From: Candidatus Saccharimonadota bacterium
GTDB taxonomy: Bacteria > Patescibacteriota > Saccharimonadia > Saccharimonadales > Saccharimonadaceae
NCBI GenBank assembly: GCA_017433245.1
Contig: JAFRHO010000009.1
Coordinates: forward strand, 1-64,000
Direction of reading: 5' to 3'
DNA length: 64,000 nucleotides
A model generated the notes under the pieces. The model did not search any database. It was not told the origin of the DNA and saw only the letters and a list, made by a program, of their open reading frames with translations. Positions 1-64,000 of the stretch are shown piece by piece (within the stretch, counting starts at the first letter, position 1; every line of letters starts with the position of its first letter). Position numbers and translations under genes: made by a program.

Positions 1-297
1 ACGTCGTGAGACAGTTCGGTTTATATCCGGCATGATCGTTAGGAATCTTGAGGAGATCTGTCTCTAGTACGAGAGGACCGAGATGGACGCATCTCTAGTG
101 TACCGGTTGTGGTCACCTACTGCATCGCCGGGTAGCTATGTGCGGAAGAGATAAGCGCTGAAAGCATATTAAGCGCGAAGCCCACTCCAAGATTAGGATT
201 CCCAAGGAGACTCCTAATAGATGATTAGGTTGATAGGCTATAAGTGGAAGTATGGCAACATATGGAGCTGAGTAGTACTAATAGGTCCATCGCCTTT
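1..297 (+). rRNA. 23S ribosomal RNA, 3' end (partial)
   Basis: The window opens inside domain VI of 23S rRNA. The sarcin-ricin loop core (AGTACGAGAGGACC) lies near 68-81, followed by the conserved 3' region ending in the GTACTAATAGG block near 272-282. The 5' part lies upstream of the window. The exact 3' end is estimated; it falls before the spacer that starts near 300. The next gene is 5S rRNA on the same strand, as in an ordinary rRNA operon. Confidence 0.95.
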
Positions 298-302
298 TTA
301 TG

Positions 303-456
303 TTCTATGTTTTCGTCGTAACTTTGGTTTCAGCGGAAACATAGAAAGACTTAGCTAGCAATCGGTGTTTGAATTTTTAAAAAACACCGTGACGCTTTAA
401 AACTTTATCTCACCTTATGGACATCAATAGTAATAATTAGCGTCATTAATTATTAC
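303..456 (+). other. 23S-5S spacer with processing stems
   Basis: The spacer contains three inverted repeats and no gene. A 10-bp stem pairs TTCTATGTTT (from about 304) with AAACATAGAA (ending about 346). A second pairs CGGTGTTT with AAACACCG at about 363-392. A third pairs 430-439 with 447-456, ending two bases before 5S. Such stems are typical RNase III-type processing sites of pre-rRNA; that role is inferred from position and structure only. Confidence 0.55.
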
Positions 457-457
457 G

Positions 458-566
458 ATTTGGTGCCCATAGCGCCAGGGAAATACCTGTTATCATTCCG
501 AACACAGAAGTCAAGCCTGGTCGCGCCGATTATACTGCTATGCGGGAAACTAGGAAGGTGCCAAAT
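458..566 (+). rRNA. 5S ribosomal RNA
   Basis: About 109 nt. The terminal helix pairs TTTGGTGCC (459-467) with GGTGCCAAA (557-565), allowing GU pairs. The internal loop-B region CCGAACACAGAAG, near 499-511, is the highly conserved 5S signature. It lies directly downstream of 23S rRNA and is followed by an intrinsic terminator. Confidence 0.93.
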
Positions 567-569
567 TAT

Positions 570-602
570 AAAAAATCACTCGGTATTCCGGGTGATTTTT
601 TC
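570..602 (+). terminator. rRNA operon terminator
   Basis: A hairpin with arms AAAAATCAC and GTGATTTTT (571-599) plus an inner CGG/CCG pair runs into a T-rich tract just after 5S rRNA. Confidence 0.8.
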
Positions 603-605
603 TGC

Positions 606-637
606 TTTAAAATACCCCGCTTGGTGGAGCGGGGTAT
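606..637 (-). terminator. Terminator of ahcY
   Basis: A nine-base-pair stem (ATACCCCGC at 612-620 with its complement at 629-637) is followed on the minus strand by a short U-rich stretch, 25 bases past the ahcY stop codon. Confidence 0.7.
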
Positions 638-661
638 CCGGGGGTGGAGGTTCTTATAATC

Positions 662-1903
662 TTAGTCTTTTAGACCAAGATATTTACGTTGACTAGCGGT
701 TAACTGATCGATGTCGACATCCATAGTCTGAAGTTTTAGACGAGCAACCTTCTGGTCGATGGAATTTGGTACATTGTGTAATCTATTTGCAAGTTTACCG
801 CGGTGTTCAGCGAGATAGCACAGGCTGAGCGTTTGTAGAGCGAAGCTAGTGTCCATGATTTCGGCTGGATGGCCATTGCCGGCGGCGAGATTAACTAATC
901 TACCTTCGGCCAGGACATTAAGCACTTTGTCGGGCGCGAGCCGGTATCCTACGATGCTTTCGCGACGTTCACGAATATCGGTTGCCATTTCAGCGAGATC
1001 TTTAAGGTTTATTTCGACATCGAAATGTCCGGAGTTGCACAGAATTGCGTTGTGTTTCATCAGTGGAAAGTGTTTTCGCGTGATGACATCTTTGCAGCCG
1101 GTGGCAGTGACGAAAATGTCACCAAGTTGTGCAGCCTCAAGCATAGTCATAACTTCGAAGCCTTCTAATTTGGCCTCGATGGCTTTAACTGGATCTACTT
1201 CGGTGACGATGACCTGAGCTCCCATGCCGCGCATACGTTTGGCAATGCCTCTGCCACAGAAACCATAGCCTGCTACGACTACAGTTTTACTGGCGATAAC
1301 GCTATTGGTGACACTCATTATAGCATTAATGGTGGATTGTCCGGTACCATAAACATTGTCATATAAGTGTTTACATTTAGCATCATTGACATTGATCATG
1401 GGGAACGGTAATTCTCCGATTTTCTCGTATGCTCTTAAGCGAGTGATGCCGGTAGTGGTTTCTTCGCAGCCACCAATGACTGGCCATTTATGACAGTCTG
1501 GTAGATTACAATAGGCTTCAAATAGGTCCCCACCATCATCGATGATGAGATCTGGCTCTCGGTTGAGTACATCGAGTAGGTTCTCTTTGTACTCTTCGGG
1601 GGTAGCGCCATGTTTGGCAAAAACATCGACACCCATGGATTGAAGTCCGGCGGCAACATCGTCTTGTGTGGACAAGGGGTTACAGCCGGTAGCATAAACG
1701 CGAGCGCCCATATCTTTAAGAAGTAGAGCAAGGCGGGCGGTTTTGGCTTCCATATGGATAGACATGCCGACGCTGAGACCGGAGAGCGAGGTAATTCCGA
1801 ATTTGAATCTATCTTCGAGTAGTTTAAGAACGCCCATGTGGTCATAAGCCCACAGGATTTTCTTCATGCCCTGATCGGCAAGGGAAAAGTCTTTAACTGG
1901 CAT
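662..1903 (-). CDS. ahcY: Adenosylhomocysteinase
   Basis: 413 residues. Reversibly hydrolyses S-adenosylhomocysteine to adenosine and homocysteine, removing the inhibitory product of SAM-dependent methylation; cytosolic and NAD-dependent. The NAD-binding Rossmann motif GYGFCG is at residues 212-217, after the EETTTG substrate segment near 147-152. The segment NDAKCKHLYDNVYGTGQS (173-190) carries the conserved Lys and Asp of the active site. The C-terminus lacks the KPDHYRY tail of long eukaryotic-type enzymes and resembles the shorter archaeal/Thermotoga type. The start is supported by GGAGGTG just upstream. It lies downstream of nusA, but a terminator separates the two genes. No other gene of the methyl cycle is visible nearby. 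Confidence 0.93.
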   Translation of the reverse strand: MPVKDFSLADQGMKKILWAYDHMGVLKLLEDRFKFGITSLSGLSVGMSIHMEAKTARLALLLKDMGARVYATGCNPLSTQDDVAAGLQSMGVDVFAKHGATPEEYKENLLDVLNREPDLIIDDGGDLFEAYCNLPDCHKWPVIGGCEETTTGITRLRAYEKIGELPFPMINVNDAKCKHLYDNVYGTGQSTINAIMSVTNSVIASKTVVVAGYGFCGRGIAKRMRGMGAQVIVTEVDPVKAIEAKLEGFEVMTMLEAAQLGDIFVTATGCKDVITRKHFPLMKHNAILCNSGHFDVEINLKDLAEMATDIRERRESIVGYRLAPDKVLNVLAEGRLVNLAAGNGHPAEIMDTSFALQTLSLCYLAEHRGKLANRLHNVPNSIDQKVARLKLQTMDVDIDQLTASQRKYLGLKD

Positions 1904-1972
1904 ATTACACCTCCTAAAAATAAAAGAACTAAGATAATAAGAATCTCCTTTTTATATTATAACATAAAATTA

Positions 1973-2012
1973 CAAAAAAGAAAAGGTGTTGTAAATTTTA
2001 CAACACCTTTTC
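1973..2012 (-). terminator. Terminator of nusA
   Basis: A long perfect AT-rich inverted repeat (1981-1995 against 1997-2011) is followed on the minus strand by TTTTCTTTTTTG. It lies between the nusA stop and the ahcY start. Confidence 0.8.
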
Positions 2013-2035
2013 TTAGGTTTTAGAAATGGAGTGGA

Positions 2036-3148
2036 TTACTCCTCTTCACTGGTTTCTTCAATAGCAGAGAGGAGAGAATCCTCGACGTTTTGTTTCTTTT
2101 TCTTCTTGGTCGGGGTTTGGAGAACAATGTCGATATCATAGCCAGTAAGTTTGCTGGCGAGACGGACGTTCTGGCCCTGTTTACCGATAGCGATGGATTG
2201 CTGGTCCTCGGAAACGTGAACCTTGGCTTTCTTGCCATCGATGTCGACCTTCATGATTTCAGCAGGACTGAGGGCTTCACGAATATACTCGGAAGCGTTA
2301 TCGCTCCAGTTGATGACGTCGATTTTCTCGCGGTCGCCGATTTCGTTCATGACGGCTTGGACGCGGATGCCACGACCGCCGACGAAGGTACCGACTGGAT
2401 CGATGCCGGGAACGGTGGAAGTGACGGCGATTTTGGTGCGGCGGCCGGCTTCGCGGGCGATGCCTTTGATTTCGACGGTGCCGTTAGTGACTTCAGGAAC
2501 TTCTTGTTTGAAGAGAGCCTCGATGAATTCGGCGCTGCCGCGGGATAAGATAAGATTAGAACCGCGTTCGTTGCGCTCGATTTTCTTAATCAGAACCTTG
2601 ATGCGGTTACCAACGGTGTAGTATTCGCCGTCGATTTGCTCGCTTCGGGGCATAATACCATTGGCGCGACCGAGGTCGACGCGGACGAGCCTCTGCTCGA
2701 CGCGAGCGACAGTACCGACAACGATGGTGCCGATCTTATCTTCAAAGGCCGAGAGGACGGCATCGCTTTCGGCTTCGCGAAGTCGTTGAATGACGACTTG
2801 CTTAGCGGTCTGAGCGGCGACGCGGCCGAAACTCTTGACGGTGTGTTTTTCTTCAATTTGGTCGCCGACTTTGGACTTCTTGTCTTTGACCTCATCGAGC
2901 GGGATTTCGGTCGAAGGGTTGTAGGCGATGCCTTCCTCGACGACTTCGCGAGTCACGAAGACATCGGCTTCGCCGGTCTTGGTGTTGAGGGCGGCGCGGA
3001 CGTTCATGTCGCGGTCGCCGTTGTCTTTGCGCCAAGCGGCGGCGATGGCCTGTTCGATGACGTCTAAGACTGTCTCTTTGGGGAGACCTTTTTCTTCGGC
3101 AATGATGTCAACCATGGCGGACATTTGTTTCAAATTTAGATTTTCCAT
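2036..3148 (-). CDS. nusA: Transcription termination/antitermination factor NusA
   Basis: Chosen start MENLNLKQM gives 370 residues; a longer reading frame exists but AAAGGAAAGG lies just before this ATG. NusA binds RNA polymerase and nascent RNA, promoting pausing and hairpin-dependent termination. Visible domains in order are the N-terminal polymerase-binding domain (about 1-120), an S1 domain (GTIVVGTVARVEQRLVRVDL, roughly 125-195) and tandem KH domains (roughly 200-345, including GGRGIRVQ and IGKQGQNVRLA). The C-terminal acidic repeats of E. coli NusA are absent, as in many bacteria. The gene has its own promoter and a short leader containing a terminator-like hairpin, which suggests feedback control by NusA itself (inference). 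Confidence 0.93.
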   Translation of the reverse strand: MENLNLKQMSAMVDIIAEEKGLPKETVLDVIEQAIAAAWRKDNGDRDMNVRAALNTKTGEADVFVTREVVEEGIAYNPSTEIPLDEVKDKKSKVGDQIEEKHTVKSFGRVAAQTAKQVVIQRLREAESDAVLSAFEDKIGTIVVGTVARVEQRLVRVDLGRANGIMPRSEQIDGEYYTVGNRIKVLIKKIERNERGSNLILSRGSAEFIEALFKQEVPEVTNGTVEIKGIAREAGRRTKIAVTSTVPGIDPVGTFVGGRGIRVQAVMNEIGDREKIDVINWSDNASEYIREALSPAEIMKVDIDGKKAKVHVSEDQQSIAIGKQGQNVRLASKLTGYDIDIVLQTPTKKKKKQNVEDSLLSAIEETSEEE

Positions 3149-3164
3149 TGAATTCCTTTCCTTT

Positions 3165-3193
3165 AAAAAACCGGCTCTATCGCAAGAGTCGGT
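3165..3193 (-). terminator. Terminator-like hairpin in the nusA leader
   Basis: On the minus strand an ACCGACTCT arm pairs with AGAGCCGGT (3170-3193, one GU pair) and is followed at once by TTTTTT. It lies about 10 bases after the predicted transcription start and just before the nusA ribosome binding site. It could be an attenuator, or the terminator of the upstream toxin-antitoxin operon. Confidence 0.65.
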
Positions 3194-3210
3194 CAAATCT
3201 GTATGGTTAT

Positions 3211-3238
3211 ATTATAGCAAATAATGGTAAAAATGCAA
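3211..3238 (-). promoter_or_regulatory. nusA promoter
   Basis: Minus-strand -35 TTGCAT (3233-3238) and -10 TATAAT (3211-3216) are separated by 16 bases. Transcription would start near 3204. Confidence 0.65.
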
Positions 3239-3268
3239 GGCTTGAACTCCTTGATGAACCATTTGGTT

Positions 3269-3548
3269 TTAGAATAGGTCGCTATGGCTTCCGGTTCTTG
3301 CCAAGAATAAAGTTAGCACATCATTATCTACACGATATACTAGTAACCAATCGGGTTCTATATGGCACTCACGTAATCCTTTGTAATATTTGGAAGTAGT
3401 TAGAGCATGGTCGCGATACTTAAATGGTAGTTTTTGTTCTTCTGCAAGCATTAGTACTACTTTGTCTAGTTTGCTCATCTTAAGCCCACGTTTTTTTAGC
3501 CTTCTCGAGATCCTCACGAAATTGACGGCTGAAGCGGACTTTAAGCAT
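3269..3548 (-). pseudogene. YafQ-family mRNA-interferase toxin, frameshifted at an A7 run
   Basis: The natural start ATG (3546-3548) overlaps the antitoxin stop by eight bases. From it the frame reads MLKVRFSRQFREDLEKAKK and then stops soon after a run of seven A residues (T7 on the plus strand near 3491-3497). Removing one A restores a 92-residue YafQ-type toxin, the usual length of the family. In that reading His47, His62, Asp66 and His88 fall at positions matching the catalytic residues of E. coli YafQ. YafQ toxins cleave mRNA on the ribosome. The conserved remainder suggests recent inactivation, a sequencing error in the homopolymer, or expression through transcriptional slippage. Confidence 0.75.
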
Positions 3549-3813
3549 GCAGTGCCTCCAAGATCTCTTCCTTGGTGTTGTATGGTCCTTCGGTCAGTTC
3601 GGGATGATGATAGATTTCATCAATCGCTGCCATGGTTTCTTTGTTGGGCTGTTCGTTTAATGAGACATCAAAAGGGATGCTTTTTGTGCGAGCCGCTTTA
3701 ATCAAAAAAATGTTTAGCGCTGTGCTAAGGTCGATACCTAAATCGGCAAAGACTTTCTTGGCGGTGGCTTTAGTTTTACTATTGGTTCTAAATGTAATTG
3801 CTGTATCGTACAT
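3541..3813 (-). CDS. RelB/DinJ-family antitoxin
   Basis: 90 residues. The N-terminal segment (about 5-45: ITFRTNSKTKATAKKVFADL, then GIDLSTALNIFLI) is the ribbon-helix-helix DNA-binding domain of RelB/DinJ antitoxins. The acidic C-terminus (HHPELTEGPYNTKEEILEALHA) would bind and block the partner toxin encoded immediately downstream. The start is supported by AAGGAG a few bases before ATG. Family members repress their own operon by binding operators at the promoter. The intact antitoxin beside a broken toxin is a common stage of decay, or the toxin may still be made by slippage. Confidence 0.85.
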   Translation of the reverse strand: MYDTAITFRTNSKTKATAKKVFADLGIDLSTALNIFLIKAARTKSIPFDVSLNEQPNKETMAAIDEIYHHPELTEGPYNTKEEILEALHA

Positions 3814-3830
3814 AATATCTCCTTACAATA

Positions 3831-3859
3831 ATTATATTACATTATTTGTACATTTGCAA
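3831..3859 (-). promoter_or_regulatory. Toxin-antitoxin promoter and possible operator
   Basis: Minus-strand -35 TTGCAA (3854-3859), 17-base spacer, -10 TATAAT (3831-3836). A palindrome TGTACA (3847-3852) sits between the two boxes, a plausible antitoxin-binding operator. Confidence 0.6.
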
Positions 3860-3952
3860 TATGTATTATAATACAAACCAAGATACGCCTTTTTCTCGCA
3901 ACAATCTAATACGGCATTATCACGTAATAACAACACAGGATTGAAAGTTGGG

Positions 3953-3980
3953 TTGACAAAAATTCCGGGTGCTTTATAAT
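3953..3980 (+). promoter_or_regulatory. Promoter of the DGR1 target gene (leaderless)
   Basis: -35 TTGACA (3953-3958), 16-base spacer, -10 TATAAT (3975-3980). The ATG at 3988 is where transcription should begin, so no ribosome binding site is available. The DGR2 target promoter has the same spacing (see 42647). Confidence 0.75.
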
Positions 3981-3987
3981 AGTAAGC

Positions 3988-5634
3988 ATGAGTAGGATGA
4001 GATTATACACAACAAGTTTGATATTAACTTTAACTTTATTGAGTAGTGGGATACTAGCATCTAGTATGGCATCTGCGGATGATGACACTAATGTGGTGGA
4101 CCAGATTAATATTACGGTACCGGTGGCATGTACACTATCTGGGACTGGGATGAGTTCGCATAATGCTACCATTAATAATGGTCAGTATAACTCTGCTATC
4201 GGTGAGACTGCACTTAAAGCCTTCTGCAATGACAATAATGGCTTTGCTATCTATGCAATTGGCTATACTGATGATACGGATGGGAAAAATGTACTTACTA
4301 ATTCCACGCTTGGTTCTACTTATGACATCGTCACTGGCACTGCAACAAGTGGTAATACTAGTAATTGGGCGATGAAGTTGAGCGTAGTTACAAGTCCTAC
4401 TCCAACGTATCCAATCATTATAGCAGGTAGTACTGACGATACCGAGAAGGAACAAGGTGACCCTGACTTCACTACCTTCCAGGAAGTGCCAGACGATTAT
4501 GAGAAAGTGGCATACAGAACTGCTGGAACTGACATTGGTACAGGTGCAGAAGGAACTACACTGAAGACTACCTATCAAGCCTACATCAACACTACTCAAC
4601 CGGCTGGGACATATACGGGACAAGTCAAATACACACTAGTACATCCATACAGCGCAGCGGCTCCAGTGGCTTGTAAGCCCAATGGCACCACGATTTCTAC
4701 AATTGCTTGTATGCAGGACGTAACTTCATCTAATAAATCTACCATCCTCACTTCTATGACGGAAGATCAACAGTATACTCTGGTAGACAAGCGTGACGGT
4801 AAGACTTACACGGTATCAAAACTCAAAGACGGTAATATCTGGATGACGCAGAACTTAGACTTAGACTTAGATTCAAGTAAGACCTATACTAATGAAGACA
4901 CTGACCTAGGTTGGAACGGTACGAGTTATAGCACTGCTAGTTGGACGCCAGAAAGAAGTACTTATACTACCGGGACTACGACTTGGGGATTATATAATTC
5001 CACGACAGGCAATCATGATGGACAAACCCACCCAGAGTCGTATGACCCGGGAGACTTGTACTGGAATGGTACGCTAAGTGATTATAGTGATTGGAATGCC
5101 TATTTTGGCAGTTGTACCTATAATAGTACAACTTGGCTATATGAAAACTGTGACGAATCATTGAACCCAATTGGCACATATACTACAGTATCTGGTACTC
5201 CAACCCCACAATACCACCTAGGTAACTTCTACAACTGGACTGCAGCGGTGGCATTAAATGATAGTAGCACTTATACTACTCAGTACCAAGACCTGAATCA
5301 ATCAATCTGTCCGGTAGGCTGGACTCTACCTAAGAGTGGTAACAATACAAGTTCTGGTTCCTTCCAATATATGTTTGAACAATATGGTTGGGATAGTAAT
5401 TCTTATGAGTTAGGTGGTGGTTATACTGCTTACCAAACCCCGATGTATCTTAGTCTTGGTGGCTGCTGGTACGGTTCGCTGACCGGCGTGGGCTACGACG
5501 GCGACTTCTGGTCGCCGGTGGTCGGCAATGCTAACGGCGCGTACGGCGCCTACGACTACTCAGACGGCGGCGTCGGCCCAGACGGCGGCGGCGATCGCTA
5601 CGGCGGTATAGCGGTGCGTTGTATAGCGCGGTAG
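3988..5634 (+). CDS. DGR1 target: secreted FISUMP-domain protein with C-terminal variable repeat
   Basis: 548 residues. Residues 1-31 form a Sec signal peptide (hydrophobic TSLILTLTLLSSGILA). Residues about 35-225 form a domain shared with the proteins at 22750 and 42682 (ending KYTLVHP). Residues about 235-548 form a FISUMP (Fibrobacter succinogenes major paralogous) domain, a C-type-lectin-like fold, with hallmarks DGNIWMTQNL, GNFYNWTAAV and ICPVGWTLPKSG. The last 59 residues (490-548) are encoded by the variable repeat and differ from the template at 19 codons, now mostly Gly, Tyr and Asp. The protein is expected to be secreted or surface-exposed, with a ligand-binding face that the retroelement rewrites. 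No C-terminal wall-sorting signal is present. The ligand is unknown. Confidence 0.9.
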   Translation: MSRMRLYTTSLILTLTLLSSGILASSMASADDDTNVVDQINITVPVACTLSGTGMSSHNATINNGQYNSAIGETALKAFCNDNNGFAIYAIGYTDDTDGKNVLTNSTLGSTYDIVTGTATSGNTSNWAMKLSVVTSPTPTYPIIIAGSTDDTEKEQGDPDFTTFQEVPDDYEKVAYRTAGTDIGTGAEGTTLKTTYQAYINTTQPAGTYTGQVKYTLVHPYSAAAPVACKPNGTTISTIACMQDVTSSNKSTILTSMTEDQQYTLVDKRDGKTYTVSKLKDGNIWMTQNLDLDLDSSKTYTNEDTDLGWNGTSYSTASWTPERSTYTTGTTTWGLYNSTTGNHDGQTHPESYDPGDLYWNGTLSDYSDWNAYFGSCTYNSTTWLYENCDESLNPIGTYTTVSGTPTPQYHLGNFYNWTAAVALNDSSTYTTQYQDLNQSICPVGWTLPKSGNNTSSGSFQYMFEQYGWDSNSYELGGGYTAYQTPMYLSLGGCWYGSLTGVGYDGDFWSPVVGNANGAYGAYDYSDGGVGPDGGGDRYGGIAVRCIAR

Positions 5635-5669
5635 TAGGGCGTTTCGGTTTGCCTTGCTTCCCGCCTTTC
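5455..5669 (+). repeat. Variable repeat VR1 of DGR1
   Basis: 215 bases at the 3' end of the target gene and just beyond its stop codon, aligned without gaps to TR1 at a constant offset of 503. All 31 differences are at positions where TR1 has A; every T, G and C of TR1 is retained. Within the coding part, 18 of 20 AAY codons and one GAC codon are altered (29 substitutions: about 23 A-to-G, 5 A-to-T, 1 A-to-C). The block about 5605-5645 is identical to the template, including six A residues, and is the likely initiation-of-mutagenic-homing (IMH) segment. Confidence 0.93.
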
Positions 5670-5750
5670 CGAAATCCAAAGAAATGGGCTTGATAAGATC
5701 GAAACGTGATAATGTTTTGAAAAACATGATTGGTTGGTTGGGCTGGAAAT

Positions 5751-5758
5751 GTTATAAT
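5751..5758 (+). promoter_or_regulatory. Extended -10 promoter for the TR1 RNA
   Basis: TG-T-TATAAT, with the TG at 5750-5751 and TATAAT at 5753-5758. A weak TTGGTT lies about 17 bases upstream. It lies between VR1 and TR1 and would start a dedicated template RNA near 5765. Confidence 0.55.
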
Positions 5759-5764
5759 GAGATT

Positions 5765-6175
5765 GCGGTAGGCCGCGTAGATGAATGTTGGATCCGGAGT
5801 AAGGTCCATTCCGACATTGGTTCTATAAAATGGAAAGGCAAAGAACCCACCTGGTAGTTTCCGGGTATTGTACTGTGCTGCCTTATGCCCCAAGGGGCGT
5901 AATGGAGATTAAGTGGTTCTTCAAATATACTGTCTTTGTGATTTCTCGAGATTGTATCTTGGTGGCAACTGGTACGGTTCGCTGAACAACGTGGGCAACA
6001 ACGGCAACTTCTGGTCGCCGGTGGTCAACAATGCTAACAACGCGTACAACGCCAACGACAACTCAGACGGCAACGTCAACCCAGACAACAACGACAATCG
6101 CAACAACGGTATAGCGGTGCGTTGTATAGCGCGGTAGTAGGGCGTTTCAGTTTGCCTTGCTTCCCGACTTTCTAA
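5765..6175 (+). ncRNA. Predicted DGR1 template RNA
   Basis: Non-coding segment from the extended -10 promoter through TR1. About 190 bases precede TR1 and contain foldable stems: GCGG/CCGC near 5765-5776, AATGTTGG pairing with CCGACATT near 5784-5819, and a GC-rich hairpin around 5883-5902. In studied DGRs the RNA containing TR plus flanking structured sequence is the substrate and primer source for the reverse transcriptase. The 3' end is not defined; no clear plus-strand terminator was seen. Apart from TR1, the 5670-6202 interval holds no gene. Confidence 0.6.
5958..6172 (+). repeat. Template repeat TR1 of DGR1
   Basis: 215 bases matching VR1. It is packed with 20 AAC/AAT codons in the target's frame, which gives an Asn-rich virtual translation. 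A residues at the first two codon positions are the mutable sites; the third base C or T is held, so stop codons cannot arise from AAY. The copy extends past the target's stop codon. TR1 and VR1 differ at two further A positions beyond the stop (6149 and 6167). Confidence 0.93.
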
Positions 6176-6202
6176 TGTAATAACTAAGCGGCCTACTTAA
6201 AA

Positions 6203-7321
6203 TTATTTCGGTTTATTCTTAGGGTATTGATATTTCCAACCAAGCCCGTCATAGATTTTCTTGCCGAGTTTGTGGCTGTCGTAATTCGCTAGATGCCCGT
6301 CGTATGAACTAATAGATTCGATTTTACCTTGACCTGTAGTAGCGAGAAGATAGGCTGACACGGCATAGTTGTGGGCGATGCGTGCACCTGGTAGAATATG
6401 ATCCCAATAAACTTTGGCACCGAGGAAGTCTACACCGTCTTTGGCTGGTATTTCAAACTGTTTCTTGGGGTGAATAGTAAGTCCGAGTTTTTGGACGAAT
6501 AGGGTAACTTTATCAAGGTCATGGAGGAGTTGTGGAAGTTTTGTGGTGGGGATGACGATGAAAAAATCATCGACGTAGCGACCGTAGTTTTTATATCCAA
6601 GGGCAATAGTAATGAATCGATCTAATTGATCTAGATAGATATTAGATAATAGTTGAGAGGTGAGATTGCCGATGACGATACCGCGTCCTTCTGGTTGATG
6701 AAAAAGACTTTTGTCGGCGGGTAATTCATCCCAGTCGCTACGCTTGCCACGAATTCTGATATTGTGGGTAGGATGGTCAAAGATGATTTCACGCCATAAA
6801 TACTTAAGAGTGCGATACAAGGTTCCTCCTTCTGGGAATTGACGATTCAGTCCCCACAGAACGCGTTGATAGAGTTTATCGTGGTTCAGGCTCATGAAGT
6901 ATCCGCGTAAGTCACGTTTGACAATAATGGTATCTATGGTGCCATTTGCGGAGACGCGGCGGATTTTGCGTTGAAGGTCTTTGATGCCATATAAAGTACC
7001 TTTACCTTTGCGGCAGGAGTAAGCGGAATTGATGAGTCGTGGCTCCCACCAAGCGTTGGTGTGTTTAAAGAGAAAATGGTGTACGATGCGGTCGACAAAT
7101 GGTGCCGCAAAGACTTCTCTGACAACGGGGTCGTGAATAATGAAAGCGACGCCGCGACTAGGGTGATATCGGTGCGCTATGATAGCGTCGCGTAGACGGA
7201 AGATGTTTTCTAGGTCGTTGATTTCGAAACGATGCTCGTCTTCGGTTGTGCGTTTGCCGCCGACACGGGCTTTATAGTAGGCTTCTAGGAGTTCTTGATA
7301 TAAATAGTCGTGAAAAATCAT
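6203..7321 (-). CDS. DGR1 reverse transcriptase
   Basis: 372 residues. Makes adenine-mutagenised cDNA from the TR RNA for transfer into VR1. The catalytic site is visible as Asp137 (KRDLRGYF) and YVDD at 249-252. The motif-4 block IGNLTSQ (217-223), with SQ, is the signature separating DGR reverse transcriptases from group II intron and retroviral enzymes. There is no maturase or endonuclease domain. It is encoded 20 bases downstream of the accessory gene with its own AGAAAGGAAACGAG ribosome binding site, so the two form an operon. The gene runs tail-to-tail toward TR1, which lies just beyond its stop. Confidence 0.95.
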   Translation of the reverse strand: MIFHDYLYQELLEAYYKARVGGKRTTEDEHRFEINDLENIFRLRDAIIAHRYHPSRGVAFIIHDPVVREVFAAPFVDRIVHHFLFKHTNAWWEPRLINSAYSCRKGKGTLYGIKDLQRKIRRVSANGTIDTIIVKRDLRGYFMSLNHDKLYQRVLWGLNRQFPEGGTLYRTLKYLWREIIFDHPTHNIRIRGKRSDWDELPADKSLFHQPEGRGIVIGNLTSQLLSNIYLDQLDRFITIALGYKNYGRYVDDFFIVIPTTKLPQLLHDLDKVTLFVQKLGLTIHPKKQFEIPAKDGVDFLGAKVYWDHILPGARIAHNYAVSAYLLATTGQGKIESISSYDGHLANYDSHKLGKKIYDGLGWKYQYPKNKPK

Positions 7322-7341
7322 ACTCGTTTCCTTTCTGGTGG

Positions 7342-8211
7342 TTAAATGTGTTTGAGTTCACGCTCGATGATGTCTTGCATCTTGATGATAGATTCGCCGA
7401 GACGTGAACAGATTTTTGGTGTCCAGATTCTAAGGTCTGTGAGAATTTTGATCTGGTATTTGATTGTTTTGAGTTCTGATTTGATAGCCTTAAGGCATTT
7501 GAGTTTGTCGATATGACCATTGGCGAGGTCTAGATAGAGGTAGATGATTGTTGTGGCTGAGGTAATGATTTTGTAGCCGAGAGCCTCTCTGGCTACAGGA
7601 TTACCCATACCACGAACATTTTCATAAATAGTTTTCAATAGTTCTTCGGCGGTAATGAAGAGGACTGGGATGACATTATCTACAATTACAATATGGTTAA
7701 ATTGTTGCAATTGGATTAGGTTTTGTTCGTTGAAATCGTTGATTTGTGTCTCTGTAAACGCCCAAGGGAATTTGAATAAAACAAAATCGCCGGTTTGGTT
7801 TTTGGTTTTGACGCGTTTAATGTCTAAGGTGGCGAGTAGTGTGGTGAGTTTTGAAATGTCTCGAATGGAAACGAAGCCCGTGTCTGATTTGGAGGTATAA
7901 TCTTTGTCGTCTTGAAGGTTGGCATTTAGGTTGAGTTTGGGGGCGAGGCTATAAGTGTAGAAGAGAGCGGAGTGCCCGAAAATTTTGTAGTAATTATGAG
8001 TTGAGCGAACAAGTGCGAGGTAATTGTAGTTGGTTTTCTCGAATTCCATGATGTAGTTTTTGTTAGATGTGTAGTGTTTATGGAGGTGGTTTTTGAGATG
8101 CTCGATTTCGGATTTGGTTTGTTTGGTTCTGGGCTTGGATTTGAGAAGTTGTAATTGCTCTTCGAATTGGGCGATAGAGGGTTGTTTGTTTGAAGATTGG
8201 TTTTGATTCAT
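7342..8211 (-). CDS. DGR1 accessory protein: MutS-I-like domain plus Avd-like helical bundle
   Basis: 289 residues; not a plain Avd, which is about 120-130 residues. The C-terminal part (about 180-289) is predicted to be mostly helical, basic and Avd-like: Avd proteins form a pentameric four-helix barrel that binds the RT and its RNA. The middle (about 55-165: YYKIFGHSALFYTYSLAPKL, later GFVSIRDISKLTTLLATLDI) resembles the mismatch-recognition domain I of MutS (the FYELF... and GIP...Y..KL pattern). MutS-like accessory proteins have been noted in DGR surveys; the assignment here is by eye. The N-terminal 50 residues are charged and low in complexity. The start has AAAGGAGC upstream. The DGR2 protein at 46555 has the same arrangement. 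Confidence 0.75.
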   Translation of the reverse strand: MNQNQSSNKQPSIAQFEEQLQLLKSKPRTKQTKSEIEHLKNHLHKHYTSNKNYIMEFEKTNYNYLALVRSTHNYYKIFGHSALFYTYSLAPKLNLNANLQDDKDYTSKSDTGFVSIRDISKLTTLLATLDIKRVKTKNQTGDFVLFKFPWAFTETQINDFNEQNLIQLQQFNHIVIVDNVIPVLFITAEELLKTIYENVRGMGNPVAREALGYKIITSATTIIYLYLDLANGHIDKLKCLKAIKSELKTIKYQIKILTDLRIWTPKICSRLGESIIKMQDIIERELKHI

Positions 8212-8286
8212 TGTGCTCCTTTCTTGATTGTTTTGTTATGATTTTAAAGTATAAAGTGTCTTTTACTTGCATTTTGGTGCGAAGTT

Positions 8287-8295
8287 TGGTATAAT
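8287..8295 (+). promoter_or_regulatory. RNase J promoter (extended -10)
   Basis: TGG followed by TATAAT (8290-8295). The short leader carries AAAAAAGGAAC before the ATG at 8335. Confidence 0.6.
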
Positions 8296-8334
8296 AGAGG
8301 TATTGTTTAAATACTTGTAATAAAAAAGGAACTT

Positions 8335-10572
8335 ATGAATTTAAGTGAAGAACAGAGGCGTGCCCGGCTCTTAAAATCGAGGGCAGAAAGGTTGCCGGGA
8401 ATCAAGAAACAGTATGAGGAGGCTCAGGGGTGGAAAGCCGCCAAGAGCACCGTAAAGAGTCAGATAGCAGGGGTGGATGAGTTTGAAGCGGTGCAAAGCC
8501 GAAATTTTAACTCAAATTTTGCCCCTGGAGGCAAAGATGCAGGACTGGTGGGGTCTAAGGGCGCTAATGGCAAAAACGGCTCTAAGGGGGCAAAAAAGGC
8601 CGCACAGAGTAAAAGCGCAAGTAAAAAGACTGCAAAACCTGCTAAAACCAGTGCGAAATCACAGGCGAAACTAGAGGCAGAACAGAGGAAGGTGAATTTG
8701 TCCGTATCTGTAAAGAAGGGTGACATGGTGCATCATCAGAGGATGCTGTCTCAAGATGTGAATGCGCAGGCGACTCAGCATATTATAGGGGTGCCGGTAA
8801 ATAAGTCACGTTATAACGGCTATAATGGGAATCAGGTGACAAATACGCAACTTAAACAGATGCGACCGAATCCGGATGCAGTGCGGATTATTCCGATTGG
8901 GGGTGTAGGGGAATTCGGTATTGGTAAAAACATGACGATTCTCGAATACAAATCAGAGATGATTGTGATAGATATGGGAGTGCTGTTTGCCGGGGAGGAT
9001 TATCCTGGGGTGAACTACATGATTCCAGACATTAAGTATTTAGAGGATAATCTGTCAAAGGTGAAGGCGATTCTCTTTACACACGCACACCTAGATCATA
9101 TTGGGGCATGTAGGCATCTGTTGCCGAAGTTTTCACATTTGACACCGATTTATGGGACAGACTTTACAATTGGAATGATTAAGAAACAGATGACGGAACT
9201 CGAAGAACCACCGGAAATGAATTATATTACGGTGGATCCGTTCAAACATGAGCAAATCAAAGTATCGGAGCATTTCTCAGTGGAGTTTATCCATACTTTG
9301 CACTCAATTCCGGGTAATACGGCGATAGTGGTTAGAACGCCGAATGGAGTGATTTACATGTCGGGTGACTGGCGACATGAGGAACGACCAATGGGAATAC
9401 AGACGGATTATGAGCGAATCGATGAGATTGTGAAGAACGAGGGGATTGATTTGATGCTAAACGAGTCGACTAACATTGATTCGCCAGGTAAGCATCCGCA
9501 TTCGGAATACGATGTGGGTGAGAATTTGGGTCGTGTGATGGATCACTATGCTAATGGACGGGTGATTATCTCGTGTTTTTCGTCACAGATTTCGAGGATT
9601 GAACTTATCTTGAAGGAAGCGGCGGCGCGGGGACGCAAAGTGGCGTTTTCGGGATTCTCGATGATTAATAACGTTGAGGTGGCTCTGCGCGCTAAGTCCA
9701 TCAAAGTGCCAAAAGATACCATCATGAAGATGGAAGACATCATTAAACTACCGGATGAGAAGGTTTGTATTGTATGTACAGGGTCGCAGGGTGAGTTAAA
9801 CGCGGTATTAAACCGCATGGTGACGGGTGCGCATAAGTATATCAAGATTAAGTCGACTGATACGATAGTGTTCTCGTCGAACCCGATTCCAGGGAACGAG
9901 CCACATGTGGTATCAACGGTAGATGGGTTACTGCGTGAAGGTGCGCAGGTAATTCAGAATGGTAAGACGCACCTTACGAATATTGGGCCATTGCATTTGT
10001 CGGGCCATGCGTATTTTGAGGACCATGTGGAATTTGTGACGAGGTTGCACCCGACGAACTATTTGCCATACCATGGTGAGTTCTATATGTTGGAACACAA
10101 TGCGGAGATGGCGGAAAATGTGATTGGGATTCCGCGGGAGAGGATTTTGCTGGCGGACGATGGTGATGTTGTGGAACTTTTGCCAGATAAGACGATTCGC
10201 AAAGCCGGTAGAATCCATGTAGGAAATCAGTTGTTTGACGATGCAGACCAGCCGGTGCATGAAGCGGTGGTGAAGGATAGAATTCATATTTCAAGGGAAG
10301 GGATTTTCGTGATTGTGTTGACTCTGTCCAAGAAGACTGGGCATCTCATGAAGACGCCAGATATTGTGTCGCGAGCGTTCATTTACCTAGATAATTCGGA
10401 AGAGTTGATTGGAAAGATTCGACATTATCTCAGGCAAAAGACGGATAAATCGATTTCGACCGATCCAGAAATGAAGGTATTGAAAGAAGAAATTAAGGAA
10501 GACATCACGCATATTTTGTTTGACGCAACGGGGCATACACCGATTGTGATTCCGGTAATAAATAAAGTATAG
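8335..10572 (+). CDS. rnj: Ribonuclease J
   Basis: 745 residues, longer than the usual 550-560. The first about 180 residues are a low-complexity extension rich in Lys, Ala and Ser. The metallo-beta-lactamase core begins at VRIIPIGGVGEFGIGKNMT (about 184), carries the zinc motif HAHLDH (about residue 250), and continues through the beta-CASP region (SGHAYFEDH; HPTNYLPYHGEF) to a C-terminal domain. RNase J is a 5'-to-3' exonuclease and endonuclease acting in mRNA decay and rRNA maturation. The basic extension may bind RNA or nucleoid (inference). It is monocistronic, divergent from the DGR1 accessory-RT operon. Confidence 0.93.
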   Translation: MNLSEEQRRARLLKSRAERLPGIKKQYEEAQGWKAAKSTVKSQIAGVDEFEAVQSRNFNSNFAPGGKDAGLVGSKGANGKNGSKGAKKAAQSKSASKKTAKPAKTSAKSQAKLEAEQRKVNLSVSVKKGDMVHHQRMLSQDVNAQATQHIIGVPVNKSRYNGYNGNQVTNTQLKQMRPNPDAVRIIPIGGVGEFGIGKNMTILEYKSEMIVIDMGVLFAGEDYPGVNYMIPDIKYLEDNLSKVKAILFTHAHLDHIGACRHLLPKFSHLTPIYGTDFTIGMIKKQMTELEEPPEMNYITVDPFKHEQIKVSEHFSVEFIHTLHSIPGNTAIVVRTPNGVIYMSGDWRHEERPMGIQTDYERIDEIVKNEGIDLMLNESTNIDSPGKHPHSEYDVGENLGRVMDHYANGRVIISCFSSQISRIELILKEAAARGRKVAFSGFSMINNVEVALRAKSIKVPKDTIMKMEDIIKLPDEKVCIVCTGSQGELNAVLNRMVTGAHKYIKIKSTDTIVFSSNPIPGNEPHVVSTVDGLLREGAQVIQNGKTHLTNIGPLHLSGHAYFEDHVEFVTRLHPTNYLPYHGEFYMLEHNAEMAENVIGIPRERILLADDGDVVELLPDKTIRKAGRIHVGNQLFDDADQPVHEAVVKDRIHISREGIFVIVLTLSKKTGHLMKTPDIVSRAFIYLDNSEELIGKIRHYLRQKTDKSISTDPEMKVLKEEIKEDITHILFDATGHTPIVIPVINKV

Positions 10573-10596
10573 AAAAATCCCCGCTGCGGCGGGGAA
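10572..10596 (-). terminator. Terminator between rnj and the 10611 gene
   Basis: Stem TCCCCGC/GCGGGGA (10578-10584 with 10589-10595, four-base loop). The minus-strand side runs into a U-rich stretch (10573-10577), so it best serves the minus-strand gene; it may also act weakly for rnj. Confidence 0.65.
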
Positions 10597-10610
10597 CATG
10601 GGAGTAAGTT

Positions 10611-11114
10611 TTAACCTCGGTAGAAACGTGACAAATTTTCTTCAAACTCCGCTTGGCATTTTGTGTTAATAATGCGATGGAACCTTTCTGTTTCTTGGAT
10701 AGTTCCAAACCAGGAGTCAATAGCGACGATAATAGCGTGTCTGCCATTGTGTTTTGCGGATGGCCAGACATAATACGTTGAGCCGTTGTAGATCATGATA
10801 TCTTCAGCGTCTTTGGGTTCCGTAAGAAAGAAACTGGGACCATAATCACTGATGAAGAAATTGCCAAATTTGACGTTGTCTTCTTCTGGAAGAAATGGCA
10901 ATTTGTAACTAAGCCAGAGCATATCAAAATACCTGATTCGATTGCCCCGAGTAGTAAAATAGGCATCTCGATCGATTAAGATTGCTGTATTAGAGTAGTA
11001 ATCATCATGAAAGATGATATAATCTTGGTCTTCTTCGAAACGCCAGGCAGGCTCGTATGTTTCGAAGCGGTATTCTTCTAATGATATTGGTGTTTTTTGT
11101 CTATAAATAGCCAT
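10611..11114 (-). CDS. Hypothetical protein
   Basis: 167 residues, not recognised. It has no signal peptide or membrane segment and is rich in Tyr, Phe, Trp and Asp (YIIFHDDYYSNTAILIDRDAYF), suggesting a compact cytosolic domain. The start is well supported by AGGAGGGG seven bases upstream, and the gene ends at a terminator, so it is probably expressed. It is a single-gene unit between rnj and the VanY-like gene and divergent from the latter. Confidence 0.75.
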   Translation of the reverse strand: MAIYRQKTPISLEEYRFETYEPAWRFEEDQDYIIFHDDYYSNTAILIDRDAYFTTRGNRIRYFDMLWLSYKLPFLPEEDNVKFGNFFISDYGPSFFLTEPKDAEDIMIYNGSTYYVWPSAKHNGRHAIIVAIDSWFGTIQETERFHRIINTKCQAEFEENLSRFYRG

Positions 11115-11219
11115 TTCCCCCTCCTATGAATAAAAGTACAACTTGAATAAGTATATCTAGTATTTTAACATGTTTTTGGGCGTATGTAAAGTGAGACGAT
11201 TTTACTTTTATTAAAAAGG

Positions 11220-11228
11220 TGGTATAAT
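11220..11228 (+). promoter_or_regulatory. Promoter of the VanY-like gene (extended -10)
   Basis: TGG then TATAAT (11223-11228); a ribosome binding site GGTGAGGAGGTG lies before the ATG at 11272. Confidence 0.55.
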
Positions 11229-11271
11229 ATTATTTATTACTCGTTGTCATCATAAGGTGAGGAGGTGCGAG

Positions 11272-12057
11272 ATGTACTTTAAGATGGGGAAGAAATTAGC
11301 TATTGTACTACTGGTGATTGTTGTAATTATTTGCATAGTGGGAGTTTTTGTCATAATAACTGACGGTTCGGAATGGAGTGACGATGAGATAGAAATGATG
11401 GTTGAAGAGATGGAAGAAGAGGAACTCAGTGTAGAAGAGCCGACGGAAGCAATTCAGGATGAATTCATAACTGCTTTGAATCCGGAAAGAAATTATTTGA
11501 TGGTGGTGAATGGATGGCATCCTTATGAATTTGGTGGTGAATATGACATGTTGCTAAAAAACGATTTGATTTATGTAGCTGATTGTTATGGTGCTCCGAC
11601 TTTGGTGGAGAAGGCGGCATATTTGGCGTTTTCAATGATGAAAGCGGAGCTTTGGAATGAACATGGTATTAATATTTCATTATACAGCGCATATCGTACT
11701 TATGATGATCAGGCTTGGGTGTATGAAAATTATGGCGAAGAAGGAAAGAACGAAGTGGCAGAGCCATTGTTTTCAGAACATCATACTGGGCTTCTGATTG
11801 ACTTTCGAGTATGGCAGCACGGTGCAGAATGGCATAAAGAGACACTGGCAGATCAGTTAAACGACTGTTTTTACGAAGCAATTAGGGGTAAACTAAGTAA
11901 GTATGGTTTTATAGAACGATATCCGCTTGGTAAGGAGGATATCACTGGAATATCCTGTCAGCCGAGTGAGATAAGGTTCGTCGGTTCGTCAGAAATAGCG
12001 CAGGAGATAATGGACAATGATTGGTGTTTGGAAGAATATCGGATGATGCATGGCTGA
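11272..12057 (+). CDS. Membrane-anchored VanY-like D,D-carboxypeptidase homologue, catalytic site altered
   Basis: 261 residues from the ATG after GGAGGTG. An N-terminal membrane anchor (KLAIVLLVIVVIICIVGVFV) is followed by an acidic stalk and a VanY/peptidase M15-type domain. SAYRTYDDQ, SEHHTGLLID (zinc-binding His and Asp) and KYGFIERYPLGKE match the family. The C-terminal motif that normally reads ExWHxRYVG reads QPSEIRFVG: the catalytic Glu is Gln and the third zinc-ligand His is Glu. The protein may thus be a non-catalytic peptidoglycan-stem binder or use altered chemistry. It heads the surface-protein region and ends at its own terminator. Confidence 0.8.
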   Translation: MYFKMGKKLAIVLLVIVVIICIVGVFVIITDGSEWSDDEIEMMVEEMEEEELSVEEPTEAIQDEFITALNPERNYLMVVNGWHPYEFGGEYDMLLKNDLIYVADCYGAPTLVEKAAYLAFSMMKAELWNEHGINISLYSAYRTYDDQAWVYENYGEEGKNEVAEPLFSEHHTGLLIDFRVWQHGAEWHKETLADQLNDCFYEAIRGKLSKYGFIERYPLGKEDITGISCQPSEIRFVGSSEIAQEIMDNDWCLEEYRMMHG

Positions 12058-12066
12058 TTTTATTAT

Positions 12067-12087
12067 GGGGCCGTAAGGCCCCTTTTT
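12067..12087 (+). terminator. Terminator after the VanY-like gene
   Basis: GGGGCC-GTAA-GGCCCC followed by TTTTT, a classic intrinsic terminator with a GNRA-type tetraloop. Confidence 0.9.
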
Positions 12088-12100
12088 GTATGGAACAATA

Positions 12101-12129
12101 TTTACAAATACTAGAAAACGCCATATAAT
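12101..12129 (+). promoter_or_regulatory. Promoter of the first dockerin gene
   Basis: -35 TTTACA (12101-12106), 17-base spacer, -10 TATAAT (12124-12129); AAGGAG at 12138-12143 precedes the ATG at 12151. Confidence 0.65.
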
Positions 12130-12150
12130 GAAAGCATAAGGAGTGTGTTT

Positions 12151-15100
12151 ATGTTAAAGCTAAAAGAAAATAGGGGGATAAAGAATTATTTAGGTCGAAC
12201 TCGGATTCTAATGGTTGCGATGATGGCGATTATGGCAGCTGTGGCTAGTTTATGGGGGCTGAAGAAAGCGGGGGCGTTTGAGGGGGATTACTGGACGACA
12301 GAATATGATGGGCTTAGCATAACTGTAGTATCGGTAGAGCAGAATGGTGTGAGCTTGGCGCCGCAAGATGATGGCGAAGGTGGATACTATTTTGACGTTG
12401 CAAACAATACGGACGCTGTGAGAGTTGGTGCCAGAGTGGAAGGAATGGTACAAGATGAAACGTATTATTACTATCCAACAAGCCAGTGGTGGATGGACAG
12501 CAGAATAGATTTAACCTATGAGGACAATGGTATAGTAATATATGAAGAGCTTAAGCCGGAAATTAGTTTTGACGATGGTGGTTATTATTTGTCAGGTATT
12601 TATCATGTAGGTGCAAGTGTTAGTAGAGAACATGGTTCTGGTGTTCAGAAGAATATTGTAGTTCGCCCAACTAGCATCGGAAGCCATAGTATCGATATTG
12701 TTTCGGTGAAACAAGGAGGAACGAATTTAGCACTTATAGATAATGAATATCAAATAACTGATTATACTACTCCAGTTACTTTAACCTATAAATTCAAAAA
12801 CCTTGAAGTTGGTAAGAATTATTCAGCTGGGCTAGGTTATAATGACTGGTACCAGTTTAAAGCCGAAAACACCCAGACAGCAGAAACTACTCGCGAACTC
12901 ACTCTAAATCTTACCGATAGTCATATTGAGACAAATGTTTATTTGCAAGGCTCTGATATTGATGAGAGAGTAGAGTTGTACTTTGCAGTGGCGGACGGTG
13001 ACTTTCATCAACTCGGCGATATTATTATAGATGAGATAGAACAGGGTGGTGTGGCGTTAGTGCCTGAGTCGAATACATCGGGTTGGCAACGACAATATAC
13101 TTTTACGGCAAACGATGCGCAGGGTTTGACTGTGAGAATGCACACGACTTTAGCGACTGCTGATATAAATTATTATGTATTATTTAATATATACGGTTCT
13201 GGCTATGGTGCAGGATACTCGTCTGAGGTGCCGCTAATGGTCACTGGTGAAGAATTAGAGCGAGCAGGCGTAGTCTTGACGATTCCAGCGCCATATGGAT
13301 TGAGCGACAACTCGCCACTAACATTATCGTTTACCGTTAATACTACCGGTATGGATACATACGGTTATAACAATTCGCGAAAAGTTGTCTATAAGCAATA
13401 TGCAAACCCTCAAAATACTGATGATGCTTTCAAATTCAATGTTGAAGTAAACGAAGATGTTCCACGCTTTGAGGCAGGAATGTTCTACTCGGACGGCACA
13501 AGGATTGATGGTGACAGGATTAGTCCGGCCCTTCACGATGATGAACATCCACTACTTCTAGAAGTTAATGGTGAACGCTATAATGATGCAACTACATATA
13601 ATGTAGAAGCAAAGGTGAGGATTAGTGGTGAATCGGAAGCGTATTATACTCATACTTTCGTTTTAACCGGTGCAGAATTGAATGAGGGAACTGTTATCCC
13701 ACTAGATGGATTAGCGTTGGAACTACCCGAGTTCGACCCAAGTGGCGCAACTTCTGGGTATGAGCTGTATTACATTTTTTCGTTAAGCATTGATGGGCTC
13801 GCGCAAAGTGGCGAAATGCTTTATGTATATGAAGGTTGGATTAATCCGTCTATAACTTTCAATAATGGTGAGGTCATTGCTATGGGTTCTGGTGGTGGTA
13901 TCGGTGGTGACTACTATACTACAATGAACGGTGCGACAGTAAGGAAATCGTCGCTCAGTGGAAGTAGAGGTGCGAAGATTAACTACTTTGCAGGTGATTT
14001 TGATGATACCTTAAGTTATGATTATACAATTTATTATAATGGTAATGTTGGGGAAGATTGGTGGTCTGAGCCAGCTGGAACAGTATTAACTAGCGGTACT
14101 GTGACTGGAGAGGAGCTGAATAATAATGGTCTTGCTGTAAATATGGCTACGCCAAGTAACGAATCGGAAGGTGCTATGTATACTTTAGTAATTACTCGCG
14201 GTGGTAAAATAGTGAGAATTGCGCGTGATTACTTAGCATTTACTGATGAACCAAAGATTGAGTCCTTTAAGTTTACCGCTGATAGCGATTCGTTTATGCA
14301 AACAGACAGGACTGCATATCGGGTAGCAAAAGGTACTGATGTTGTGGCAACTCTAACTGGCGATGGATTTACAAACGATGCAGAGTATAAGATATGGGTG
14401 AGTTATGAAGGGTATCGTAATAGCGAAGAACAAGATGAATGGGGTTATAGTCGTCCTGAAGATGTAGATTTATCGGATTTGAATGAGTCAATAGTAGTGA
14501 CTGGCGCACAATTAAACGCTGGATATACATATACTTTAGAATATGTTGAGGCGCTTGAAGAAGTAAACTTTATAGAAGTAGGATTTGCTGTATCGGATGT
14601 GGATGCTGATGAGCCAAATTGGTATGGTGAGACTGGCAACGGCCATTATTCTGGGCATGGTATTCATATTGATTATGTGAATGACGATGAGGTGTTCCGT
14701 GATAATGGTTATCAAGTTAATGAAGATGGGACGATTACGGATGTATCGCAACCAGATGAGCCACATGGGCCAGATGAGCCGGAAGAAGTACCGGTAGACA
14801 TTAAGACACCTAGCGAAGTTGATGTAATTGTGGATGGTACTGGGCTCACTATAGTATCGAGGAAACCAACTTTGGTAATTGGGCTAAAGGATGGTCATTA
14901 TAGTCTTGTTGCAGCGACACAAAGCATTGATAATGATAGTGAGAGAACGAATTCATATGATATGAGCGGTTATGAGGAAATAAAGGTGGTATTGAAGGGC
15001 GATGGTGATATGAATGGATCGGTGGATCCGGCGGATTTGAACCTTTTGAATAGATCGTTGATTAGCCCAACCTTAGGGAGAAGATATCGGGCTTTGACAG

Positions 15101-15225
15101 ATTTGGAAAGTGTCATCTTTGATTTCGATGGGAACGGAGATGTGACGCCGGCAGATTTGAATACACTTAATCGAGCATTGATTAGTCCAACTCTTGCGCC
15201 TAGATATCGAGAGATACAGTGGTAG
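12151..15225 (+). CDS. Large secreted protein with C-terminal dockerin
   Basis: 1024 residues; the ATG eight bases after AAGGAG is chosen over an upstream GTG. The N-terminus has a membrane or signal segment (ILMVAMMAIMAAVASLWGL). The bulk (about 45-900) is beta-rich, Tyr- and Asp-rich, with recurring phrases such as VTGEELNNNG and VTGAQLNAG that suggest four or more tandem Ig-like modules of unknown function. Residues about 946-1024 form a type I dockerin: two EF-hand-like loops (GDGDMNGSVDPADLNLLNRS and FDGNGDVTPADLNTLNRA) flanking a linker. Dockerins dock onto cohesins, and a cohesin-like domain is encoded two genes downstream. A nearly identical dockerin ends the next protein. Confidence 0.85.
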   Translation: MLKLKENRGIKNYLGRTRILMVAMMAIMAAVASLWGLKKAGAFEGDYWTTEYDGLSITVVSVEQNGVSLAPQDDGEGGYYFDVANNTDAVRVGARVEGMVQDETYYYYPTSQWWMDSRIDLTYEDNGIVIYEELKPEISFDDGGYYLSGIYHVGASVSREHGSGVQKNIVVRPTSIGSHSIDIVSVKQGGTNLALIDNEYQITDYTTPVTLTYKFKNLEVGKNYSAGLGYNDWYQFKAENTQTAETTRELTLNLTDSHIETNVYLQGSDIDERVELYFAVADGDFHQLGDIIIDEIEQGGVALVPESNTSGWQRQYTFTANDAQGLTVRMHTTLATADINYYVLFNIYGSGYGAGYSSEVPLMVTGEELERAGVVLTIPAPYGLSDNSPLTLSFTVNTTGMDTYGYNNSRKVVYKQYANPQNTDDAFKFNVEVNEDVPRFEAGMFYSDGTRIDGDRISPALHDDEHPLLLEVNGERYNDATTYNVEAKVRISGESEAYYTHTFVLTGAELNEGTVIPLDGLALELPEFDPSGATSGYELYYIFSLSIDGLAQSGEMLYVYEGWINPSITFNNGEVIAMGSGGGIGGDYYTTMNGATVRKSSLSGSRGAKINYFAGDFDDTLSYDYTIYYNGNVGEDWWSEPAGTVLTSGTVTGEELNNNGLAVNMATPSNESEGAMYTLVITRGGKIVRIARDYLAFTDEPKIESFKFTADSDSFMQTDRTAYRVAKGTDVVATLTGDGFTNDAEYKIWVSYEGYRNSEEQDEWGYSRPEDVDLSDLNESIVVTGAQLNAGYTYTLEYVEALEEVNFIEVGFAVSDVDADEPNWYGETGNGHYSGHGIHIDYVNDDEVFRDNGYQVNEDGTITDVSQPDEPHGPDEPEEVPVDIKTPSEVDVIVDGTGLTIVSRKPTLVIGLKDGHYSLVAATQSIDNDSERTNSYDMSGYEEIKVVLKGDGDMNGSVDPADLNLLNRSLISPTLGRRYRALTDLESVIFDFDGNGDVTPADLNTLNRALISPTLAPRYREIQW

Positions 15226-15241
15226 ACAGATTATGATAATT

Positions 15242-15270
15242 AGCATGCTCCAAAATGGGGCATGCTTTTT
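15242..15270 (+). terminator. Terminator after the first dockerin gene
   Basis: A ten-base-pair stem (15242-15251 with 15257-15266, one GU pair) ends in a T run. Confidence 0.85.
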
Positions 15271-15295
15271 AAAGTGTTTATGTTAAAATAAATGT

Positions 15296-16987
15296 ATGAG
15301 TAAGTTCTTAAGCAGTACGAAGGGTCGTTTAATACTTTTTGGCGTGCTAACGATGTGTTTGTTGTGTGGTTTGTGGTTTTTTAATAATGAGAAGAAGATA
15401 GATAACGATGATTTGGATGGTGTGACGGGGTATTCTGATGAATTTATGGAGGAATATTTTGATTCTTATGCAGAGATGGCGGCTAGTGGTGAGCAAGAAA
15501 ACATATTAATAGTAATTAGTGCTAGTCGTCCAAATTATTATGGAGCAAGCAAAGTGGTAGAGGGGCCGAATCATGCTTATTATTTGATGTATGATGGTGC
15601 GGAGGAAAGAGATGATGCTTACGAACGATTCGTGGAGGATGATACCGTGAGTGTTGAAAAGAATACAAAGATGGAGTTATTAAACTACATGTCTTGGGGT
15701 ATAGAGAGGATGGGTATAGATGATGGTATTGTTGCGAGGGGGAATGGCGGTGAAAACGTAAAGGTCGCCATAATAGATACAGGATTAGATGTGGATTTGT
15801 TTCAACAATATTATCCATCAAGAGAGCTTAGTGTTTATAATGTAGATGCTGATTCGGATGAATTAACAGAAATGGAGGATACGGTTGGACATGGTACACA
15901 TATTGCTGGCACGATTGCGGAAGGGACGACGGAGCAGACGAGCATAATAGCTATTAAAGCAGATAAAGGAAAGGAACTATTTGTGGCCAGCGTAAATGCG
16001 GCAATCTATAAAGCGATCGAGATGGATGCTGATGTAATTAATATGAGTTTTGGTGGTAGTGGATATTCAACGAGTTTGAAATTGGCGCTTGATGCAGCGA
16101 ATGAAGCTGGTATTGTAACGGTAGCCGCAGCTGGAAATGATAATAGCACGGAAATTTTTTATCCGGCAGGTTATGATAATACGATATCGGTGGCAGCGTT
16201 AGATACGGATTTGGAAAGAGCAGTATGGAATGAGGAAGAGGGTTCTGGGTCAAACCATAATGAGATGGTAGATTATGCGGCACCTGGAACGTTGATTAGG
16301 AGTATTAATGGTGTTGCAAGTGGTACATCAGTAGCGGCTCCGCATGTGTCGGCTGTGGTGGCATTGCTTAAAAGTTATAATAAGGATTTGGACTTAAATG
16401 AAATGAATACATTGCTTAGGAAACATGTGGTGGATTTGGGCGAAGAGGGCAGGGATGATTATTATGGTTATGGGATGATTGATTTGAATGATGCAGAGTT
16501 TTGCGGAAATGCTTATTGTGATGAATATGGTGTGTTTGCGGTGGATGTGTCGATAGAGGATTTGACAGGAGGAGTGGCTGGAATTGCGGTACTGGATGAC
16601 GGGATTATGATAACGGCTGATAAAGCGTGTATGGTGATAATAAGTGATGATGGTGGAGAAACATATACTGCAGTGCCGGCTATGGCGGTTGTTGGTGAGG
16701 AGAACAAGTATAAATTTGAGTTTGAGGCGGTTGAAGAGGCTGAAGTAATGGTAGTATTAAAGGGTGATGGCGATTTGGATGGTGCGATAACGCCTGTAGA
16801 TTTGAATCGCTTGAATAGATCGCTAATTAGTCCGACTTTGGGAGTTAGATATAGAGCTTTAACTGATTTGGAAAGGGTGATTTTTGATTTTGATATGGAT
16901 GAGATTGTGACTCCGGCAGATTTGAATATACTCAATAGGGCGTTGATTAGTCCGACATCTAGACTTTATAAAGAGATAATGTGGTGA
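15296..16987 (+). CDS. Subtilisin-like serine protease (S8) with C-terminal dockerin
   Basis: 563 residues. An N-terminal hydrophobic anchor or signal (LILFGVLTMCLLCGLWFF) is followed by a propeptide-like region (about 50-135) and an S8 catalytic domain with Asp in AIIDTGLD, His in GHGTHIAG and Ser in SGTSVAAPHVS, all intact. After a beta domain, residues about 484-563 form a type I dockerin (KGDGDLDGAITPVDLNRLNR; FDMDEIVTPADLNILNRA). The protein is presumed exported and docked onto a cell-wall cohesin. An extended -10 (TGT-TAAAAT, 15281-15289) lies six bases before the ATG, so the transcript should be leaderless. It could mature surface proteins or attack host proteins (inference). Confidence 0.92.
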   Translation: MSKFLSSTKGRLILFGVLTMCLLCGLWFFNNEKKIDNDDLDGVTGYSDEFMEEYFDSYAEMAASGEQENILIVISASRPNYYGASKVVEGPNHAYYLMYDGAEERDDAYERFVEDDTVSVEKNTKMELLNYMSWGIERMGIDDGIVARGNGGENVKVAIIDTGLDVDLFQQYYPSRELSVYNVDADSDELTEMEDTVGHGTHIAGTIAEGTTEQTSIIAIKADKGKELFVASVNAAIYKAIEMDADVINMSFGGSGYSTSLKLALDAANEAGIVTVAAAGNDNSTEIFYPAGYDNTISVAALDTDLERAVWNEEEGSGSNHNEMVDYAAPGTLIRSINGVASGTSVAAPHVSAVVALLKSYNKDLDLNEMNTLLRKHVVDLGEEGRDDYYGYGMIDLNDAEFCGNAYCDEYGVFAVDVSIEDLTGGVAGIAVLDDGIMITADKACMVIISDDGGETYTAVPAMAVVGEENKYKFEFEAVEEAEVMVVLKGDGDLDGAITPVDLNRLNRSLISPTLGVRYRALTDLERVIFDFDMDEIVTPADLNILNRALISPTSRLYKEIMW

Positions 16988-17075
16988 AATATGGTTGTGC
17001 AAAACTTATAAAAAAGCATAAATAAAATCTAGAAGTTTGATAATTTTTATGGTAATATTATATGAAAGGAGTCAC

Positions 17076-20000
17076 ATGTCATTATTAAACCATTTTAGGA
17101 AGAATAAAAAAACAATAGGTGTTATTACGGTTTTAATCGTTACTAGCGCGGTATTATTAGGTGTTTTGCCTAGTGTGTTTGCGAGTGTAAATTATTATAT
17201 GCCGGATGTGGTAGTTGAATTGGATGGGACTAATGATGGCACTGTGACGATTGGTCTTAACACTCCAGAGGCGGATGATATGGCTTTTGTTCAGGGTACT
17301 TTTGATACTATGATAGGTTACGACATGGAACATCTCCATTTTACATTGACAGAAATGACTACTGGTGGAGAATTGTCGACCGCAAATATAAAGAATAATA
17401 CCATTGCAGATGGTTTAATAAGGTGGTCAGATTGGGAAAGTGATCCTCCGGTTCATGTATCGGAGCGGGGCCGACTATTAAGTGCGACGTATACAGTAGA
17501 TAAAGATACTCCGGCTGGAAACCACTCGATTTGTTTGAGAGACATATGGATAGCATCGGAGATTAGTGATTGGGATACTATTAATATAGATAGAGTATGT
17601 GCGCAGGTGACGGTGACGAGAAACGATGCTCCGGCGGAAAAACCGGCTCAGGTGGTGACTTTCCGTGACAGTAGCGGTAATCCGATTACCGGGTTGACGC
17701 AGTGGTATGGTGATACTGATATTGAGATAACAAAAGAGGTGACGACTGGTGATGGGGCGATTACCGACTATCACCCTGATGATGATGGAACTGGCAGGGT
17801 TGCGCATACGGATCCTAGCTCTGATATGGTGGGCTTTGGTGAACCTGGTAGTGTAGAGATTTGTGCTTGGGTAGCTGAAACGGAAACTTTTGCAGCAACG
17901 AAGGCTTGCTACACAGTCGAAGTGACGAAGAGACCAATTAGCATTACCGGTGCCACGATTACAGACAAGACATTTGATGGAACAACTGACGCTGAGGTGA
18001 CAGCGGTGACATTTTCTGATCTTGGAAACGGTACTCCTCCGACTTACACGGCGGAAGGTACATTTGGAACTGCGAATGCAGGTGCTGATAAAGCAATTCG
18101 TGTAGATGTAACTCTGACCGATGAGGCGGTGGACCGTTATACGCTTAGCCCGTCATACTATAATACGACTAAGACGATTGAACCGTTTGGTTTGGTACGT
18201 GAAAACGTTGAGTTGGTGAACGGCGATACTTATACGTATGATCCGGATGGGGTAGAGCCGGAGGTGAGAGTGGCGGTAGACCTTTATGGTGGGAGGTCGA
18301 CACTAGTAGAGAATCAGGATTATGAAGTGTCTTATAGTGATAATATGGGTGTTGGTACTGGTCATGTGACGGTAACTGGTATTGGTAATTTTGTAACTAA
18401 TGTACCAGTGGTGCTAGACTTTACGATTGACCCACAGGGGATTAGGAATGATGATGTGATAGTGCCAAGTTCAATTGTGGAAGGACGTATTTTGAACGTT
18501 GACGATGTTACTGTGAATGTAAATGGTCGCACTTTGACAAGGTGCGCTACCGACGGAGAGACGAATTGTGATTATGTACTTACAATTTCTGGGGATAATG
18601 ATGGTGAAGTAGGACATACTGTACATGTGGCAGTAAATGGTCGCAACAATTATGATGGTGCTGGTGTGGCAGACGTAGATATTGTAGCGAAGCTTGAACA
18701 GACTGTGACGATTGCAGATGTGACCAATACAACAGTGAATAAGAGTTATGGTGATGAGAGCTTTAGTTATATTGCGACTTCTACTGGTAATGGTGATATT
18801 ACATATAGATCGACTGCGGAAGCAGTAGTAACGGTAGATATGAATACTGGTGAGGTTTCGATTGTCGGAGTAGGTGATGCGGATATCATTGCGACGGCGG
18901 CGGAAACTGATACTTATGCGGAAGGTTCGGCGAAGTATACAGTACATGTGGATAAGAAGGTGATTACGGTTACTAATGCGACGGTGGCGGATAAGACCTT
19001 TGACAATACTCCAGTTGCGACAGTAAGTGACGTGACTTTAAGTGAAGGCTCACTTGTTTATGATACGGACTATACCGCAACTGCATTATTTAATGACGTA
19101 GATGTTGCCATACGCAGTGTCGAGGTTATGGTAGCCTTGACTGATGATAATTTTGCGAATTACTGCTTCATGCATGAATCTAGTTGTGTTAAGAATACTT
19201 CTTATTCTGCAACTGCTGCTATCACGCCATTTACGCTTGGTGCTGATAATGCGACGGCGGATTTGACTGCGAATTCGTTCGTGTACAATGGTTCGGAAAA
19301 AACTCCTGGAGTAACCGTGAAGGCGGATCTTGATGGGGATGGAATTAAAGAAACGACGCTTGCAAGCGAAACCGATTACGATATGAGCTACGAAAACAAT
19401 GTTAATAGAGGAACGGGAAGCGCAACGGTGTCGGGGAAAGGAAACTATGCTGGTAGTTTGACTGGACTCGCTTTCGAGATTATACCGGCTCCGGTCGAGA
19501 ATGTAGTAGTGACTGCTCCTTCACAAGATTATACCGGCGAAGCTTTGGAACCGGTACCGACGGTAACTGGTGAGGTTGCTGGTTTAAGCATGACGTTTAA
19601 TGCTGGCGATTATTATGTAATTTCTCATGCTGAATTTAAGAATGCGGGCAGTTATACATTCAGCGTAAAATCAGTAGACGGTGGTAATTATTACTTTGAT
19701 AGTACGGATGGTAGCTTTACGATTAATAAGGTTGCATCTGGTGATCCTGCAGAAATGACGGCTGGGCTAAAAATTGCAGCTGGTTGTACCTTGGCTGAAC
19801 TAGGTGAGAGAACAGTTGGATTTGCCTGGACGAATCCTGATACGGTAGTGGGTGCTGGGAATCAGACTTTCCCTGCGACGTATCTCCAAAATGATGACTC
19901 GACAAATTACACTCCGATTACAGTCGATGTGCCTGTATACGGGTTGAAGAGACTGTCGGTTGTGACGGCAATAATGGGAGAAGGTGGCGAAGTGACTAAC

Positions 20001-20606
20001 CCTGGGGATTTGGCGGTCGAAGAAGACGAGCTAACTTGGACGATTAGTCCGGATGAGGGATATGAACTAGAGAGCTTCGTGATAAATTCTGAAGACAAGA
20101 CTAGTGAGGTTTCTGGCGGGCGCTTCACGATGATTGCTGGGACGGATAATGTTACGGCGATTGTGAGATTTAGGAAGGTGTATGAAGTAATTAATGGGGC
20201 CGGACAAACACATATTCGTGGCGTAGACGGTGCGGCAGAGTTTGAGATTGATGCGGAGTATGAACTATTTGAAGACGATGGTAAGGTTTATGTTGATGGT
20301 GAATTGTTGGACCCTGAGAATTATGATTCTAGGAGTGGTAGCACTATAATTACTTTGTCGGAAGATTATTTGAATTCATTGACATTGGGCGAGCATGCTT
20401 TGGCTGTTGTGTTTGCGGATGATGGAATTGCAAGAACGACATTTATCATTGCCGATCCGGAAGCTGAGGATGATAGTCCGGCAGCTGCAGACACTGGTGT
20501 GTTTACTGGTGCAACTGGTGGCGCAATTGCGACTGGTGCATCGGTAATGGTGATGGGGGCTTTGCTAGGCGCGACGTTTCTTGCGAAGAAAAATCGAAAA
20601 GAATAG
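17076..20606 (+). CDS. Wall-anchored repeat protein with N-terminal cohesin-like domain (putative scaffoldin)
   Basis: 1176 residues from the ATG after AAAGGAG. A signal or membrane segment (about 12-33) precedes a beta domain (about 37-190) resembling cohesins: VVVELDGTNDGTVTIGL, then FDTMIGYDMEHLHFTL, then GRLLSATYTVDKDTPAGNHS, the last matching the cohesin pattern of dG.la.itF.v..dApaG. Next come YDG/MBG-type tandem repeats (ITGATITDKTFDGTT; ITVTNATVADKTFDNTP; DYTGEALEPVPTVTG) forming a stalk. The end carries AADTG (1137-1141), a hydrophobic span and KKNRKE, a sortase-type sorting signal. Encoded directly after two dockerin proteins, it is the likely cell-surface receptor for them. The cohesin call is by eye and needs structure prediction. 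Confidence 0.75.
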   Translation: MSLLNHFRKNKKTIGVITVLIVTSAVLLGVLPSVFASVNYYMPDVVVELDGTNDGTVTIGLNTPEADDMAFVQGTFDTMIGYDMEHLHFTLTEMTTGGELSTANIKNNTIADGLIRWSDWESDPPVHVSERGRLLSATYTVDKDTPAGNHSICLRDIWIASEISDWDTINIDRVCAQVTVTRNDAPAEKPAQVVTFRDSSGNPITGLTQWYGDTDIEITKEVTTGDGAITDYHPDDDGTGRVAHTDPSSDMVGFGEPGSVEICAWVAETETFAATKACYTVEVTKRPISITGATITDKTFDGTTDAEVTAVTFSDLGNGTPPTYTAEGTFGTANAGADKAIRVDVTLTDEAVDRYTLSPSYYNTTKTIEPFGLVRENVELVNGDTYTYDPDGVEPEVRVAVDLYGGRSTLVENQDYEVSYSDNMGVGTGHVTVTGIGNFVTNVPVVLDFTIDPQGIRNDDVIVPSSIVEGRILNVDDVTVNVNGRTLTRCATDGETNCDYVLTISGDNDGEVGHTVHVAVNGRNNYDGAGVADVDIVAKLEQTVTIADVTNTTVNKSYGDESFSYIATSTGNGDITYRSTAEAVVTVDMNTGEVSIVGVGDADIIATAAETDTYAEGSAKYTVHVDKKVITVTNATVADKTFDNTPVATVSDVTLSEGSLVYDTDYTATALFNDVDVAIRSVEVMVALTDDNFANYCFMHESSCVKNTSYSATAAITPFTLGADNATADLTANSFVYNGSEKTPGVTVKADLDGDGIKETTLASETDYDMSYENNVNRGTGSATVSGKGNYAGSLTGLAFEIIPAPVENVVVTAPSQDYTGEALEPVPTVTGEVAGLSMTFNAGDYYVISHAEFKNAGSYTFSVKSVDGGNYYFDSTDGSFTINKVASGDPAEMTAGLKIAAGCTLAELGERTVGFAWTNPDTVVGAGNQTFPATYLQNDDSTNYTPITVDVPVYGLKRLSVVTAIMGEGGEVTNPGDLAVEEDELTWTISPDEGYELESFVINSEDKTSEVSGGRFTMIAGTDNVTAIVRFRKVYEVINGAGQTHIRGVDGAAEFEIDAEYELFEDDGKVYVDGELLDPENYDSRSGSTIITLSEDYLNSLTLGEHALAVVFADDGIARTTFIIADPEAEDDSPAAADTGVFTGATGGAIATGASVMVMGALLGATFLAKKNRKE

Positions 20607-20619
20607 TCAGGGATTATAA

Positions 20620-20647
20620 ACAACGCTTGGGGGGAGCGTTGTTTTTT
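20620..20647 (+). terminator. Terminator after the cohesin-like gene
   Basis: Stem ACAACGCT/AGCGTTGT (20620-20627 with 20635-20642) and a run of T. Confidence 0.88.
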
Positions 20648-20650
20648 GTA

Positions 20651-20659
20651 TGTTATAAT
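20651..20659 (+). promoter_or_regulatory. Promoter of the gpx-trxA-trxB operon
   Basis: Extended -10: TGT then TATAAT (20654-20659), with AGGAGGAGAC just before the ATG at 20682. Confidence 0.6.
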
Positions 20660-20681
20660 GGTAGGAAATATAGGAGGAGAC

Positions 20682-21227
20682 ATGGCGAGTATATATGATT
20701 ATAAAGTGAAGAAACGTGATGGTAAGGGGCTAGATTTGTCAGATTTGAAAGGCAAAGTGGTTTTGATTGTAAATACGGCGACGGGATGTGGGTTTACGCC
20801 GCAGTATGAAGGATTAGAGAAGCTGTATAAAGAATATCATGATAAGGGGCTCGAGGTTTTGGATTTTCCGTGTAATCAGTTTGGCCATCAGGCGCCAGGG
20901 AGCGATGACGAGATACATGAATTTTGCACGGCAAAGTATAAAACGACGTTCGATCAACTAGCAAAGATTGAGGTGAATGGCAATGGGGCGGAGCCACTAT
21001 ATGTGTATTTGAAGGAGCAGATTGAAGATGATCCAGAACCTAAGGGAATGAAGAATAAATTAGCAATGAAGGCAATTGTAGCGATGCCGGGTGTGTCGAA
21101 AGAAAAAGGGTTTATTAAGTGGAATTTCACGAAGTTCTTAGTGAACCGTGAAGGTAAAGTAGTGGGACGTTTTGGGCCGACAGATAAACCAGAAGAAATG
21201 AAAGCTAAGATAAAGGAGTTAATATAA
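20682..21227 (+). CDS. Glutathione peroxidase-family thiol peroxidase
   Basis: 181 residues from the ATG following AGGAGGAGAC. GPx fold with the peroxidatic Cys in NTATGCGFTPQY (Cys in place of selenocysteine) and the FPCNQFGHQAPGS motif. Bacterial Cys-GPx enzymes usually draw electrons from thioredoxin, which fits the next two genes. It reduces peroxides in the cytosol. The stop codon overlaps the trxA start (TAATG), so translation is coupled. In an organism exposed to host-derived oxidants this three-gene unit is a self-contained peroxide defence line. Confidence 0.92.
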   Translation: MASIYDYKVKKRDGKGLDLSDLKGKVVLIVNTATGCGFTPQYEGLEKLYKEYHDKGLEVLDFPCNQFGHQAPGSDDEIHEFCTAKYKTTFDQLAKIEVNGNGAEPLYVYLKEQIEDDPEPKGMKNKLAMKAIVAMPGVSKEKGFIKWNFTKFLVNREGKVVGRFGPTDKPEEMKAKIKELI

Positions 21228-21475
21228 TGGAGATTTTAGATTTTTACGCGGATTGGTGTGGACCATGCCAGATGATGAAGCCAACGATGGAAGAATTCGA
21301 GAAAGCACATCCGGAGATTCAGGTGACGGCGGTAAATATTGACGAGCAAGAAGAGTTGGCGGAGAAATATGAAGTATCGTCGATTCCGTGCATCGTAGTA
21401 CTGAAAGACGGAGAAGAAGTAAGGCGCGCAGTGGGGGTGCAATCATTAAAGAAATTAGAGAAGTTGGTGGCGTAA
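21227..21475 (+). CDS. trxA: Thioredoxin
   Basis: 82 residues, slightly shorter than the usual 105 because the first beta strand and helix are absent. The active site WCGPC is at residues 10-14 and the conserved cis-Pro segment SSIPCIVV follows near 52. It reduces protein disulfides and probably recycles the upstream peroxidase. It overlaps the peroxidase stop by one base and is followed one base later by trxB, so the three genes are cotranscribed. Confidence 0.92.
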   Translation: MEILDFYADWCGPCQMMKPTMEEFEKAHPEIQVTAVNIDEQEELAEKYEVSSIPCIVVLKDGEEVRRAVGVQSLKKLEKLVA

Positions 21476-21476
21476 G

Positions 21477-22406
21477 ATGAAATATGATGTGATTATAGTG
21501 GGGGCAGGGATTGCGGGGCTCACGGCAGCAATATATGTAAGACGAGCTGAGAAATCGGTGCTGGTGCTAGAGGGAAAGGTGCCAGGTGGGCAGATCATTA
21601 ATACGTTGACGATTGAAAACTGGCCGGGCGATATGGGGGTGTCGGGCGCAGAATTGATGCAAAAGATTCAGAAGCAAGCGACGGAATTGGGCGCAGAAAT
21701 CGAGATGGAAGAGGTAATGGAGATTACGAAGTTGAATGAAGGCTTCAAGGTTATAACAGAGGATGGTGAATATACTGCTGGTGCAGTGATACTAGCGGTG
21801 GGGGCAGAGGATAAAAAACTGGATTTGGCGCGAGAGGACGAATTAGTGGGGCGAGGCGTGTCGTATTGTGCGACTTGTGATGGTGCTTTTTATAAAGACA
21901 AAAACGTAGCGGTAATTGGTGGTGGGAATACGGCACTTTATGATGCGTTGTATTTGGCGGATATTGCAGCAAAGGTGTATGTGGTGCATCGACGCGGTGA
22001 ATTTCGTGGTGATGCTAGATTGGTTGAGAAATTGCAGCATAAAAATAATGTTGAATTCGTGCTAGGTTATGTGCCGGAAGAGCTGGTGGGTGATAAGAAT
22101 GTGTCTGGAGTGAAGTTGAAAGCTAGTGGAATGGTGGATGAAGCTGAAGATGAACGTGTGCTAGATATAGACGGTGTGTTCGTGGCGGTGGGGAAGAAAC
22201 CACAGACGGAGAGATTTATGGGATTGGTTGAACTGGACGATAATGGCTATGTGATAGCTTCGGAAAACTGTGAGACTTCGTGCTATGGTATATATGCGGC
22301 GGGGGATTGCAGGACGAAAACAGTACGGCAATTGGTGACGGCGGCAGGGGATGGAGCGGTAGCGACTGCCGGTGCGCTTGACTTCCTGGCTAACAAGAAG
22401 AAATAG
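21477..22406 (+). CDS. trxB: Thioredoxin reductase
   Basis: 309 residues. FAD-dependent flavoprotein passing NADPH electrons to thioredoxin. FAD motif GAGIAGL at the N-terminus, the redox pair CATC in GVSYCATCDGAFYK (about 129-142), NADPH motif GGGNTALYDALYL, and the C-terminal FAD-binding GIYAAGDCR. Length and motif order match the low-molecular-weight bacterial enzyme. It is the last gene of the gpx-trxA-trxB operon. Confidence 0.95.
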   Translation: MKYDVIIVGAGIAGLTAAIYVRRAEKSVLVLEGKVPGGQIINTLTIENWPGDMGVSGAELMQKIQKQATELGAEIEMEEVMEITKLNEGFKVITEDGEYTAGAVILAVGAEDKKLDLAREDELVGRGVSYCATCDGAFYKDKNVAVIGGGNTALYDALYLADIAAKVYVVHRRGEFRGDARLVEKLQHKNNVEFVLGYVPEELVGDKNVSGVKLKASGMVDEAEDERVLDIDGVFVAVGKKPQTERFMGLVELDDNGYVIASENCETSCYGIYAAGDCRTKTVRQLVTAAGDGAVATAGALDFLANKKK

Positions 22407-22427
22407 AGAAATATCGGTGCGGTTTTA

Positions 22428-22436
22428 TGGTATAAT
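22428..22436 (+). promoter_or_regulatory. tRNA-Leu promoter (extended -10)
   Basis: TGG followed by TATAAT (22431-22436), eight bases before the mature tRNA 5' end. Confidence 0.55.
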
Positions 22437-22444
22437 ATAGGTGT

Positions 22445-22529
22445 GGCCGAGTGGCGGAATTGGTATACGCGTTCGACTTAAAATCGAATGGGGAAACCCG
22501 TACGGGTTCAAGTCCCGTCTCGGCTACCA
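22445..22529 (+). tRNA. tRNA-Leu (UAA)
   Basis: Acceptor GGCCGAG pairs with CTCGGCT, followed by discriminator A and an encoded CCA. The anticodon loop CTTAAAA gives anticodon TAA. A long variable arm is present, as expected for a class II tRNA. Confidence 0.95.
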
Positions 22530-22544
22530 CTATTTAATTTAAAA

Positions 22545-22566
22545 GGCGCCATTTTGGCGTTTTTTT
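22545..22566 (+). terminator. Terminator after tRNA-Leu
   Basis: CGCCA-TTT-TGGCG stem followed by seven T. The 180 bases beyond it to the next gene hold no recognisable gene; a TGC-TAAAAT extended -10 lies near 22707-22716. Confidence 0.8.
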
Positions 22567-22749
22567 GTATTAAGTTTATTGGTAATAGCGTCGCATGCGA
22601 AGAAAGAGCTAACACGGTGTCTTTGATTTCTAGTGAAAACTTAGCGAGAATGATGATTAAACCATATACTTTTTACATTACAAGACTATTAGTGTGATAT
22701 TGTTTGTGCTAAAATTAAAGCATAAATAGTGTGGAGTAAACAATAAAGC

Positions 22750-25700
22750 ATGACGAGACGTGTGTTTTCAAGGTTATGTTTGGTCGCGATGATGTTTTTG
22801 ACATTGTTTATGTCTCATTGTTTAACGAATGGTCATGCTGTTGCGGTTGGTAATAGGAACAGTGAAGAAGTGTCTTGTACGCTTTCTTATAGCTCCATGG
22901 ATAATCATAGTGTAACTGTTATGAATGGCAATTATGTATCAGATATCGGTACGACTGATTTTGGTGCAACTTGTAGTGATGAAGCTGGGTTTGTGATATA
23001 TACGGCAGGTTTTTCAAAAAATTTGTTTGGCAACAATAAGTTGGTGGGATATTTTGAAGATGGCTATGATGCTGAATTCGATATTGAAAGTGGCACGGCG
23101 GTTAGCGGCGATACATCTAATTGGGCAATGAAGGTAGGGACGCTTCCGGGTGACTATACTCCGACTATCGAGAATGGTTTTGGCTCTTATAGGGCAATAC
23201 CAACTGATTATACTAGAATGGTTTCATTTAATGGCAGCACTAATGAATCTCCATCTATGGTTAGGATTAATTATGCGGTTTATGTTTCTAAAACCCAACG
23301 GATTGGAACATATGCTGGCAAAGTAAGATATACCTTAGTCCACCCACAAAATGCAGAAGCACCGCTCCACCCAGAAGTCTGTCCAGGCGAAGGTGACATT
23401 TGTTACATACCAAATGCCAAAAACGTAGTTGGCAAAATAGCTCCACAAGGTGCATCTATTGGCGAAAATACACTACGCACTAGCAACTTCAAAAGAGCGG
23501 GCTACGGATTTGCGGGCTGGAATACCGAGTATGACTATTCCGGCACAACTTATGGCCCAAACGAAACCATTACTATTTCTGACTATTTGGATGAAGGTGG
23601 GCTTCCGCTATACGCCGTATGGGTCAAATCTAGCGGTAGCCTCCAGAGCTGGAACGGTTGCTACGAATTATCGGTAGGCGACGTAATCGCACTAACCGAC
23701 CAACGCGACAACCAGACTTATGCAATTTCAAAACTCGCAGATGGCAAGTGCTGGATGATTGAAAACCTAAGACTTAGCGACGATGCCAATAATGAAGCGA
23801 TGTCGCAGGACTACGGTGGGAAATTTGTTGGTCTACCAGAATCGCAGTATAGTGAAGAATTCCGAGATGACGTGACTCCGTATAATAGTTTATACTATTA
23901 CGACATCGATGAGCCAGATGACTATCATGGTGAGGCTACGATTAACATCGGGTCGGATGATTATCCGAGTACTAGGCTTCCGCGTTACAATAATAATAAT
24001 ACTACTTGGCAAGCAGATGTCGCCGAAGAACCAACCAACTTTTATTTTGGCTACGGTCATTATTACAACTGGCCAGCTGCGATAGCTAACACTAGCTTTT
24101 TCAAAAACAATAATACTCACACTACTACATCAATTTGTCCAATCGGTTGGAGGTTGCCAATGGGTGGTGACAAAGGAACCGAAGAAACTAACGAATACTG
24201 GGAGTTAATAGTAAAAGGTCTAAACAACAATGTGTCACCCCTAAATTATGAAACTCAAGACAACCCTCACTATTCCGGTAGTGCAGAAGCAAAGGCAGTA
24301 AGCAATCTAATAAGAGCTTACCCTAATAACTTTATAAACTCTGGCAAGTTTGAAGACGCTGATTATGTCGATCCTGGTGATGGCGGAATGTATTGGTCAT
24401 CAACATCCGGGCCAACTGAAGTGGCTTATGGATTATCTTTTAATGAGATGTCAGTCTATCCTGGTACAAAAACAGAACTGAAGTATAACGGTGGTACAAT
24501 TCGTTGCATCACAACACCAGAAGAATATCATGACGTAACAGTACATTTTGATAGCGGCGTTAGCAGTATTGTTTTCCATAGCGATATATTTGGCGAACAA
24601 GAAGCGGCAAATGGAGCGACCGTAAGCCTTGCTAAAAACGCACAGTATACAATTTGGGCGACATATAGTGCCGATAATCGTGGTGCAAATACCTGGACAA
24701 CTACATCAAGCGGCGTTCTAGGCTCTACGACGAGCGCCGTCACTACTTATACGATTAGCGGTGATGCGGAGTTGTCACTAACCAGTAAAGAAGTTTGCCC
24801 GGCAGATAAAATTTGTTACCAGCGCAACGATACAGCTACTGGTACACTTAATGGTGTAATGGGGCAACAAAGTATCGGCGGCACAGAAGCAGTTTTGCTG
24901 GCCTCAAATTATAGCAATACTGAGTATGGTTTTGCTGGCTGGAATACAGCGCTAGACGGTAGTGGTATCTATTATGGGCCAAACGAGACTATCCATTATG
25001 AAAGCGGTGCTTATAGCCGTCCATACAATGGCTTAACTCTTTATGCTATGTGGGTGCCATCGGTTGGTTATTTGCAAAACTGGTATTGCCCAAGTGAAGA
25101 TAAAATGCCGATTGGCACAGTAACTGCATTAACTGATTATCGCGATAATCAGGTTTACGCTGTAGCAAAATTGGCTGATGGTAAATGCTGGATGATTGAG
25201 AATATGCGATTAGAGAGCGAAAACACTGTGGGTAACAGTATCAATAATTCGAACATAACAAATCAGAGTTTGGCCCAGGGTTATGCTTCTTCTTCAGAAT
25301 ATGGCAACTTTATTGGCCTTGCAGACGCAGAGCAATCTAATTTTAATACTAATGGCAATTCAAATAGCATATATGGTACCGATATTGGCAGCATAATTGA
25401 TATTGGGCATATTGACGCCAGTGCATATCGTGTGCCGCGCTACAACAATACAAATACTCTAGCGCGCGCTTCGGAACCAACAGACAATACAGAAAACATT
25501 TATTCGTATGGGAATTATTACACATGGCATGCTGCTATTGCGGATACTGCGTACTATGGTGTTGATAACAAGAATTTAGATGAAACATCTATTTGTCCGG
25601 CTGGTTGGGAATTGCCAACTGGTGGTTCGGCTTATGTTGCCGGTAGCACGAATGGGGTCAATGTGACCGGAGACGAATCTACTTACCGCGATTATTATAA

Positions 25701-27732
25701 TTTAGGCTATCACCTAATAGGTGCCACTGCCTATGAAAACAATTCTAACAATGGTCACTCATATTATTCCGCTAGTACTGGTGAAATATTCCGCAAATAT
25801 CCAAATAATTTCTTGTATTCTGGTGTTTATTATGATTCATCTGCACAGGATAGAGGAACATCGGCATATTATTGGACTGCTACATCTAGCGGAAATGACG
25901 TCGACGCTTATCAGTTATCTATTGGCCAAGATGTTAGGCCGGGCACCGATAATGTCGTGACGTATAAAGGCGCTGCGATTAGATGTATAAATGATAATAC
26001 ACCAAAAAGCATAAGTGGTTTGGAATATATGCAAGACTTTGCAAATCTTTCAGCGCAGGAGCTGGAAGTAGTTAAAAGCAACATGATAGAGGATGAACAA
26101 TATTTAATCAAAGACAGTCGTGACAATAAAGAGTATTTTATTTCGAAATTAGCGGACGGGAATATTTGGATGACGCAAGATTTGGATCATGATATTGTAA
26201 CAATTCCTAATTACTACACTTATTACAACACCGATATTGGACATGGCGTAGTAAAAAACACAGACGCAACCTGGACGGCTTCGACTGCAACTTATGAAAC
26301 TGGCGACACAACTTGGATAAATGGCGGTAATGGTAGGAATATTCCTCAATCTTATGACCCTGGCGATATAGTTTGGGATGGTGTACCCGATACTTATTGG
26401 TATACTACCTTGGATAATATGGTGCAAGGCTTCGAGTCGCACTATCGTATTGGTAATTATTATGATTTTACAGCGGCCGTTGCAATGAATGATAGCAGTA
26501 GCTATACGAGCGGTGAAATTGATCAATCGATTTGCCCAGCTGGTTGGACTTTACCGAAATCAGGAAACGACAACGTAGAACCAGGAACGTTTAGCTATTT
26601 GATAAAGCAATATGGGCATGACTCTAGTACACTCCATATGGACGACCCACATCCGTGGGAAGCCCCGCTTTATTATGCGTATGGAGGATACTGGAAGGGT
26701 TTTTCGGATGTGGTGGCTTCATTTGCGTACTACTGGTCATCTTCTGTTGATGGAGAAAGTTCGGCATATAATATGTCGGCAGATCCTGATGCTACAGCTA
26801 TAGCACCGAATGCTGCATACAGTCGTTCCGATGGACTTAATGTACGTTGTATTACAAGAAGCCCAAAATGGAGTATTAATGACTTAGAACATATGCAGGA
26901 TTTTGCAAAACTTAACTTTGATGATAAGGTGGATGTATTTGCTTCAATGACGGAAGGTGAACAATATCAATTGACGGATTCGCGTGATAACAAAGTTTAT
27001 TATATTTCTAAATTAGCAGATGGGAATGTATGGATGACACAGAACTTGGACTTTGACATTGTAAATGGTGGGGCGGCCATTAATAGCACTAATACTGATG
27101 TGCCGGCCAATTGGACGGGCGCAGGTCATCTGAATGATACTTATGCCCCGGAGTACGATTCTTGGTACCATTTGGGCCGTTATTCGGAATCGTATGACGT
27201 TGGTGATTGGTGTTGGGATGGCAGTATAGAATTCAATGATGATGCCGAATGGTATAAATATAGTATTCCGTGTACAGATAGACATTATCATGTGGGCAAT
27301 TATTATAACTGGACCGCTGCGGTAGCATTAGAGGATTCTAGTATGTATTATGCTCCAGAAGAGTCAACTGGATATGATAACGTTGATGTCGATCAGTCAA
27401 TTTGTCCAGCTGGTTGGATGTTACCTAAGGACGGAATATCTAGCGGTTCGGGTACATATGAATACCTAGTTAATCAGCAGCATTTGGCAGGTGGCGTTTC
27501 TGGCAATATTCATCAGGCGCCAGCTTACTTTGTATATGGTGGATGGTACTATGGTGGCATTCCAGATTACTTTGGTGGCGAAGGTTTTTATTTGTCATCC
27601 GTGTTTTTGCCCGATCAATATAACACTATGGGTTATATGTCATTTGATGAATATGATGAAGATCAAATAGTCTACAATGGAGGACGTAGCAACGATGATG
27701 GGTATTCACTTCGTTGTCTGGTGCGGAGATAG
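22750..27732 (+). CDS. Giant secreted protein with four FISUMP domains
   Basis: 1660 residues. A signal peptide (about 1-30) is followed by the same N-terminal domain as the DGR targets (ending KVRYTLVHP, about 200). Two InlB-like modules (GYGFAGWNTEYDYSGTTYGP near 250 and YGFAGWNTALDGSGIYYGP near 720) end in the phrases LYAVWV and LYAMWV. FISUMP domains occur at about 300-590, 777-1082, 1090-1370 and 1373-1660, each with the DGKCWMIEN or DGN-WMTQ motif, the ICP-GW-LP motif and the RC terminal motif. No template-like A-rich repeat matches any of its domain ends, so it is not a visible DGR target, although it is the same family. No wall-sorting signal was seen. Probably an adhesin. Confidence 0.85.
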   Translation: MTRRVFSRLCLVAMMFLTLFMSHCLTNGHAVAVGNRNSEEVSCTLSYSSMDNHSVTVMNGNYVSDIGTTDFGATCSDEAGFVIYTAGFSKNLFGNNKLVGYFEDGYDAEFDIESGTAVSGDTSNWAMKVGTLPGDYTPTIENGFGSYRAIPTDYTRMVSFNGSTNESPSMVRINYAVYVSKTQRIGTYAGKVRYTLVHPQNAEAPLHPEVCPGEGDICYIPNAKNVVGKIAPQGASIGENTLRTSNFKRAGYGFAGWNTEYDYSGTTYGPNETITISDYLDEGGLPLYAVWVKSSGSLQSWNGCYELSVGDVIALTDQRDNQTYAISKLADGKCWMIENLRLSDDANNEAMSQDYGGKFVGLPESQYSEEFRDDVTPYNSLYYYDIDEPDDYHGEATINIGSDDYPSTRLPRYNNNNTTWQADVAEEPTNFYFGYGHYYNWPAAIANTSFFKNNNTHTTTSICPIGWRLPMGGDKGTEETNEYWELIVKGLNNNVSPLNYETQDNPHYSGSAEAKAVSNLIRAYPNNFINSGKFEDADYVDPGDGGMYWSSTSGPTEVAYGLSFNEMSVYPGTKTELKYNGGTIRCITTPEEYHDVTVHFDSGVSSIVFHSDIFGEQEAANGATVSLAKNAQYTIWATYSADNRGANTWTTTSSGVLGSTTSAVTTYTISGDAELSLTSKEVCPADKICYQRNDTATGTLNGVMGQQSIGGTEAVLLASNYSNTEYGFAGWNTALDGSGIYYGPNETIHYESGAYSRPYNGLTLYAMWVPSVGYLQNWYCPSEDKMPIGTVTALTDYRDNQVYAVAKLADGKCWMIENMRLESENTVGNSINNSNITNQSLAQGYASSSEYGNFIGLADAEQSNFNTNGNSNSIYGTDIGSIIDIGHIDASAYRVPRYNNTNTLARASEPTDNTENIYSYGNYYTWHAAIADTAYYGVDNKNLDETSICPAGWELPTGGSAYVAGSTNGVNVTGDESTYRDYYNLGYHLIGATAYENNSNNGHSYYSASTGEIFRKYPNNFLYSGVYYDSSAQDRGTSAYYWTATSSGNDVDAYQLSIGQDVRPGTDNVVTYKGAAIRCINDNTPKSISGLEYMQDFANLSAQELEVVKSNMIEDEQYLIKDSRDNKEYFISKLADGNIWMTQDLDHDIVTIPNYYTYYNTDIGHGVVKNTDATWTASTATYETGDTTWINGGNGRNIPQSYDPGDIVWDGVPDTYWYTTLDNMVQGFESHYRIGNYYDFTAAVAMNDSSSYTSGEIDQSICPAGWTLPKSGNDNVEPGTFSYLIKQYGHDSSTLHMDDPHPWEAPLYYAYGGYWKGFSDVVASFAYYWSSSVDGESSAYNMSADPDATAIAPNAAYSRSDGLNVRCITRSPKWSINDLEHMQDFAKLNFDDKVDVFASMTEGEQYQLTDSRDNKVYYISKLADGNVWMTQNLDFDIVNGGAAINSTNTDVPANWTGAGHLNDTYAPEYDSWYHLGRYSESYDVGDWCWDGSIEFNDDAEWYKYSIPCTDRHYHVGNYYNWTAAVALEDSSMYYAPEESTGYDNVDVDQSICPAGWMLPKDGISSGSGTYEYLVNQQHLAGGVSGNIHQAPAYFVYGGWYYGGIPDYFGGEGFYLSSVFLPDQYNTMGYMSFDEYDEDQIVYNGGRSNDDGYSLRCLVRR

Positions 27733-27761
27733 CGTTTAGCGTTTATCTTTTTGAGGTTTTG

Positions 27762-27770
27762 TGATAAAAT
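27762..27770 (+). promoter_or_regulatory. Promoter of the two tRNA-Pro genes
   Basis: Extended -10 TGA-TAAAAT, 16 bases before the first tRNA. Confidence 0.5.
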
Positions 27771-27786
27771 ATAAGAGTAGATATGG

Positions 27787-27863
27787 CTGGGATTGGCGCA
27801 GCCTGGTAGCGCGTACGCATGGGGTGCGTGAGGTCAGGAGTTCAAATCTCCTATCCCAGACCA
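27787..27863 (+). tRNA. tRNA-Pro (GGG)
   Basis: Acceptor CTGGGAT/ATCCCAG, discriminator A, encoded CCA. Anticodon loop ATGGGGT gives GGG. Confidence 0.93.
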
Positions 27864-27875
27864 TATTATGGTTTC

Positions 27876-27951
27876 CAGGGTGTGGCGCAGTTGGTAGCGC
27901 GCAGCGTTCGGGACGCTGAGGTCGTCGGTTCAAGTCCGATCACCCTGACCA
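27876..27951 (+). tRNA. tRNA-Pro (CGG)
   Basis: Acceptor CAGGGTG/CACCCTG, discriminator A, encoded CCA. Anticodon loop TTCGGGA gives CGG. A T run follows at once and may terminate transcription. Confidence 0.93.
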
Positions 27952-28023
27952 TTTTTTATTTGATACTAATTCTTAATAATTGTGCTAAAATAGAAATAGT
28001 GATAAGAACTATTTTGAGGAAAA

Positions 28024-29259
28024 ATGAAAGAAAATAATAAAGTAATATACAGATGCTTAACAGTAGTAGTGTTTTTGAGTTTCCTATGCAGTATTCCCGT
28101 GTTTGCGAAAGATTGTGGAGGGGTAGAGACGGCGCTAATTGAATGCAGTGAGGGCGGCGACGGTGGTATTTGGCACCTGATTAATCTAATAATAGATATA
28201 TTATCAATTGGTGTGGGTATTGCTGGGGTGATTGGGATTCTGGTGGCGGGTGTACAATACTTAACTTCTGGTCCTAATGTTGATCGAGTCCAGAAGGCTA
28301 AGAATAGAATATATCAAGTCGTGCTAGGCCTGGTGGCGTACGTTTTTCTGTTTGCAGGATTACAATGGTTATTGCCTGGTGGCACATTTAGACAAGAGGT
28401 GGGGATAGAAAGTTTTAGTTTGGACAAAACAAGTGTCTCGGTACAGGTAGGGAAAAGTGAGGCAGTCAAGACGATTTTTGCGCCAGAGGATGTTTCAGAT
28501 AAGACGGTAACCTGGAAGAGTAATGATACTGGTATTGCTACAGTAAGCAGCAATGGGGTGGTAACCGGAAAGAAAGCAGGTACGGTGACAATTACTGCAA
28601 TAGCCTCAGATGGTAGTGAAGCGCATACGAATGTTACAGTGTCACCGGCGACAAATGGAACTGGCTCAAGCGGTAGCTCGGGTGGAAGTTCGGGCGGTGG
28701 CTCGTCGATGAGTGGTAAGACAAATGCAGAGATTAGAAATGAGCTTTCGAAGGTTGCAGTGAGATTTGCGAAAAAGAAGAATCGAACAGAATACCAACAA
28801 GCTATAAAAACCACTGGAGTATATGATGGTAAAGGTGGAACTGGTGGGTATTGTAGAAAGATAGGACAATCGTGCAGTGCCTATGTAGCTACAGTAGTGA
28901 GAACCGTTATTAGAGATGGCACTGGAAAAAAGTGGCCAGCTAATACGGCAAAGATACCAGATTATGTAGATAAAGTGAATGCGAAGTATCCTGGGACATG
29001 GAAAAAGTTATCATCGAATGCGAAAAAAGAACCTGGTGATATTTTGTATGAATATGATAGTTTTGGTAGTAATGGTCATACGGCGATTTTCGTAGAAAAT
29101 AGTGATGGGCAGACTGTAATAGCAGAAGCTGCCGTTGCTACTTCCTATACATCCACCTGGTGTGGGGACAATGCGCAATGGCCACACATTACTACTTTTA
29201 AGAGTGGTCCGTTATATCACAAAGGGGTTACTTATTATAGGTATATGGGTGGGAGTTAA
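28024..29259 (+). CDS. Pilin-like membrane domain fused to Big2 and a C-terminal amidase/peptidase-like domain
   Basis: 411 residues. After a signal peptide (1-28), two hydrophobic helices (about 55-80 and 95-118) around SGPNVDRVQKAKNRIYQVVL resemble the TrbC/VirB2 pilin-like proteins common in CPR genomes. Residues about 128-212 form a bacterial Ig-like Big2 domain (SVQVGKSEAV, then TVTWKSNDTGIATVSSNG). A Ser/Gly linker leads to a C-terminal domain (about 240-411) with a Cys-containing CSAYVATVVR and a later GHTAIFVEN, an NlpC/P60- or CHAP-like layout of Cys then His. Such a domain would cut peptidoglycan. Extended -10 TGC-TAAAAT lies at 27983-27991, and TTGAGGAAAA precedes the ATG. The next gene follows closely on the same strand. 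Confidence 0.75.
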   Translation: MKENNKVIYRCLTVVVFLSFLCSIPVFAKDCGGVETALIECSEGGDGGIWHLINLIIDILSIGVGIAGVIGILVAGVQYLTSGPNVDRVQKAKNRIYQVVLGLVAYVFLFAGLQWLLPGGTFRQEVGIESFSLDKTSVSVQVGKSEAVKTIFAPEDVSDKTVTWKSNDTGIATVSSNGVVTGKKAGTVTITAIASDGSEAHTNVTVSPATNGTGSSGSSGGSSGGGSSMSGKTNAEIRNELSKVAVRFAKKKNRTEYQQAIKTTGVYDGKGGTGGYCRKIGQSCSAYVATVVRTVIRDGTGKKWPANTAKIPDYVDKVNAKYPGTWKKLSSNAKKEPGDILYEYDSFGSNGHTAIFVENSDGQTVIAEAAVATSYTSTWCGDNAQWPHITTFKSGPLYHKGVTYYRYMGGS

Positions 29260-29271
29260 AAAGGAGATTAT

Positions 29272-30057
29272 ATGGAACGGGATGATAAATCGTATGAACA
29301 AGTATTCAGGCAGGATTTTTTGCAGGAGCCTGTGAAGAAAGCAGGAGAAAATAAGCACCAAGGTGATCAAAAGAAGTGGTTTTTGGCGGCAATGTTCGGA
29401 ATCGTTATAACCGTTTTGGTTGTCATAATTGTGTTTTCTGTCATGAATTTGAATGGTGGTGGGAAACCTGATACAAGCTTTGATACCGATAAGACTGTTG
29501 TGATGAATTTGTATGAGCGGTTGAATGAAAAAATGACATACCAAGATTTGGAGGATGTTGTTGAGGAAGTAGCTCCTGAGGCTAGTATTATGTTCGACGA
29601 TGGTATTTATTTAATATCGATTGAGAACGAAGATGATTATATCACTTGTAATATTGAAATGAATGAAGCAATAGAATTAGAGGGAGGGAATAGCCGAGAA
29701 GATGCATCCGAGGAAGTGGAAACAACGGAGGACAATATCAATCTTGAAGAGTTAGTAGATACTATTATGAAAGATACCGAATCGCAAGTAGAAGATGACG
29801 GAGAGAATGAATATGATACAAACTACAATCCATACAGTGAGGCGACTAAAATAGAACCAGATACGGTGATGGCGCATTTTGTTTATTATTATTATGGAGA
29901 GATAGAGACACTTGATGGTAACACAGAGCTAACTGAACTATATGTTCAAGAAAGCTCTAATGGTGAGGGGTATGATTTATTTAATGGAGTAAATGTTGTA
30001 GTTTTGCCAACTAAAGCAGTGGCAATAGATGAAGTGTTAAGTTTAATCAAAAAATAA
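29272..30057 (+). CDS. Single-span membrane protein, unknown function
   Basis: 261 residues, not recognised. A basic cytosolic N-terminus (about 1-35), one membrane helix (WFLAAMFGIVITVLVVIIVF, about 36-58) and a very acidic extracytoplasmic region (about 60-261) with two small domains around a Glu/Asp-rich linker (140-185). AAAAAGGAG precedes the ATG. It starts 12 bases after the pilin/peptidase fusion and is probably cotranscribed, so it may be a partner or anchor for it. Confidence 0.7.
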   Translation: MERDDKSYEQVFRQDFLQEPVKKAGENKHQGDQKKWFLAAMFGIVITVLVVIIVFSVMNLNGGGKPDTSFDTDKTVVMNLYERLNEKMTYQDLEDVVEEVAPEASIMFDDGIYLISIENEDDYITCNIEMNEAIELEGGNSREDASEEVETTEDNINLEELVDTIMKDTESQVEDDGENEYDTNYNPYSEATKIEPDTVMAHFVYYYYGEIETLDGNTELTELYVQESSNGEGYDLFNGVNVVVLPTKAVAIDEVLSLIKK

Positions 30058-30073
30058 TAAAACTTTTTAGGTT

Positions 30074-30100
30074 TAAAAAAAATCCAAATTCTTTTGGATT
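30074..30100 (-). terminator. Terminator of the tRNA-Gly/tRNA-Cys unit
   Basis: AATCCAAA/TTTGGATT stem (30081-30088 with 30093-30100) followed on the minus strand by eight U. Confidence 0.8.
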
Positions 30101-30121
30101 GTTATTCGATATATTTTATGG

Positions 30122-30195
30122 TGGAGGTGCCTACCGGAATTGAACCGGTGTACGCGGTTTTGCAGACCGCTGCGTAACCACTCCGCCAAAGCACC
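30122..30195 (-). tRNA. tRNA-Cys (GCA)
   Basis: Acceptor GGTGCTT/AGGCACC, discriminator T, encoded CCA. Anticodon loop CTGCAAA gives GCA. Confidence 0.94.
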
Positions 30196-30212
30196 GTACC
30201 TTTATACTAAAA

Positions 30213-30289
30213 TGGTGCGAATGAAGAGACTCTAACTCTCGACCTCTTCCTTGGCAAGGAAGCGCTCTAAACAACTGAGCTACATTCGC
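30213..30289 (-). tRNA. tRNA-Gly (GCC)
   Basis: Acceptor GCGAATG/CATTCGC, discriminator A, encoded CCA. Anticodon loop TTGCCAA gives GCC. An extended -10 (TGA-TATAAT on the minus strand) lies just upstream; tRNA-Cys follows in the same unit. Confidence 0.94.
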
Positions 30290-30366
30290 ACATATTTACA
30301 TTATATCATATAATGTTGAATTTTTAGGAAAAAAATATATAATTATAGGCATAAGGATAATAAAAG

Positions 30367-31347
30367 ATGGAAATTGCTTTACAAGTATTATTATTGATAA
30401 TAGGATTTATCTTACTAATTAAAGGCGCGGATTGGTTGGTTGATGGTGCTTCGTCAGTGGCATCAAACTTTAAAGTGAGTAAGTTGTTAATTGGACTTAC
30501 GATTGTGGCATTTGGTACTGGTGCGCCGGAGCTTGCGGTGTCGTTTTCTTCACTCATTAATGGAACGACGGATATTCTGATTGGCAACGTGATTGGTAGT
30601 AACATAGTGAACGTGCTGCTTCTGATTGGTGTGGCGGCAGTGATTCATCCGATTAAAGTGAAGAAGGATACAGTATCAAAAGAATTGCCGCTTTTGCTAT
30701 TAATATCGACGGCACTTATCGTTTTGCTTTTGGATGTAAACTTAGCGGACGCGTTGATAAATACTTTTTCACGAGCAGATGCAATCATTTGTTTGTTATT
30801 CTTTGCAATTTTCTTGTATTACTTAATTGCGATGGCAAGAAAGAATCGGCGTGGGAGAAATGCTAAGAAAGAAGTAGAGAAGCCGAAATACAAATTGGGA
30901 AAGTCTTTTCTCTTAGTGGTAATTGGGTTGGCAGGAGTGGTTGGTGGTAGCCAATTAGTGGTAGACTCGGCAAGTTTCATTGCTACGGCTGTAGGGATTT
31001 CGGAAAGAATTATTTCGCTTACAATTATTGCGATTGGCACGTCGCTACCTGAGCTTGTAACAACCGTGACGGCGGCAAGAAAAGGAGAATCTGATCTTCT
31101 GGTTGGTAACATCGTAGGTAGTAATATTTTTAATATATGTATAGTGCTTGCTTTGCCGGTAGTATTTGCTGGGGGAATAACTCCGGATAACTTTGAGATA
31201 ATTGACCTTGCTATGCTGATTCTCTCGTCAGTGTTGCTTTGTTTCTTGGCAAGACAAGATCATAAAATTTCGCGAATGGATGGCGTATTAATGTTAATAA
31301 TTTTTGCGGTGTATTATGGCTATTTGATCTACGGAGTGTTTGCGTGA
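30367..31347 (+). CDS. Calcium/sodium antiporter, CaCA family
   Basis: 326 residues, about ten membrane helices, matching the YrbG-type bacterial Na+/Ca2+ exchangers. The two inverted alpha repeats are clear: GTGAPELAVSFSS followed by GNVIGSNIVN in the first half, and GTSLPELVTTVTAA followed by GNIVGSNIFN in the second. It exports Ca2+ or a related cation against sodium or proton. The start of the next gene (GTG) overlaps its stop by four bases, indicating an operon. Confidence 0.92.
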   Translation: MEIALQVLLLIIGFILLIKGADWLVDGASSVASNFKVSKLLIGLTIVAFGTGAPELAVSFSSLINGTTDILIGNVIGSNIVNVLLLIGVAAVIHPIKVKKDTVSKELPLLLLISTALIVLLLDVNLADALINTFSRADAIICLLFFAIFLYYLIAMARKNRRGRNAKKEVEKPKYKLGKSFLLVVIGLAGVVGGSQLVVDSASFIATAVGISERIISLTIIAIGTSLPELVTTVTAARKGESDLLVGNIVGSNIFNICIVLALPVVFAGGITPDNFEIIDLAMLILSSVLLCFLARQDHKISRMDGVLMLIIFAVYYGYLIYGVFA

Positions 31348-32270
31348 GTTGGTTATACTTTGTGATTATAACTGTGTTTGTAGATGCGCTTCGCATCTTT
31401 ATTGATAATTACGTTTCAGATGTATATTTTAAAGGTCGTGGAGCGGTATCGCAGAAATGGTTTTATGGTTGGGTGACAATTGTTTTTATGTCGATTATTT
31501 TGTCAATAATTGGTTGGGACCAAGTTTTTGCACAACCTATGATTTCTGGAATATTACTATGTGCTGGTATAATAAGTGGGATTTCTGGTATTTTTTATCT
31601 TAAGGCTTTGGAAATTGACGATTCGACTAATCTTGGTATTTTTATCCAAATGGCGCCAGTGTTGTATTTGGTGTTTGGATGGATGTTTTTGGGAGAGAGT
31701 TTTTCGCCGATACAACTCGTGGCATTTGCGATTATTATGACTGCGCCGGTATTGATTGTGCTTACGACGCGAAAAAAGAGTCGCAAAGTGCGTATGAAGG
31801 CGGTGATGTATTCGTTTCTGTATGTTTTAGTGTCGGTAATTAGCAATATGATTTTTGTGGAGGCAAATGGCGAGATGGCGAATGTCTTAGTTTCGATTTC
31901 GTTAGTGCTTCTAGGCAAGGGGATAGAGAATTTGATTATTGTATTAGTACTGCCTAAATTGTTTCGAAGATATCGAACGGTGGTTAAAAACAGCCATGGT
32001 AAGGTGTTTCGTCCGATGTGTGCGAATTTTGTGGTGGGGATGACGAAAGAATATGTTTATAGGATGGCACTTATTTTAGCGCCATCTATGGCGATTGCTT
32101 CAGCAGTGTCGGATACATCTGGACCGATTGTAATTTTCTTTATGGGGATTGTTTTGACATTGATTTGGCCGAAGTTTGGACGAGAGAAACTGAACCGAAA
32201 AGCTGTTTTGGTGCATCTTTTGGCGACCGTACTGGTGGTGATTGGCATTGTGATTTTGCAAGTGAAATGA
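31344..32270 (+). CDS. EamA/DMT-family transporter
   Basis: 308 residues with about ten hydrophobic segments in two similar halves, the layout of the drug/metabolite transporter superfamily (EamA). The first-half end AFAIIMTAPVLIVLTTRKKSRK and the second-half final helix are typical. The substrate cannot be told. The GTG start overlaps the upstream antiporter stop (GTGA), so the two are translationally coupled. Confidence 0.8.
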   Translation: MSWLYFVIITVFVDALRIFIDNYVSDVYFKGRGAVSQKWFYGWVTIVFMSIILSIIGWDQVFAQPMISGILLCAGIISGISGIFYLKALEIDDSTNLGIFIQMAPVLYLVFGWMFLGESFSPIQLVAFAIIMTAPVLIVLTTRKKSRKVRMKAVMYSFLYVLVSVISNMIFVEANGEMANVLVSISLVLLGKGIENLIIVLVLPKLFRRYRTVVKNSHGKVFRPMCANFVVGMTKEYVYRMALILAPSMAIASAVSDTSGPIVIFFMGIVLTLIWPKFGREKLNRKAVLVHLLATVLVVIGIVILQVK

Positions 32271-32276
32271 TATAAT
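32268..32276 (+). promoter_or_regulatory. lemA-htpX promoter (extended -10)
   Basis: TGA-TATAAT; the TGA is also the stop codon of the upstream transporter. AAAAAGGAG precedes lemA. Confidence 0.55.
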
Positions 32277-32302
32277 AAAAACATAATTTAAAAAGGAGAA
32301 AA

Positions 32303-32881
32303 ATGTCTACAGGTGGAATAATTGCCATTGTGATTCTTGTGGTAGTTGTAGCAATTGCCGCAATGATAGCCGGGGCCTATAATAGCCTCGTCAAATTAGA
32401 CGAGCGCGTCAATGAGGCGTGGTCGGATATTACGGTACAACTTAAGTACCGAGCAGATTTAATCCCGAACGTGGTGGAAACCGTGAAGGGTTATGCGAAA
32501 CACGAGAAGGAAACCTTCCAGATGGTAACCGAAGCGCGTACCGCGGCGATGGGTGCCAAGACGGTAAAACAAGCAGCGGAAGCTGAGAAGGAAATGCAGT
32601 CGGCACTTGGCCGGATTTTCGCGATTGCGGAAGCTTATCCAGAACTTAAAGCGAACGAGAATTTTGTAAAGCTGCAAGAGCAATTGCAAGATGTTGAGGA
32701 TAAAATTCAAGCTGCTCGTCGTTTTTATAATGCTGGTGCAAAAGAGCTTAACACGAAGATTAAGACTTTCCCGACTAATTTAATCAACAAGTTTGTGGGT
32801 CATTTCAAACAACGTGATTACTTTGAGGTTGAAGAATCCGAGAAGGCTCGCATCAAAGATGCTCCTGAAGTAAAGTTTTAA
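32303..32881 (+). CDS. lemA: LemA family protein
   Basis: 192 residues. One N-terminal membrane helix (about 5-26) is followed by the LemA helical domain with YNSLVKLDERVNEAWSDI and YRADLIPNVVETVKGYAKHE. LemA proteins are membrane-tethered, of unclear function, and are often encoded next to the membrane protease HtpX, as here. It may present substrates or help membrane quality control. htpX follows after 43 bases that contain a hairpin. Confidence 0.92.
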   Translation: MSTGGIIAIVILVVVVAIAAMIAGAYNSLVKLDERVNEAWSDITVQLKYRADLIPNVVETVKGYAKHEKETFQMVTEARTAAMGAKTVKQAAEAEKEMQSALGRIFAIAEAYPELKANENFVKLQEQLQDVEDKIQAARRFYNAGAKELNTKIKTFPTNLINKFVGHFKQRDYFEVEESEKARIKDAPEVKF

Positions 32882-32890
32882 ATAAGGAAG

Positions 32891-32914
32891 TGCTCCTAGG
32901 CTCGCCTAGGAGCA
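32891..32914 (+). promoter_or_regulatory. Hairpin sequestering the htpX ribosome binding site
   Basis: A perfect ten-base-pair stem (TGCTCCTAGG with CCTAGGAGCA, loop CTCG). There is no following T run, so it is not an intrinsic terminator. The only Shine-Dalgarno-like sequence before htpX, AGGAG at 32908-32912, lies in the 3' arm. Confidence 0.6.
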
Positions 32915-32924
32915 TAATAGCCAT

Positions 32925-33803
32925 ATGTACAAACAAATTGCAGAAAACAAGCGAAGAACGATATATATTATCGTGGTGTTTGTGATGATAATCGCGGCGA
33001 TTGCTGCGCTTTTTGCGTGGTATTATAATGATCCTTGGATTGCGGTTTGGACGGTTGTTGCTGGAATTGTATATGCCGTAATACAGTATTATGCATCAAG
33101 TTCCATCGCAATGGCGACAGCAGGTGCGAAGGAAATTGAGAAGAAAGATAATCCACGTCTATATAATATAGTTGAAAACTTATCAATCACGACTGGGCTA
33201 CCTATGCCAAAAGTTTATGTGATTGATGATTCGGCCCCAAATGCTTTTGCGACAGGGCGGGATCCTCAGCATGCGTCGGTAGCAGCGACAACTGGACTTA
33301 TGGACATCATGAATGATAAAGAATTGACAGCTGTGATGGCACATGAAATGTCGCATGTGAAGAATTATGATATTCGCGTGTCAATGATTGTGTTTGGGCT
33401 AGTGTGTGTAGTAGGTTTGATATCGGATTTGGCGTTTAGATTGATGTTTTATGGCTCTAGACGACGTGATAGTGAAGGAAGCCCAATGGGGTATGTTCTG
33501 ATACTTATTGCGGCAATTTTGTCACCCCTGGTGGCGACTTTGGCGCAGATGGCAGTAAGCCGACAGAGGGAATACTTGGCTGACGCATCGGCAGTAAGTA
33601 TTACGAGATATCCAGAAGGAATGATTGGAGCGTTGAAGAAATTACAGTCACATAGTCAGCCGATGAAGAGTCAGAATATTGCGGCAGAATCAATGTATAT
33701 TAATAATCCTTTGCGTAAAGGGTTTTTCAATAATTTACTTTCGTCACATCCGCCTTTGGAGAAAAGGATTGAGAGATTAGAACATGGCAAAGAAAAGTTC
33801 TAA
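32925..33803 (+). CDS. htpX: Membrane zinc metalloprotease HtpX (M48)
   Basis: 292 residues. Two N-terminal membrane helices, the zinc site HEMSH (HExxH) in MAHEMSHVKNYD with a downstream Glu in REYLADASAVSITRYPEG, and further hydrophobic helices between. HtpX degrades misfolded membrane proteins, with its active site in the cytosol. It is cotranscribed with lemA; its C-terminus overlaps the next gene by 20 bases. Translation may be limited by the hairpin over its ribosome binding site. Confidence 0.94.
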   Translation: MYKQIAENKRRTIYIIVVFVMIIAAIAALFAWYYNDPWIAVWTVVAGIVYAVIQYYASSSIAMATAGAKEIEKKDNPRLYNIVENLSITTGLPMPKVYVIDDSAPNAFATGRDPQHASVAATTGLMDIMNDKELTAVMAHEMSHVKNYDIRVSMIVFGLVCVVGLISDLAFRLMFYGSRRRDSEGSPMGYVLILIAAILSPLVATLAQMAVSRQREYLADASAVSITRYPEGMIGALKKLQSHSQPMKSQNIAAESMYINNPLRKGFFNNLLSSHPPLEKRIERLEHGKEKF

Positions 33804-34596
33804 ATCTACTGGAACTAGGTTAAAGTCGCCGCATAAATCATTTAAACGAACTTATCGAGAAGATTATGTGAGGGAACTTGATGTACCTGGGATGGGGCAA
33901 CATATTTATGAATCATTTGCGATGTTTTTTCAGCACTGGAAATTATTTTTGCCATTGTTGTTGCTTAGTACGATACTGGAAGTTTTAGCGGTTAATACGA
34001 CATATGAAACCACTGCTGTTTTCTCTGTGTTGATTTTTTTGATGATATGGTTAGTCACGATTTTTTTGGTGCGGCATATCAAAGCGGAGCATAAAGTAAC
34101 TTTGAGGGATGGACTTTATAATGCAATGACGCCACTGTTGTCGTCGCTAGTCGTATTTGTAATAGCGGTAATCGAGTGTATCCCAATCTTTTTGATGATT
34201 ATTGCATATTCGGCTGCGATTAAGACGGAGTTTTTGACAATGCCGTTTTATGCGTTGTTGTTTTTTGTTTTTGCAGGATTAATGTTGGTTTTATCAGGCT
34301 ATTTATTATCTTCGTCGTTAATTGCGTTAATCGCAGTGAGTGCGCCGGGTTTGTATCCATGGAAGGCACTAACGACAGCGTCCGAATTAATGATGGGGCG
34401 AAGAATACGTTTTATACTACGTTTGATTGCTTTGATTTTGGTGCTTGTGGTGATGTGGGCGGTGGTGATTTTGCCACTTTCGGCATTAAAGTTACCTATG
34501 GAAGTGTTGTCGGTGGTGGCAGCATTGGTTGGATGTTTCTCTGCTATTTATCTGACGGTTTATTTGTATTTATATTATCGATGGTTACTAGATGCG

Positions 34597-34599
<3 letters not shown>
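33784..34599 (+). CDS. Polytopic membrane protein, unknown
   Basis: 271 residues, not recognised. The first 45 residues are basic and soluble (KKSSKSTGTRLKSPHKSFKR). About six hydrophobic helices follow between 50 and 265. It starts inside the htpX reading frame (20-base overlap), so it belongs to the lemA-htpX operon and may act in the same membrane-maintenance process. No transporter or enzyme motif is visible. Confidence 0.75.
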
Positions 34600-36678
<2,079 letters not shown>

Positions 36679-36694
36679 TATAATAAGAATGTGC

Positions 36695-36770
36695 CTGGGT
36701 GTAGCACAGTTGGTAGCGCGCAACGTTTGGGACGTTGAGGTCGCAGGTTCAAGTCCTGTCACCCAGACCA
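36695..36770 (+). tRNA. tRNA-Pro (UGG)
   Basis: Acceptor CTGGGTG/CACCCAG, discriminator A, encoded CCA. Anticodon loop TTTGGGA gives TGG. A TATAAT (36679-36684) follows directly on the ligA stop, and a T run ends the unit. With the genes at 27787 and 27876, three proline isoacceptors are in the window. Confidence 0.94.
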
Positions 36771-36862
36771 TTTTTTATGGCAGTAAAAACTTGACTTTTT
36801 TTAAAAGATGCTTATTATTATAAGTAGAATAAGGTCATTTAATAAAAATAAAAAGGAAAAAT

Positions 36863-38965
36863 ATGAGATTAAAGAGAAATAACGCAGTGTTTCGTCTTAG
36901 AGCCAATACGAAACGAGCTGTTTTTTGGGGACTTGCCGTGTTGATAGTATCTTTGGTTGGTTTTGCTAGTATTGTTCAGAATTTGCATACAGAGAAAAGC
37001 TATGCGGTGGGTACGGATTGTAATCCTGATGCAATGACGATAGACGATGCAGTTTGTTTGCAAGATATGAATTATTATGTGAAACAAACCATGATAATTG
37101 ATACTCAATATGAACTAGTTGATAGTAGAGATCAGCAAATATATAAGATTGCAAAACTAGTTGATGGTAATGTATGGTTTCTGGACAATTTGAAAATTGG
37201 TGCAGAAGACGAAATGTTACTTACTAATAATGATACAAACACGGATCCGAATGTAAATGGCGGCGAATTTGTTCTGCCGGCGTCTGCTGCTGGTGGTAAT
37301 ACTTATACTGCTCCAGTGATTTATGTTGGAAATGTAGACGATGCTGTTGATTCAGAAAATGGATGGATGATTGGAGGATATTACAACTATTGCGCAGCGA
37401 GTGCTGGAACGTATTGTAATGAGGACGAGGAAGCAGAAGGCGATGCGATGTATGATATTTGCCCTGCTGGTTGGAGGATGCCAACTGGTGGAGTTGGCGG
37501 TGAATATGAAGCGGTGACCTCTGCATATAGTAATGCGATTAATGTATTGCAACTTCCTTTGTCTGGAAGATATTATGATGGCGCTCCGGGAAGAATTGGC
37601 GAAGACGGGTATTTCTGGTCATCAACCAATCGTGATGGAAGAAGGATGTATTATTTGAATCGATCCGGTAGTTCACTGAGCCCAACTGGGAGTTATCGAC
37701 GGGACCGAGGATATTCGATGCGTTGTGTAGCGAAGGACGTTCGACCTACGATGAGTTGTAATTCGTCTGCGAAAACTATTGATGAGGCAGTATGTATGCA
37801 GGATATGAATGCAATGGTCAAAGATAGTATGGCAATGGATGAAGCGTATTGGCTGATTGATATTCGGGACAAAGAGGCTTATCGTGTGTCTAAACTTCAA
37901 GATGGTAATATTTGGATGCTAGATAATTTGAGATTAGGTGGAGAAGAAACTTTGACGTTAACTTCTGATGACACAAACACTAATCCAGGGTTAAATAATG
38001 GTGAATTTCTATTGCCTGCTAGTGGGAGTTGGGAGGATACTTATGTAGATGCACAAATTAATGCGAGCGAAAAAGATACGATTCAAGATTCGAGTAACGA
38101 TTGGAGAGTGGGTAATTATTATAATTATTGTGCAGCGAGTGCTGGGACGTATTGTGAGTCAGATGGGGAGGGCGACGCTGAATATGATATCTGTCCAAGT
38201 AATTGGCGTATGCCTACTGGTGGTAATGGTGGAGAGTATCAAACGATAGCAAATTTGTATGGTGACATAGCGGATACTTTGAAGTTACCATTATCTGGAA
38301 GATATTACAGCGGCGCTTCGGGAAGAATTGGTGATGATGGATATTTCTGGTCATCAACTAATAGGGATAATTTGAGAATGTACTATCTTAATAGGGCAGG
38401 CAGTTCCATCAGTCCAACCGGAAGCTACAGACGAGATCGGGGATATTCGATGCGCTGCGTTGTGGGGATAAAAGAGACTGGAAGCGGAGAGTTTGAGTGG
38501 AAGAACGATAAAAATGATTTTATTAAGGGTGATGATGGTGATTTGGTGCTAATAATTGATTTATCACCGGCAGCTGTTTTATCGGTGAAAGTCAATGATG
38601 TGGAACTAGAAGCAGGTGATTATGATTTGTTGAATGGAGACGGGGCAACGATGATTGTTTTAGGACAGAGTTATTTGAATGAATTACCTGTAGGTGATTA
38701 TCAGCTTTCGGTTTTATATGAAAGTGGGACCGTGATTGAAACTGAATTTAGTATAAGTGAAAAATCAGTTGAACCAGAAGATGAAGGAGACGAAGAGCCG
38801 GAGTCAGAAGATGAGATTGTGGTACCAGATACTGGAATGGAAACTCAGGATGGGTTAGGTGGTAAAAAGATAGATACAATGGTTCTTGCGATTATGGTTG
38901 GAATTCTAGTGAGTATTGTCTCTGGAATAGTATTGATTGGTCGCTATAATGATAGGAGACGGTAA
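36863..38965 (+). CDS. Wall-anchored protein with two FISUMP domains
   Basis: 700 residues. A signal or membrane segment (about 20-42) is followed by two tandem FISUMP domains (about 50-290 and 295-540) that are strongly alike (GRYYDGAPGRIGEDGYFWSS against GRYYSGASGRIGDDGYFWSS). A beta domain follows (about 550-635, VKVNDVELEAGDYDLLNG; a similar one precedes the sorting signal of the 17076 protein), then an acidic Pro/Glu linker. VPDTG (654-658), a hydrophobic span and RYNDRRR form a sortase-type sorting signal. The AAAAAGGAAAAAT leader gives a ribosome binding site. Its stop abuts the stop of the minus-strand helicase gene with no gap. Confidence 0.88.
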   Translation: MRLKRNNAVFRLRANTKRAVFWGLAVLIVSLVGFASIVQNLHTEKSYAVGTDCNPDAMTIDDAVCLQDMNYYVKQTMIIDTQYELVDSRDQQIYKIAKLVDGNVWFLDNLKIGAEDEMLLTNNDTNTDPNVNGGEFVLPASAAGGNTYTAPVIYVGNVDDAVDSENGWMIGGYYNYCAASAGTYCNEDEEAEGDAMYDICPAGWRMPTGGVGGEYEAVTSAYSNAINVLQLPLSGRYYDGAPGRIGEDGYFWSSTNRDGRRMYYLNRSGSSLSPTGSYRRDRGYSMRCVAKDVRPTMSCNSSAKTIDEAVCMQDMNAMVKDSMAMDEAYWLIDIRDKEAYRVSKLQDGNIWMLDNLRLGGEETLTLTSDDTNTNPGLNNGEFLLPASGSWEDTYVDAQINASEKDTIQDSSNDWRVGNYYNYCAASAGTYCESDGEGDAEYDICPSNWRMPTGGNGGEYQTIANLYGDIADTLKLPLSGRYYSGASGRIGDDGYFWSSTNRDNLRMYYLNRAGSSISPTGSYRRDRGYSMRCVVGIKETGSGEFEWKNDKNDFIKGDDGDLVLIIDLSPAAVLSVKVNDVELEAGDYDLLNGDGATMIVLGQSYLNELPVGDYQLSVLYESGTVIETEFSISEKSVEPEDEGDEEPESEDEIVVPDTGMETQDGLGGKKIDTMVLAIMVGILVSIVSGIVLIGRYNDRRR

Positions 38966-40999
38966 TTAAGTATAAATGGGTAGATCTTCGGGGAAGGGAT
39001 CAAAATCGGATTCGCCAAAGTCGTCGTCGGTGAAGTCACTCGATAGGCCCTCTATTGAGTTGTCGGTGAAACCGTCACCGTCTTGGTCGTGGTAGGTCGA
39101 CGAGCCGTAGGGATTATAGCCGAGTTCAGTGAGAAAACGAGAGGGCATGCTGTAACTACGGGTGCCGTAAGAATAGCGCGAAAGAGCGTAGGTTAGGAAG
39201 AGGCGCTTCATGGCACGGGTCATGGCAACATACGCAAGGCGGCGTTCTTCTTCGAGTTCAGCTTCGTTGTCATAGGCGCGGGAGCCAGGAAAAAGGCCTT
39301 CTTCCATACCGACAATGAAGACGACAGGAAATTCGAGACCCTTGGCGGCATGCATGGTCATGAGAGTGACGGAGTTTTTGTTAGTGGCTTCATCGGCGCT
39401 GGACATTAAGGTGGCATCGGCGAGAAAATCTGGCAGAGTGTCGTATTCGCTAGCGTTGCCAACGAGTACCTCGAGGTTCTTCATGCGATCGTCGGTGGTG
39501 GGGGTGCCATCGTCAACTAAAGTGTGAAAGTCGAAATAGGTGATAACGCGTTCGACGATTTTGCCGGGGTTATCTTCGAGATCTGTAGTTTTTAAGAAAT
39601 TGATGAGGCGAAGAAGGGCGGTTTTGGCTTTAGTAGAATTGATGACTGAGGGGAGGTCGGGATTAAATAGTGGTTGTGCCTCATCGATTGAATCGATGGC
39701 GCCAAGGAGTTTTCGGATGGAGACTTCGCCGATGCCGGACAGGATATTACTACAAACGCGCGTGAGACTGACTTTGTCGCGCTGGTTGATGAGAAGGCGG
39801 AGAACCGCCATGGCGTCTTTGATTTCCTTACGGTCGTAGAAACGAACGCCGCCAATGATTTTGTAGGGGATGTGCATATTAAGGAAAGCTTTTTCAAAAG
39901 CGTAGGACTGAGCGTTAGTGCGATAGAGGACGGCGAAATCGGAAAAGTCAGGATAATCTTTCTGAAGGTTTAAGATTTTCATGGCGACGAAGGTGGCTTC
40001 GGCGGTCTCGTCGCTTAGGTTTTCGATGTCGACGGGCTCGCCTTCTTCGGCGTCAGTAAAGAGAGTTTTGTCGGTGCGAGTTTTGTTCTCGCGGATGACT
40101 TTTTGGGAGGCGGCGAGGATGCTCTTGGTAGAACGATAGTTTTGTTCGAGTTTGATGACTTTGGCGCCAGGAAAATCTTTTTCGAAGTTGAGGATGTTGG
40201 TGAAGTCGGCACCGCGCCAAGAATAGATAGATTGCCAGTCGTCGCCAACAACGCAGATGTTACGGTCTTCGTTTACGAGGAGTTTGACGATGTGGTATTG
40301 GACGAGGTTGGTATCTTGGTACTCGTCGATGAGAATGTGGTGAAATTTCTGTTGCCATTTGGTACGGATGTCGGGATGGTTCTTTAGGAGTTCGAGCTCT
40401 TTGATGAGAAGGTCGTCGAAATCGAGAGCGGAAGCTTTGGCTTTCTCGGATTCGTAGCGGGCGAAGATTTGGGCGATTTGTTTCTGGTTGGGGTAGAGAG
40501 CGGTAGTGGCGTAATCGTCGGCAGAGTGGCCTTGGTTTTTCTCACTACTAATGATGGATTGGATAGATTTGGGTTTGAGTTGCTTGTTGTCGCTCATGTG
40601 TAGATTTTTCATGATGCGGCGGATGAGGGAGATTTGGTCGTCGGTGTCATAAATGACGAAGTTGCGGTCGAGATTTAGGGTGCCGTGTTCAATACGAAGG
40701 ATTTTGACAGCAATGCTATGGAAGGTGCCCATGTATGGCATGAATGAGCGTGGGGGCGGGGTGGTTTGATTGTGTAATAATTGCCATAGTCGTTCCCGCA
40801 TCTCACCCGCGGCTTTGTTGGTGAAGGTGACGGCAAGGATGTTGTGAGGGTTAGTGCCGTGAGCGATAAGATTAGCGATGCGGTGAGTGAGAGTTTTGGT
40901 TTTGCCAGAACCGGCGCCAGCTAAGATGAGCAAAGGCCCGGATAATGTTTCGACCGCCTGGCGTTGAGCCGGATTTAGTTCCTCCAGTATTTTGTCCAT
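38966..40999 (-). CDS. UvrD/PcrA/Rep-type DNA helicase
   Basis: 677 residues, superfamily 1A. Walker A GAGSGKTKTLTHR (about 31-43), motif Ia VTFTNKAAGEM, motif II DEYQDTN, motif III GDDWQSIYSWRGA, motif IV EQNYRS, motif V/VI VTLMTMHAAKGLEF and YVAMTRA. It unwinds DNA 3'-to-5' in repair and replication restart. The C-terminus is acidic (about the last 45 residues, FTDDDFGESDFDPFPED). It lies 18 bases downstream of the murA-like gene, but a TGC-TACAAT box seven bases before the ATG (41007-41015) suggests its own leaderless promoter. Confidence 0.93.
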   Translation of the reverse strand: MDKILEELNPAQRQAVETLSGPLLILAGAGSGKTKTLTHRIANLIAHGTNPHNILAVTFTNKAAGEMRERLWQLLHNQTTPPPRSFMPYMGTFHSIAVKILRIEHGTLNLDRNFVIYDTDDQISLIRRIMKNLHMSDNKQLKPKSIQSIISSEKNQGHSADDYATTALYPNQKQIAQIFARYESEKAKASALDFDDLLIKELELLKNHPDIRTKWQQKFHHILIDEYQDTNLVQYHIVKLLVNEDRNICVVGDDWQSIYSWRGADFTNILNFEKDFPGAKVIKLEQNYRSTKSILAASQKVIRENKTRTDKTLFTDAEEGEPVDIENLSDETAEATFVAMKILNLQKDYPDFSDFAVLYRTNAQSYAFEKAFLNMHIPYKIIGGVRFYDRKEIKDAMAVLRLLINQRDKVSLTRVCSNILSGIGEVSIRKLLGAIDSIDEAQPLFNPDLPSVINSTKAKTALLRLINFLKTTDLEDNPGKIVERVITYFDFHTLVDDGTPTTDDRMKNLEVLVGNASEYDTLPDFLADATLMSSADEATNKNSVTLMTMHAAKGLEFPVVFIVGMEEGLFPGSRAYDNEAELEEERRLAYVAMTRAMKRLFLTYALSRYSYGTRSYSMPSRFLTELGYNPYGSSTYHDQDGDGFTDNSIEGLSSDFTDDDFGESDFDPFPEDLPIYT

Positions 41000-41017
41000 G
41001 TATATAATTGTAGCACA

Positions 41018-42568
41018 TTAAATGCCAGTGAAGGGAGTGATGTCGGCGCCGAGGTGACGGAGGCGGGCGGCGAAATCTTGGTAGCCGCGGTTGATGGGAT
41101 AGACGTTTCTAAGGATGGATTGGCCGGGGGCGGCGAGCATGCCGAGTAGAATGACGACAGCGGGACGGAGAGCTTGCGGAGCGACGAGTTCGGCAGGGCG
41201 CCAGTTGGTGGGGCCTTCGACGTAGATGCGGTGGGCATCAAGGAGTTCGACTTTCACGTTGAGATTGGTGAGTTCAGTGGTGTAGACGGCGCGGTTTTCG
41301 AAAACCCAGTCGTGGATGAGGGTGCGACCCTTAGCAACGGCAGCGATGACGGAGAAGAAGGGGAGATTGTCGATATTGAGGCCTGGGAAAGGCATGGGGT
41401 GGATTTTGTCGACGGGAGCGACGAGGTCGGATTTTTTGATATAGAGGTCGACGAGACGGGTGCGGTTGTTGGCGGCGAGATACTCGGGGGATTTATCGAT
41501 GTGGGCATGCATGCTTTTCAAGACTTCGAGTTCGATTTCGAGGAATTCGATGGGGGCGCGCATGATAGTGATCTCGGAATTAGTAACAAGGGCGGCGGCG
41601 ATGAAGCTCATAGCTTCGATGGGGTCTTCGGAGATATTGTATTCGACATCTTGGTTGATGAAAGGGCGACCTTGAATGACGAGACGGGTGGTGCCGATTC
41701 CAGAAATCTTAACGCCGAGTTGTTCGAGGAAGAAACAGGCGTCCTGCACCATGTAGTTAGGTGAGGCGCCGACGATGGTAGTCTTGCCGGGGGCGAGGGC
41801 GGCGGCCATGAGGACGTTTTCGGTGACGGTGTCGCCACGCTCGGTGAGAACGATGTAACGGTCGGTGTATTTATGGAGGGTGTCCTGCCGGACTTCGACT
41901 TCGTAGAAGCCACTATGACATTCGGCATCGACGGTGAGACCGAAGGACTTGAGAGCTTGAAGATGCGGCTCGACGGTGCGGGTGCCGAGCGAGCAGCCGC
42001 CAGCATAAGGGATGCGGAATTTGGGATAGCGGTGGAGGAGGGGCCCTAGGAACATGATAATAGAACGGGTGCGACGGGCGGCCTCGATGTCCATTTCGTC
42101 GAGTTTCAATTCGCGGGGTGAGATAATTTCAAGGTCACGGTGACGGTTGGTCCAGTGGCATTTGACGCCGATGGACTCCAAAACTTCAATAATTCGGAAG
42201 ACCTCTTCGATACGAGCGACGCGGTGGAGAGTGGTCTTGCCGGTGTTCAGTAGGGAAGCACAAAGGAGAGCGACGGCGGCGTTTTTGGAAGTGTTAATCG
42301 TGATTTCGCCGTGGAGTTCGTTGCCACCGCGGATGCGAAAACTCTGACCGGCGGAGTCATTAACAGAGAGAATCTGAGTGCCAAAGGCTTCGGAGAGTTT
42401 CTTGATCATCTCGAGAGAGATGTTTTGACCGCCTTTCTCGATACGGTGGATGGCGGATTGAGATGAACCGACTTTGTCGGCTAATTCTTCCTGAGTCCAG
42501 CCTTTATCGGTACGCATTTGCTCTATCGTCTCGCCGATGACTTCTTGGTAGGTCTTTGCTTTCTTCAT
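41018..42568 (-). CDS. XRE helix-turn-helix domain fused to a MurA-like enolpyruvyl transferase
   Basis: 516 residues from MKKAKTYQEV. Residues about 5-70 are a clear XRE-type DNA-binding domain (MRTDKGWTQEELADKVGSSQ, then SAIHRIEKGG). Residues about 78-516 are a full-length enolpyruvyltransferase: SKNAAVALL (catalytic Lys-Asn), AGGCSLGTRTVE (the Cys that attacks PEP and binds fosfomycin, and Arg), and SEDPIEAMSFIAAA (catalytic Asp). MurA transfers enolpyruvate to UDP-GlcNAc, the first step of peptidoglycan synthesis. The fusion suggests a MurA homologue that also binds DNA, or a regulator that senses wall precursors. There is no ribosome binding site; the -10 TATATT lies seven bases before the ATG (leaderless). 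Confidence 0.87.
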   Translation of the reverse strand: MKKAKTYQEVIGETIEQMRTDKGWTQEELADKVGSSQSAIHRIEKGGQNISLEMIKKLSEAFGTQILSVNDSAGQSFRIRGGNELHGEITINTSKNAAVALLCASLLNTGKTTLHRVARIEEVFRIIEVLESIGVKCHWTNRHRDLEIISPRELKLDEMDIEAARRTRSIIMFLGPLLHRYPKFRIPYAGGCSLGTRTVEPHLQALKSFGLTVDAECHSGFYEVEVRQDTLHKYTDRYIVLTERGDTVTENVLMAAALAPGKTTIVGASPNYMVQDACFFLEQLGVKISGIGTTRLVIQGRPFINQDVEYNISEDPIEAMSFIAAALVTNSEITIMRAPIEFLEIELEVLKSMHAHIDKSPEYLAANNRTRLVDLYIKKSDLVAPVDKIHPMPFPGLNIDNLPFFSVIAAVAKGRTLIHDWVFENRAVYTTELTNLNVKVELLDAHRIYVEGPTNWRPAELVAPQALRPAVVILLGMLAAPGQSILRNVYPINRGYQDFAARLRHLGADITPFTGI

Positions 42569-42575
42569 GATAATC

Positions 42576-42604
42576 AATATATCATGAGATGAATATAATG
42601 TAAA
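42576..42604 (-). promoter_or_regulatory. Promoter of the XRE-MurA gene (leaderless)
   Basis: Minus-strand -35 TTTACA (42599-42604), 17-base spacer, -10 TATATT (42576-42581). Confidence 0.55.
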
Positions 42605-42646
42605 GACTTGGTAAACATTTTTTTGACGTTTTGAAATAAAAAAGTG

Positions 42647-42674
42647 TTGACTATGCCTTGAAATGCTGTATAAT
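42647..42674 (+). promoter_or_regulatory. Promoter of the DGR2 target gene (leaderless)
   Basis: -35 TTGACT (42647-42652), 16-base spacer, -10 TATAAT (42669-42674), ATG at 42682. Box spacing and distance to ATG are identical to the DGR1 target promoter, and both start with TAAGCATGAG-like sequence. Confidence 0.75.
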
Positions 42675-42681
42675 TATAAGC

Positions 42682-44574
42682 ATGAGAAAGATGTCTTTTT
42701 ATATAGGATTATTAAGTTTGAATTTAATTAGTGGTGTGGTACTGGCTTCTAGTTTTGTCTCGGCAACAGACGATGAAGTAGTAGATTCGGTCCAACTCAC
42801 GGTACCGATTGCTTGTACAATGACCGGTACTGGTACTACGCATACGGCTATATTAAATCCCGGTACTTATTCGGGTGAGTCTGGTTCAGAATACGAAAAT
42901 GGCATTGGCAAAACTACACTTACTGCTATATGTAATGATGATAATGGCTTCTCCATCTATGCTATAGGATATACTGGTAATCAATATGAAGGGGAAAATC
43001 ACACTAAACTCATCGGACAATCTACAAGTAGTACTATAGCTACTAAAGCCTATACATCGGGAGATACTACCTCTAATTGGTCCATGAAACTAACTAAAGT
43101 CACTGATACAACGGAATCCTATAACCCACAGAACTTAACTATCCAAAGTGATACGGAAGGCACCTTTTCTTCATGGCATAGTGTGCCAGCTTCATATACT
43201 AAAGTAGCAGAATACCATGCCAATACTGGTTCATCTACTACCGATACTACACTAGGAGTAAAACTAGAAACTACCTATGCAGCATACATAGCATCCAATC
43301 AATCTGCTGATACTTACGAGGGACAAGTGAAATACACTATGGTACATCCATATACAGAAGAACCACTTCAGCCACAATCCTCAGCATCAGGTAAAATCTG
43401 TTACTATGCCAATGCTTCAGATGCAGAAGGCACAATGGGTTGCCAGGATGTAGCAAACTCTGTTACATTACTTGCCTCCAACTTCAGTCGTACTAGCTAT
43501 GGTTTCGCTGGCTGGTCCGATAAGTTTGACTATGCCACTAACCCAGAGGCTAAGTTCTATGGCCCACAAGAAACCATGGCTATTCCAGATACTTCCATCT
43601 ACACTGGCGATGGTAAAGGCTTATCGCTCTATGCAGTCTGGGTAAAGAGTGCAGGTAACCTCCAAGATACTACTAAAGTTGCTACACTTTGTGGAACGGG
43701 AACGGGTAGTTTAATCAAGGCTAATGAGGCTACAAATATCCTAAGCCAAAGTATCACTGCTCTTTCTGATGCTCGCGACAATAATACCTACGCCATCGCT
43801 AAACTCGCCGATGGTAAATGCTGGATGATAGAGAACCTCCGCCTAGACAACTCTGTCTCACTCACTCTCGTAAATACTAATAATCCGCTAAACGATGGCA
43901 CTAATGTCACCATCAAACATAGTTATTCAGATACCGAAACACATAACACCCTTTCTGCTTCGCAAGATCCTACTACAACTGCATGGTGCCAATCCAATAG
44001 TGCTTCTTGTGATGACCAATCTATGTTATTTACTGGTAATACTACTAACCGTGCTTCCTATGAAACTGGAGCTACCATGACAAATAGTGCCAATATCTAT
44101 TCCTATGGTAACTACTACAACTGGTACTCTGCTACAGCGGGTAGAGGCACATATGGCTTTAGTACTAACAATAATAGTGTAGCAGGCGACTTATGCCCCG
44201 CTGGATGGCATCTACCAATAGGTGGCAGAAAAGCCAATGTGGATGTAAGTGACTTCTGGAAACTATCGCGTGCTACTATAGGAGCAGATCCAGCAAACTT
44301 TGCTAATGATTACTTCTATTACACGGGTACTCCAGAAGGTACGGATGCTTCTAATAAAATGAGAGCTTATCCTAACAATTTTGTCTATTCCGGCAACGTC
44401 AACGGCGGTTCGGTAGGCTATCGTGGCTCGAGCGGCTCCTTCTGGTCGTCTACGGCGCGCTCGTCCCTCTACGCCTACTACCTGTACTTGCTCTCGTCCT
44501 ACGTCTACCCAGGCACGTACTACAACTACAAGTACTACGGGAGGACAGTGCGTTGCGTCGCCCCCGGCGTTTAG
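42682..44574 (+). CDS. DGR2 target: secreted FISUMP-domain protein with C-terminal variable repeat
   Basis: 630 residues from MRKMSFYIGLL; a TTG further upstream lies inside the promoter and is rejected. A signal peptide (about 1-28) precedes the N-terminal domain shared with the 3988 and 22750 proteins (ending KYTMVHP). An InlB-like module (YGFAGWSDKF...LYAVWVKSAG, about 270-325) and a FISUMP domain (about 330-630: DGKCWMIENL, GNYYNWYSAT, LCPAGWHLPIGG) follow. The last 64 residues or so lie in the variable repeat; 16 codons differ from the template, mostly to Tyr with some Leu, Ser, Gly and Arg. It is expected to be secreted, with an aromatic-rich binding face. It differs from target 1 by having the InlB-like module. 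Confidence 0.9.
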   Translation: MRKMSFYIGLLSLNLISGVVLASSFVSATDDEVVDSVQLTVPIACTMTGTGTTHTAILNPGTYSGESGSEYENGIGKTTLTAICNDDNGFSIYAIGYTGNQYEGENHTKLIGQSTSSTIATKAYTSGDTTSNWSMKLTKVTDTTESYNPQNLTIQSDTEGTFSSWHSVPASYTKVAEYHANTGSSTTDTTLGVKLETTYAAYIASNQSADTYEGQVKYTMVHPYTEEPLQPQSSASGKICYYANASDAEGTMGCQDVANSVTLLASNFSRTSYGFAGWSDKFDYATNPEAKFYGPQETMAIPDTSIYTGDGKGLSLYAVWVKSAGNLQDTTKVATLCGTGTGSLIKANEATNILSQSITALSDARDNNTYAIAKLADGKCWMIENLRLDNSVSLTLVNTNNPLNDGTNVTIKHSYSDTETHNTLSASQDPTTTAWCQSNSASCDDQSMLFTGNTTNRASYETGATMTNSANIYSYGNYYNWYSATAGRGTYGFSTNNNSVAGDLCPAGWHLPIGGRKANVDVSDFWKLSRATIGADPANFANDYFYYTGTPEGTDASNKMRAYPNNFVYSGNVNGGSVGYRGSSGSFWSSTARSSLYAYYLYLLSSYVYPGTYYNYKYYGRTVRCVAPGV

Positions 44575-44599
44575 CGTTTCTCTGTTCGTGCCGTTCCAG
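44379..44599 (+). repeat. Variable repeat VR2 of DGR2
   Basis: 221 bases aligned gap-free to TR2 at offset 694. All 21 differences fall on template A (about 13 A-to-T, 4 A-to-G, 4 A-to-C), changing 16 of 17 AAY codons downstream of the invariant NVN segment. The last 75 bases or so, from GGGAGGACAGTGCG through the stop codon to 44599, are identical to the template and contain the likely IMH. Confidence 0.94.
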
Positions 44600-44610
44600 A
44601 GCCCTAGGAA

Positions 44611-44648
44611 TGTTCAAAGGTTTGTCGTAAGACAAACACTTTGAACAG
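44611..44648 (+). repeat. Inverted repeat with GTAA loop just downstream of VR2
   Basis: TGTTCAAAG-G-TTTGTC-GTAA-GACAAA-CA-CTTTGAACA forms a long near-perfect hairpin starting 12 bases beyond VR2. In the Bordetella phage DGR a hairpin or cruciform just after the VR is needed for efficient homing; this element is in the right place for the same role. Confidence 0.6.
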
Positions 44649-44649
44649 G

Positions 44650-44727
44650 GCCACTGCCCTGCGGTGGCCCCACCTTTGTTCACTTCTAGCGAACAAGGGA
44701 AATAGATTTGCCGGCCCTGCCGGCAAG
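44650..44727 (+). repeat. Cluster of three further hairpins between VR2 and the TR2 promoter
   Basis: GGGCCAC/GTGGCCC (about 44650-44671), CCTTTGTTC/GAACAAGGG (about 44673-44700, one wobble) and TTGCCGGC/GCCGGCAA (about 44709-44727). None has a proper T run. They may be target-site structure, or insulate the target mRNA from the template RNA; no gene is present here. Confidence 0.5.
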
Positions 44728-44764
44728 TCCGGGGTTTTCACAGATGCCTCTTACAGCATATTTG

Positions 44765-44773
44765 TGGTATAAT
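44765..44773 (+). promoter_or_regulatory. Extended -10 promoter for the TR2 RNA
   Basis: TGG-TATAAT (TATAAT at 44768-44773) without a good -35 box, the same promoter type as before TR1. Confidence 0.6.
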
Positions 44774-45072
44774 GGTAATGGCTAATAAGTAGATTCGGAA
44801 AAGGAATGATAGATTAAGTTACTATCATCGTCCGAATTCGGAACTTTGCCGCATAGGGCTCAGAGTCGCACCTGGCGAGAGGCTAGGTCGGTGTTTCGGG
44901 GCGAGTTTTAATAAGCTCGGGAAGAAGCGATTTTTGTAGGCTACGGTCTACAACGATTGTAAGTTGACTCTTATCCTCTTGGTGTTTATTTTACGCCAGA
45001 CTAGCCCTCTGGTGGTTGATAGTACCTGGTTTCTATGGGTCTCTGATTGCTGGTTGTACTGTTTGGCTGGCG

Positions 45073-45293
45073 TTTTGTCTATTCCGGCAACGTCAACGGC
45101 GGTTCGGTAAACAATCGTGGCTCGAACGGCAACTTCTGGTCGTCTACGGCGAACTCGTCCAACAACGCCTACAACCTGAACTTGAACTCGTCCAACGTCA
45201 ACCCAGGCACGAACAACAACAACAAGTACAACGGGAGGACAGTGCGTTGCGTCGCCCCCGGCGTTTAGCGTTTCTCTGTTCGTGCCGTTCCAG
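45073..45293 (+). repeat. Template repeat TR2 of DGR2
   Basis: 221 bases matching VR2, carrying 17 mutable AAC/AAT codons downstream of a constant NVN-encoding start. The copy includes the target's stop codon and 25 bases beyond it. It shares no close nucleotide identity with TR1, although both encode the FWS...RC framework of the FISUMP C-terminus. Confidence 0.94.
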
Positions 45294-45315
45294 CTCCCTA
45301 AAGTGGTGAAGCCTC

Positions 45316-46545
45316 TTAATTAGAATAAGGGAATAGAAAATCGTCTGACTCAGGCGATTTTCTAGTTTTTTGGAAGTTGGTACGAAATAGGTCGTCTGGT
45401 ATATAATCCCAGCCAGTTTCGTCGAAGATTTCTTTTAGGATATTGTAGCTATTGAAGTATTTAAAATGCCCCATATAGGATGGAACACTATCTATTGTTC
45501 GCGTGCCAGAGACAACTTCCTTCATGGCACGTTTGGCATTCTTAATTAAACGACTGCCTGGCATAATATGGTTGTGATAGACGGTGGCGCCGAGAAAGGG
45601 AATGCCGTATTCGGATTCTTTGAGCATACGTTTCTTGGGATGAAGTGTAAGACCGATGAAACTGAGATAATCTTCTATAGCATGGATGTCCTTCTTTAAT
45701 TGCATTAGTTGGTCTTCTCTTACTACGATGAAGAAGTCATCGACGTAGCGACCATAATGTTTGTAGCCGAGGTCTAGGGTGATAAAATGGTCTAGTAAAT
45801 CTAGATAAATATTAGATAAGAGCTGCGACGTGAGATTTCCAATTACAATACCTTGTCCGGCTGGCTGGTTGAAGAGGCTTTTACTGGTTGGAAGGTAAGC
45901 CCAGGCGTCCAGATCACCCTTTTTCTTGGCGCCTTTGACTGGGTCATCCATGATGGTGCGTTGCCAGAGGAATTTCAGAATATCATACTCGCGTGTGCGT
46001 TCTCTTCCTTTGAACTGCTGGTTTAATCCCCAAATGGCACGGTCGTATAATTCCTTGCGAGGGAGCGACATGAAATAACCCTGGATGTCTAGTTTGCAGA
46101 CATAAACTTTATATTTGTAGTTTTCCGAGGCGGAGCGGATGTGATGGTCTAGGCGCTGAATGCCGAAGAGCACCCCTTTGTCTAGCCGACAAGAGTACGA
46201 ATCGTAAATGAAGTGATTGTCCCACCAATGATAAACGGAGCCGAATAATAGATGATGAACAATGCGGTCACGAAAAGGTGCAGCAAAGATTTCGCGGATA
46301 ACTGGTTTTGTGATAATGTGCGCCGTACTACGCAAAGGAATGTAGGTTTTGTTGATAATATCATTTGAGAGATATTGGAGGTTGGCGAAGAGCTTAATCT
46401 CGAAATCATGTTCGTCGTGAGTGCGACGCTTGCCACCCTTTCTGGCTTCTAAGTAAGATAGGTATAGCGCGAGATTTAGTTGGCTTTTGAAGGTGCGGCG
46501 TTCCGCGTGGTTGTAATCTGGGTAATTGGATAAAAATGTTTGCAT
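45316..46545 (-). CDS. DGR2 reverse transcriptase
   Basis: 409 residues. DGR-type reverse transcriptase with Asp153 (KLDIQGYF), IGNLTSQ (235-241) and catalytic YVDD (267-270). It copies TR2 RNA with A-directed errors into cDNA that replaces VR2. Around the active site it resembles the DGR1 enzyme (GIVIGNLTSQLLSNIYLD is shared), but the remainder has diverged strongly, so the two are not a recent duplication. It starts nine bases after the accessory gene, whose stop codon overlaps its ribosome binding site (TAAGGAGC). The last 20 codons lie over the TR2 RNA terminator. Confidence 0.95.
   Translation of the reverse strand: MQTFLSNYPDYNHAERRTFKSQLNLALYLSYLEARKGGKRRTHDEHDFEIKLFANLQYLSNDIINKTYIPLRSTAHIITKPVIREIFAAPFRDRIVHHLLFGSVYHWWDNHFIYDSYSCRLDKGVLFGIQRLDHHIRSASENYKYKVYVCKLDIQGYFMSLPRKELYDRAIWGLNQQFKGRERTREYDILKFLWQRTIMDDPVKGAKKKGDLDAWAYLPTSKSLFNQPAGQGIVIGNLTSQLLSNIYLDLLDHFITLDLGYKHYGRYVDDFFIVVREDQLMQLKKDIHAIEDYLSFIGLTLHPKKRMLKESEYGIPFLGATVYHNHIMPGSRLIKNAKRAMKEVVSGTRTIDSVPSYMGHFKYFNSYNILKEIFDETGWDYIPDDLFRTNFQKTRKSPESDDFLFPYSN
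45335..45371 (+). terminator. Terminator of the TR2 RNA, antisense to the RT 3' end
   Basis: A 15-base-pair stem (45335-45347 region with 45351-45363, three-base loop ACT, one GU pair) followed by AG and six T on the plus strand. It lies within the RT coding sequence on the other strand. Confidence 0.75.
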
Positions 46546-46554
46546 TTTTGCTCC

Positions 46555-47334
46555 TTATTTTAGATTTCTTGTGATGCTGTTTCTGATATCTACCATTAAG
46601 GTGCCGAGGCGTTCGACGGTAGAATTGTCCAGTGCGTGATTTTCATTTAAGATGATGAGGATGGCGTTGAGATGATTGATATATAATATGAGATGCTGTT
46701 TGATTTTGTCCTTGTCGCCGCCTTCGGATAATTCGATATAGTTTTCGAATAGTTTGATGAGGATATTGTTCATCTGTGCACCATAGAATTGGCGGTAAAA
46801 TATATCTAATTTGCGGATTTTGTTGGGTAGGGTTTGGGCGAGAATCAGAAACTGGTTGTAGAGTTCGGGGATGGTAATTTTGGGTTTTAGGAGTTGATTG
46901 ATTTTTTCACTGGCTGCGTTTTCTTTAGCGTGGAGTTTTTTGATCTCGGCTTTGGTGTACTTGTGATTAAGCTGGAAAATTAATAAACCGGATTCTTCGA
47001 TTGGCTCCAGCTTCAAGGATTTCATGTTTTTGATAAACGCGTCTTTCCAGTGTACGGCGATAATGCCGGACTTAAAACGATGGTTCAGGTCGGTGTCTTG
47101 GTGGATTGTGGGTGGCTTTTTGTTAAGACGTGGAGCCACGAAGTATTTATAGAAGTAGGCGGAGTTGCCGCCAAGTTTTAGCCATTCGTCTTTGGCATTT
47201 TTGTTTAATGACGGTATGGCGATGATTCTGGAGTTGTTGTTTTCCTCCATGACCATGGCAATACGCTTTCTCTCATAGTATTCTTGGTATGCCTGGTCAT
47301 TGTTTTGGGTGGTTGTAATCTCTTGTTTATTCAT
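46555..47334 (-). CDS. DGR2 accessory protein: MutS-I-like domain plus Avd-like helical bundle
   Basis: 259 residues. Residues about 50-135 (EWLKLGGNSAYFYKYFVAPR; FKSGIIAVHWKDAFIKNMKS; LLIFQLNHKY) match, block for block, the MutS-domain-I-like part of the DGR1 accessory protein. Residues about 150-259 form a basic helical region (LAQTLPNKIRKLDIFYRQFY; then ENYIELSEGGDKDKIKQHL) like the Avd four-helix bundle, which binds the RT and template RNA. A TATAAT ten bases before the ATG and no ribosome binding site suggest a nearly leaderless start. It forms an operon with the RT. Confidence 0.78.
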   Translation of the reverse strand: MNKQEITTTQNNDQAYQEYYERKRIAMVMEENNNSRIIAIPSLNKNAKDEWLKLGGNSAYFYKYFVAPRLNKKPPTIHQDTDLNHRFKSGIIAVHWKDAFIKNMKSLKLEPIEESGLLIFQLNHKYTKAEIKKLHAKENAASEKINQLLKPKITIPELYNQFLILAQTLPNKIRKLDIFYRQFYGAQMNNILIKLFENYIELSEGGDKDKIKQHLILYINHLNAILIILNENHALDNSTVERLGTLMVDIRNSITRNLK

Positions 47335-47466
47335 AATATCGTATATTATATAGAATAAAATGGTCCTTCAGGTTGCTTTGGGTGCGTTGTGGGGTTCTGG
47401 TTTCGATTCTCTCAATTCCTGTTTTCTCTGTTAATTCGGTTTGTCTTTTTTTGTTACAATGGCTTT

Positions 47467-47624
47467 ATGAATAAAGATTTTGATTCTTGGAATGAATTAA
47501 AGAGGGGTTGGATTTACATGATGTATTTTTGCCTATTAAGGAAGGTGAAGTGTGGTGGTGTTCAGTTGGCATGAATGTTGGTATAGAGATGTGTGGCAAA
47601 GGATGGTTATTTAAGATTATATAA
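47467..47624 (+). pseudogene. PemK/MazF-like toxin remnant
   Basis: MNKDFDSWNELK in the first frame continues, after a shift at a GGGG run near 47503-47506, as LDLHDVFLPIKEGEVWWCSVGM. This is the usual beginning of PemK/MazF-type toxins (...REIWWCSIGLNVG). The sequence then ends early (about 50 residues in all against 110 or more), so most of the gene is lost. No antitoxin is visible. A CCCCAA/TTGGGG hairpin follows at about 47634-47653. The rest of the 47335-47730 interval holds no other gene. Confidence 0.55.
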
Positions 47625-47715
47625 ATAAATACACCCCAACCTTTCGATTGGGGCAACGGGTATTCTCGAATATGATTTAATTATATCAGGAGTTTCGCGA
47701 TTTCGAATTGTTTGA

Positions 47716-47724
47716 TGTTATAAT
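47716..47724 (+). promoter_or_regulatory. pgk promoter (extended -10, leaderless)
   Basis: TGT-TATAAT, six bases before the ATG. Confidence 0.6.
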
Positions 47725-47730
47725 TGGTAC

Positions 47731-48783
47731 ATGAAAACGATTAGAGATATAGATGTCAAAAATAAAATAGTATTAATGCGGGTGGATTATAATGTGCCGC
47801 TGAAAAATGGGAAGGTGACGGATGATTTGCGTATTCGTGCGAGTGTGCCGACGATCGAGATGTTGCTCGAGAAGGGCGCGAAGCGGGTGGTGTTACTATC
47901 GCACCTCGGGCGACCGGAGGGGAAGCGGAATAAAGAGTTCTCCTTGGCGCCGGTGGCGAAGGTACTAGAGAAACTGTTAAAGGTGGGGCTAGTAGGATTT
48001 TATGATTTACCGAAGCAGGGTGAGCAAATTAAGATTCCGGCGTCGTTTAAGGTAGCATTATTGCAGAACCTGCGGTTTGATCCGGGAGAAGAGGATAATT
48101 CGGCGGAGTTTATCAAGAATATCATCGATGCGGTGGGGGCGGAAGTGTATGTGCAAGATGGATTTGCGGTGGTGCACCGGGCGCATGCGTCGATAGATGC
48201 GGTGAAGGAGTATTTGCCGGTATATGCAGGGCTATTGGTGGAGAAGGAAGTAAAGAATTTGTCGAAGGTGATTGATAAACCTGAGAAGCCGGTGCTCTTA
48301 ATCATCGGTGGAGCGAAGGTGGAAGACAAACAACCGTTGATCGAGAAATTTGAGAAGCTGGCGGACTCGATAGTAGTAGGTGGTAAGATTGCGGCGGATG
48401 GGTATAAGGCTAGTTCGAAGAAGATTTATGTGGCGGAAGATTTTGACGAGAATAGTGAAGGGGCGAAGCTAGATATCGGTCCGGTGTCGACGGCGAAGAT
48501 TGCGAGCATGGTGACAGACGCGAAGACGATTATTTGGAACGGACTACTGGGCTATGCGGAAGACCCGGCCTATGCGACAGCGTCGATGATTACGGCTGAG
48601 ATGATCGGCGAACATGTATCGGCAGAGACGGTGATATGCGGTGGTGATACGACGGGATTCGTAGAGAACTTGATGAAGGAACATCCGAACTTGTCTTACT
48701 CGTTAGTATCAACGGGTGGGGGAGCGGCGCTCGAATTCTTGCTCGGCAATAAGCTGCCGGGGATTGAAGCTATACAGAAATAA
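47731..48783 (+). CDS. pgk: Phosphoglycerate kinase
   Basis: 350 residues, shorter than the usual about 390. Transfers phosphate from 1,3-bisphosphoglycerate to ADP in lower glycolysis. Seen: RVDYNVPLKNGKVTDDLRIR, SHLGRPEGKRNKEFSL, the hinge and Lys segments GGAKVEDKQPLI, and the C-terminal GGGAALEFLLGNKLPGI. The N-domain 60-110 region and C-domain loops are trimmed. The transcript should be leaderless. It converges on pyk with only four bases between the stop codons. Confidence 0.94.
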   Translation: MKTIRDIDVKNKIVLMRVDYNVPLKNGKVTDDLRIRASVPTIEMLLEKGAKRVVLLSHLGRPEGKRNKEFSLAPVAKVLEKLLKVGLVGFYDLPKQGEQIKIPASFKVALLQNLRFDPGEEDNSAEFIKNIIDAVGAEVYVQDGFAVVHRAHASIDAVKEYLPVYAGLLVEKEVKNLSKVIDKPEKPVLLIIGGAKVEDKQPLIEKFEKLADSIVVGGKIAADGYKASSKKIYVAEDFDENSEGAKLDIGPVSTAKIASMVTDAKTIIWNGLLGYAEDPAYATASMITAEMIGEHVSAETVICGGDTTGFVENLMKEHPNLSYSLVSTGGGAALEFLLGNKLPGIEAIQK

Positions 48784-48787
48784 GTTC

Positions 48788-50221
48788 TTATACCGTGCGG
48801 ACTTTGATGGTGTCGGTGCCGTATTTGTCGCGGTTGCCGGAGACGATGACGAGGTCGAGGTCTTTTTGACCTTCGTCGAGCTGGAGATAGCCACCTTTTA
48901 GTTCTTTCGCGAGGTCGAGGCCGAAATCTTCGGAGAAGGGTCGGACGAAGGCGGAGTTAGCATAGTAGAGAGCGAGTTGGTTGGCGACGCGTTCGTTAGT
49001 GGTGACAGAAACAATGGGAAGATTTGGGCGTTGAGCGGCCATGGTGGTAGCGGTGACGCCGGAGGCAGTTTGGCAGATGATGGCGTCGGCATTGATGGTC
49101 TCCGCGATGTGAGCAGCAGCTGACGAGATAGCATCGTAGACTTCGGATTTTTCGCCGACCGGGTCGTGAGAAATGGGTGCCACGCGGGAATGGTTCTGAG
49201 TGTAGAGAATAACTTTCTTCATGGCTTTGACGGTGTCTAGTGGGTATTTGCCGTTGGCGGTTTCGTCGGAAAGCATGACGGTGTCGGCGCCTTGAACGAC
49301 GGCGGTGGCAACGTCGGAAACTTCGGCGCGGGTAGGCTCTGGACTATCGACCATTGACGAGAGCATTTGGGTGGCGACGATACAGAGCTTGGCGTGGGCG
49401 CGGCAGAGAGAGATGAGCTTGCGCTGGACAATGGGGACGACTTCGGCGCCGGCTTCAACGGCCATGTCGCCGCGCGCAACCATGATACCATCGGCAGCTT
49501 TGACGATCTCTTCGAGATTTTTCTCGGATTCGATGGCTTTTTTGGTCTCGATTTTGGCGATAACTTTAGCGGTAGAGCCGAGGGATAGCAACATTTGCTT
49601 GAGTTTGACGATGTCGCTGGCGGACTGGACGAAAGAAAGGGAAACGTAGTCGTAATCCTCCCCACTACCGACTTCGATGTCGTGGAGGTCTTTGTCGGTA
49701 AGGATGTCGCCGCCGAAGTCGGTGTCAGGGAGGTTGAGACCTTTGCGAGACATGATGAAGCCGTCGTTTTCGACTCTGACTTTGATGGCGGTATCGCTGA
49801 TAACTTCAGTAATAGTGGCTTTGACTTTGCCATCGAACATAGAAAGGGGCTCGCCAGGTTTGACTTTACTAGCGAGGTTATACTGAACCGGTACAGTCAT
49901 GCCGCCATCGTGTTCGAAGTTATCATCGGATTCGAGGATCAGTTCATCGCCTTTTTTGAGGTCGAGATGGTTGTCTTTTAACATGCCGAGACGGATTTTG
50001 GGACCTTGAAGATCTTGCAAAATGGCGACGGAGCGGCCTTTTTTGGCGGCAGCGGCGCGAATCCATTTGATTTGCTGGTCGCGTTCTTCGTTGGAGCCAT
50101 GTGAACAATTAAGACGGCAGCCGTTGACGCCGGCCATGATGACTTGTTCGATTAGTTCGGCCGAATTGGTCGATGGGCCGATAGTTGCTAAGATTTTAGT
50201 GCGTTTGAATAATTTACTCAT
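48788..50221 (-). CDS. pyk: Pyruvate kinase
   Basis: 477 residues. Makes pyruvate and ATP from phosphoenolpyruvate. KILATIGPSTNSAE at the N-terminus, substrate and Mg site MVARGDMAVEAG, VATQMLSSMVDSPEPTRAEVSDVATAVVQGADTVMLSDETANG motif series (nucleotide and active-site segments) and a full C-terminal domain. A TGA-TAAGAT box lies exactly six bases before the ATG, so it is predicted leaderless. Divergent from the small membrane-protein gene at 50267. Confidence 0.95.
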   Translation of the reverse strand: MSKLFKRTKILATIGPSTNSAELIEQVIMAGVNGCRLNCSHGSNEERDQQIKWIRAAAAKKGRSVAILQDLQGPKIRLGMLKDNHLDLKKGDELILESDDNFEHDGGMTVPVQYNLASKVKPGEPLSMFDGKVKATITEVISDTAIKVRVENDGFIMSRKGLNLPDTDFGGDILTDKDLHDIEVGSGEDYDYVSLSFVQSASDIVKLKQMLLSLGSTAKVIAKIETKKAIESEKNLEEIVKAADGIMVARGDMAVEAGAEVVPIVQRKLISLCRAHAKLCIVATQMLSSMVDSPEPTRAEVSDVATAVVQGADTVMLSDETANGKYPLDTVKAMKKVILYTQNHSRVAPISHDPVGEKSEVYDAISSAAAHIAETINADAIICQTASGVTATTMAAQRPNLPIVSVTTNERVANQLALYYANSAFVRPFSEDFGLDLAKELKGGYLQLDEGQKDLDLVIVSGNRDKYGTDTIKVRTV

Positions 50222-50266
50222 AATATAATCTTATCATAAGTTTGATTCTATGGTAATATATATAAT

Positions 50267-50737
50267 ATGAATATGGTTAAAAAGAATACTTACACGTTAC
50301 AGAAACGTAGTGCTATGCGGAAGAGAAATGATAATATTGTGGTTCGACGAGTAGTTTTGACGGTGATTGGTGTTGCAGTTGCGGTGGTGGTGGCTGGCGT
50401 GATTTATAGTTTGGTTTGGAGCCCAGAGAAGGCGACGAAGGCGAAACTTGACGAGATGGCGAGAGAGTATTATGAAGGTTTTACCTATGAAAACTTGATT
50501 AATGGGGCGATGTCGCAAGAGGAAATCGAAGGCGTAATGGATAAATATAAAGTGCGGGGATTTGCGCCGGTGTATCTTCGGCAGTTGTTGTTATATAATG
50601 ATCGGGAAAATATGAAAGAGGCGGGATTTGTGAAGAATTATTGTGATGAAAATCTAACATATGTGAAGATTTATCCGGAAGCACCATACGATAAGAAGTC
50701 GTATCGGGTTGAATATAATTATACGTGTGAGTGGTAA
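50267..50737 (+). CDS. Small membrane-anchored protein, unknown
   Basis: 156 residues, not recognised. A basic N-terminus (about 1-27), one membrane helix (VVLTVIGVAVAVVVAGVIYS, about 29-48) and an extracytoplasmic domain of about 105 residues rich in Tyr and charged residues, with two Cys (YCDENLTY and the final YTCEW) that may pair. TATAAT abuts the ATG in an AT-rich stretch. The 147 bases after it contain no gene, only the promoter of the restriction gene. Confidence 0.7.
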   Translation: MNMVKKNTYTLQKRSAMRKRNDNIVVRRVVLTVIGVAVAVVVAGVIYSLVWSPEKATKAKLDEMAREYYEGFTYENLINGAMSQEEIEGVMDKYKVRGFAPVYLRQLLLYNDRENMKEAGFVKNYCDENLTYVKIYPEAPYDKKSYRVEYNYTCEW

Positions 50738-50853
50738 AGAATAAGATTTGAGGGGTTTGTGATTGGTTTTGTCAGTAATGGCGGCAAGTTTCCGCTAGAT
50801 TGCAATCCGCATGATGTGTAGACTGGCAGCCATTAGCATCAGTGCTATTTTTA

Positions 50854-50862
50854 TGTTATAAT
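50854..50862 (+). promoter_or_regulatory. Promoter of the restriction gene
   Basis: TGT-TATAAT; AAAGGAG precedes the ATG at 50885. Confidence 0.55.
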
Positions 50863-50884
50863 ATTTTGGATAAAGGAGTATATT

Positions 50885-52000
50885 ATGGGAAGTAATCTTA
50901 CGAACGATCAGGCAAAAGTATTGAGAGCCTTTTATGCTTTACCTGTTACCAAAGTAGTCTATGATAAGAGTGCCAGAACTGAGCTTTGGAAAAGGGCTAC
51001 AGCAAAAAACAAAATTACAAATCTATCATTAATAGAAACAAAAAGCCCTGCGCTTGCTCATCAAATAACAAAGAGTTACGAAAATGGCAATAATATTCAG
51101 TCCGCCGTATTTAGTGAGTGCTCGTATGCGCAAACGCTTGCCAACATGTTATCGCTTAGCACGTTTGTCAACTGTTTGGAGCGTTCTTTTTCTTTCCCGT
51201 CACTAGCAAACAGGATTATGTCTAATAATAACCTTGTTCCTAGATATGTATATATGAATAATTCCGGCACGAAGCTGCTTATTCAAGCCGGTGGGCATGA
51301 CGGGATTGATTGTGCATATATTTCCCTCGAAGATAACGTTGCCTATACGATAGAGTTCAAAGAGCCTAGCGCAAAAACTAGTGAGCCTGATCTCCCGAAG
51401 TATAAAGAAGATGGTAAATTGCTCGTAACTTCTGCATTCCTTGCGAAGTATCCTCAATTCAAAGAAATGCTTGATGATCAAGAGGGTCTTAATTTCTTTA
51501 ATGTTATGGGCAACAATATACACGATTTCAGAGATGAAAGTATTGATATTGCGGTATCTAATAATTATCTGGAGAAATTTGCAGACGTAATATGTACGGA
51601 AGATGTAAATGGCTATCTGGTTATGATTCCCGCTAATCAAGTGTCATTGTGGGCTAACTTGGAGGGTGAAATACGCCCAGCGGGGCGTAATCATTATAAA
51701 GTGTGGACACCAAAAGCATTAAATCGATTTCTGAAAGAGAAAGGCGCAGTTTTTCATTTAAACAAGGTGACAATTGCGACTAGATTTTTGGAGATGCGTA
51801 CGGAAAGAGGTGGTAACGGCAGAATATCTGGCTACAAAATTAACCCATTGTTTTTTGTGCACCTAAAAGACTGTACGGTGAAGGAGAGCGAAATTACTTT
51901 TGACATTAATAAGGTACAACAGCTAAACCCTACAATTGCAGGGAAAATATTCTTCAAAGAACTTACCTACAATTCAGTAAAGCGTTATTATATTAATTAG
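50885..52000 (+). CDS. Putative type II restriction endonuclease
   Basis: 371 residues, no close family recognised. The pairing with a DNA methyltransferase gene is the main evidence. The middle contains a PD-(D/E)xK-like arrangement: Asp in HDGIDCAYISLEDN, then EFKEP about 15 residues on. The C-terminal part (about 240-371) may recognise DNA. The gene is tail-to-tail with the methyltransferase, sharing four bases at the stops, so the two are transcribed separately. The recognition sequence cannot be read from sequence. Confidence 0.6.
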   Translation: MGSNLTNDQAKVLRAFYALPVTKVVYDKSARTELWKRATAKNKITNLSLIETKSPALAHQITKSYENGNNIQSAVFSECSYAQTLANMLSLSTFVNCLERSFSFPSLANRIMSNNNLVPRYVYMNNSGTKLLIQAGGHDGIDCAYISLEDNVAYTIEFKEPSAKTSEPDLPKYKEDGKLLVTSAFLAKYPQFKEMLDDQEGLNFFNVMGNNIHDFRDESIDIAVSNNYLEKFADVICTEDVNGYLVMIPANQVSLWANLEGEIRPAGRNHYKVWTPKALNRFLKEKGAVFHLNKVTIATRFLEMRTERGGNGRISGYKINPLFFVHLKDCTVKESEITFDINKVQQLNPTIAGKIFFKELTYNSVKRYYIN

Positions 52001-53580
52001 CTCGTAACCCAAAGAGGAAGAACCGCAGTAAGATTATTGGAGTGAATGCTGTATAAAGTATCGTCCGCATCTGATATATTTAATGCGTTTAAAACAAAGT
52101 GATTAACCTTTTTGCGATAATTGTCTGGGAATTTGATGTTCTCATTGTTCTTTCCAGCATTCATTTTATTTACAATACAGCCTTCTTCCATAGAAATGCC
52201 ATCTTCAACAATTTGTTTCATCTCTTCCGCACTCAGGCTTGGAACCGGCATAGATAGGAGAGTCTGTTTCGACAAAGTTATACCGCCATCATAGATACGC
52301 CACCATAAATATGAAAAAGTAGAGTTAATCATTACATATAGTCTTTCGAATGAATTCTGATTCTTGGCGTAAATTTCAATTTTAGAACTTCTATCTAGAT
52401 CTCGACAACTTCCGGTAATGAAGTATCTAGGAGTGGATGGTACCGTAAGCTTGAATTTTCGTTCTTGCTTATTAGTCTTCTTTTCGATAAGATCATTAAC
52501 GGTTTCGGTTGCGTTCTTTAACTCTGTAATAATAGGCTCTAAGGTCTTAGGTATTTTAGTCCAAGGCTCAGGTCCGGTATAAATAATATTCCCTAGAAGA
52601 TTATCGAGTTGCGCAAACATTTCCTCTCGTTCAGTGGCCTTGAATCTAATCATAGGGGATACCCTGAAACCACTCTTTGTTTTGTCGATTATAGTAATAG
52701 CGGCACGAACGGAATTTATTGTATTAGTATTGAAAATGCCCTTTTTCTTCCCAATAAATATTGGGCATGGGATGTTATCGAAGCTATAAATGCAACCCCC
52801 ATATTTCGACAGAACTGCTCGCAAAGGAGCGAATTTGTTGCCGCCAAGGAATGATTGTGGTGAGATAATTACGGCACCTTTTGATTCCGAGGCCATCTTG
52901 TCCATAAAGACTGTGTACATATCGTTAGTCGACACAGTTTCGCATTTATCCCAGATTTCAGTGCCTGCAGGCATTTTCCCGTATGGTGGGTTTGAAATTA
53001 CTACCGTTTTTTCGGGTAGATGAATATCGTTTCCAAGAAAATTCCCATGCCCAATATGAATGAGCTCTCCAATTTTATTGAAGGTTGCGGTATCATCTTT
53101 TGGCACGAATAGAATCGCAATTTTCATTATCGCTAGTCGTATAGCGTTTTTGTCTAAATCGTATAAATAAAGCTTTCCGTTCTTGATAATATCTGATGAT
53201 TTTTTCTCACCTAAAATAGAAAGAACTTCAATGATTAGATTCCCGGTACCACAACAAACGTCAGCAAGATTGTCTGTTTTTTCGTTAAATAAATCTATAG
53301 TTTTCTGCGCCATAAATTGACAAGTGTCTTTTGGAGTATAGTATTGCCCGAGCTGTTTTTTACTAATCTGATTATCGAATGCTAAGCCAATTTCATACAA
53401 TTCACCAATGTTATCGAATGCGAAGATATTACTTCTCATATCGAGATCTATTTCACTTGGACTCGAAACGAGATCGGGACGAGTTTTAAATAAATAAGTC
53501 TTTATGAATGACGACCAGAAATTATTGAAGCCATATTCTTTTATTGCAGATTTAAAGCCATCTAAGTCGCTGATAGACAT
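51997..53580 (-). CDS. DNA adenine N6-methyltransferase
   Basis: 527 residues. SAM-binding motif I DVCCGTGNLIIEVL (about 106-119) precedes catalytic motif IV SNPPYGK (about 195-201), the NPPY type order that marks N6-adenine methylation. KKQLGQYYTPKDTCQFMA upstream is typical of gamma-class type II and type I-like enzymes. The C-terminal half (about 330-527) is probably the target-recognition domain. It should protect host DNA from the convergently encoded putative nuclease. Confidence 0.88.
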   Translation of the reverse strand: MSISDLDGFKSAIKEYGFNNFWSSFIKTYLFKTRPDLVSSPSEIDLDMRSNIFAFDNIGELYEIGLAFDNQISKKQLGQYYTPKDTCQFMAQKTIDLFNEKTDNLADVCCGTGNLIIEVLSILGEKKSSDIIKNGKLYLYDLDKNAIRLAIMKIAILFVPKDDTATFNKIGELIHIGHGNFLGNDIHLPEKTVVISNPPYGKMPAGTEIWDKCETVSTNDMYTVFMDKMASESKGAVIISPQSFLGGNKFAPLRAVLSKYGGCIYSFDNIPCPIFIGKKKGIFNTNTINSVRAAITIIDKTKSGFRVSPMIRFKATEREEMFAQLDNLLGNIIYTGPEPWTKIPKTLEPIITELKNATETVNDLIEKKTNKQERKFKLTVPSTPRYFITGSCRDLDRSSKIEIYAKNQNSFERLYVMINSTFSYLWWRIYDGGITLSKQTLLSMPVPSLSAEEMKQIVEDGISMEEGCIVNKMNAGKNNENIKFPDNYRKKVNHFVLNALNISDADDTLYSIHSNNLTAVLPLWVTS

Positions 53581-53698
53581 AGCAGATTATACCTCCAATT
53601 TATCCTTTTATTATAACACGGAAGTGCCAAGACTTGTGACGGGAAATCGACAAGTTGGAATGGACAATTTTAGTCTATTCTTTTCTGCTATTCACAAC

Positions 53699-53723
53699 AA
53701 AAAAAGAGCCTGATTCTGGCTCT
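53699..53723 (-). terminator. Terminator of tRNA-Glu
   Basis: AGAGCC/GGCTCT stem (53705-53710 with 53718-53723) followed on the minus strand by seven U. Confidence 0.8.
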
Positions 53724-53733
53724 GACTCCGAAA

Positions 53734-53808
53734 TGGTGATCTCTGCGGGAGTCGAACCCGCGTTGTCGGGATGAAAACCCGATGTACTAACCGTTATACT
53801 AAGAGACC
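53734..53808 (-). tRNA. tRNA-Glu (UUC)
   Basis: Acceptor GGTCTCT/AGAGATC, discriminator A, encoded CCA. Anticodon loop TTTTCAT gives TTC. Confidence 0.94.
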
Positions 53809-53890
53809 AGATTGTAAATGTATTGTGATTATAACAAATTTTGGTGAAAAAAGCAACGTGTGATAAAATGGAGTGAGTAAGGAGATAAGA

Positions 53891-55831
53891 GTGGTAGATC
53901 AAATGTCTAATAAAATGTCAAATAAGACTAAGGGGCGGCCGAATAATCAGAATGGTTATTCTAATACAATCAGGAGTATCGTGTTTACGATTGTGCTGAT
54001 TTGTTTTGCAGCTTTTTTGATAACAAATATGAATTATGGTACGGTACAGAAAACTGAGGTGCCGATATCGGAAGTGATTCAGCGGGCAAACAATCCGGAT
54101 GGTGATATCGCGAAGATTACAGTGATGGGGGATACCTTGGATATTACTGTGAAGGGCAAGGACCAGCCAACGGAAACTTCGCGAAAAGACGGTTCGGGGA
54201 CTTTGTATGATCAGGGCTTGGTAAACTATTGTGAGGATTTGACGGGAGATGAACTTGCTTCGTGTCAGAAACAGTATCCGACGATTGAATATAAGGAAGA
54301 TGTTGATGTTTGGGGAATAGTGTTGAATGTGGCACTTACGGTACTTCCGGTGATTGCGTTGGTGATTTTCTTCTCGTGGATGATGAAGCAAGCAAATGCC
54401 GCAAATGCAAATTCGCTTTCGTTCGGGAAGTCGAGGGCGAAGTTATATGGTCCGGACAAGAAGAAAGTAACTTTTAAAGATGTGGCCGGTAATGAGTCGG
54501 CAAAGCAGGACCTGACGGAGATTGTGGATTTTCTGAAGAGCCCGAAGAAATATGAGAAACTTGGCGCGAAGATCCCGCGTGGTGTGTTGCTCGCCGGTGA
54601 TCCAGGTACTGGTAAGACCCTGATGGCACGAGCAGTGGCAGGTGAAGCTAATGTGCCGTTCTTTTCGATTTCGGGTTCGGAATTTGCCGAAATGTTTGTA
54701 GGTGTAGGTGCTTCAAGGGTACGGGATTTGTTCTCACGAGCGAAGAAGAACGCCCCTTCGATTATCTTTATTGATGAAATTGATGCGGTGGCACACAAAC
54801 GTGATGCTAGGGGTGGTGCCGGTCGTGAAGATGAGCAGACTTTGAATCAGATTTTAGTGGAAATGGATGGATTTGATAACGATTCGGGTGTAATTGTGAT
54901 GGCTGCGACGAACCGAGTAGATATGTTGGATAAGGCATTGCTGCGTCCGGGGCGGTTCGATCGGCATGTGAATGTGGCGTTACCGGAGCGAAAAGACCGC
55001 TTGGAGATTTTGAAAGTGCATTTCAAGGGTAAACCAGTAGAAGCGGATGTGGACCTTGAGTCGCTTGCGAAGAAGACGGCGGGTTCATCTGGTGCAGATT
55101 TGGCGAATATTGCAAATGAAGCAGCGATTACGGCAGCACGTGAGGGGCATAAGGCGATTTCAAACAAAGATGTGGTGGAAGCGTTCGAGCGAGTAGCGAT
55201 TGGGCCGGAACGGAAGAGCAAAGTAATGAACGACAAAGAGCGCAAGATTACGGCATATCATGAAGCGGGCCATGCGATAGTGGGGCATGTGTTGCCAGAT
55301 TCTGACCCGGTGCATAAAGTGACAATTATTCCGCGCGGAAGTACTGGTGGAGTAACATGGTTCTTGCCGCCAGAAGATAGAAGCTATAAGAGTATTTATG
55401 AACTTAAAGACATTTTGGCGCGAGCGATGGGTGGACGCGTGGCGGAGAAACTAGTCTTTGGTAAAGATGCAGTAACGACTGGTGCATCGTCGGACCTTAA
55501 GAATGTAGCATCGTTGGCAAAGTCGATGATTGTAGAAGAGGGTATGGGTGATGGTTTAAGGAATTTAGTATTTCCGGAGGGTGATACTGGTTACTATACG
55601 ATTACGACTGGTAAGCCATATTCGGAAAAGACAGCAGAACAAATTGACACAGAGATTAGAAAATTGTCGGATGAGGCGGCGAAGCGGGCGGAAGAAGTAT
55701 TAAAAGCGAATAAAGATGTGTTAGATAAGTTGGCTGAAGAATTATTGGCTCACGAGACGTTGGAAGAGACTGAACTTGAGCCACTGCTTAAATCTGCTAA
55801 ACTACCGGATTCTGTAAAATTATATAAGTAA
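53891..55831 (+). CDS. ftsH: ATP-dependent membrane zinc protease FtsH
   Basis: 646 residues from the GTG six bases after AAGGAG. Two membrane helices (about 28-48 and 140-160) flank an extracytoplasmic domain. AAA module: Walker A GDPGTGKT, Walker [12 protein letters not shown], and the second region of homology ending LRPGRFDRH. The protease domain has HEAGH and a downstream Asp in the SDLKNVA region. It degrades unstable and membrane proteins as a hexamer. An extended -10 (TGA-TAAAAT) lies near 53860. The M1 aminopeptidase gene follows after 19 bases, suggesting a proteolysis operon that completes digestion of FtsH peptides (inference). Confidence 0.95.
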
Positions 55832-55850
55832 TTTAATAAAAGGAGGTGTT

Positions 55851-58193
55851 GTGGAGAGATTACTGGATTATTTTGTACCGGACAAATATATTCTGGATAT
55901 TGCGATTGATAAGATTAAGAAGACGATTGGCGGAGTGGTGACGGTTAATGGGGAAATTTTGCAGGAAACGGTGAAGTTTCATGCGGTGAGGCTTAAGATT
56001 ACAGATGTACTTGTCAACGGTGAGAAGTCGAAGTTTAAGGCTGATGGTGAAGTGCTGGAAATTATATCTGTGCCGTTAGGTGAAGCAGAGATTACTATAT
56101 ACTATAATGGTAAACTAAATGAAAATATGGAAGGGGCGTATTTGTCGACCTATGAGTATGAGGGTAGGACGGAAACGATTGTGGCGACGCAGTTTGAATC
56201 GCACTATGCACGCGAGGCGTTCCCATGCATTGATGAGCCGGCAGCGAAGGCCGAATTTGAAGTTTCGATTGATACACCAGATAAAGACGATATTGTATTA
56301 GTAAACACTCCGTCGCCGCGGATGTCGACATATCTGCTCGCGTGGGTGATTGGTAAGTTCCATGGAAAGACGGTGAAAAATAAGCATGGAGTAGAGATTA
56401 CGACTTATTGTTCGTTGAATCAGGATATAGATTCGGTGGATTTTGCGAATGAAATCGCGGCGCGGTCGCTTGAATTCTATGACGATAATTTCAAGGAGCC
56501 GTACCCGTTAAGGAAGCTGGATCAGGTGGCTTTACCGGATTTCGAGGCGGGAGCGATGGAAAACTGGGGATTGGTGACTTACCGTGAGTCGATGCTGTTG
56601 GCTGGTAAAAACGCAACGCTTGGCACGAAGAAATCGGTGGCGCTTACAGTGGCGCATGAATTGTCGCATCAATGGTTTGGCGATCTTGTGACAATGGAAT
56701 GGTGGGATGATTTGTGGCTGAATGAATCATTTGCTAGCGTGATGGAATACTACGCGGTGGATGCGATTCATCCGGAATACAAGATTTTCGAGGGATTTTT
56801 TACTGGAGATGCATATGCGGCTTTGATGCGGGATGCATATTCGGATGTACAGTCGGTACATCAAGAAGTGCATGATCCAGCGGAGATTGCGACGTTATTT
56901 GACGGGGCGATTGTATATGCAAAGGGTGCGAGATTGATGCTAATGTTAATTCGTCTAATGGGCTGGGAACAGTTTTGTAGGGGTGTGGCGGACTATTTCA
57001 ATAAGTATAAATATCAGAATACGAGAGGTGATGATTTGTGGGAATGCTTGAAGCCGTATGCAGAGTTTGACCCTAAAGATTTAATGCATGCATTTATTGA
57101 TAAGCCAGGTTATCCAGTAATAACTGGAAAAAGCGGTTTTAGACAGTTTACACAGAAACGATTCTTACTAGACGGAAAGATGTCGGATTCAGATTGGCCG
57201 CTGCCGGAAATTACGGAGGATATGTCAGGACATTATATATTGAATTTGTCAGAAAATGAGTTTAATGAAAGATTGGCGAAGTTTGACGAGTTGGGGCTCG
57301 AGGAGAAGTTGAGACTCCTCATCGACCGGAACTTGCTGGCAAAGACTGAGTTGGCATCGGCTAGTTCGCTTTTGCCGTTAGTAATGAAATTTAAGAATGA
57401 AGATTCGGCAGCAGTGTGGGGTGTAGTACTTTCAATTGTATCGGGGTTAAAAGTGTTTTTTGAACCGGATTCGGAAGAAGAGAAAAAATATAAGGCATTA
57501 GTGGGTGAATTGGTGAAACCGAAGTTAGCAGAAATCGGCTTTAAGACGCGTAAAAACGATGATGAAAATATGATTCGGCTAAGAGCAATATTACTAGGGC
57601 TTGATTTCTATGCGGAGACTCAGGAGAATATCAAGGAACTAGCAAAAATGTATGACAATAATATTAAAAAGTTAGAGCCGGAGATTCGGGAAGCAATAAT
57701 AGATGCGAAATTATATACAGAGCCTGAAATGATTGACGAGTATTTGCAGAAATATCAAGCAGAGGCGGATCCGGAAGTGAAATTCGAGTTGCTTTTTGCT
57801 GGGACAATATCGAAAGATGGGAAAGTATTAAAGAGGATGCTTAAACTACTTGAGCAACCAGAAATAGTGAAACCACAGGATCAACTGTATTTATATGTAT
57901 ATCTATACCGGAATCCGCGGTCGCGAAAAAAAGTCTTTGAGTGGTTGACTAAACATTGGGGCTATGTGCGGGAGATGGCGGGAGATAAAACTATAGAGAG
58001 TTATCCGCGTTATACGGCCGGTGTTGCACGGACGATAGAGGAGTTTGATGAATGGAAGAAATTTTTCCAGCCAATGAAAGATGATTCGGCGGTTGCGCGG
58101 GCTGTTATGATTGGTGAAAAAGAAATTGCGGCAAGATTAAAACTGATAAAAGAAGACCAAGAAGCGGTCCGCATGGTTTTAAAAAGTCTGTAA
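55851..58193 (+). CDS. M1 family zinc aminopeptidase
   Basis: 780 residues from a GTG preceded by AAAGGAGGTG. Exopeptidase motif GAMENWG (about 235-241), zinc site HELSHQWFGD (HExxH) and the third ligand Glu in WLNESFASVMEYY, plus the conserved Tyr region. The C-terminal ERAP1-like helical repeat domain spans about 450-780. It removes N-terminal amino acids from peptides and would feed an amino-acid-scavenging metabolism. There is no signal peptide, so it is probably cytosolic. Probably cotranscribed with ftsH. Confidence 0.92.
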   Translation: MERLLDYFVPDKYILDIAIDKIKKTIGGVVTVNGEILQETVKFHAVRLKITDVLVNGEKSKFKADGEVLEIISVPLGEAEITIYYNGKLNENMEGAYLSTYEYEGRTETIVATQFESHYAREAFPCIDEPAAKAEFEVSIDTPDKDDIVLVNTPSPRMSTYLLAWVIGKFHGKTVKNKHGVEITTYCSLNQDIDSVDFANEIAARSLEFYDDNFKEPYPLRKLDQVALPDFEAGAMENWGLVTYRESMLLAGKNATLGTKKSVALTVAHELSHQWFGDLVTMEWWDDLWLNESFASVMEYYAVDAIHPEYKIFEGFFTGDAYAALMRDAYSDVQSVHQEVHDPAEIATLFDGAIVYAKGARLMLMLIRLMGWEQFCRGVADYFNKYKYQNTRGDDLWECLKPYAEFDPKDLMHAFIDKPGYPVITGKSGFRQFTQKRFLLDGKMSDSDWPLPEITEDMSGHYILNLSENEFNERLAKFDELGLEEKLRLLIDRNLLAKTELASASSLLPLVMKFKNEDSAAVWGVVLSIVSGLKVFFEPDSEEEKKYKALVGELVKPKLAEIGFKTRKNDDENMIRLRAILLGLDFYAETQENIKELAKMYDNNIKKLEPEIREAIIDAKLYTEPEMIDEYLQKYQAEADPEVKFELLFAGTISKDGKVLKRMLKLLEQPEIVKPQDQLYLYVYLYRNPRSRKKVFEWLTKHWGYVREMAGDKTIESYPRYTAGVARTIEEFDEWKKFFQPMKDDSAVARAVMIGEKEIAARLKLIKEDQEAVRMVLKSL

Positions 58194-58195
58194 AA

Positions 58196-58227
58196 TGAAA
58201 ATCCCCCGGGCGTTAAGCCCGAGGGAT
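58196..58227 (-). terminator. Terminator-like hairpin
   Basis: An 11-base-pair stem with one mismatch (58201-58211 with 58217-58227), followed on the minus strand by a short U stretch; it may end both the aminopeptidase transcript and the opposing small gene. Confidence 0.55.
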
Positions 58228-58314
58228 GGTAAAAGGGGAGTTATTTATAGATACAGCTAGCCGAGTATTAAAGGGGAATGGGGGAGACATTCGATAAAAA
58301 AGGTGTATGGAAAG

Positions 58315-58602
58315 TTACTCGATTAGCTTACCTATACTGTACTGAATGACCAAAGGGTCGTTGTCGATGTGACGGATTATTTCTTGTGACAGAGGAACAT
58401 TATCGCTATATAAGCAAACGAATTTAAGACTGTGGTTTGAATCCATTATCTTAGAAACTGATTCCTCATCGTCATCATAATACTGATTAGTGATTTCATC
58501 GTGAAGCACAATCATGAATTTATTCTTTTTGAGTAGTTCTTTTGTGTCGGATGATTCACCTGCCTTGAGATACACTACCATAGTGTACTTCGTTTTGGTC
58601 AT
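58315..58602 (-). CDS. Small hypothetical protein
   Basis: 95 residues from the ATG eight bases after AAAAAGGAGGTGAG, a strong ribosome binding site; a longer frame starts upstream of that site and is rejected. Not recognised. Predicted mixed alpha/beta cytosolic protein (KYTMVVYLKAGESSDTKELL; FVCLYSDNVPLSQEIIRHID) without membrane segments. Single-gene unit facing the aminopeptidase gene. Confidence 0.65.
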   Translation of the reverse strand: MTKTKYTMVVYLKAGESSDTKELLKKNKFMIVLHDEITNQYYDDDEESVSKIMDSNHSLKFVCLYSDNVPLSQEIIRHIDNDPLVIQYSIGKLIE

Positions 58603-58691
58603 TATAAACCTCACCTCCTTTTTAATGTGCACTTTTGCTATTTTAACATAGTTTTAATTAGAAAGCAAGAGTTTTATTTTAAGGAAGCGGT

Positions 58692-58700
58692 TGATATAAT
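58692..58700 (+). promoter_or_regulatory. pgi promoter (extended -10)
   Basis: TGA-TATAAT; TTGGAGG precedes the ATG at 58725. Confidence 0.55.
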
Positions 58701-58724
58701 AAAGTAAAGATAGTTGGAGGTAAT

Positions 58725-59861
58725 ATGATAAAGATTAATTTCGATTCGAAGGTAAATACCGAGCGGGCAGCGGAGATATTGAAGGAAATTGCGAAAGATA
58801 AGATGGGGGGATGGTTTAATCTACCTAAAAAATATGATATGGGTGAATTGGTGCGGATAAAAGAGGCAGCAAAGAAGATTCAGGATGAATCTGAGGTGCT
58901 GGTATGTATTGGAATTGGCGGTTCTTATCTGGGTCATAGAGCGATTATTGAAGCTCTGAGGCCAAAATCGGGCACTAAGATTGTTTATGCAGGGAACTCT
59001 TTGTCACGGAGGGAATTGAATCATGTGTTGAGACAAGTGGGTGATCATGATTTTTCAGTAAACGTAATATCAAAGTCTGGTACTACGTTGGAGCCAGCGG
59101 TAGCGTTTGGTGAATTCAAGAAGAAACTAATTGAAAAATATGGTGAGGAAGAAGCTTATCAGCGTATTTATGCAACGACTGACAAGAAGCAAGGGGCTTT
59201 GCATGATGAGGCGGTAGCATGTGGTTATACGAGATTCGTAGTACCTGATAATATCGGCGGACGCTATTCAGTCTTAACTGCTGTGGGGATGTTGCCGCTC
59301 GCAGTAGCGGGTGTTGATATTGACAAATTATTGGAGGGAGCAGCAGATGCAGCGTCGGGGTCGGTAGAGGCGGCGATTAAATATGCTTTTATGCGGTATG
59401 AACTAGGTTCGAAAGGATATGATACAGAGGTATTTGCGAGTTTTGAGCCTTGTACGATGTACTTCAATGAGTGGTTGAAGCAGCTATTCGGTGAGTCTGA
59501 AGGTAAGAATAAGCAGGGGATATGGCCAGCTTCGGTGATTTATTCGACGGATTTGCATTCATTAGGGCAGTTTATGCAAGATGGTAGAAGAAATTTGTGG
59601 GAGACAATTATTGATTACCCAACAGATGAGATGAACGTAAAAGTGGTACAGGCTGTGCGAGTTGCGCATTTGCAGGGTGGTATACCAGTGCTGGATATTA
59701 CGGTATCATCATTTAATGAACAGGGGTTTGGCGAACTTATTTATTTCTTCGAGCTGGCTTGTGCAGTTTCGGCGAAGTTGTTTGGCGTAAATCCGTTTGA
59801 CCAACCTGGAGTTGAGGCATATAAAAATGAGCTGGGTAAGCTCATGGGTGGTGCCCACTGA
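58725..59861 (+). CDS. pgi: Glucose-6-phosphate isomerase
   Basis: 378 residues, compact compared with the usual 430-550. Interconverts glucose-6-phosphate and fructose-6-phosphate. CIGIGGSYLGHRAIIEALRP and VISKSGTTLEPAVAFGEF are the phosphosugar-binding (SIS) motifs, and GGRYSVLTAVGMLPLAVAG, GEKN-like SEGKNKQGIWPASV and the C-terminal NPFDQPGVEAYKNELGKL are present. The last 13 bases, including the stop codon, overlap the minus-strand tRNA-Leu gene. Confidence 0.94.
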   Translation: MIKINFDSKVNTERAAEILKEIAKDKMGGWFNLPKKYDMGELVRIKEAAKKIQDESEVLVCIGIGGSYLGHRAIIEALRPKSGTKIVYAGNSLSRRELNHVLRQVGDHDFSVNVISKSGTTLEPAVAFGEFKKKLIEKYGEEEAYQRIYATTDKKQGALHDEAVACGYTRFVVPDNIGGRYSVLTAVGMLPLAVAGVDIDKLLEGAADAASGSVEAAIKYAFMRYELGSKGYDTEVFASFEPCTMYFNEWLKQLFGESEGKNKQGIWPASVIYSTDLHSLGQFMQDGRRNLWETIIDYPTDEMNVKVVQAVRVAHLQGGIPVLDITVSSFNEQGFGELIYFFELACAVSAKLFGVNPFDQPGVEAYKNELGKLMGGAH

Positions 59862-59935
59862 GAGATTTGAACTCTCACAGCATTACTGCCACTAGCACCT
59901 GAAGCTAGCGCGTCTACCAATTCCGCCAAGCGGGC
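59849..59935 (-). tRNA. tRNA-Leu (CAG)
   Basis: Acceptor GCCCGCT/AGTGGGC, discriminator A, encoded CCA. Anticodon loop TTCAGGT gives CAG; a long variable arm is present. Its 3' end overlaps the pgi stop codon on the other strand. Confidence 0.93.
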
Positions 59936-59956
59936 GTGGTATGATTATACCATAGT

Positions 59957-60898
59957 TTAGTGAGAGATGATAGTGCCGGCTTTGCCGTGGAGAGCTTCGG
60001 AGAGGTGGTCGATATCAGTAATGATGCCGATGTGGCCGGGTTTCTTAGCAAATTCAGTGGCGGCTTCGATTTTGGGAAGCATGGAACCGGCCTTGAAATA
60101 ACCTTCCTTGATGTATTGCTTTAATTCCTTGGTTGAAACTTTATGAATGGGTTTGGCATCGGGTTGGCCGAATTTGATGTAGGCGTTTGGGACAGCAGTG
60201 ACGGAAACGAAAACATCAGCTTTGACTTCTTCGGCAAGGCGTTCGGCGGCGAAATCTTTGTCAATTACGGCGTCGATTCCTTTGAGGCGTTTTAAGACTT
60301 TGGTACGATAGACTGGAATGCCACCACCGCCAGCAGCGATAACAATGACGCCATCTTTAATTAATTCGCGGATAGTGCGTTTCTCGACGATGTCTATGGG
60401 TTTAGGAGAAGCGACGACGCGGCGCCAGCCACGTCCGGCGTCTTCTTTGACAATCCAATGGTTGACTTTGGCCAGAGCCTTGGCTTGTTTTTCGTTGTAG
60501 AATTGACCGATGGGTTTAGTTGGATTTCTGAAGGCGGGATCGTTCACATCGACGACGACCTGAGAAATAATAGTGGCGACTTTGCGATGTTGACCCTTCT
60601 TGGCGAAAGCGTTATGGATGGCTTGGGTAAGCCAGTAGCCGATTTGGCCTTGACTCATAGCGACGGCGGTTTCGAGTGGCATAGCAGGAGCTTTGTCGGA
60701 AGCGGCTTGTTCTTCATGGATAAGAATATTGCCGACTTGGGGGCCATTGCCATGAGCAATGACAATTTCATATTTATCAGCTAGGGCCGCCACAACAGAG
60801 CCAACGATGTTGGCGACTCTTTTTTGGGCTTCGGCGGTAACTTCACCGTTTTTTTGTAAGGCGTTGCCGCCAAGTGCTAAGACGATTCGTTTTTTCAT
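59957..60898 (-). CDS. arcC: Carbamate kinase
   Basis: 313 residues. Makes ATP from carbamoyl phosphate and ADP, the energy-yielding last step of the arginine deiminase pathway. LALGGNALQK at the N-terminus, IAHGNGPQVGN, then AAGGGGIPV and IDKDFAAERLA are the family motifs, and length is typical. Divergent from argF-arcA. A TGC-TAGAAT box exactly six bases before the ATG (60905-60913) suggests a leaderless mRNA. Confidence 0.95.
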   Translation of the reverse strand: MKKRIVLALGGNALQKNGEVTAEAQKRVANIVGSVVAALADKYEIVIAHGNGPQVGNILIHEEQAASDKAPAMPLETAVAMSQGQIGYWLTQAIHNAFAKKGQHRKVATIISQVVVDVNDPAFRNPTKPIGQFYNEKQAKALAKVNHWIVKEDAGRGWRRVVASPKPIDIVEKRTIRELIKDGVIVIAAGGGGIPVYRTKVLKRLKGIDAVIDKDFAAERLAEEVKADVFVSVTAVPNAYIKFGQPDAKPIHKVSTKELKQYIKEGYFKAGSMLPKIEAATEFAKKPGHIGIITDIDHLSEALHGKAGTIISH

Positions 60899-60921
60899 AC
60901 TATTATTCTAGCATAAAATGC

Positions 60922-60950
60922 TTGCGTTTAGAATAGTTTTAATATATAAT
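60922..60950 (+). promoter_or_regulatory. Promoter of argF-arcA
   Basis: -35 TTGCGT (60922-60927), 17-base spacer, -10 TATAAT (60945-60950). It lies back-to-back with the arcC promoter in a 78-base intergenic region. Confidence 0.65.
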
Positions 60951-60976
60951 GGTAAGCATAAGCAAGGGCATCATTA

Positions 60977-61978
60977 ATGGATTTCTATGGAAAAGATTTT
61001 TTAAGAATACTCGACTTCAGTGAAGACGAGCTTCATTATATGCTAGCAATGGCAAAAAAATTTAAGGAGATGAAACACGATCGGGTGAATCATAAGTATT
61101 TCCCAGATAAAAGTATTGCGATACTGTTCGAGAAGACTTCGACAAGGACTAGGTGTAGTTTTGAAGTAGCTGGGTATGATCTTGGGATGGGGGTGACGTT
61201 CTTGGATCCAACTGGTTCACAGATGGGGCATAAAGAATCGATTGCAGATACAGCACGAGTGCTAGCTAGAATATATGACGGGATTGAATATCGGGGGTTT
61301 GACCAGAAGATTGTTGACGATTTGGCAAAGTATGCTGATGTGCCAGTATGGAATGGTCTGACCGATGAATGTCATCCAACACAGGCTCTGGCTGATTTTA
61401 TGACAATTGAAGAACACTTTGGACATTTGAAAGGGCTCACACTTGCGTTTGTGGGGGACACTAGAAATAATGTAGGTAATTCGTTGATGGCAATGAGTGC
61501 TAAGATGGGTGTAAATTACATCGCTTGTGGCCCGGAGAATTTGAAGCCATCAGATGAGATGATTCAGAAGTGCAAACCGATTGCCGAGAAAAATGGTTCG
61601 ACTATTACAGTGACTAGTGATATTAATGATTTGGCAGGTAAAGCTGATGTGTTATACACTGACGTGTGGCTATCATTGGGTGAAGATGCGGCAAAATGGG
61701 GTGAGAGGATTAAACTATTAGAACCATATCGTGTCACGATGGAGATGATGAATTTGGCAAAGCCGACTTCGGTATTCTTGCATTGCTTGCCATCATTCCA
61801 TGATCTTAATACTTCGATTGCGCGTGATGTGCATGAGAAGTTTGGCATTAAAGAAATGGAAGTGTCAAATGAAGTATTTGAATCCGAACGCTCGCTTGCA
61901 TTTGATGAAGCAGAGAATCGCATGCATACAATTAAGGCCGTAATGTTTCTAACACTATATAATAAGGAGGCAAAATAA
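60977..61978 (+). CDS. argF: Ornithine carbamoyltransferase (catabolic context)
   Basis: 333 residues. In this setting it phosphorolyses citrulline to ornithine and carbamoyl phosphate (often named arcB). Carbamoyl-phosphate site STRTR (about 55-59), HPTQ (about 133-136), VGDTRNNVGNS and the ornithine-side HCLP (about 273-276) are intact. Its stop overlaps the arcA start (TAATG), showing translational coupling. Adjacent arcC and arcA make the catabolic role much more likely than arginine biosynthesis. Confidence 0.94.
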   Translation: MDFYGKDFLRILDFSEDELHYMLAMAKKFKEMKHDRVNHKYFPDKSIAILFEKTSTRTRCSFEVAGYDLGMGVTFLDPTGSQMGHKESIADTARVLARIYDGIEYRGFDQKIVDDLAKYADVPVWNGLTDECHPTQALADFMTIEEHFGHLKGLTLAFVGDTRNNVGNSLMAMSAKMGVNYIACGPENLKPSDEMIQKCKPIAEKNGSTITVTSDINDLAGKADVLYTDVWLSLGEDAAKWGERIKLLEPYRVTMEMMNLAKPTSVFLHCLPSFHDLNTSIARDVHEKFGIKEMEVSNEVFESERSLAFDEAENRMHTIKAVMFLTLYNKEAK

Positions 61979-63207
61979 TGAAAAACATCATATCAAATTT
62001 TAGCGAGATAGCGCCACTTAAAAAAGTGTTGATGCATCGGCCGGGAGACGAGTTTCTGAATTTGACGCCAAACACCCTAGAGCGATTGTTATTCGATGAT
62101 ATACCATATTTGAAACAAGCACAACAAGAGCACGATGCGTTTGCTAATGCCTTGAGGGCTGAAGGAGTAGAAGTAGTATATTTGGTAGATTTAGCGGCGG
62201 AAGCGATTGAGGCTGGTGGTAGAACAGTACGAAGGAAATTCCTAGAACAGTTTATTGCGGAAGCTGGTGTGACTTCGCCGAAAGTGGTGAAGCACTGTTT
62301 TGATTATCTTAATGGGATTAAAAACACTAAAGAAATGGTGCAAAAATGTATTGCTGGCGTGGATATCTCTGAATTGAAAAAACTTGGTAAAGTATCAGGT
62401 TTCTATGCAACGCGTGATACTGGTAGGATGATTATTGATCCAATTCCAAATATTTTATTCCAGCGTGATCCGATGGCAACGGTTGGACACGGTGCAACAC
62501 TGCATAAGATGTGGTCAGTGACGAGAACGCGTGAGTCTATCTTTATGGAATATGTTTATAAATATCACCCGTTCTATGATGATGTGAAGTTATACTATGA
62601 CAGAAGCGAGCCTTATTGTATTGAGGGTGGTGATATTGAAGTATTGTCGTCGGAGGTAGTGGCGATTGGCATTTCGCAAAGGACGGAGCCAGATGCGATT
62701 GCGGATTTTGCAAGGAGATTATTTAAAGATAAGTCTAATGCGTTTAAGTATGTGCTTGCGATTGATATCCCGGATGAACGTTCTTTTATGCATCTTGATA
62801 CGGTAATGACGCAAGTTGACGTAGATAAGTTTGCCGTACAGGATGCAATTATGGACATCTCGACGATATATGAAATTACGGCTGGTCGTGGTGGTGAGAT
62901 AGAAATTGTAGAAATCCATCAGAGTTTGCAAAAAGTACTCGAGAAGTATTTGCATCTGAATAAAGTTGAATTGATCAAATGCGGCAATGGTCGTAGGATT
63001 GATGCAGAGCGTGAACAATGGAGCGATGGTGTAAATTTGATTTGCGTACGACCCGGTGTAGTGATTGCTTATGATCGTAATTTTGTAACGAATGAAACCC
63101 TGAAGAAGCATGGCGTTAAGGTGATTGAGATTCCAAGTTCAGAATTATCGCGCGGGCGAGGCGGCTCGCATTGTATGACGATGGCACTCGTCAGAGAGGA
63201 GGCTTGA
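61978..63207 (+). CDS. arcA: Arginine deiminase
   Basis: 409 residues. Converts arginine to citrulline and ammonia. FQRDPMATVG and HLDTVMTQVD hold the catalytic Asp/His residues, and the C-terminal GRGGSHCMTMALVREE holds the nucleophilic Cys. Length and motifs are those of bacterial ADI. It is preceded by AAGGAGG within the argF end and is overlapped by its stop. With argF, arcC and the carrier at 63405 it supplies ATP and ammonia from scavenged arginine, a common energy and acid-tolerance route in oral Saccharibacteria. Confidence 0.95.
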   Translation: MKNIISNFSEIAPLKKVLMHRPGDEFLNLTPNTLERLLFDDIPYLKQAQQEHDAFANALRAEGVEVVYLVDLAAEAIEAGGRTVRRKFLEQFIAEAGVTSPKVVKHCFDYLNGIKNTKEMVQKCIAGVDISELKKLGKVSGFYATRDTGRMIIDPIPNILFQRDPMATVGHGATLHKMWSVTRTRESIFMEYVYKYHPFYDDVKLYYDRSEPYCIEGGDIEVLSSEVVAIGISQRTEPDAIADFARRLFKDKSNAFKYVLAIDIPDERSFMHLDTVMTQVDVDKFAVQDAIMDISTIYEITAGRGGEIEIVEIHQSLQKVLEKYLHLNKVELIKCGNGRRIDAEREQWSDGVNLICVRPGVVIAYDRNFVTNETLKKHGVKVIEIPSSELSRGRGGSHCMTMALVREEA

Positions 63208-63259
63208 GTCAGGGAGGTAGATACAGTTGAGAGATAATTAGTTTAAAAAAGGAAATAAA

Positions 63260-63403
63260 ATGAAAATAAACATAAAGACTAGGAAGACGATTGAAGTGAA
63301 GGAAGTTAAATCAATTAGCTTTCATGAAATCAGAACAATCGCTTGGAAGGAAATTAGGGGGCTAAATATGTTGGGGGATAATATTAACGTAAAAAGGATT
63401 TAA
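63260..63403 (+). CDS. Small basic hypothetical protein (47 residues)
   Basis: ATG after AAAGGAAATAAA, ending one base before the next gene's start. The sequence MKINIKTRKTIEVKEVKSIS, later RTIAWKEIRGLNMLGDNINV, is basic, without membrane segments and not recognised. Its tight packing between arcA and the carrier gene supports translation; it may be a small regulator or only a coupling leader. Confidence 0.5.
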   Translation: MKINIKTRKTIEVKEVKSISFHEIRTIAWKEIRGLNMLGDNINVKRI

Positions 63404-63404
63404 A

Positions 63405-64000
63405 ATGTTTAAGAAGAAAAATCGAAGCAAGAAGCGAACGCGAGCGATGCTTTCAGCGTACTCGATTATCATGATTTTGATTATTTTGCTTGGCATTTTG
63501 TCGCATGTACTGCCTAAAGCAAAATTTGCACCTATTGATTATGGTGACTACGCTTCGGAGATTGAAGTTGGTCCAGGCGAATGGGAGGGTGAGGTGCCGG
63601 CCGAAGGTGAATCCGACGATTTAGAGTTACCTGAGGATGAATCAGTTACGCCTGAAGTCGGTGACGAAGTAACAGACGAGGATTTGTCGGAAGAAGAAAG
63701 CCGGATGATATCTGACGAAGAAGTGTCTGATGATGAAATATCGAATCGAAGTGCTGAAGATGTGGTAATGGATGAGGAAGAAGTTACAACCGATGGTACG
63801 ACTGAGGATTTGATGGTGATTTCGTCACTTGATGCAGAAGAACCTGATATTTATGAAACTCTAGAAGCTTGTGAAGAAGATTATGGTGAGGATGAATGTG
63901 CAATTGTTGATGGCTCTGGTGTGGTGGGAGCCGAGTTATATCAAGTTTTGATGGCACCGATTCTAGGTTTTGCTGACGCAATTGACGTATGTATCTTTAT
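63405..64000 (+). CDS. YfcC-family basic amino acid carrier (partial)
   Basis: The first 198 residues lie in the window and the frame runs off the end. MFKKKNRSKKRTRAML and one membrane helix (AYSIIMILIILLGILSHVLP, about 18-37) match the YfcC/DcuC-like start, and LYQVLMAPILGFADAIDVCI (about 177-196) matches the second conserved block of this family. Between them lies an unusually long, very acidic insert of roughly 100 residues. Position after arcA suggests arginine/ornithine exchange. Confidence 0.75.
   Translation, partial: MFKKKNRSKKRTRAMLSAYSIIMILIILLGILSHVLPKAKFAPIDYGDYASEIEVGPGEWEGEVPAEGESDDLELPEDESVTPEVGDEVTDEDLSEEESRMISDEEVSDDEISNRSAEDVVMDEEEVTTDGTTEDLMVISSLDAEEPDIYETLEACEEDYGEDECAIVDGSGVVGAELYQVLMAPILGFADAIDVCIF

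Follow-up and report, generated by a model that had tools for sequence, protein, structure and literature searches.

A putative guide element in the template RNA leader of a diversity-generating retroelement from Saccharibacteria

The diversity-generating retroelement (DGR) of Bordetella phage BPP-1 (AY029185) combines A-specific transfer from a template repeat (TR) to a variable repeat (VR) with a reverse transcriptase (RT) and a protein of the Avd fold, and the 3′ end of its VR differs from that of its TR (IMH/IMH*). A structured spacer lies 3′ of the BPP-1 TR (PMC12875486). How the mutagenized cDNA of a DGR finds its target has been described as incompletely understood (PMC12875486); why the TR never gets overwritten is likewise incompletely understood. 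According to the accessible part of Roux et al. 2021 (PMC8144416), the DGRs of Patescibacteria/CPR (clade 2) are chromosomal and have a C-lectin-like target, and that part describes neither a guide element nor a TR leader for them. An inverted orientation of the RT relative to both TR and VR is also on record, as cassette pattern G5 (Yan et al. 2019, PMC6642488). Here we describe DGR1, a chromosomal DGR of a Candidatus Saccharimonadota bacterium, which shares with BPP-1 the A-specific transfer, the RT, the Avd fold and the distinct VR 3′ end, and with the Patescibacteria DGRs the chromosomal location and probably the type of target.

The window analysed is a stretch of 64,000 nucleotides (contig JAFRHO010000009.1, positions 1 to 64,000), and the features of its two DGRs are collected in Table 1. 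VR1 and TR1 align over 216 bp without gaps at an offset of 503. All 31 differences between them fall on a template A, although only 56 of the 216 nt of TR1 are A (hypergeometric P = 1.9e-22), and they comprise 24 A>G, 5 A>T and 2 A>C substitutions from TR1 to VR1. Within the 59 codons (5455–5631) that precede the stop codon at 5632 lie 29 of them, and the remaining two, at 5646 and 5664, are downstream of it. A preliminary description of this DNA had claimed that every difference is at a template A and that 29 are in the last 59 residues of the target, and both statements hold. The share of A>G in VR1 is unusually high (24/31, against 44% in relatives; P 1.7e-4) and yields many Asn to Gly codons.

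Table 1. Coordinates of the features of DGR1 and of the second DGR within the window
Feature	Position	Strand	Basis or remark
Target gene, secreted protein of 548 aa with FISUMP domain	3988..5634	+	ORF; TIGR02145 E=2.7e-11; variable region C-terminal
VR1, variable repeat	5454..5669	+	last 59 target codons and 3′ flank beyond stop
Guide-target site GCCTTTCC, IMH-like	5663..5670	+	VR1 3′ end; exact complement of leader guide
TATAAT, promoter-like −10 of TR RNA	5753..5758	+	by eye; place conserved in DGR1 clade
Structured 5′ leader of TR RNA	5759..5932	+	41-pair model; covariation in relatives
Guide element GGAAAGGC	5832..5839	+	unpaired in consensus; directly 5′ of helix P4
Helix P4, 5′ strand, AAGAACC	5841..5847	+	leader model
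Helix P4, 3′ strand, GGTTCTT	5915..5921	+	leader model
TR1, template repeat	5957..6172	+	strand opposite RT gene
TR counterpart of guide-target site, GACTTTCT	6166..6173	+	mismatched to guide
DGR reverse transcriptase, 372 aa	6203..7321	-	Pfam RVT_1 E=2e-11; PHROG 1423 E=8e-66; IGNLTSQ, YVDD
Accessory protein, 289 aa	7342..8211	-	N-terminal alpha/beta domain and Avd-like four-helix bundle (178–289)
VR2	44379..44606	+	guide-target site GAGCCCTA at 44599–44606
Guide element of DGR2, TAGGGCTC	44854..44861	+	
TR2	45073..45300	+	site counterpart GCTCCCTA (45293–45300), mismatched
RT of second DGR	45316..46545	-	

The proteins encoded at DGR1 are those of a DGR. Domain matches and motifs identify the RT as DGR-type, and most residues of the two motifs are invariant in an alignment of 21 sequences (A1). 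The accessory protein matches the NCBIfam Avd model only weakly in sequence (E=0.005), and is of the Avd type by its modelled fold: the AlphaFold (AF2) model has a pLDDT of 95.5, and Avd (4dwl) can be superposed on the last 112 residues with Z 14.5 and rmsd 1.7, the C-terminus likewise matching the BPP-1 DGR RNP (8ub7; Z 14.6). Its N-terminal alpha/beta domain is named by no Pfam model. The target domain has the FISUMP hit, and its AF2 model (pLDDT 75) gave no significant fold match in the PDB. Because the A-only footprint, the RT motifs, the Avd-fold protein and 23 related TR/VR pairs (see below) all agree, there is no reasonable doubt left that DGR1 is a genuine DGR that has worked in its lineage, as the preliminary description had read from the footprint alone. 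A YafQ/RelB-type toxin–antitoxin pair (3269–3813) adjoins the target gene. Relatives of the DGR1 RT occur in 85 of 147 members of the genus; named relatives of the bacterium are mostly of ruminant-gut origin, among them Candidatus Nanosyncoccus alces, and the host is a small epibiont-type bacterium.

It is on the + strand that the altered letters read A, so the template RNA is a + strand transcript and is therefore not part of the RT message. The RT gene is convergent with TR1, and the sequence suggests that TR1 has a promoter-like site of its own and is transcribed towards the RT, with a start at about 5760. The TATAAT element was seen directly upstream of this start; a sigma-70 consensus scan made no call at it. 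The 5′ leader of this RNA folds better than shuffled sequences (z=-2.6). In a set of eight close relatives and three weaker matches, whose alignment was fitted to the leader model and so favours structure, 32 of the 41 pairs are changed on both sides, and 91.4% of the cells are paired (72.4% when shuffled, a level of 91.4% being reached by none of 500 shuffles, and 34–47% when slid). With an unfitted alignment, RNAalifold gave 38 pairs, 21 of them with changes on both sides. The sequence 3′ of TR1, which overlaps the antisense of the RT end, does not fold better than shuffles (z=-0.09) and has no complementarity to the VR, which speaks against a BPP-1-like structured spacer at this place. A single covariance model for all leaders (R1) was abandoned, as it retrieves only the eight leaders of the DGR1 clade and three weak hits, which indicates that the leader sequence diverges fast and that only the layout, a guide followed by P4, is shared. 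Rfam scans at E up to 1 returned no family in the DGR1 region, group II included, none besides tRNA and rRNA for the window at gathering score, and none for nine phage DGR loci.

The leader carries an 8-nt element that is the exact complement of the VR1 3′ end. The VR site GCCTTTCC and its TR counterpart GACTTTCT differ, and the difference is fixed in the clade. It includes position 5664 (TR A at 6167, VR C), whose equivalent within the DGR1 clade (DGR1, L144, L145, two VRs of genome G115 and one of G090) is always C in clear VRs and always A in TRs. Because it lies inside the guide-target site and is fixed across these relatives, 5664 is probably a target/template discriminator and not a product of mutagenesis. 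Thus about 30 of the 31 differences that had been attributed to the retroelement are best read as mutagenesis, and the one at 5664 probably as a fixed recognition difference. Taken alone, the match at DGR1 is only mildly unlikely, as about 6% of mispaired loci reach 8 nt, and DGR1 has a second, overlapping and equally long match elsewhere, TTTGCCTT, that is common to the TR. The case for a guide therefore rests on the set of loci.

A second complete DGR (42658–47334) has the same convergent layout in the same window. Its TR and VR differ at 23 positions, 21 of them at A, and the two non-A differences (44600 and 44601) fall inside the guide-target site. The window also holds large multi-FISUMP surface proteins (22750–27732 and 36863–38965) that have no TR of their own and are possible former or remote DGR targets. 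Elsewhere in the window, a 215-bp direct repeat (14977–15191 and 16742–16956, ~75–77% identical) encodes a dockerin-like C-terminal module common to a 1026-aa surface protein and a subtilase.

We gathered 226 distinct RT loci and sought TR/VR pairs by self-comparison. The TR is antisense to the RT in 23 Saccharibacteria loci and not antisense in 6; L141, L223 and L354 show a third layout, in which the TR follows the RT on the same strand. In 23 Saccharibacteria TR/VR pairs together, 503 differences were counted, of which 475 (94%) are at A. Most of the non-A differences (20 of 28) fall within the last 14 nt of the repeat, and outside these 14 nt the share at A rises to 469/477 (98%). We then compared leader (−230 to −80) and VR end (−14 to +12) for exact complementarity. 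Cognate pairs match over 9.30 nt on average and mispaired ones over 5.75 (n=23, z=12), and at least 8 nt are matched in 16 of the 23 cognate loci against 5.9% of mispaired ones. The pairing sequences differ between loci while the same pairing scheme is retained, so that the differences compensate one another. These windows were fixed after the first hits, and the eight held-out loci outside the discovery set are therefore the cleaner test; they gave 12.4 versus 6.3 nt (z=6.3). Several of their matches are 13–15 nt long and extend beyond the repeat into the target-only flank, which the guide match reaches in L313, L317, L328, L335 and L341. In the 23-locus set, the direct strand, the VR at −60 and at +40, the TR 3′ side and the distal leader were all null as controls. 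No match of at least 8 nt is present in 7 of the 23 loci; a few loci with local VRs (L193, L221) have none at the expected place, perhaps through decay or relocation of the TR or the target.

The TR is mismatched at the guide-target site in 15 of 16 bacterial and in 30 of 30 viral loci. The mean energy of the guide duplex is −17.4 kcal/mol with the VR and −9.6 with the TR, a comparison that leans towards the VR because its best match was chosen; the fixed windows, in which leader and TR end show weak complementarity (z=3.5), give the unbiased one. This residual signal would be expected if the element paired only within the TR RNA, with the TR 3′ end, as the stem that primes cDNA, the VR match being a by-product of homology. 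Positions 48–56 of the BPP-1 spacer (Sp) can indeed pair with IMH* over 7 nt, and A56 of Sp is reportedly the base that primes cDNA, a point said to go back to Naorem et al. 2017. We nevertheless regard a pure primer stem as very unlikely, because the VR fits the guide better than the TR does in nearly all loci and because the guide passes the end of the repeat into sequence that only the target has, in the five loci named above. A simple primer stem built from the longest complementarity of leader and TR tail was also tried, and was inconsistent between loci.

Many loci lack a nearby VR, and the contigs of many relatives stop ~1–1.5 kb from the RT on the TR side, which would fit a VR that breaks assemblies. 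The guide is unchanged in those DGR1-clade genomes that lack a local VR. The guide allowed us to predict where remote VRs should end, and three such VRs were found afterwards in two genomes: two in G115 and one in G090, ending in GCCTTTCCG and GCCTTTCCT. These ends are nine-nt matches to their own leaders (CGGAAAGGC and AGGAAAGGC), with a ninth pair that covaries, and the TRs of both genomes carry GACTTTCC at the site. A poor remote VR candidate in G103 does not match the guide. In G115 one TR serves two remote VRs that have been rewritten differently, so homing has occurred repeatedly, which bears out the earlier claim of activity in this lineage. The element was spotted by eye in the first set and 8-mers are short, so that the complementarity might be thought a product of chance or of the many windows searched; given held-out loci stronger than the discovery set, null control windows and remote VR ends that were predicted, this explanation is already strongly disfavoured and, in our estimation, extremely unlikely.

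The complementarity holds equally for the sense DNA strand and for the target mRNA, between which the sequence does not discriminate. Complementarity to the one is complementarity to the other, and the site is untranslated, being 3′ of the stop codon, as it would be if the leader element were an antisense regulator that binds the target mRNA at its 3′ end to control stability, with no role in homing. Such a regulator would leave unexplained why the site sits exactly at the boundary of TR/VR homology, why the TR is mismatched at that very site, and why phage DGRs with other targets show a parallel. We therefore consider it unlikely. We think it quite likely, instead, that DGR1, in rewriting the C-terminal FISUMP (putatively C-lectin-like) part of its secreted target, uses the leader guide, which is mismatched to TR1, to pair with the VR1 3′ end.

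The phage parallel comes from viral DGR relatives, in which the cognate leader/VR signal is strong (z=14.9, n=68). Related viral contigs are not fully independent, and mispairing among relatives makes this test conservative; a weaker excess is also seen on the direct strand (z=3.4). A match of at least 8 nt is present in 30 of the 68 loci, with 24 distinct guides, and is missing from 38. The TR is on the RT strand in all 68, and here too the guide stands directly before a helix, the layout of guide and P4. In nine cultured phages the matches are short (5–8 nt). Among other Patescibacteria the guide signal is weak (z=2.9), and most TRs are on the RT strand in the families sampled. The BPP-1 clade has no complementarity signal in the 5′ leader; many of its members have the complement of the invariant IMH in the 3′ spacer, a parallel that is suggestive only, and the invariance of the IMH makes a covariation test impossible there. 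In Pseudomonas phage Cruim01, the record annotates an Rfam RT-15 RNA (L445, 4181–4373) that borders on the TR and lies shortly before the DGR RT, and the known RT-15 motif may thus belong to a DGR RNA. On balance we lean towards a general reading in which DGR template RNAs are guide RNAs, with a leader element that selects the target at the VR 3′ boundary and a mismatch that protects the template, in Saccharibacteria and a broad group of phages, and with the element permuted to the 3′ side of the TR in BPP-1.

Our best reading of these sequence patterns is that the TR RNA doubles as a guide RNA. A separate TR RNA would start at about 5760 and run towards the convergent RT operon, and its 5′ leader would fold so as to leave the 8-nt guide single-stranded just 5′ of helix P4. 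The RT, the accessory protein and the RNA would form one particle, in which the guide, by pairing at the VR 3′ end with the sense strand of the DNA, would choose the target and bring the adenine-mutagenized cDNA beside it. The mismatch between guide and TR would spare the template from rewriting. By comparison with BPP-1, cDNA priming may take place at the guide or beside it. Editing has been reported to prefer targets in which the strand complementary to the cDNA becomes single-stranded as the lagging strand is made (PMC12875486), and the proposed mechanism would fit this preference. Such a guide would be a sequence-level answer to how DGRs find their targets, would explain why IMH and IMH* differ, would make the RNA sufficient for predicting remote targets, and would turn DGRs into programmable diversification tools.

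We found no description of a DGR guide in the literature searched, whose coverage leaves out the BPP-1 structural papers and most preprints, and we therefore assert no priority. DGR1 departs from BPP-1 in several respects: the BPP-1 TR is on the RT strand, whereas TR1 is convergent with the RT; the structured RNA of DGR1 lies 5′ of the TR; and BPP-1 has a short separate Avd, whereas DGR1 combines its Avd domain with an N-terminal alpha/beta domain in one protein. The BPP-1 3′ spacer RNA contains AGGTGGTCA, the exact complement of the IMH TGACCACCT. Pattern G5 (PMC6642488) is a layout class only, whereas the inversion in DGR1 goes together with a TR RNA that is separate and has a leader of its own. 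We claim no membership of DGR1 among the group II introns, since no intron or ribozyme domains were seen in the Rfam scan of the region. The likeness is to their EBS–IBS pairing, in which a retroelement RNA base-pairs, beside the insertion point, with the sense strand of the target DNA, and the proposed DGR guide would work in a like manner.
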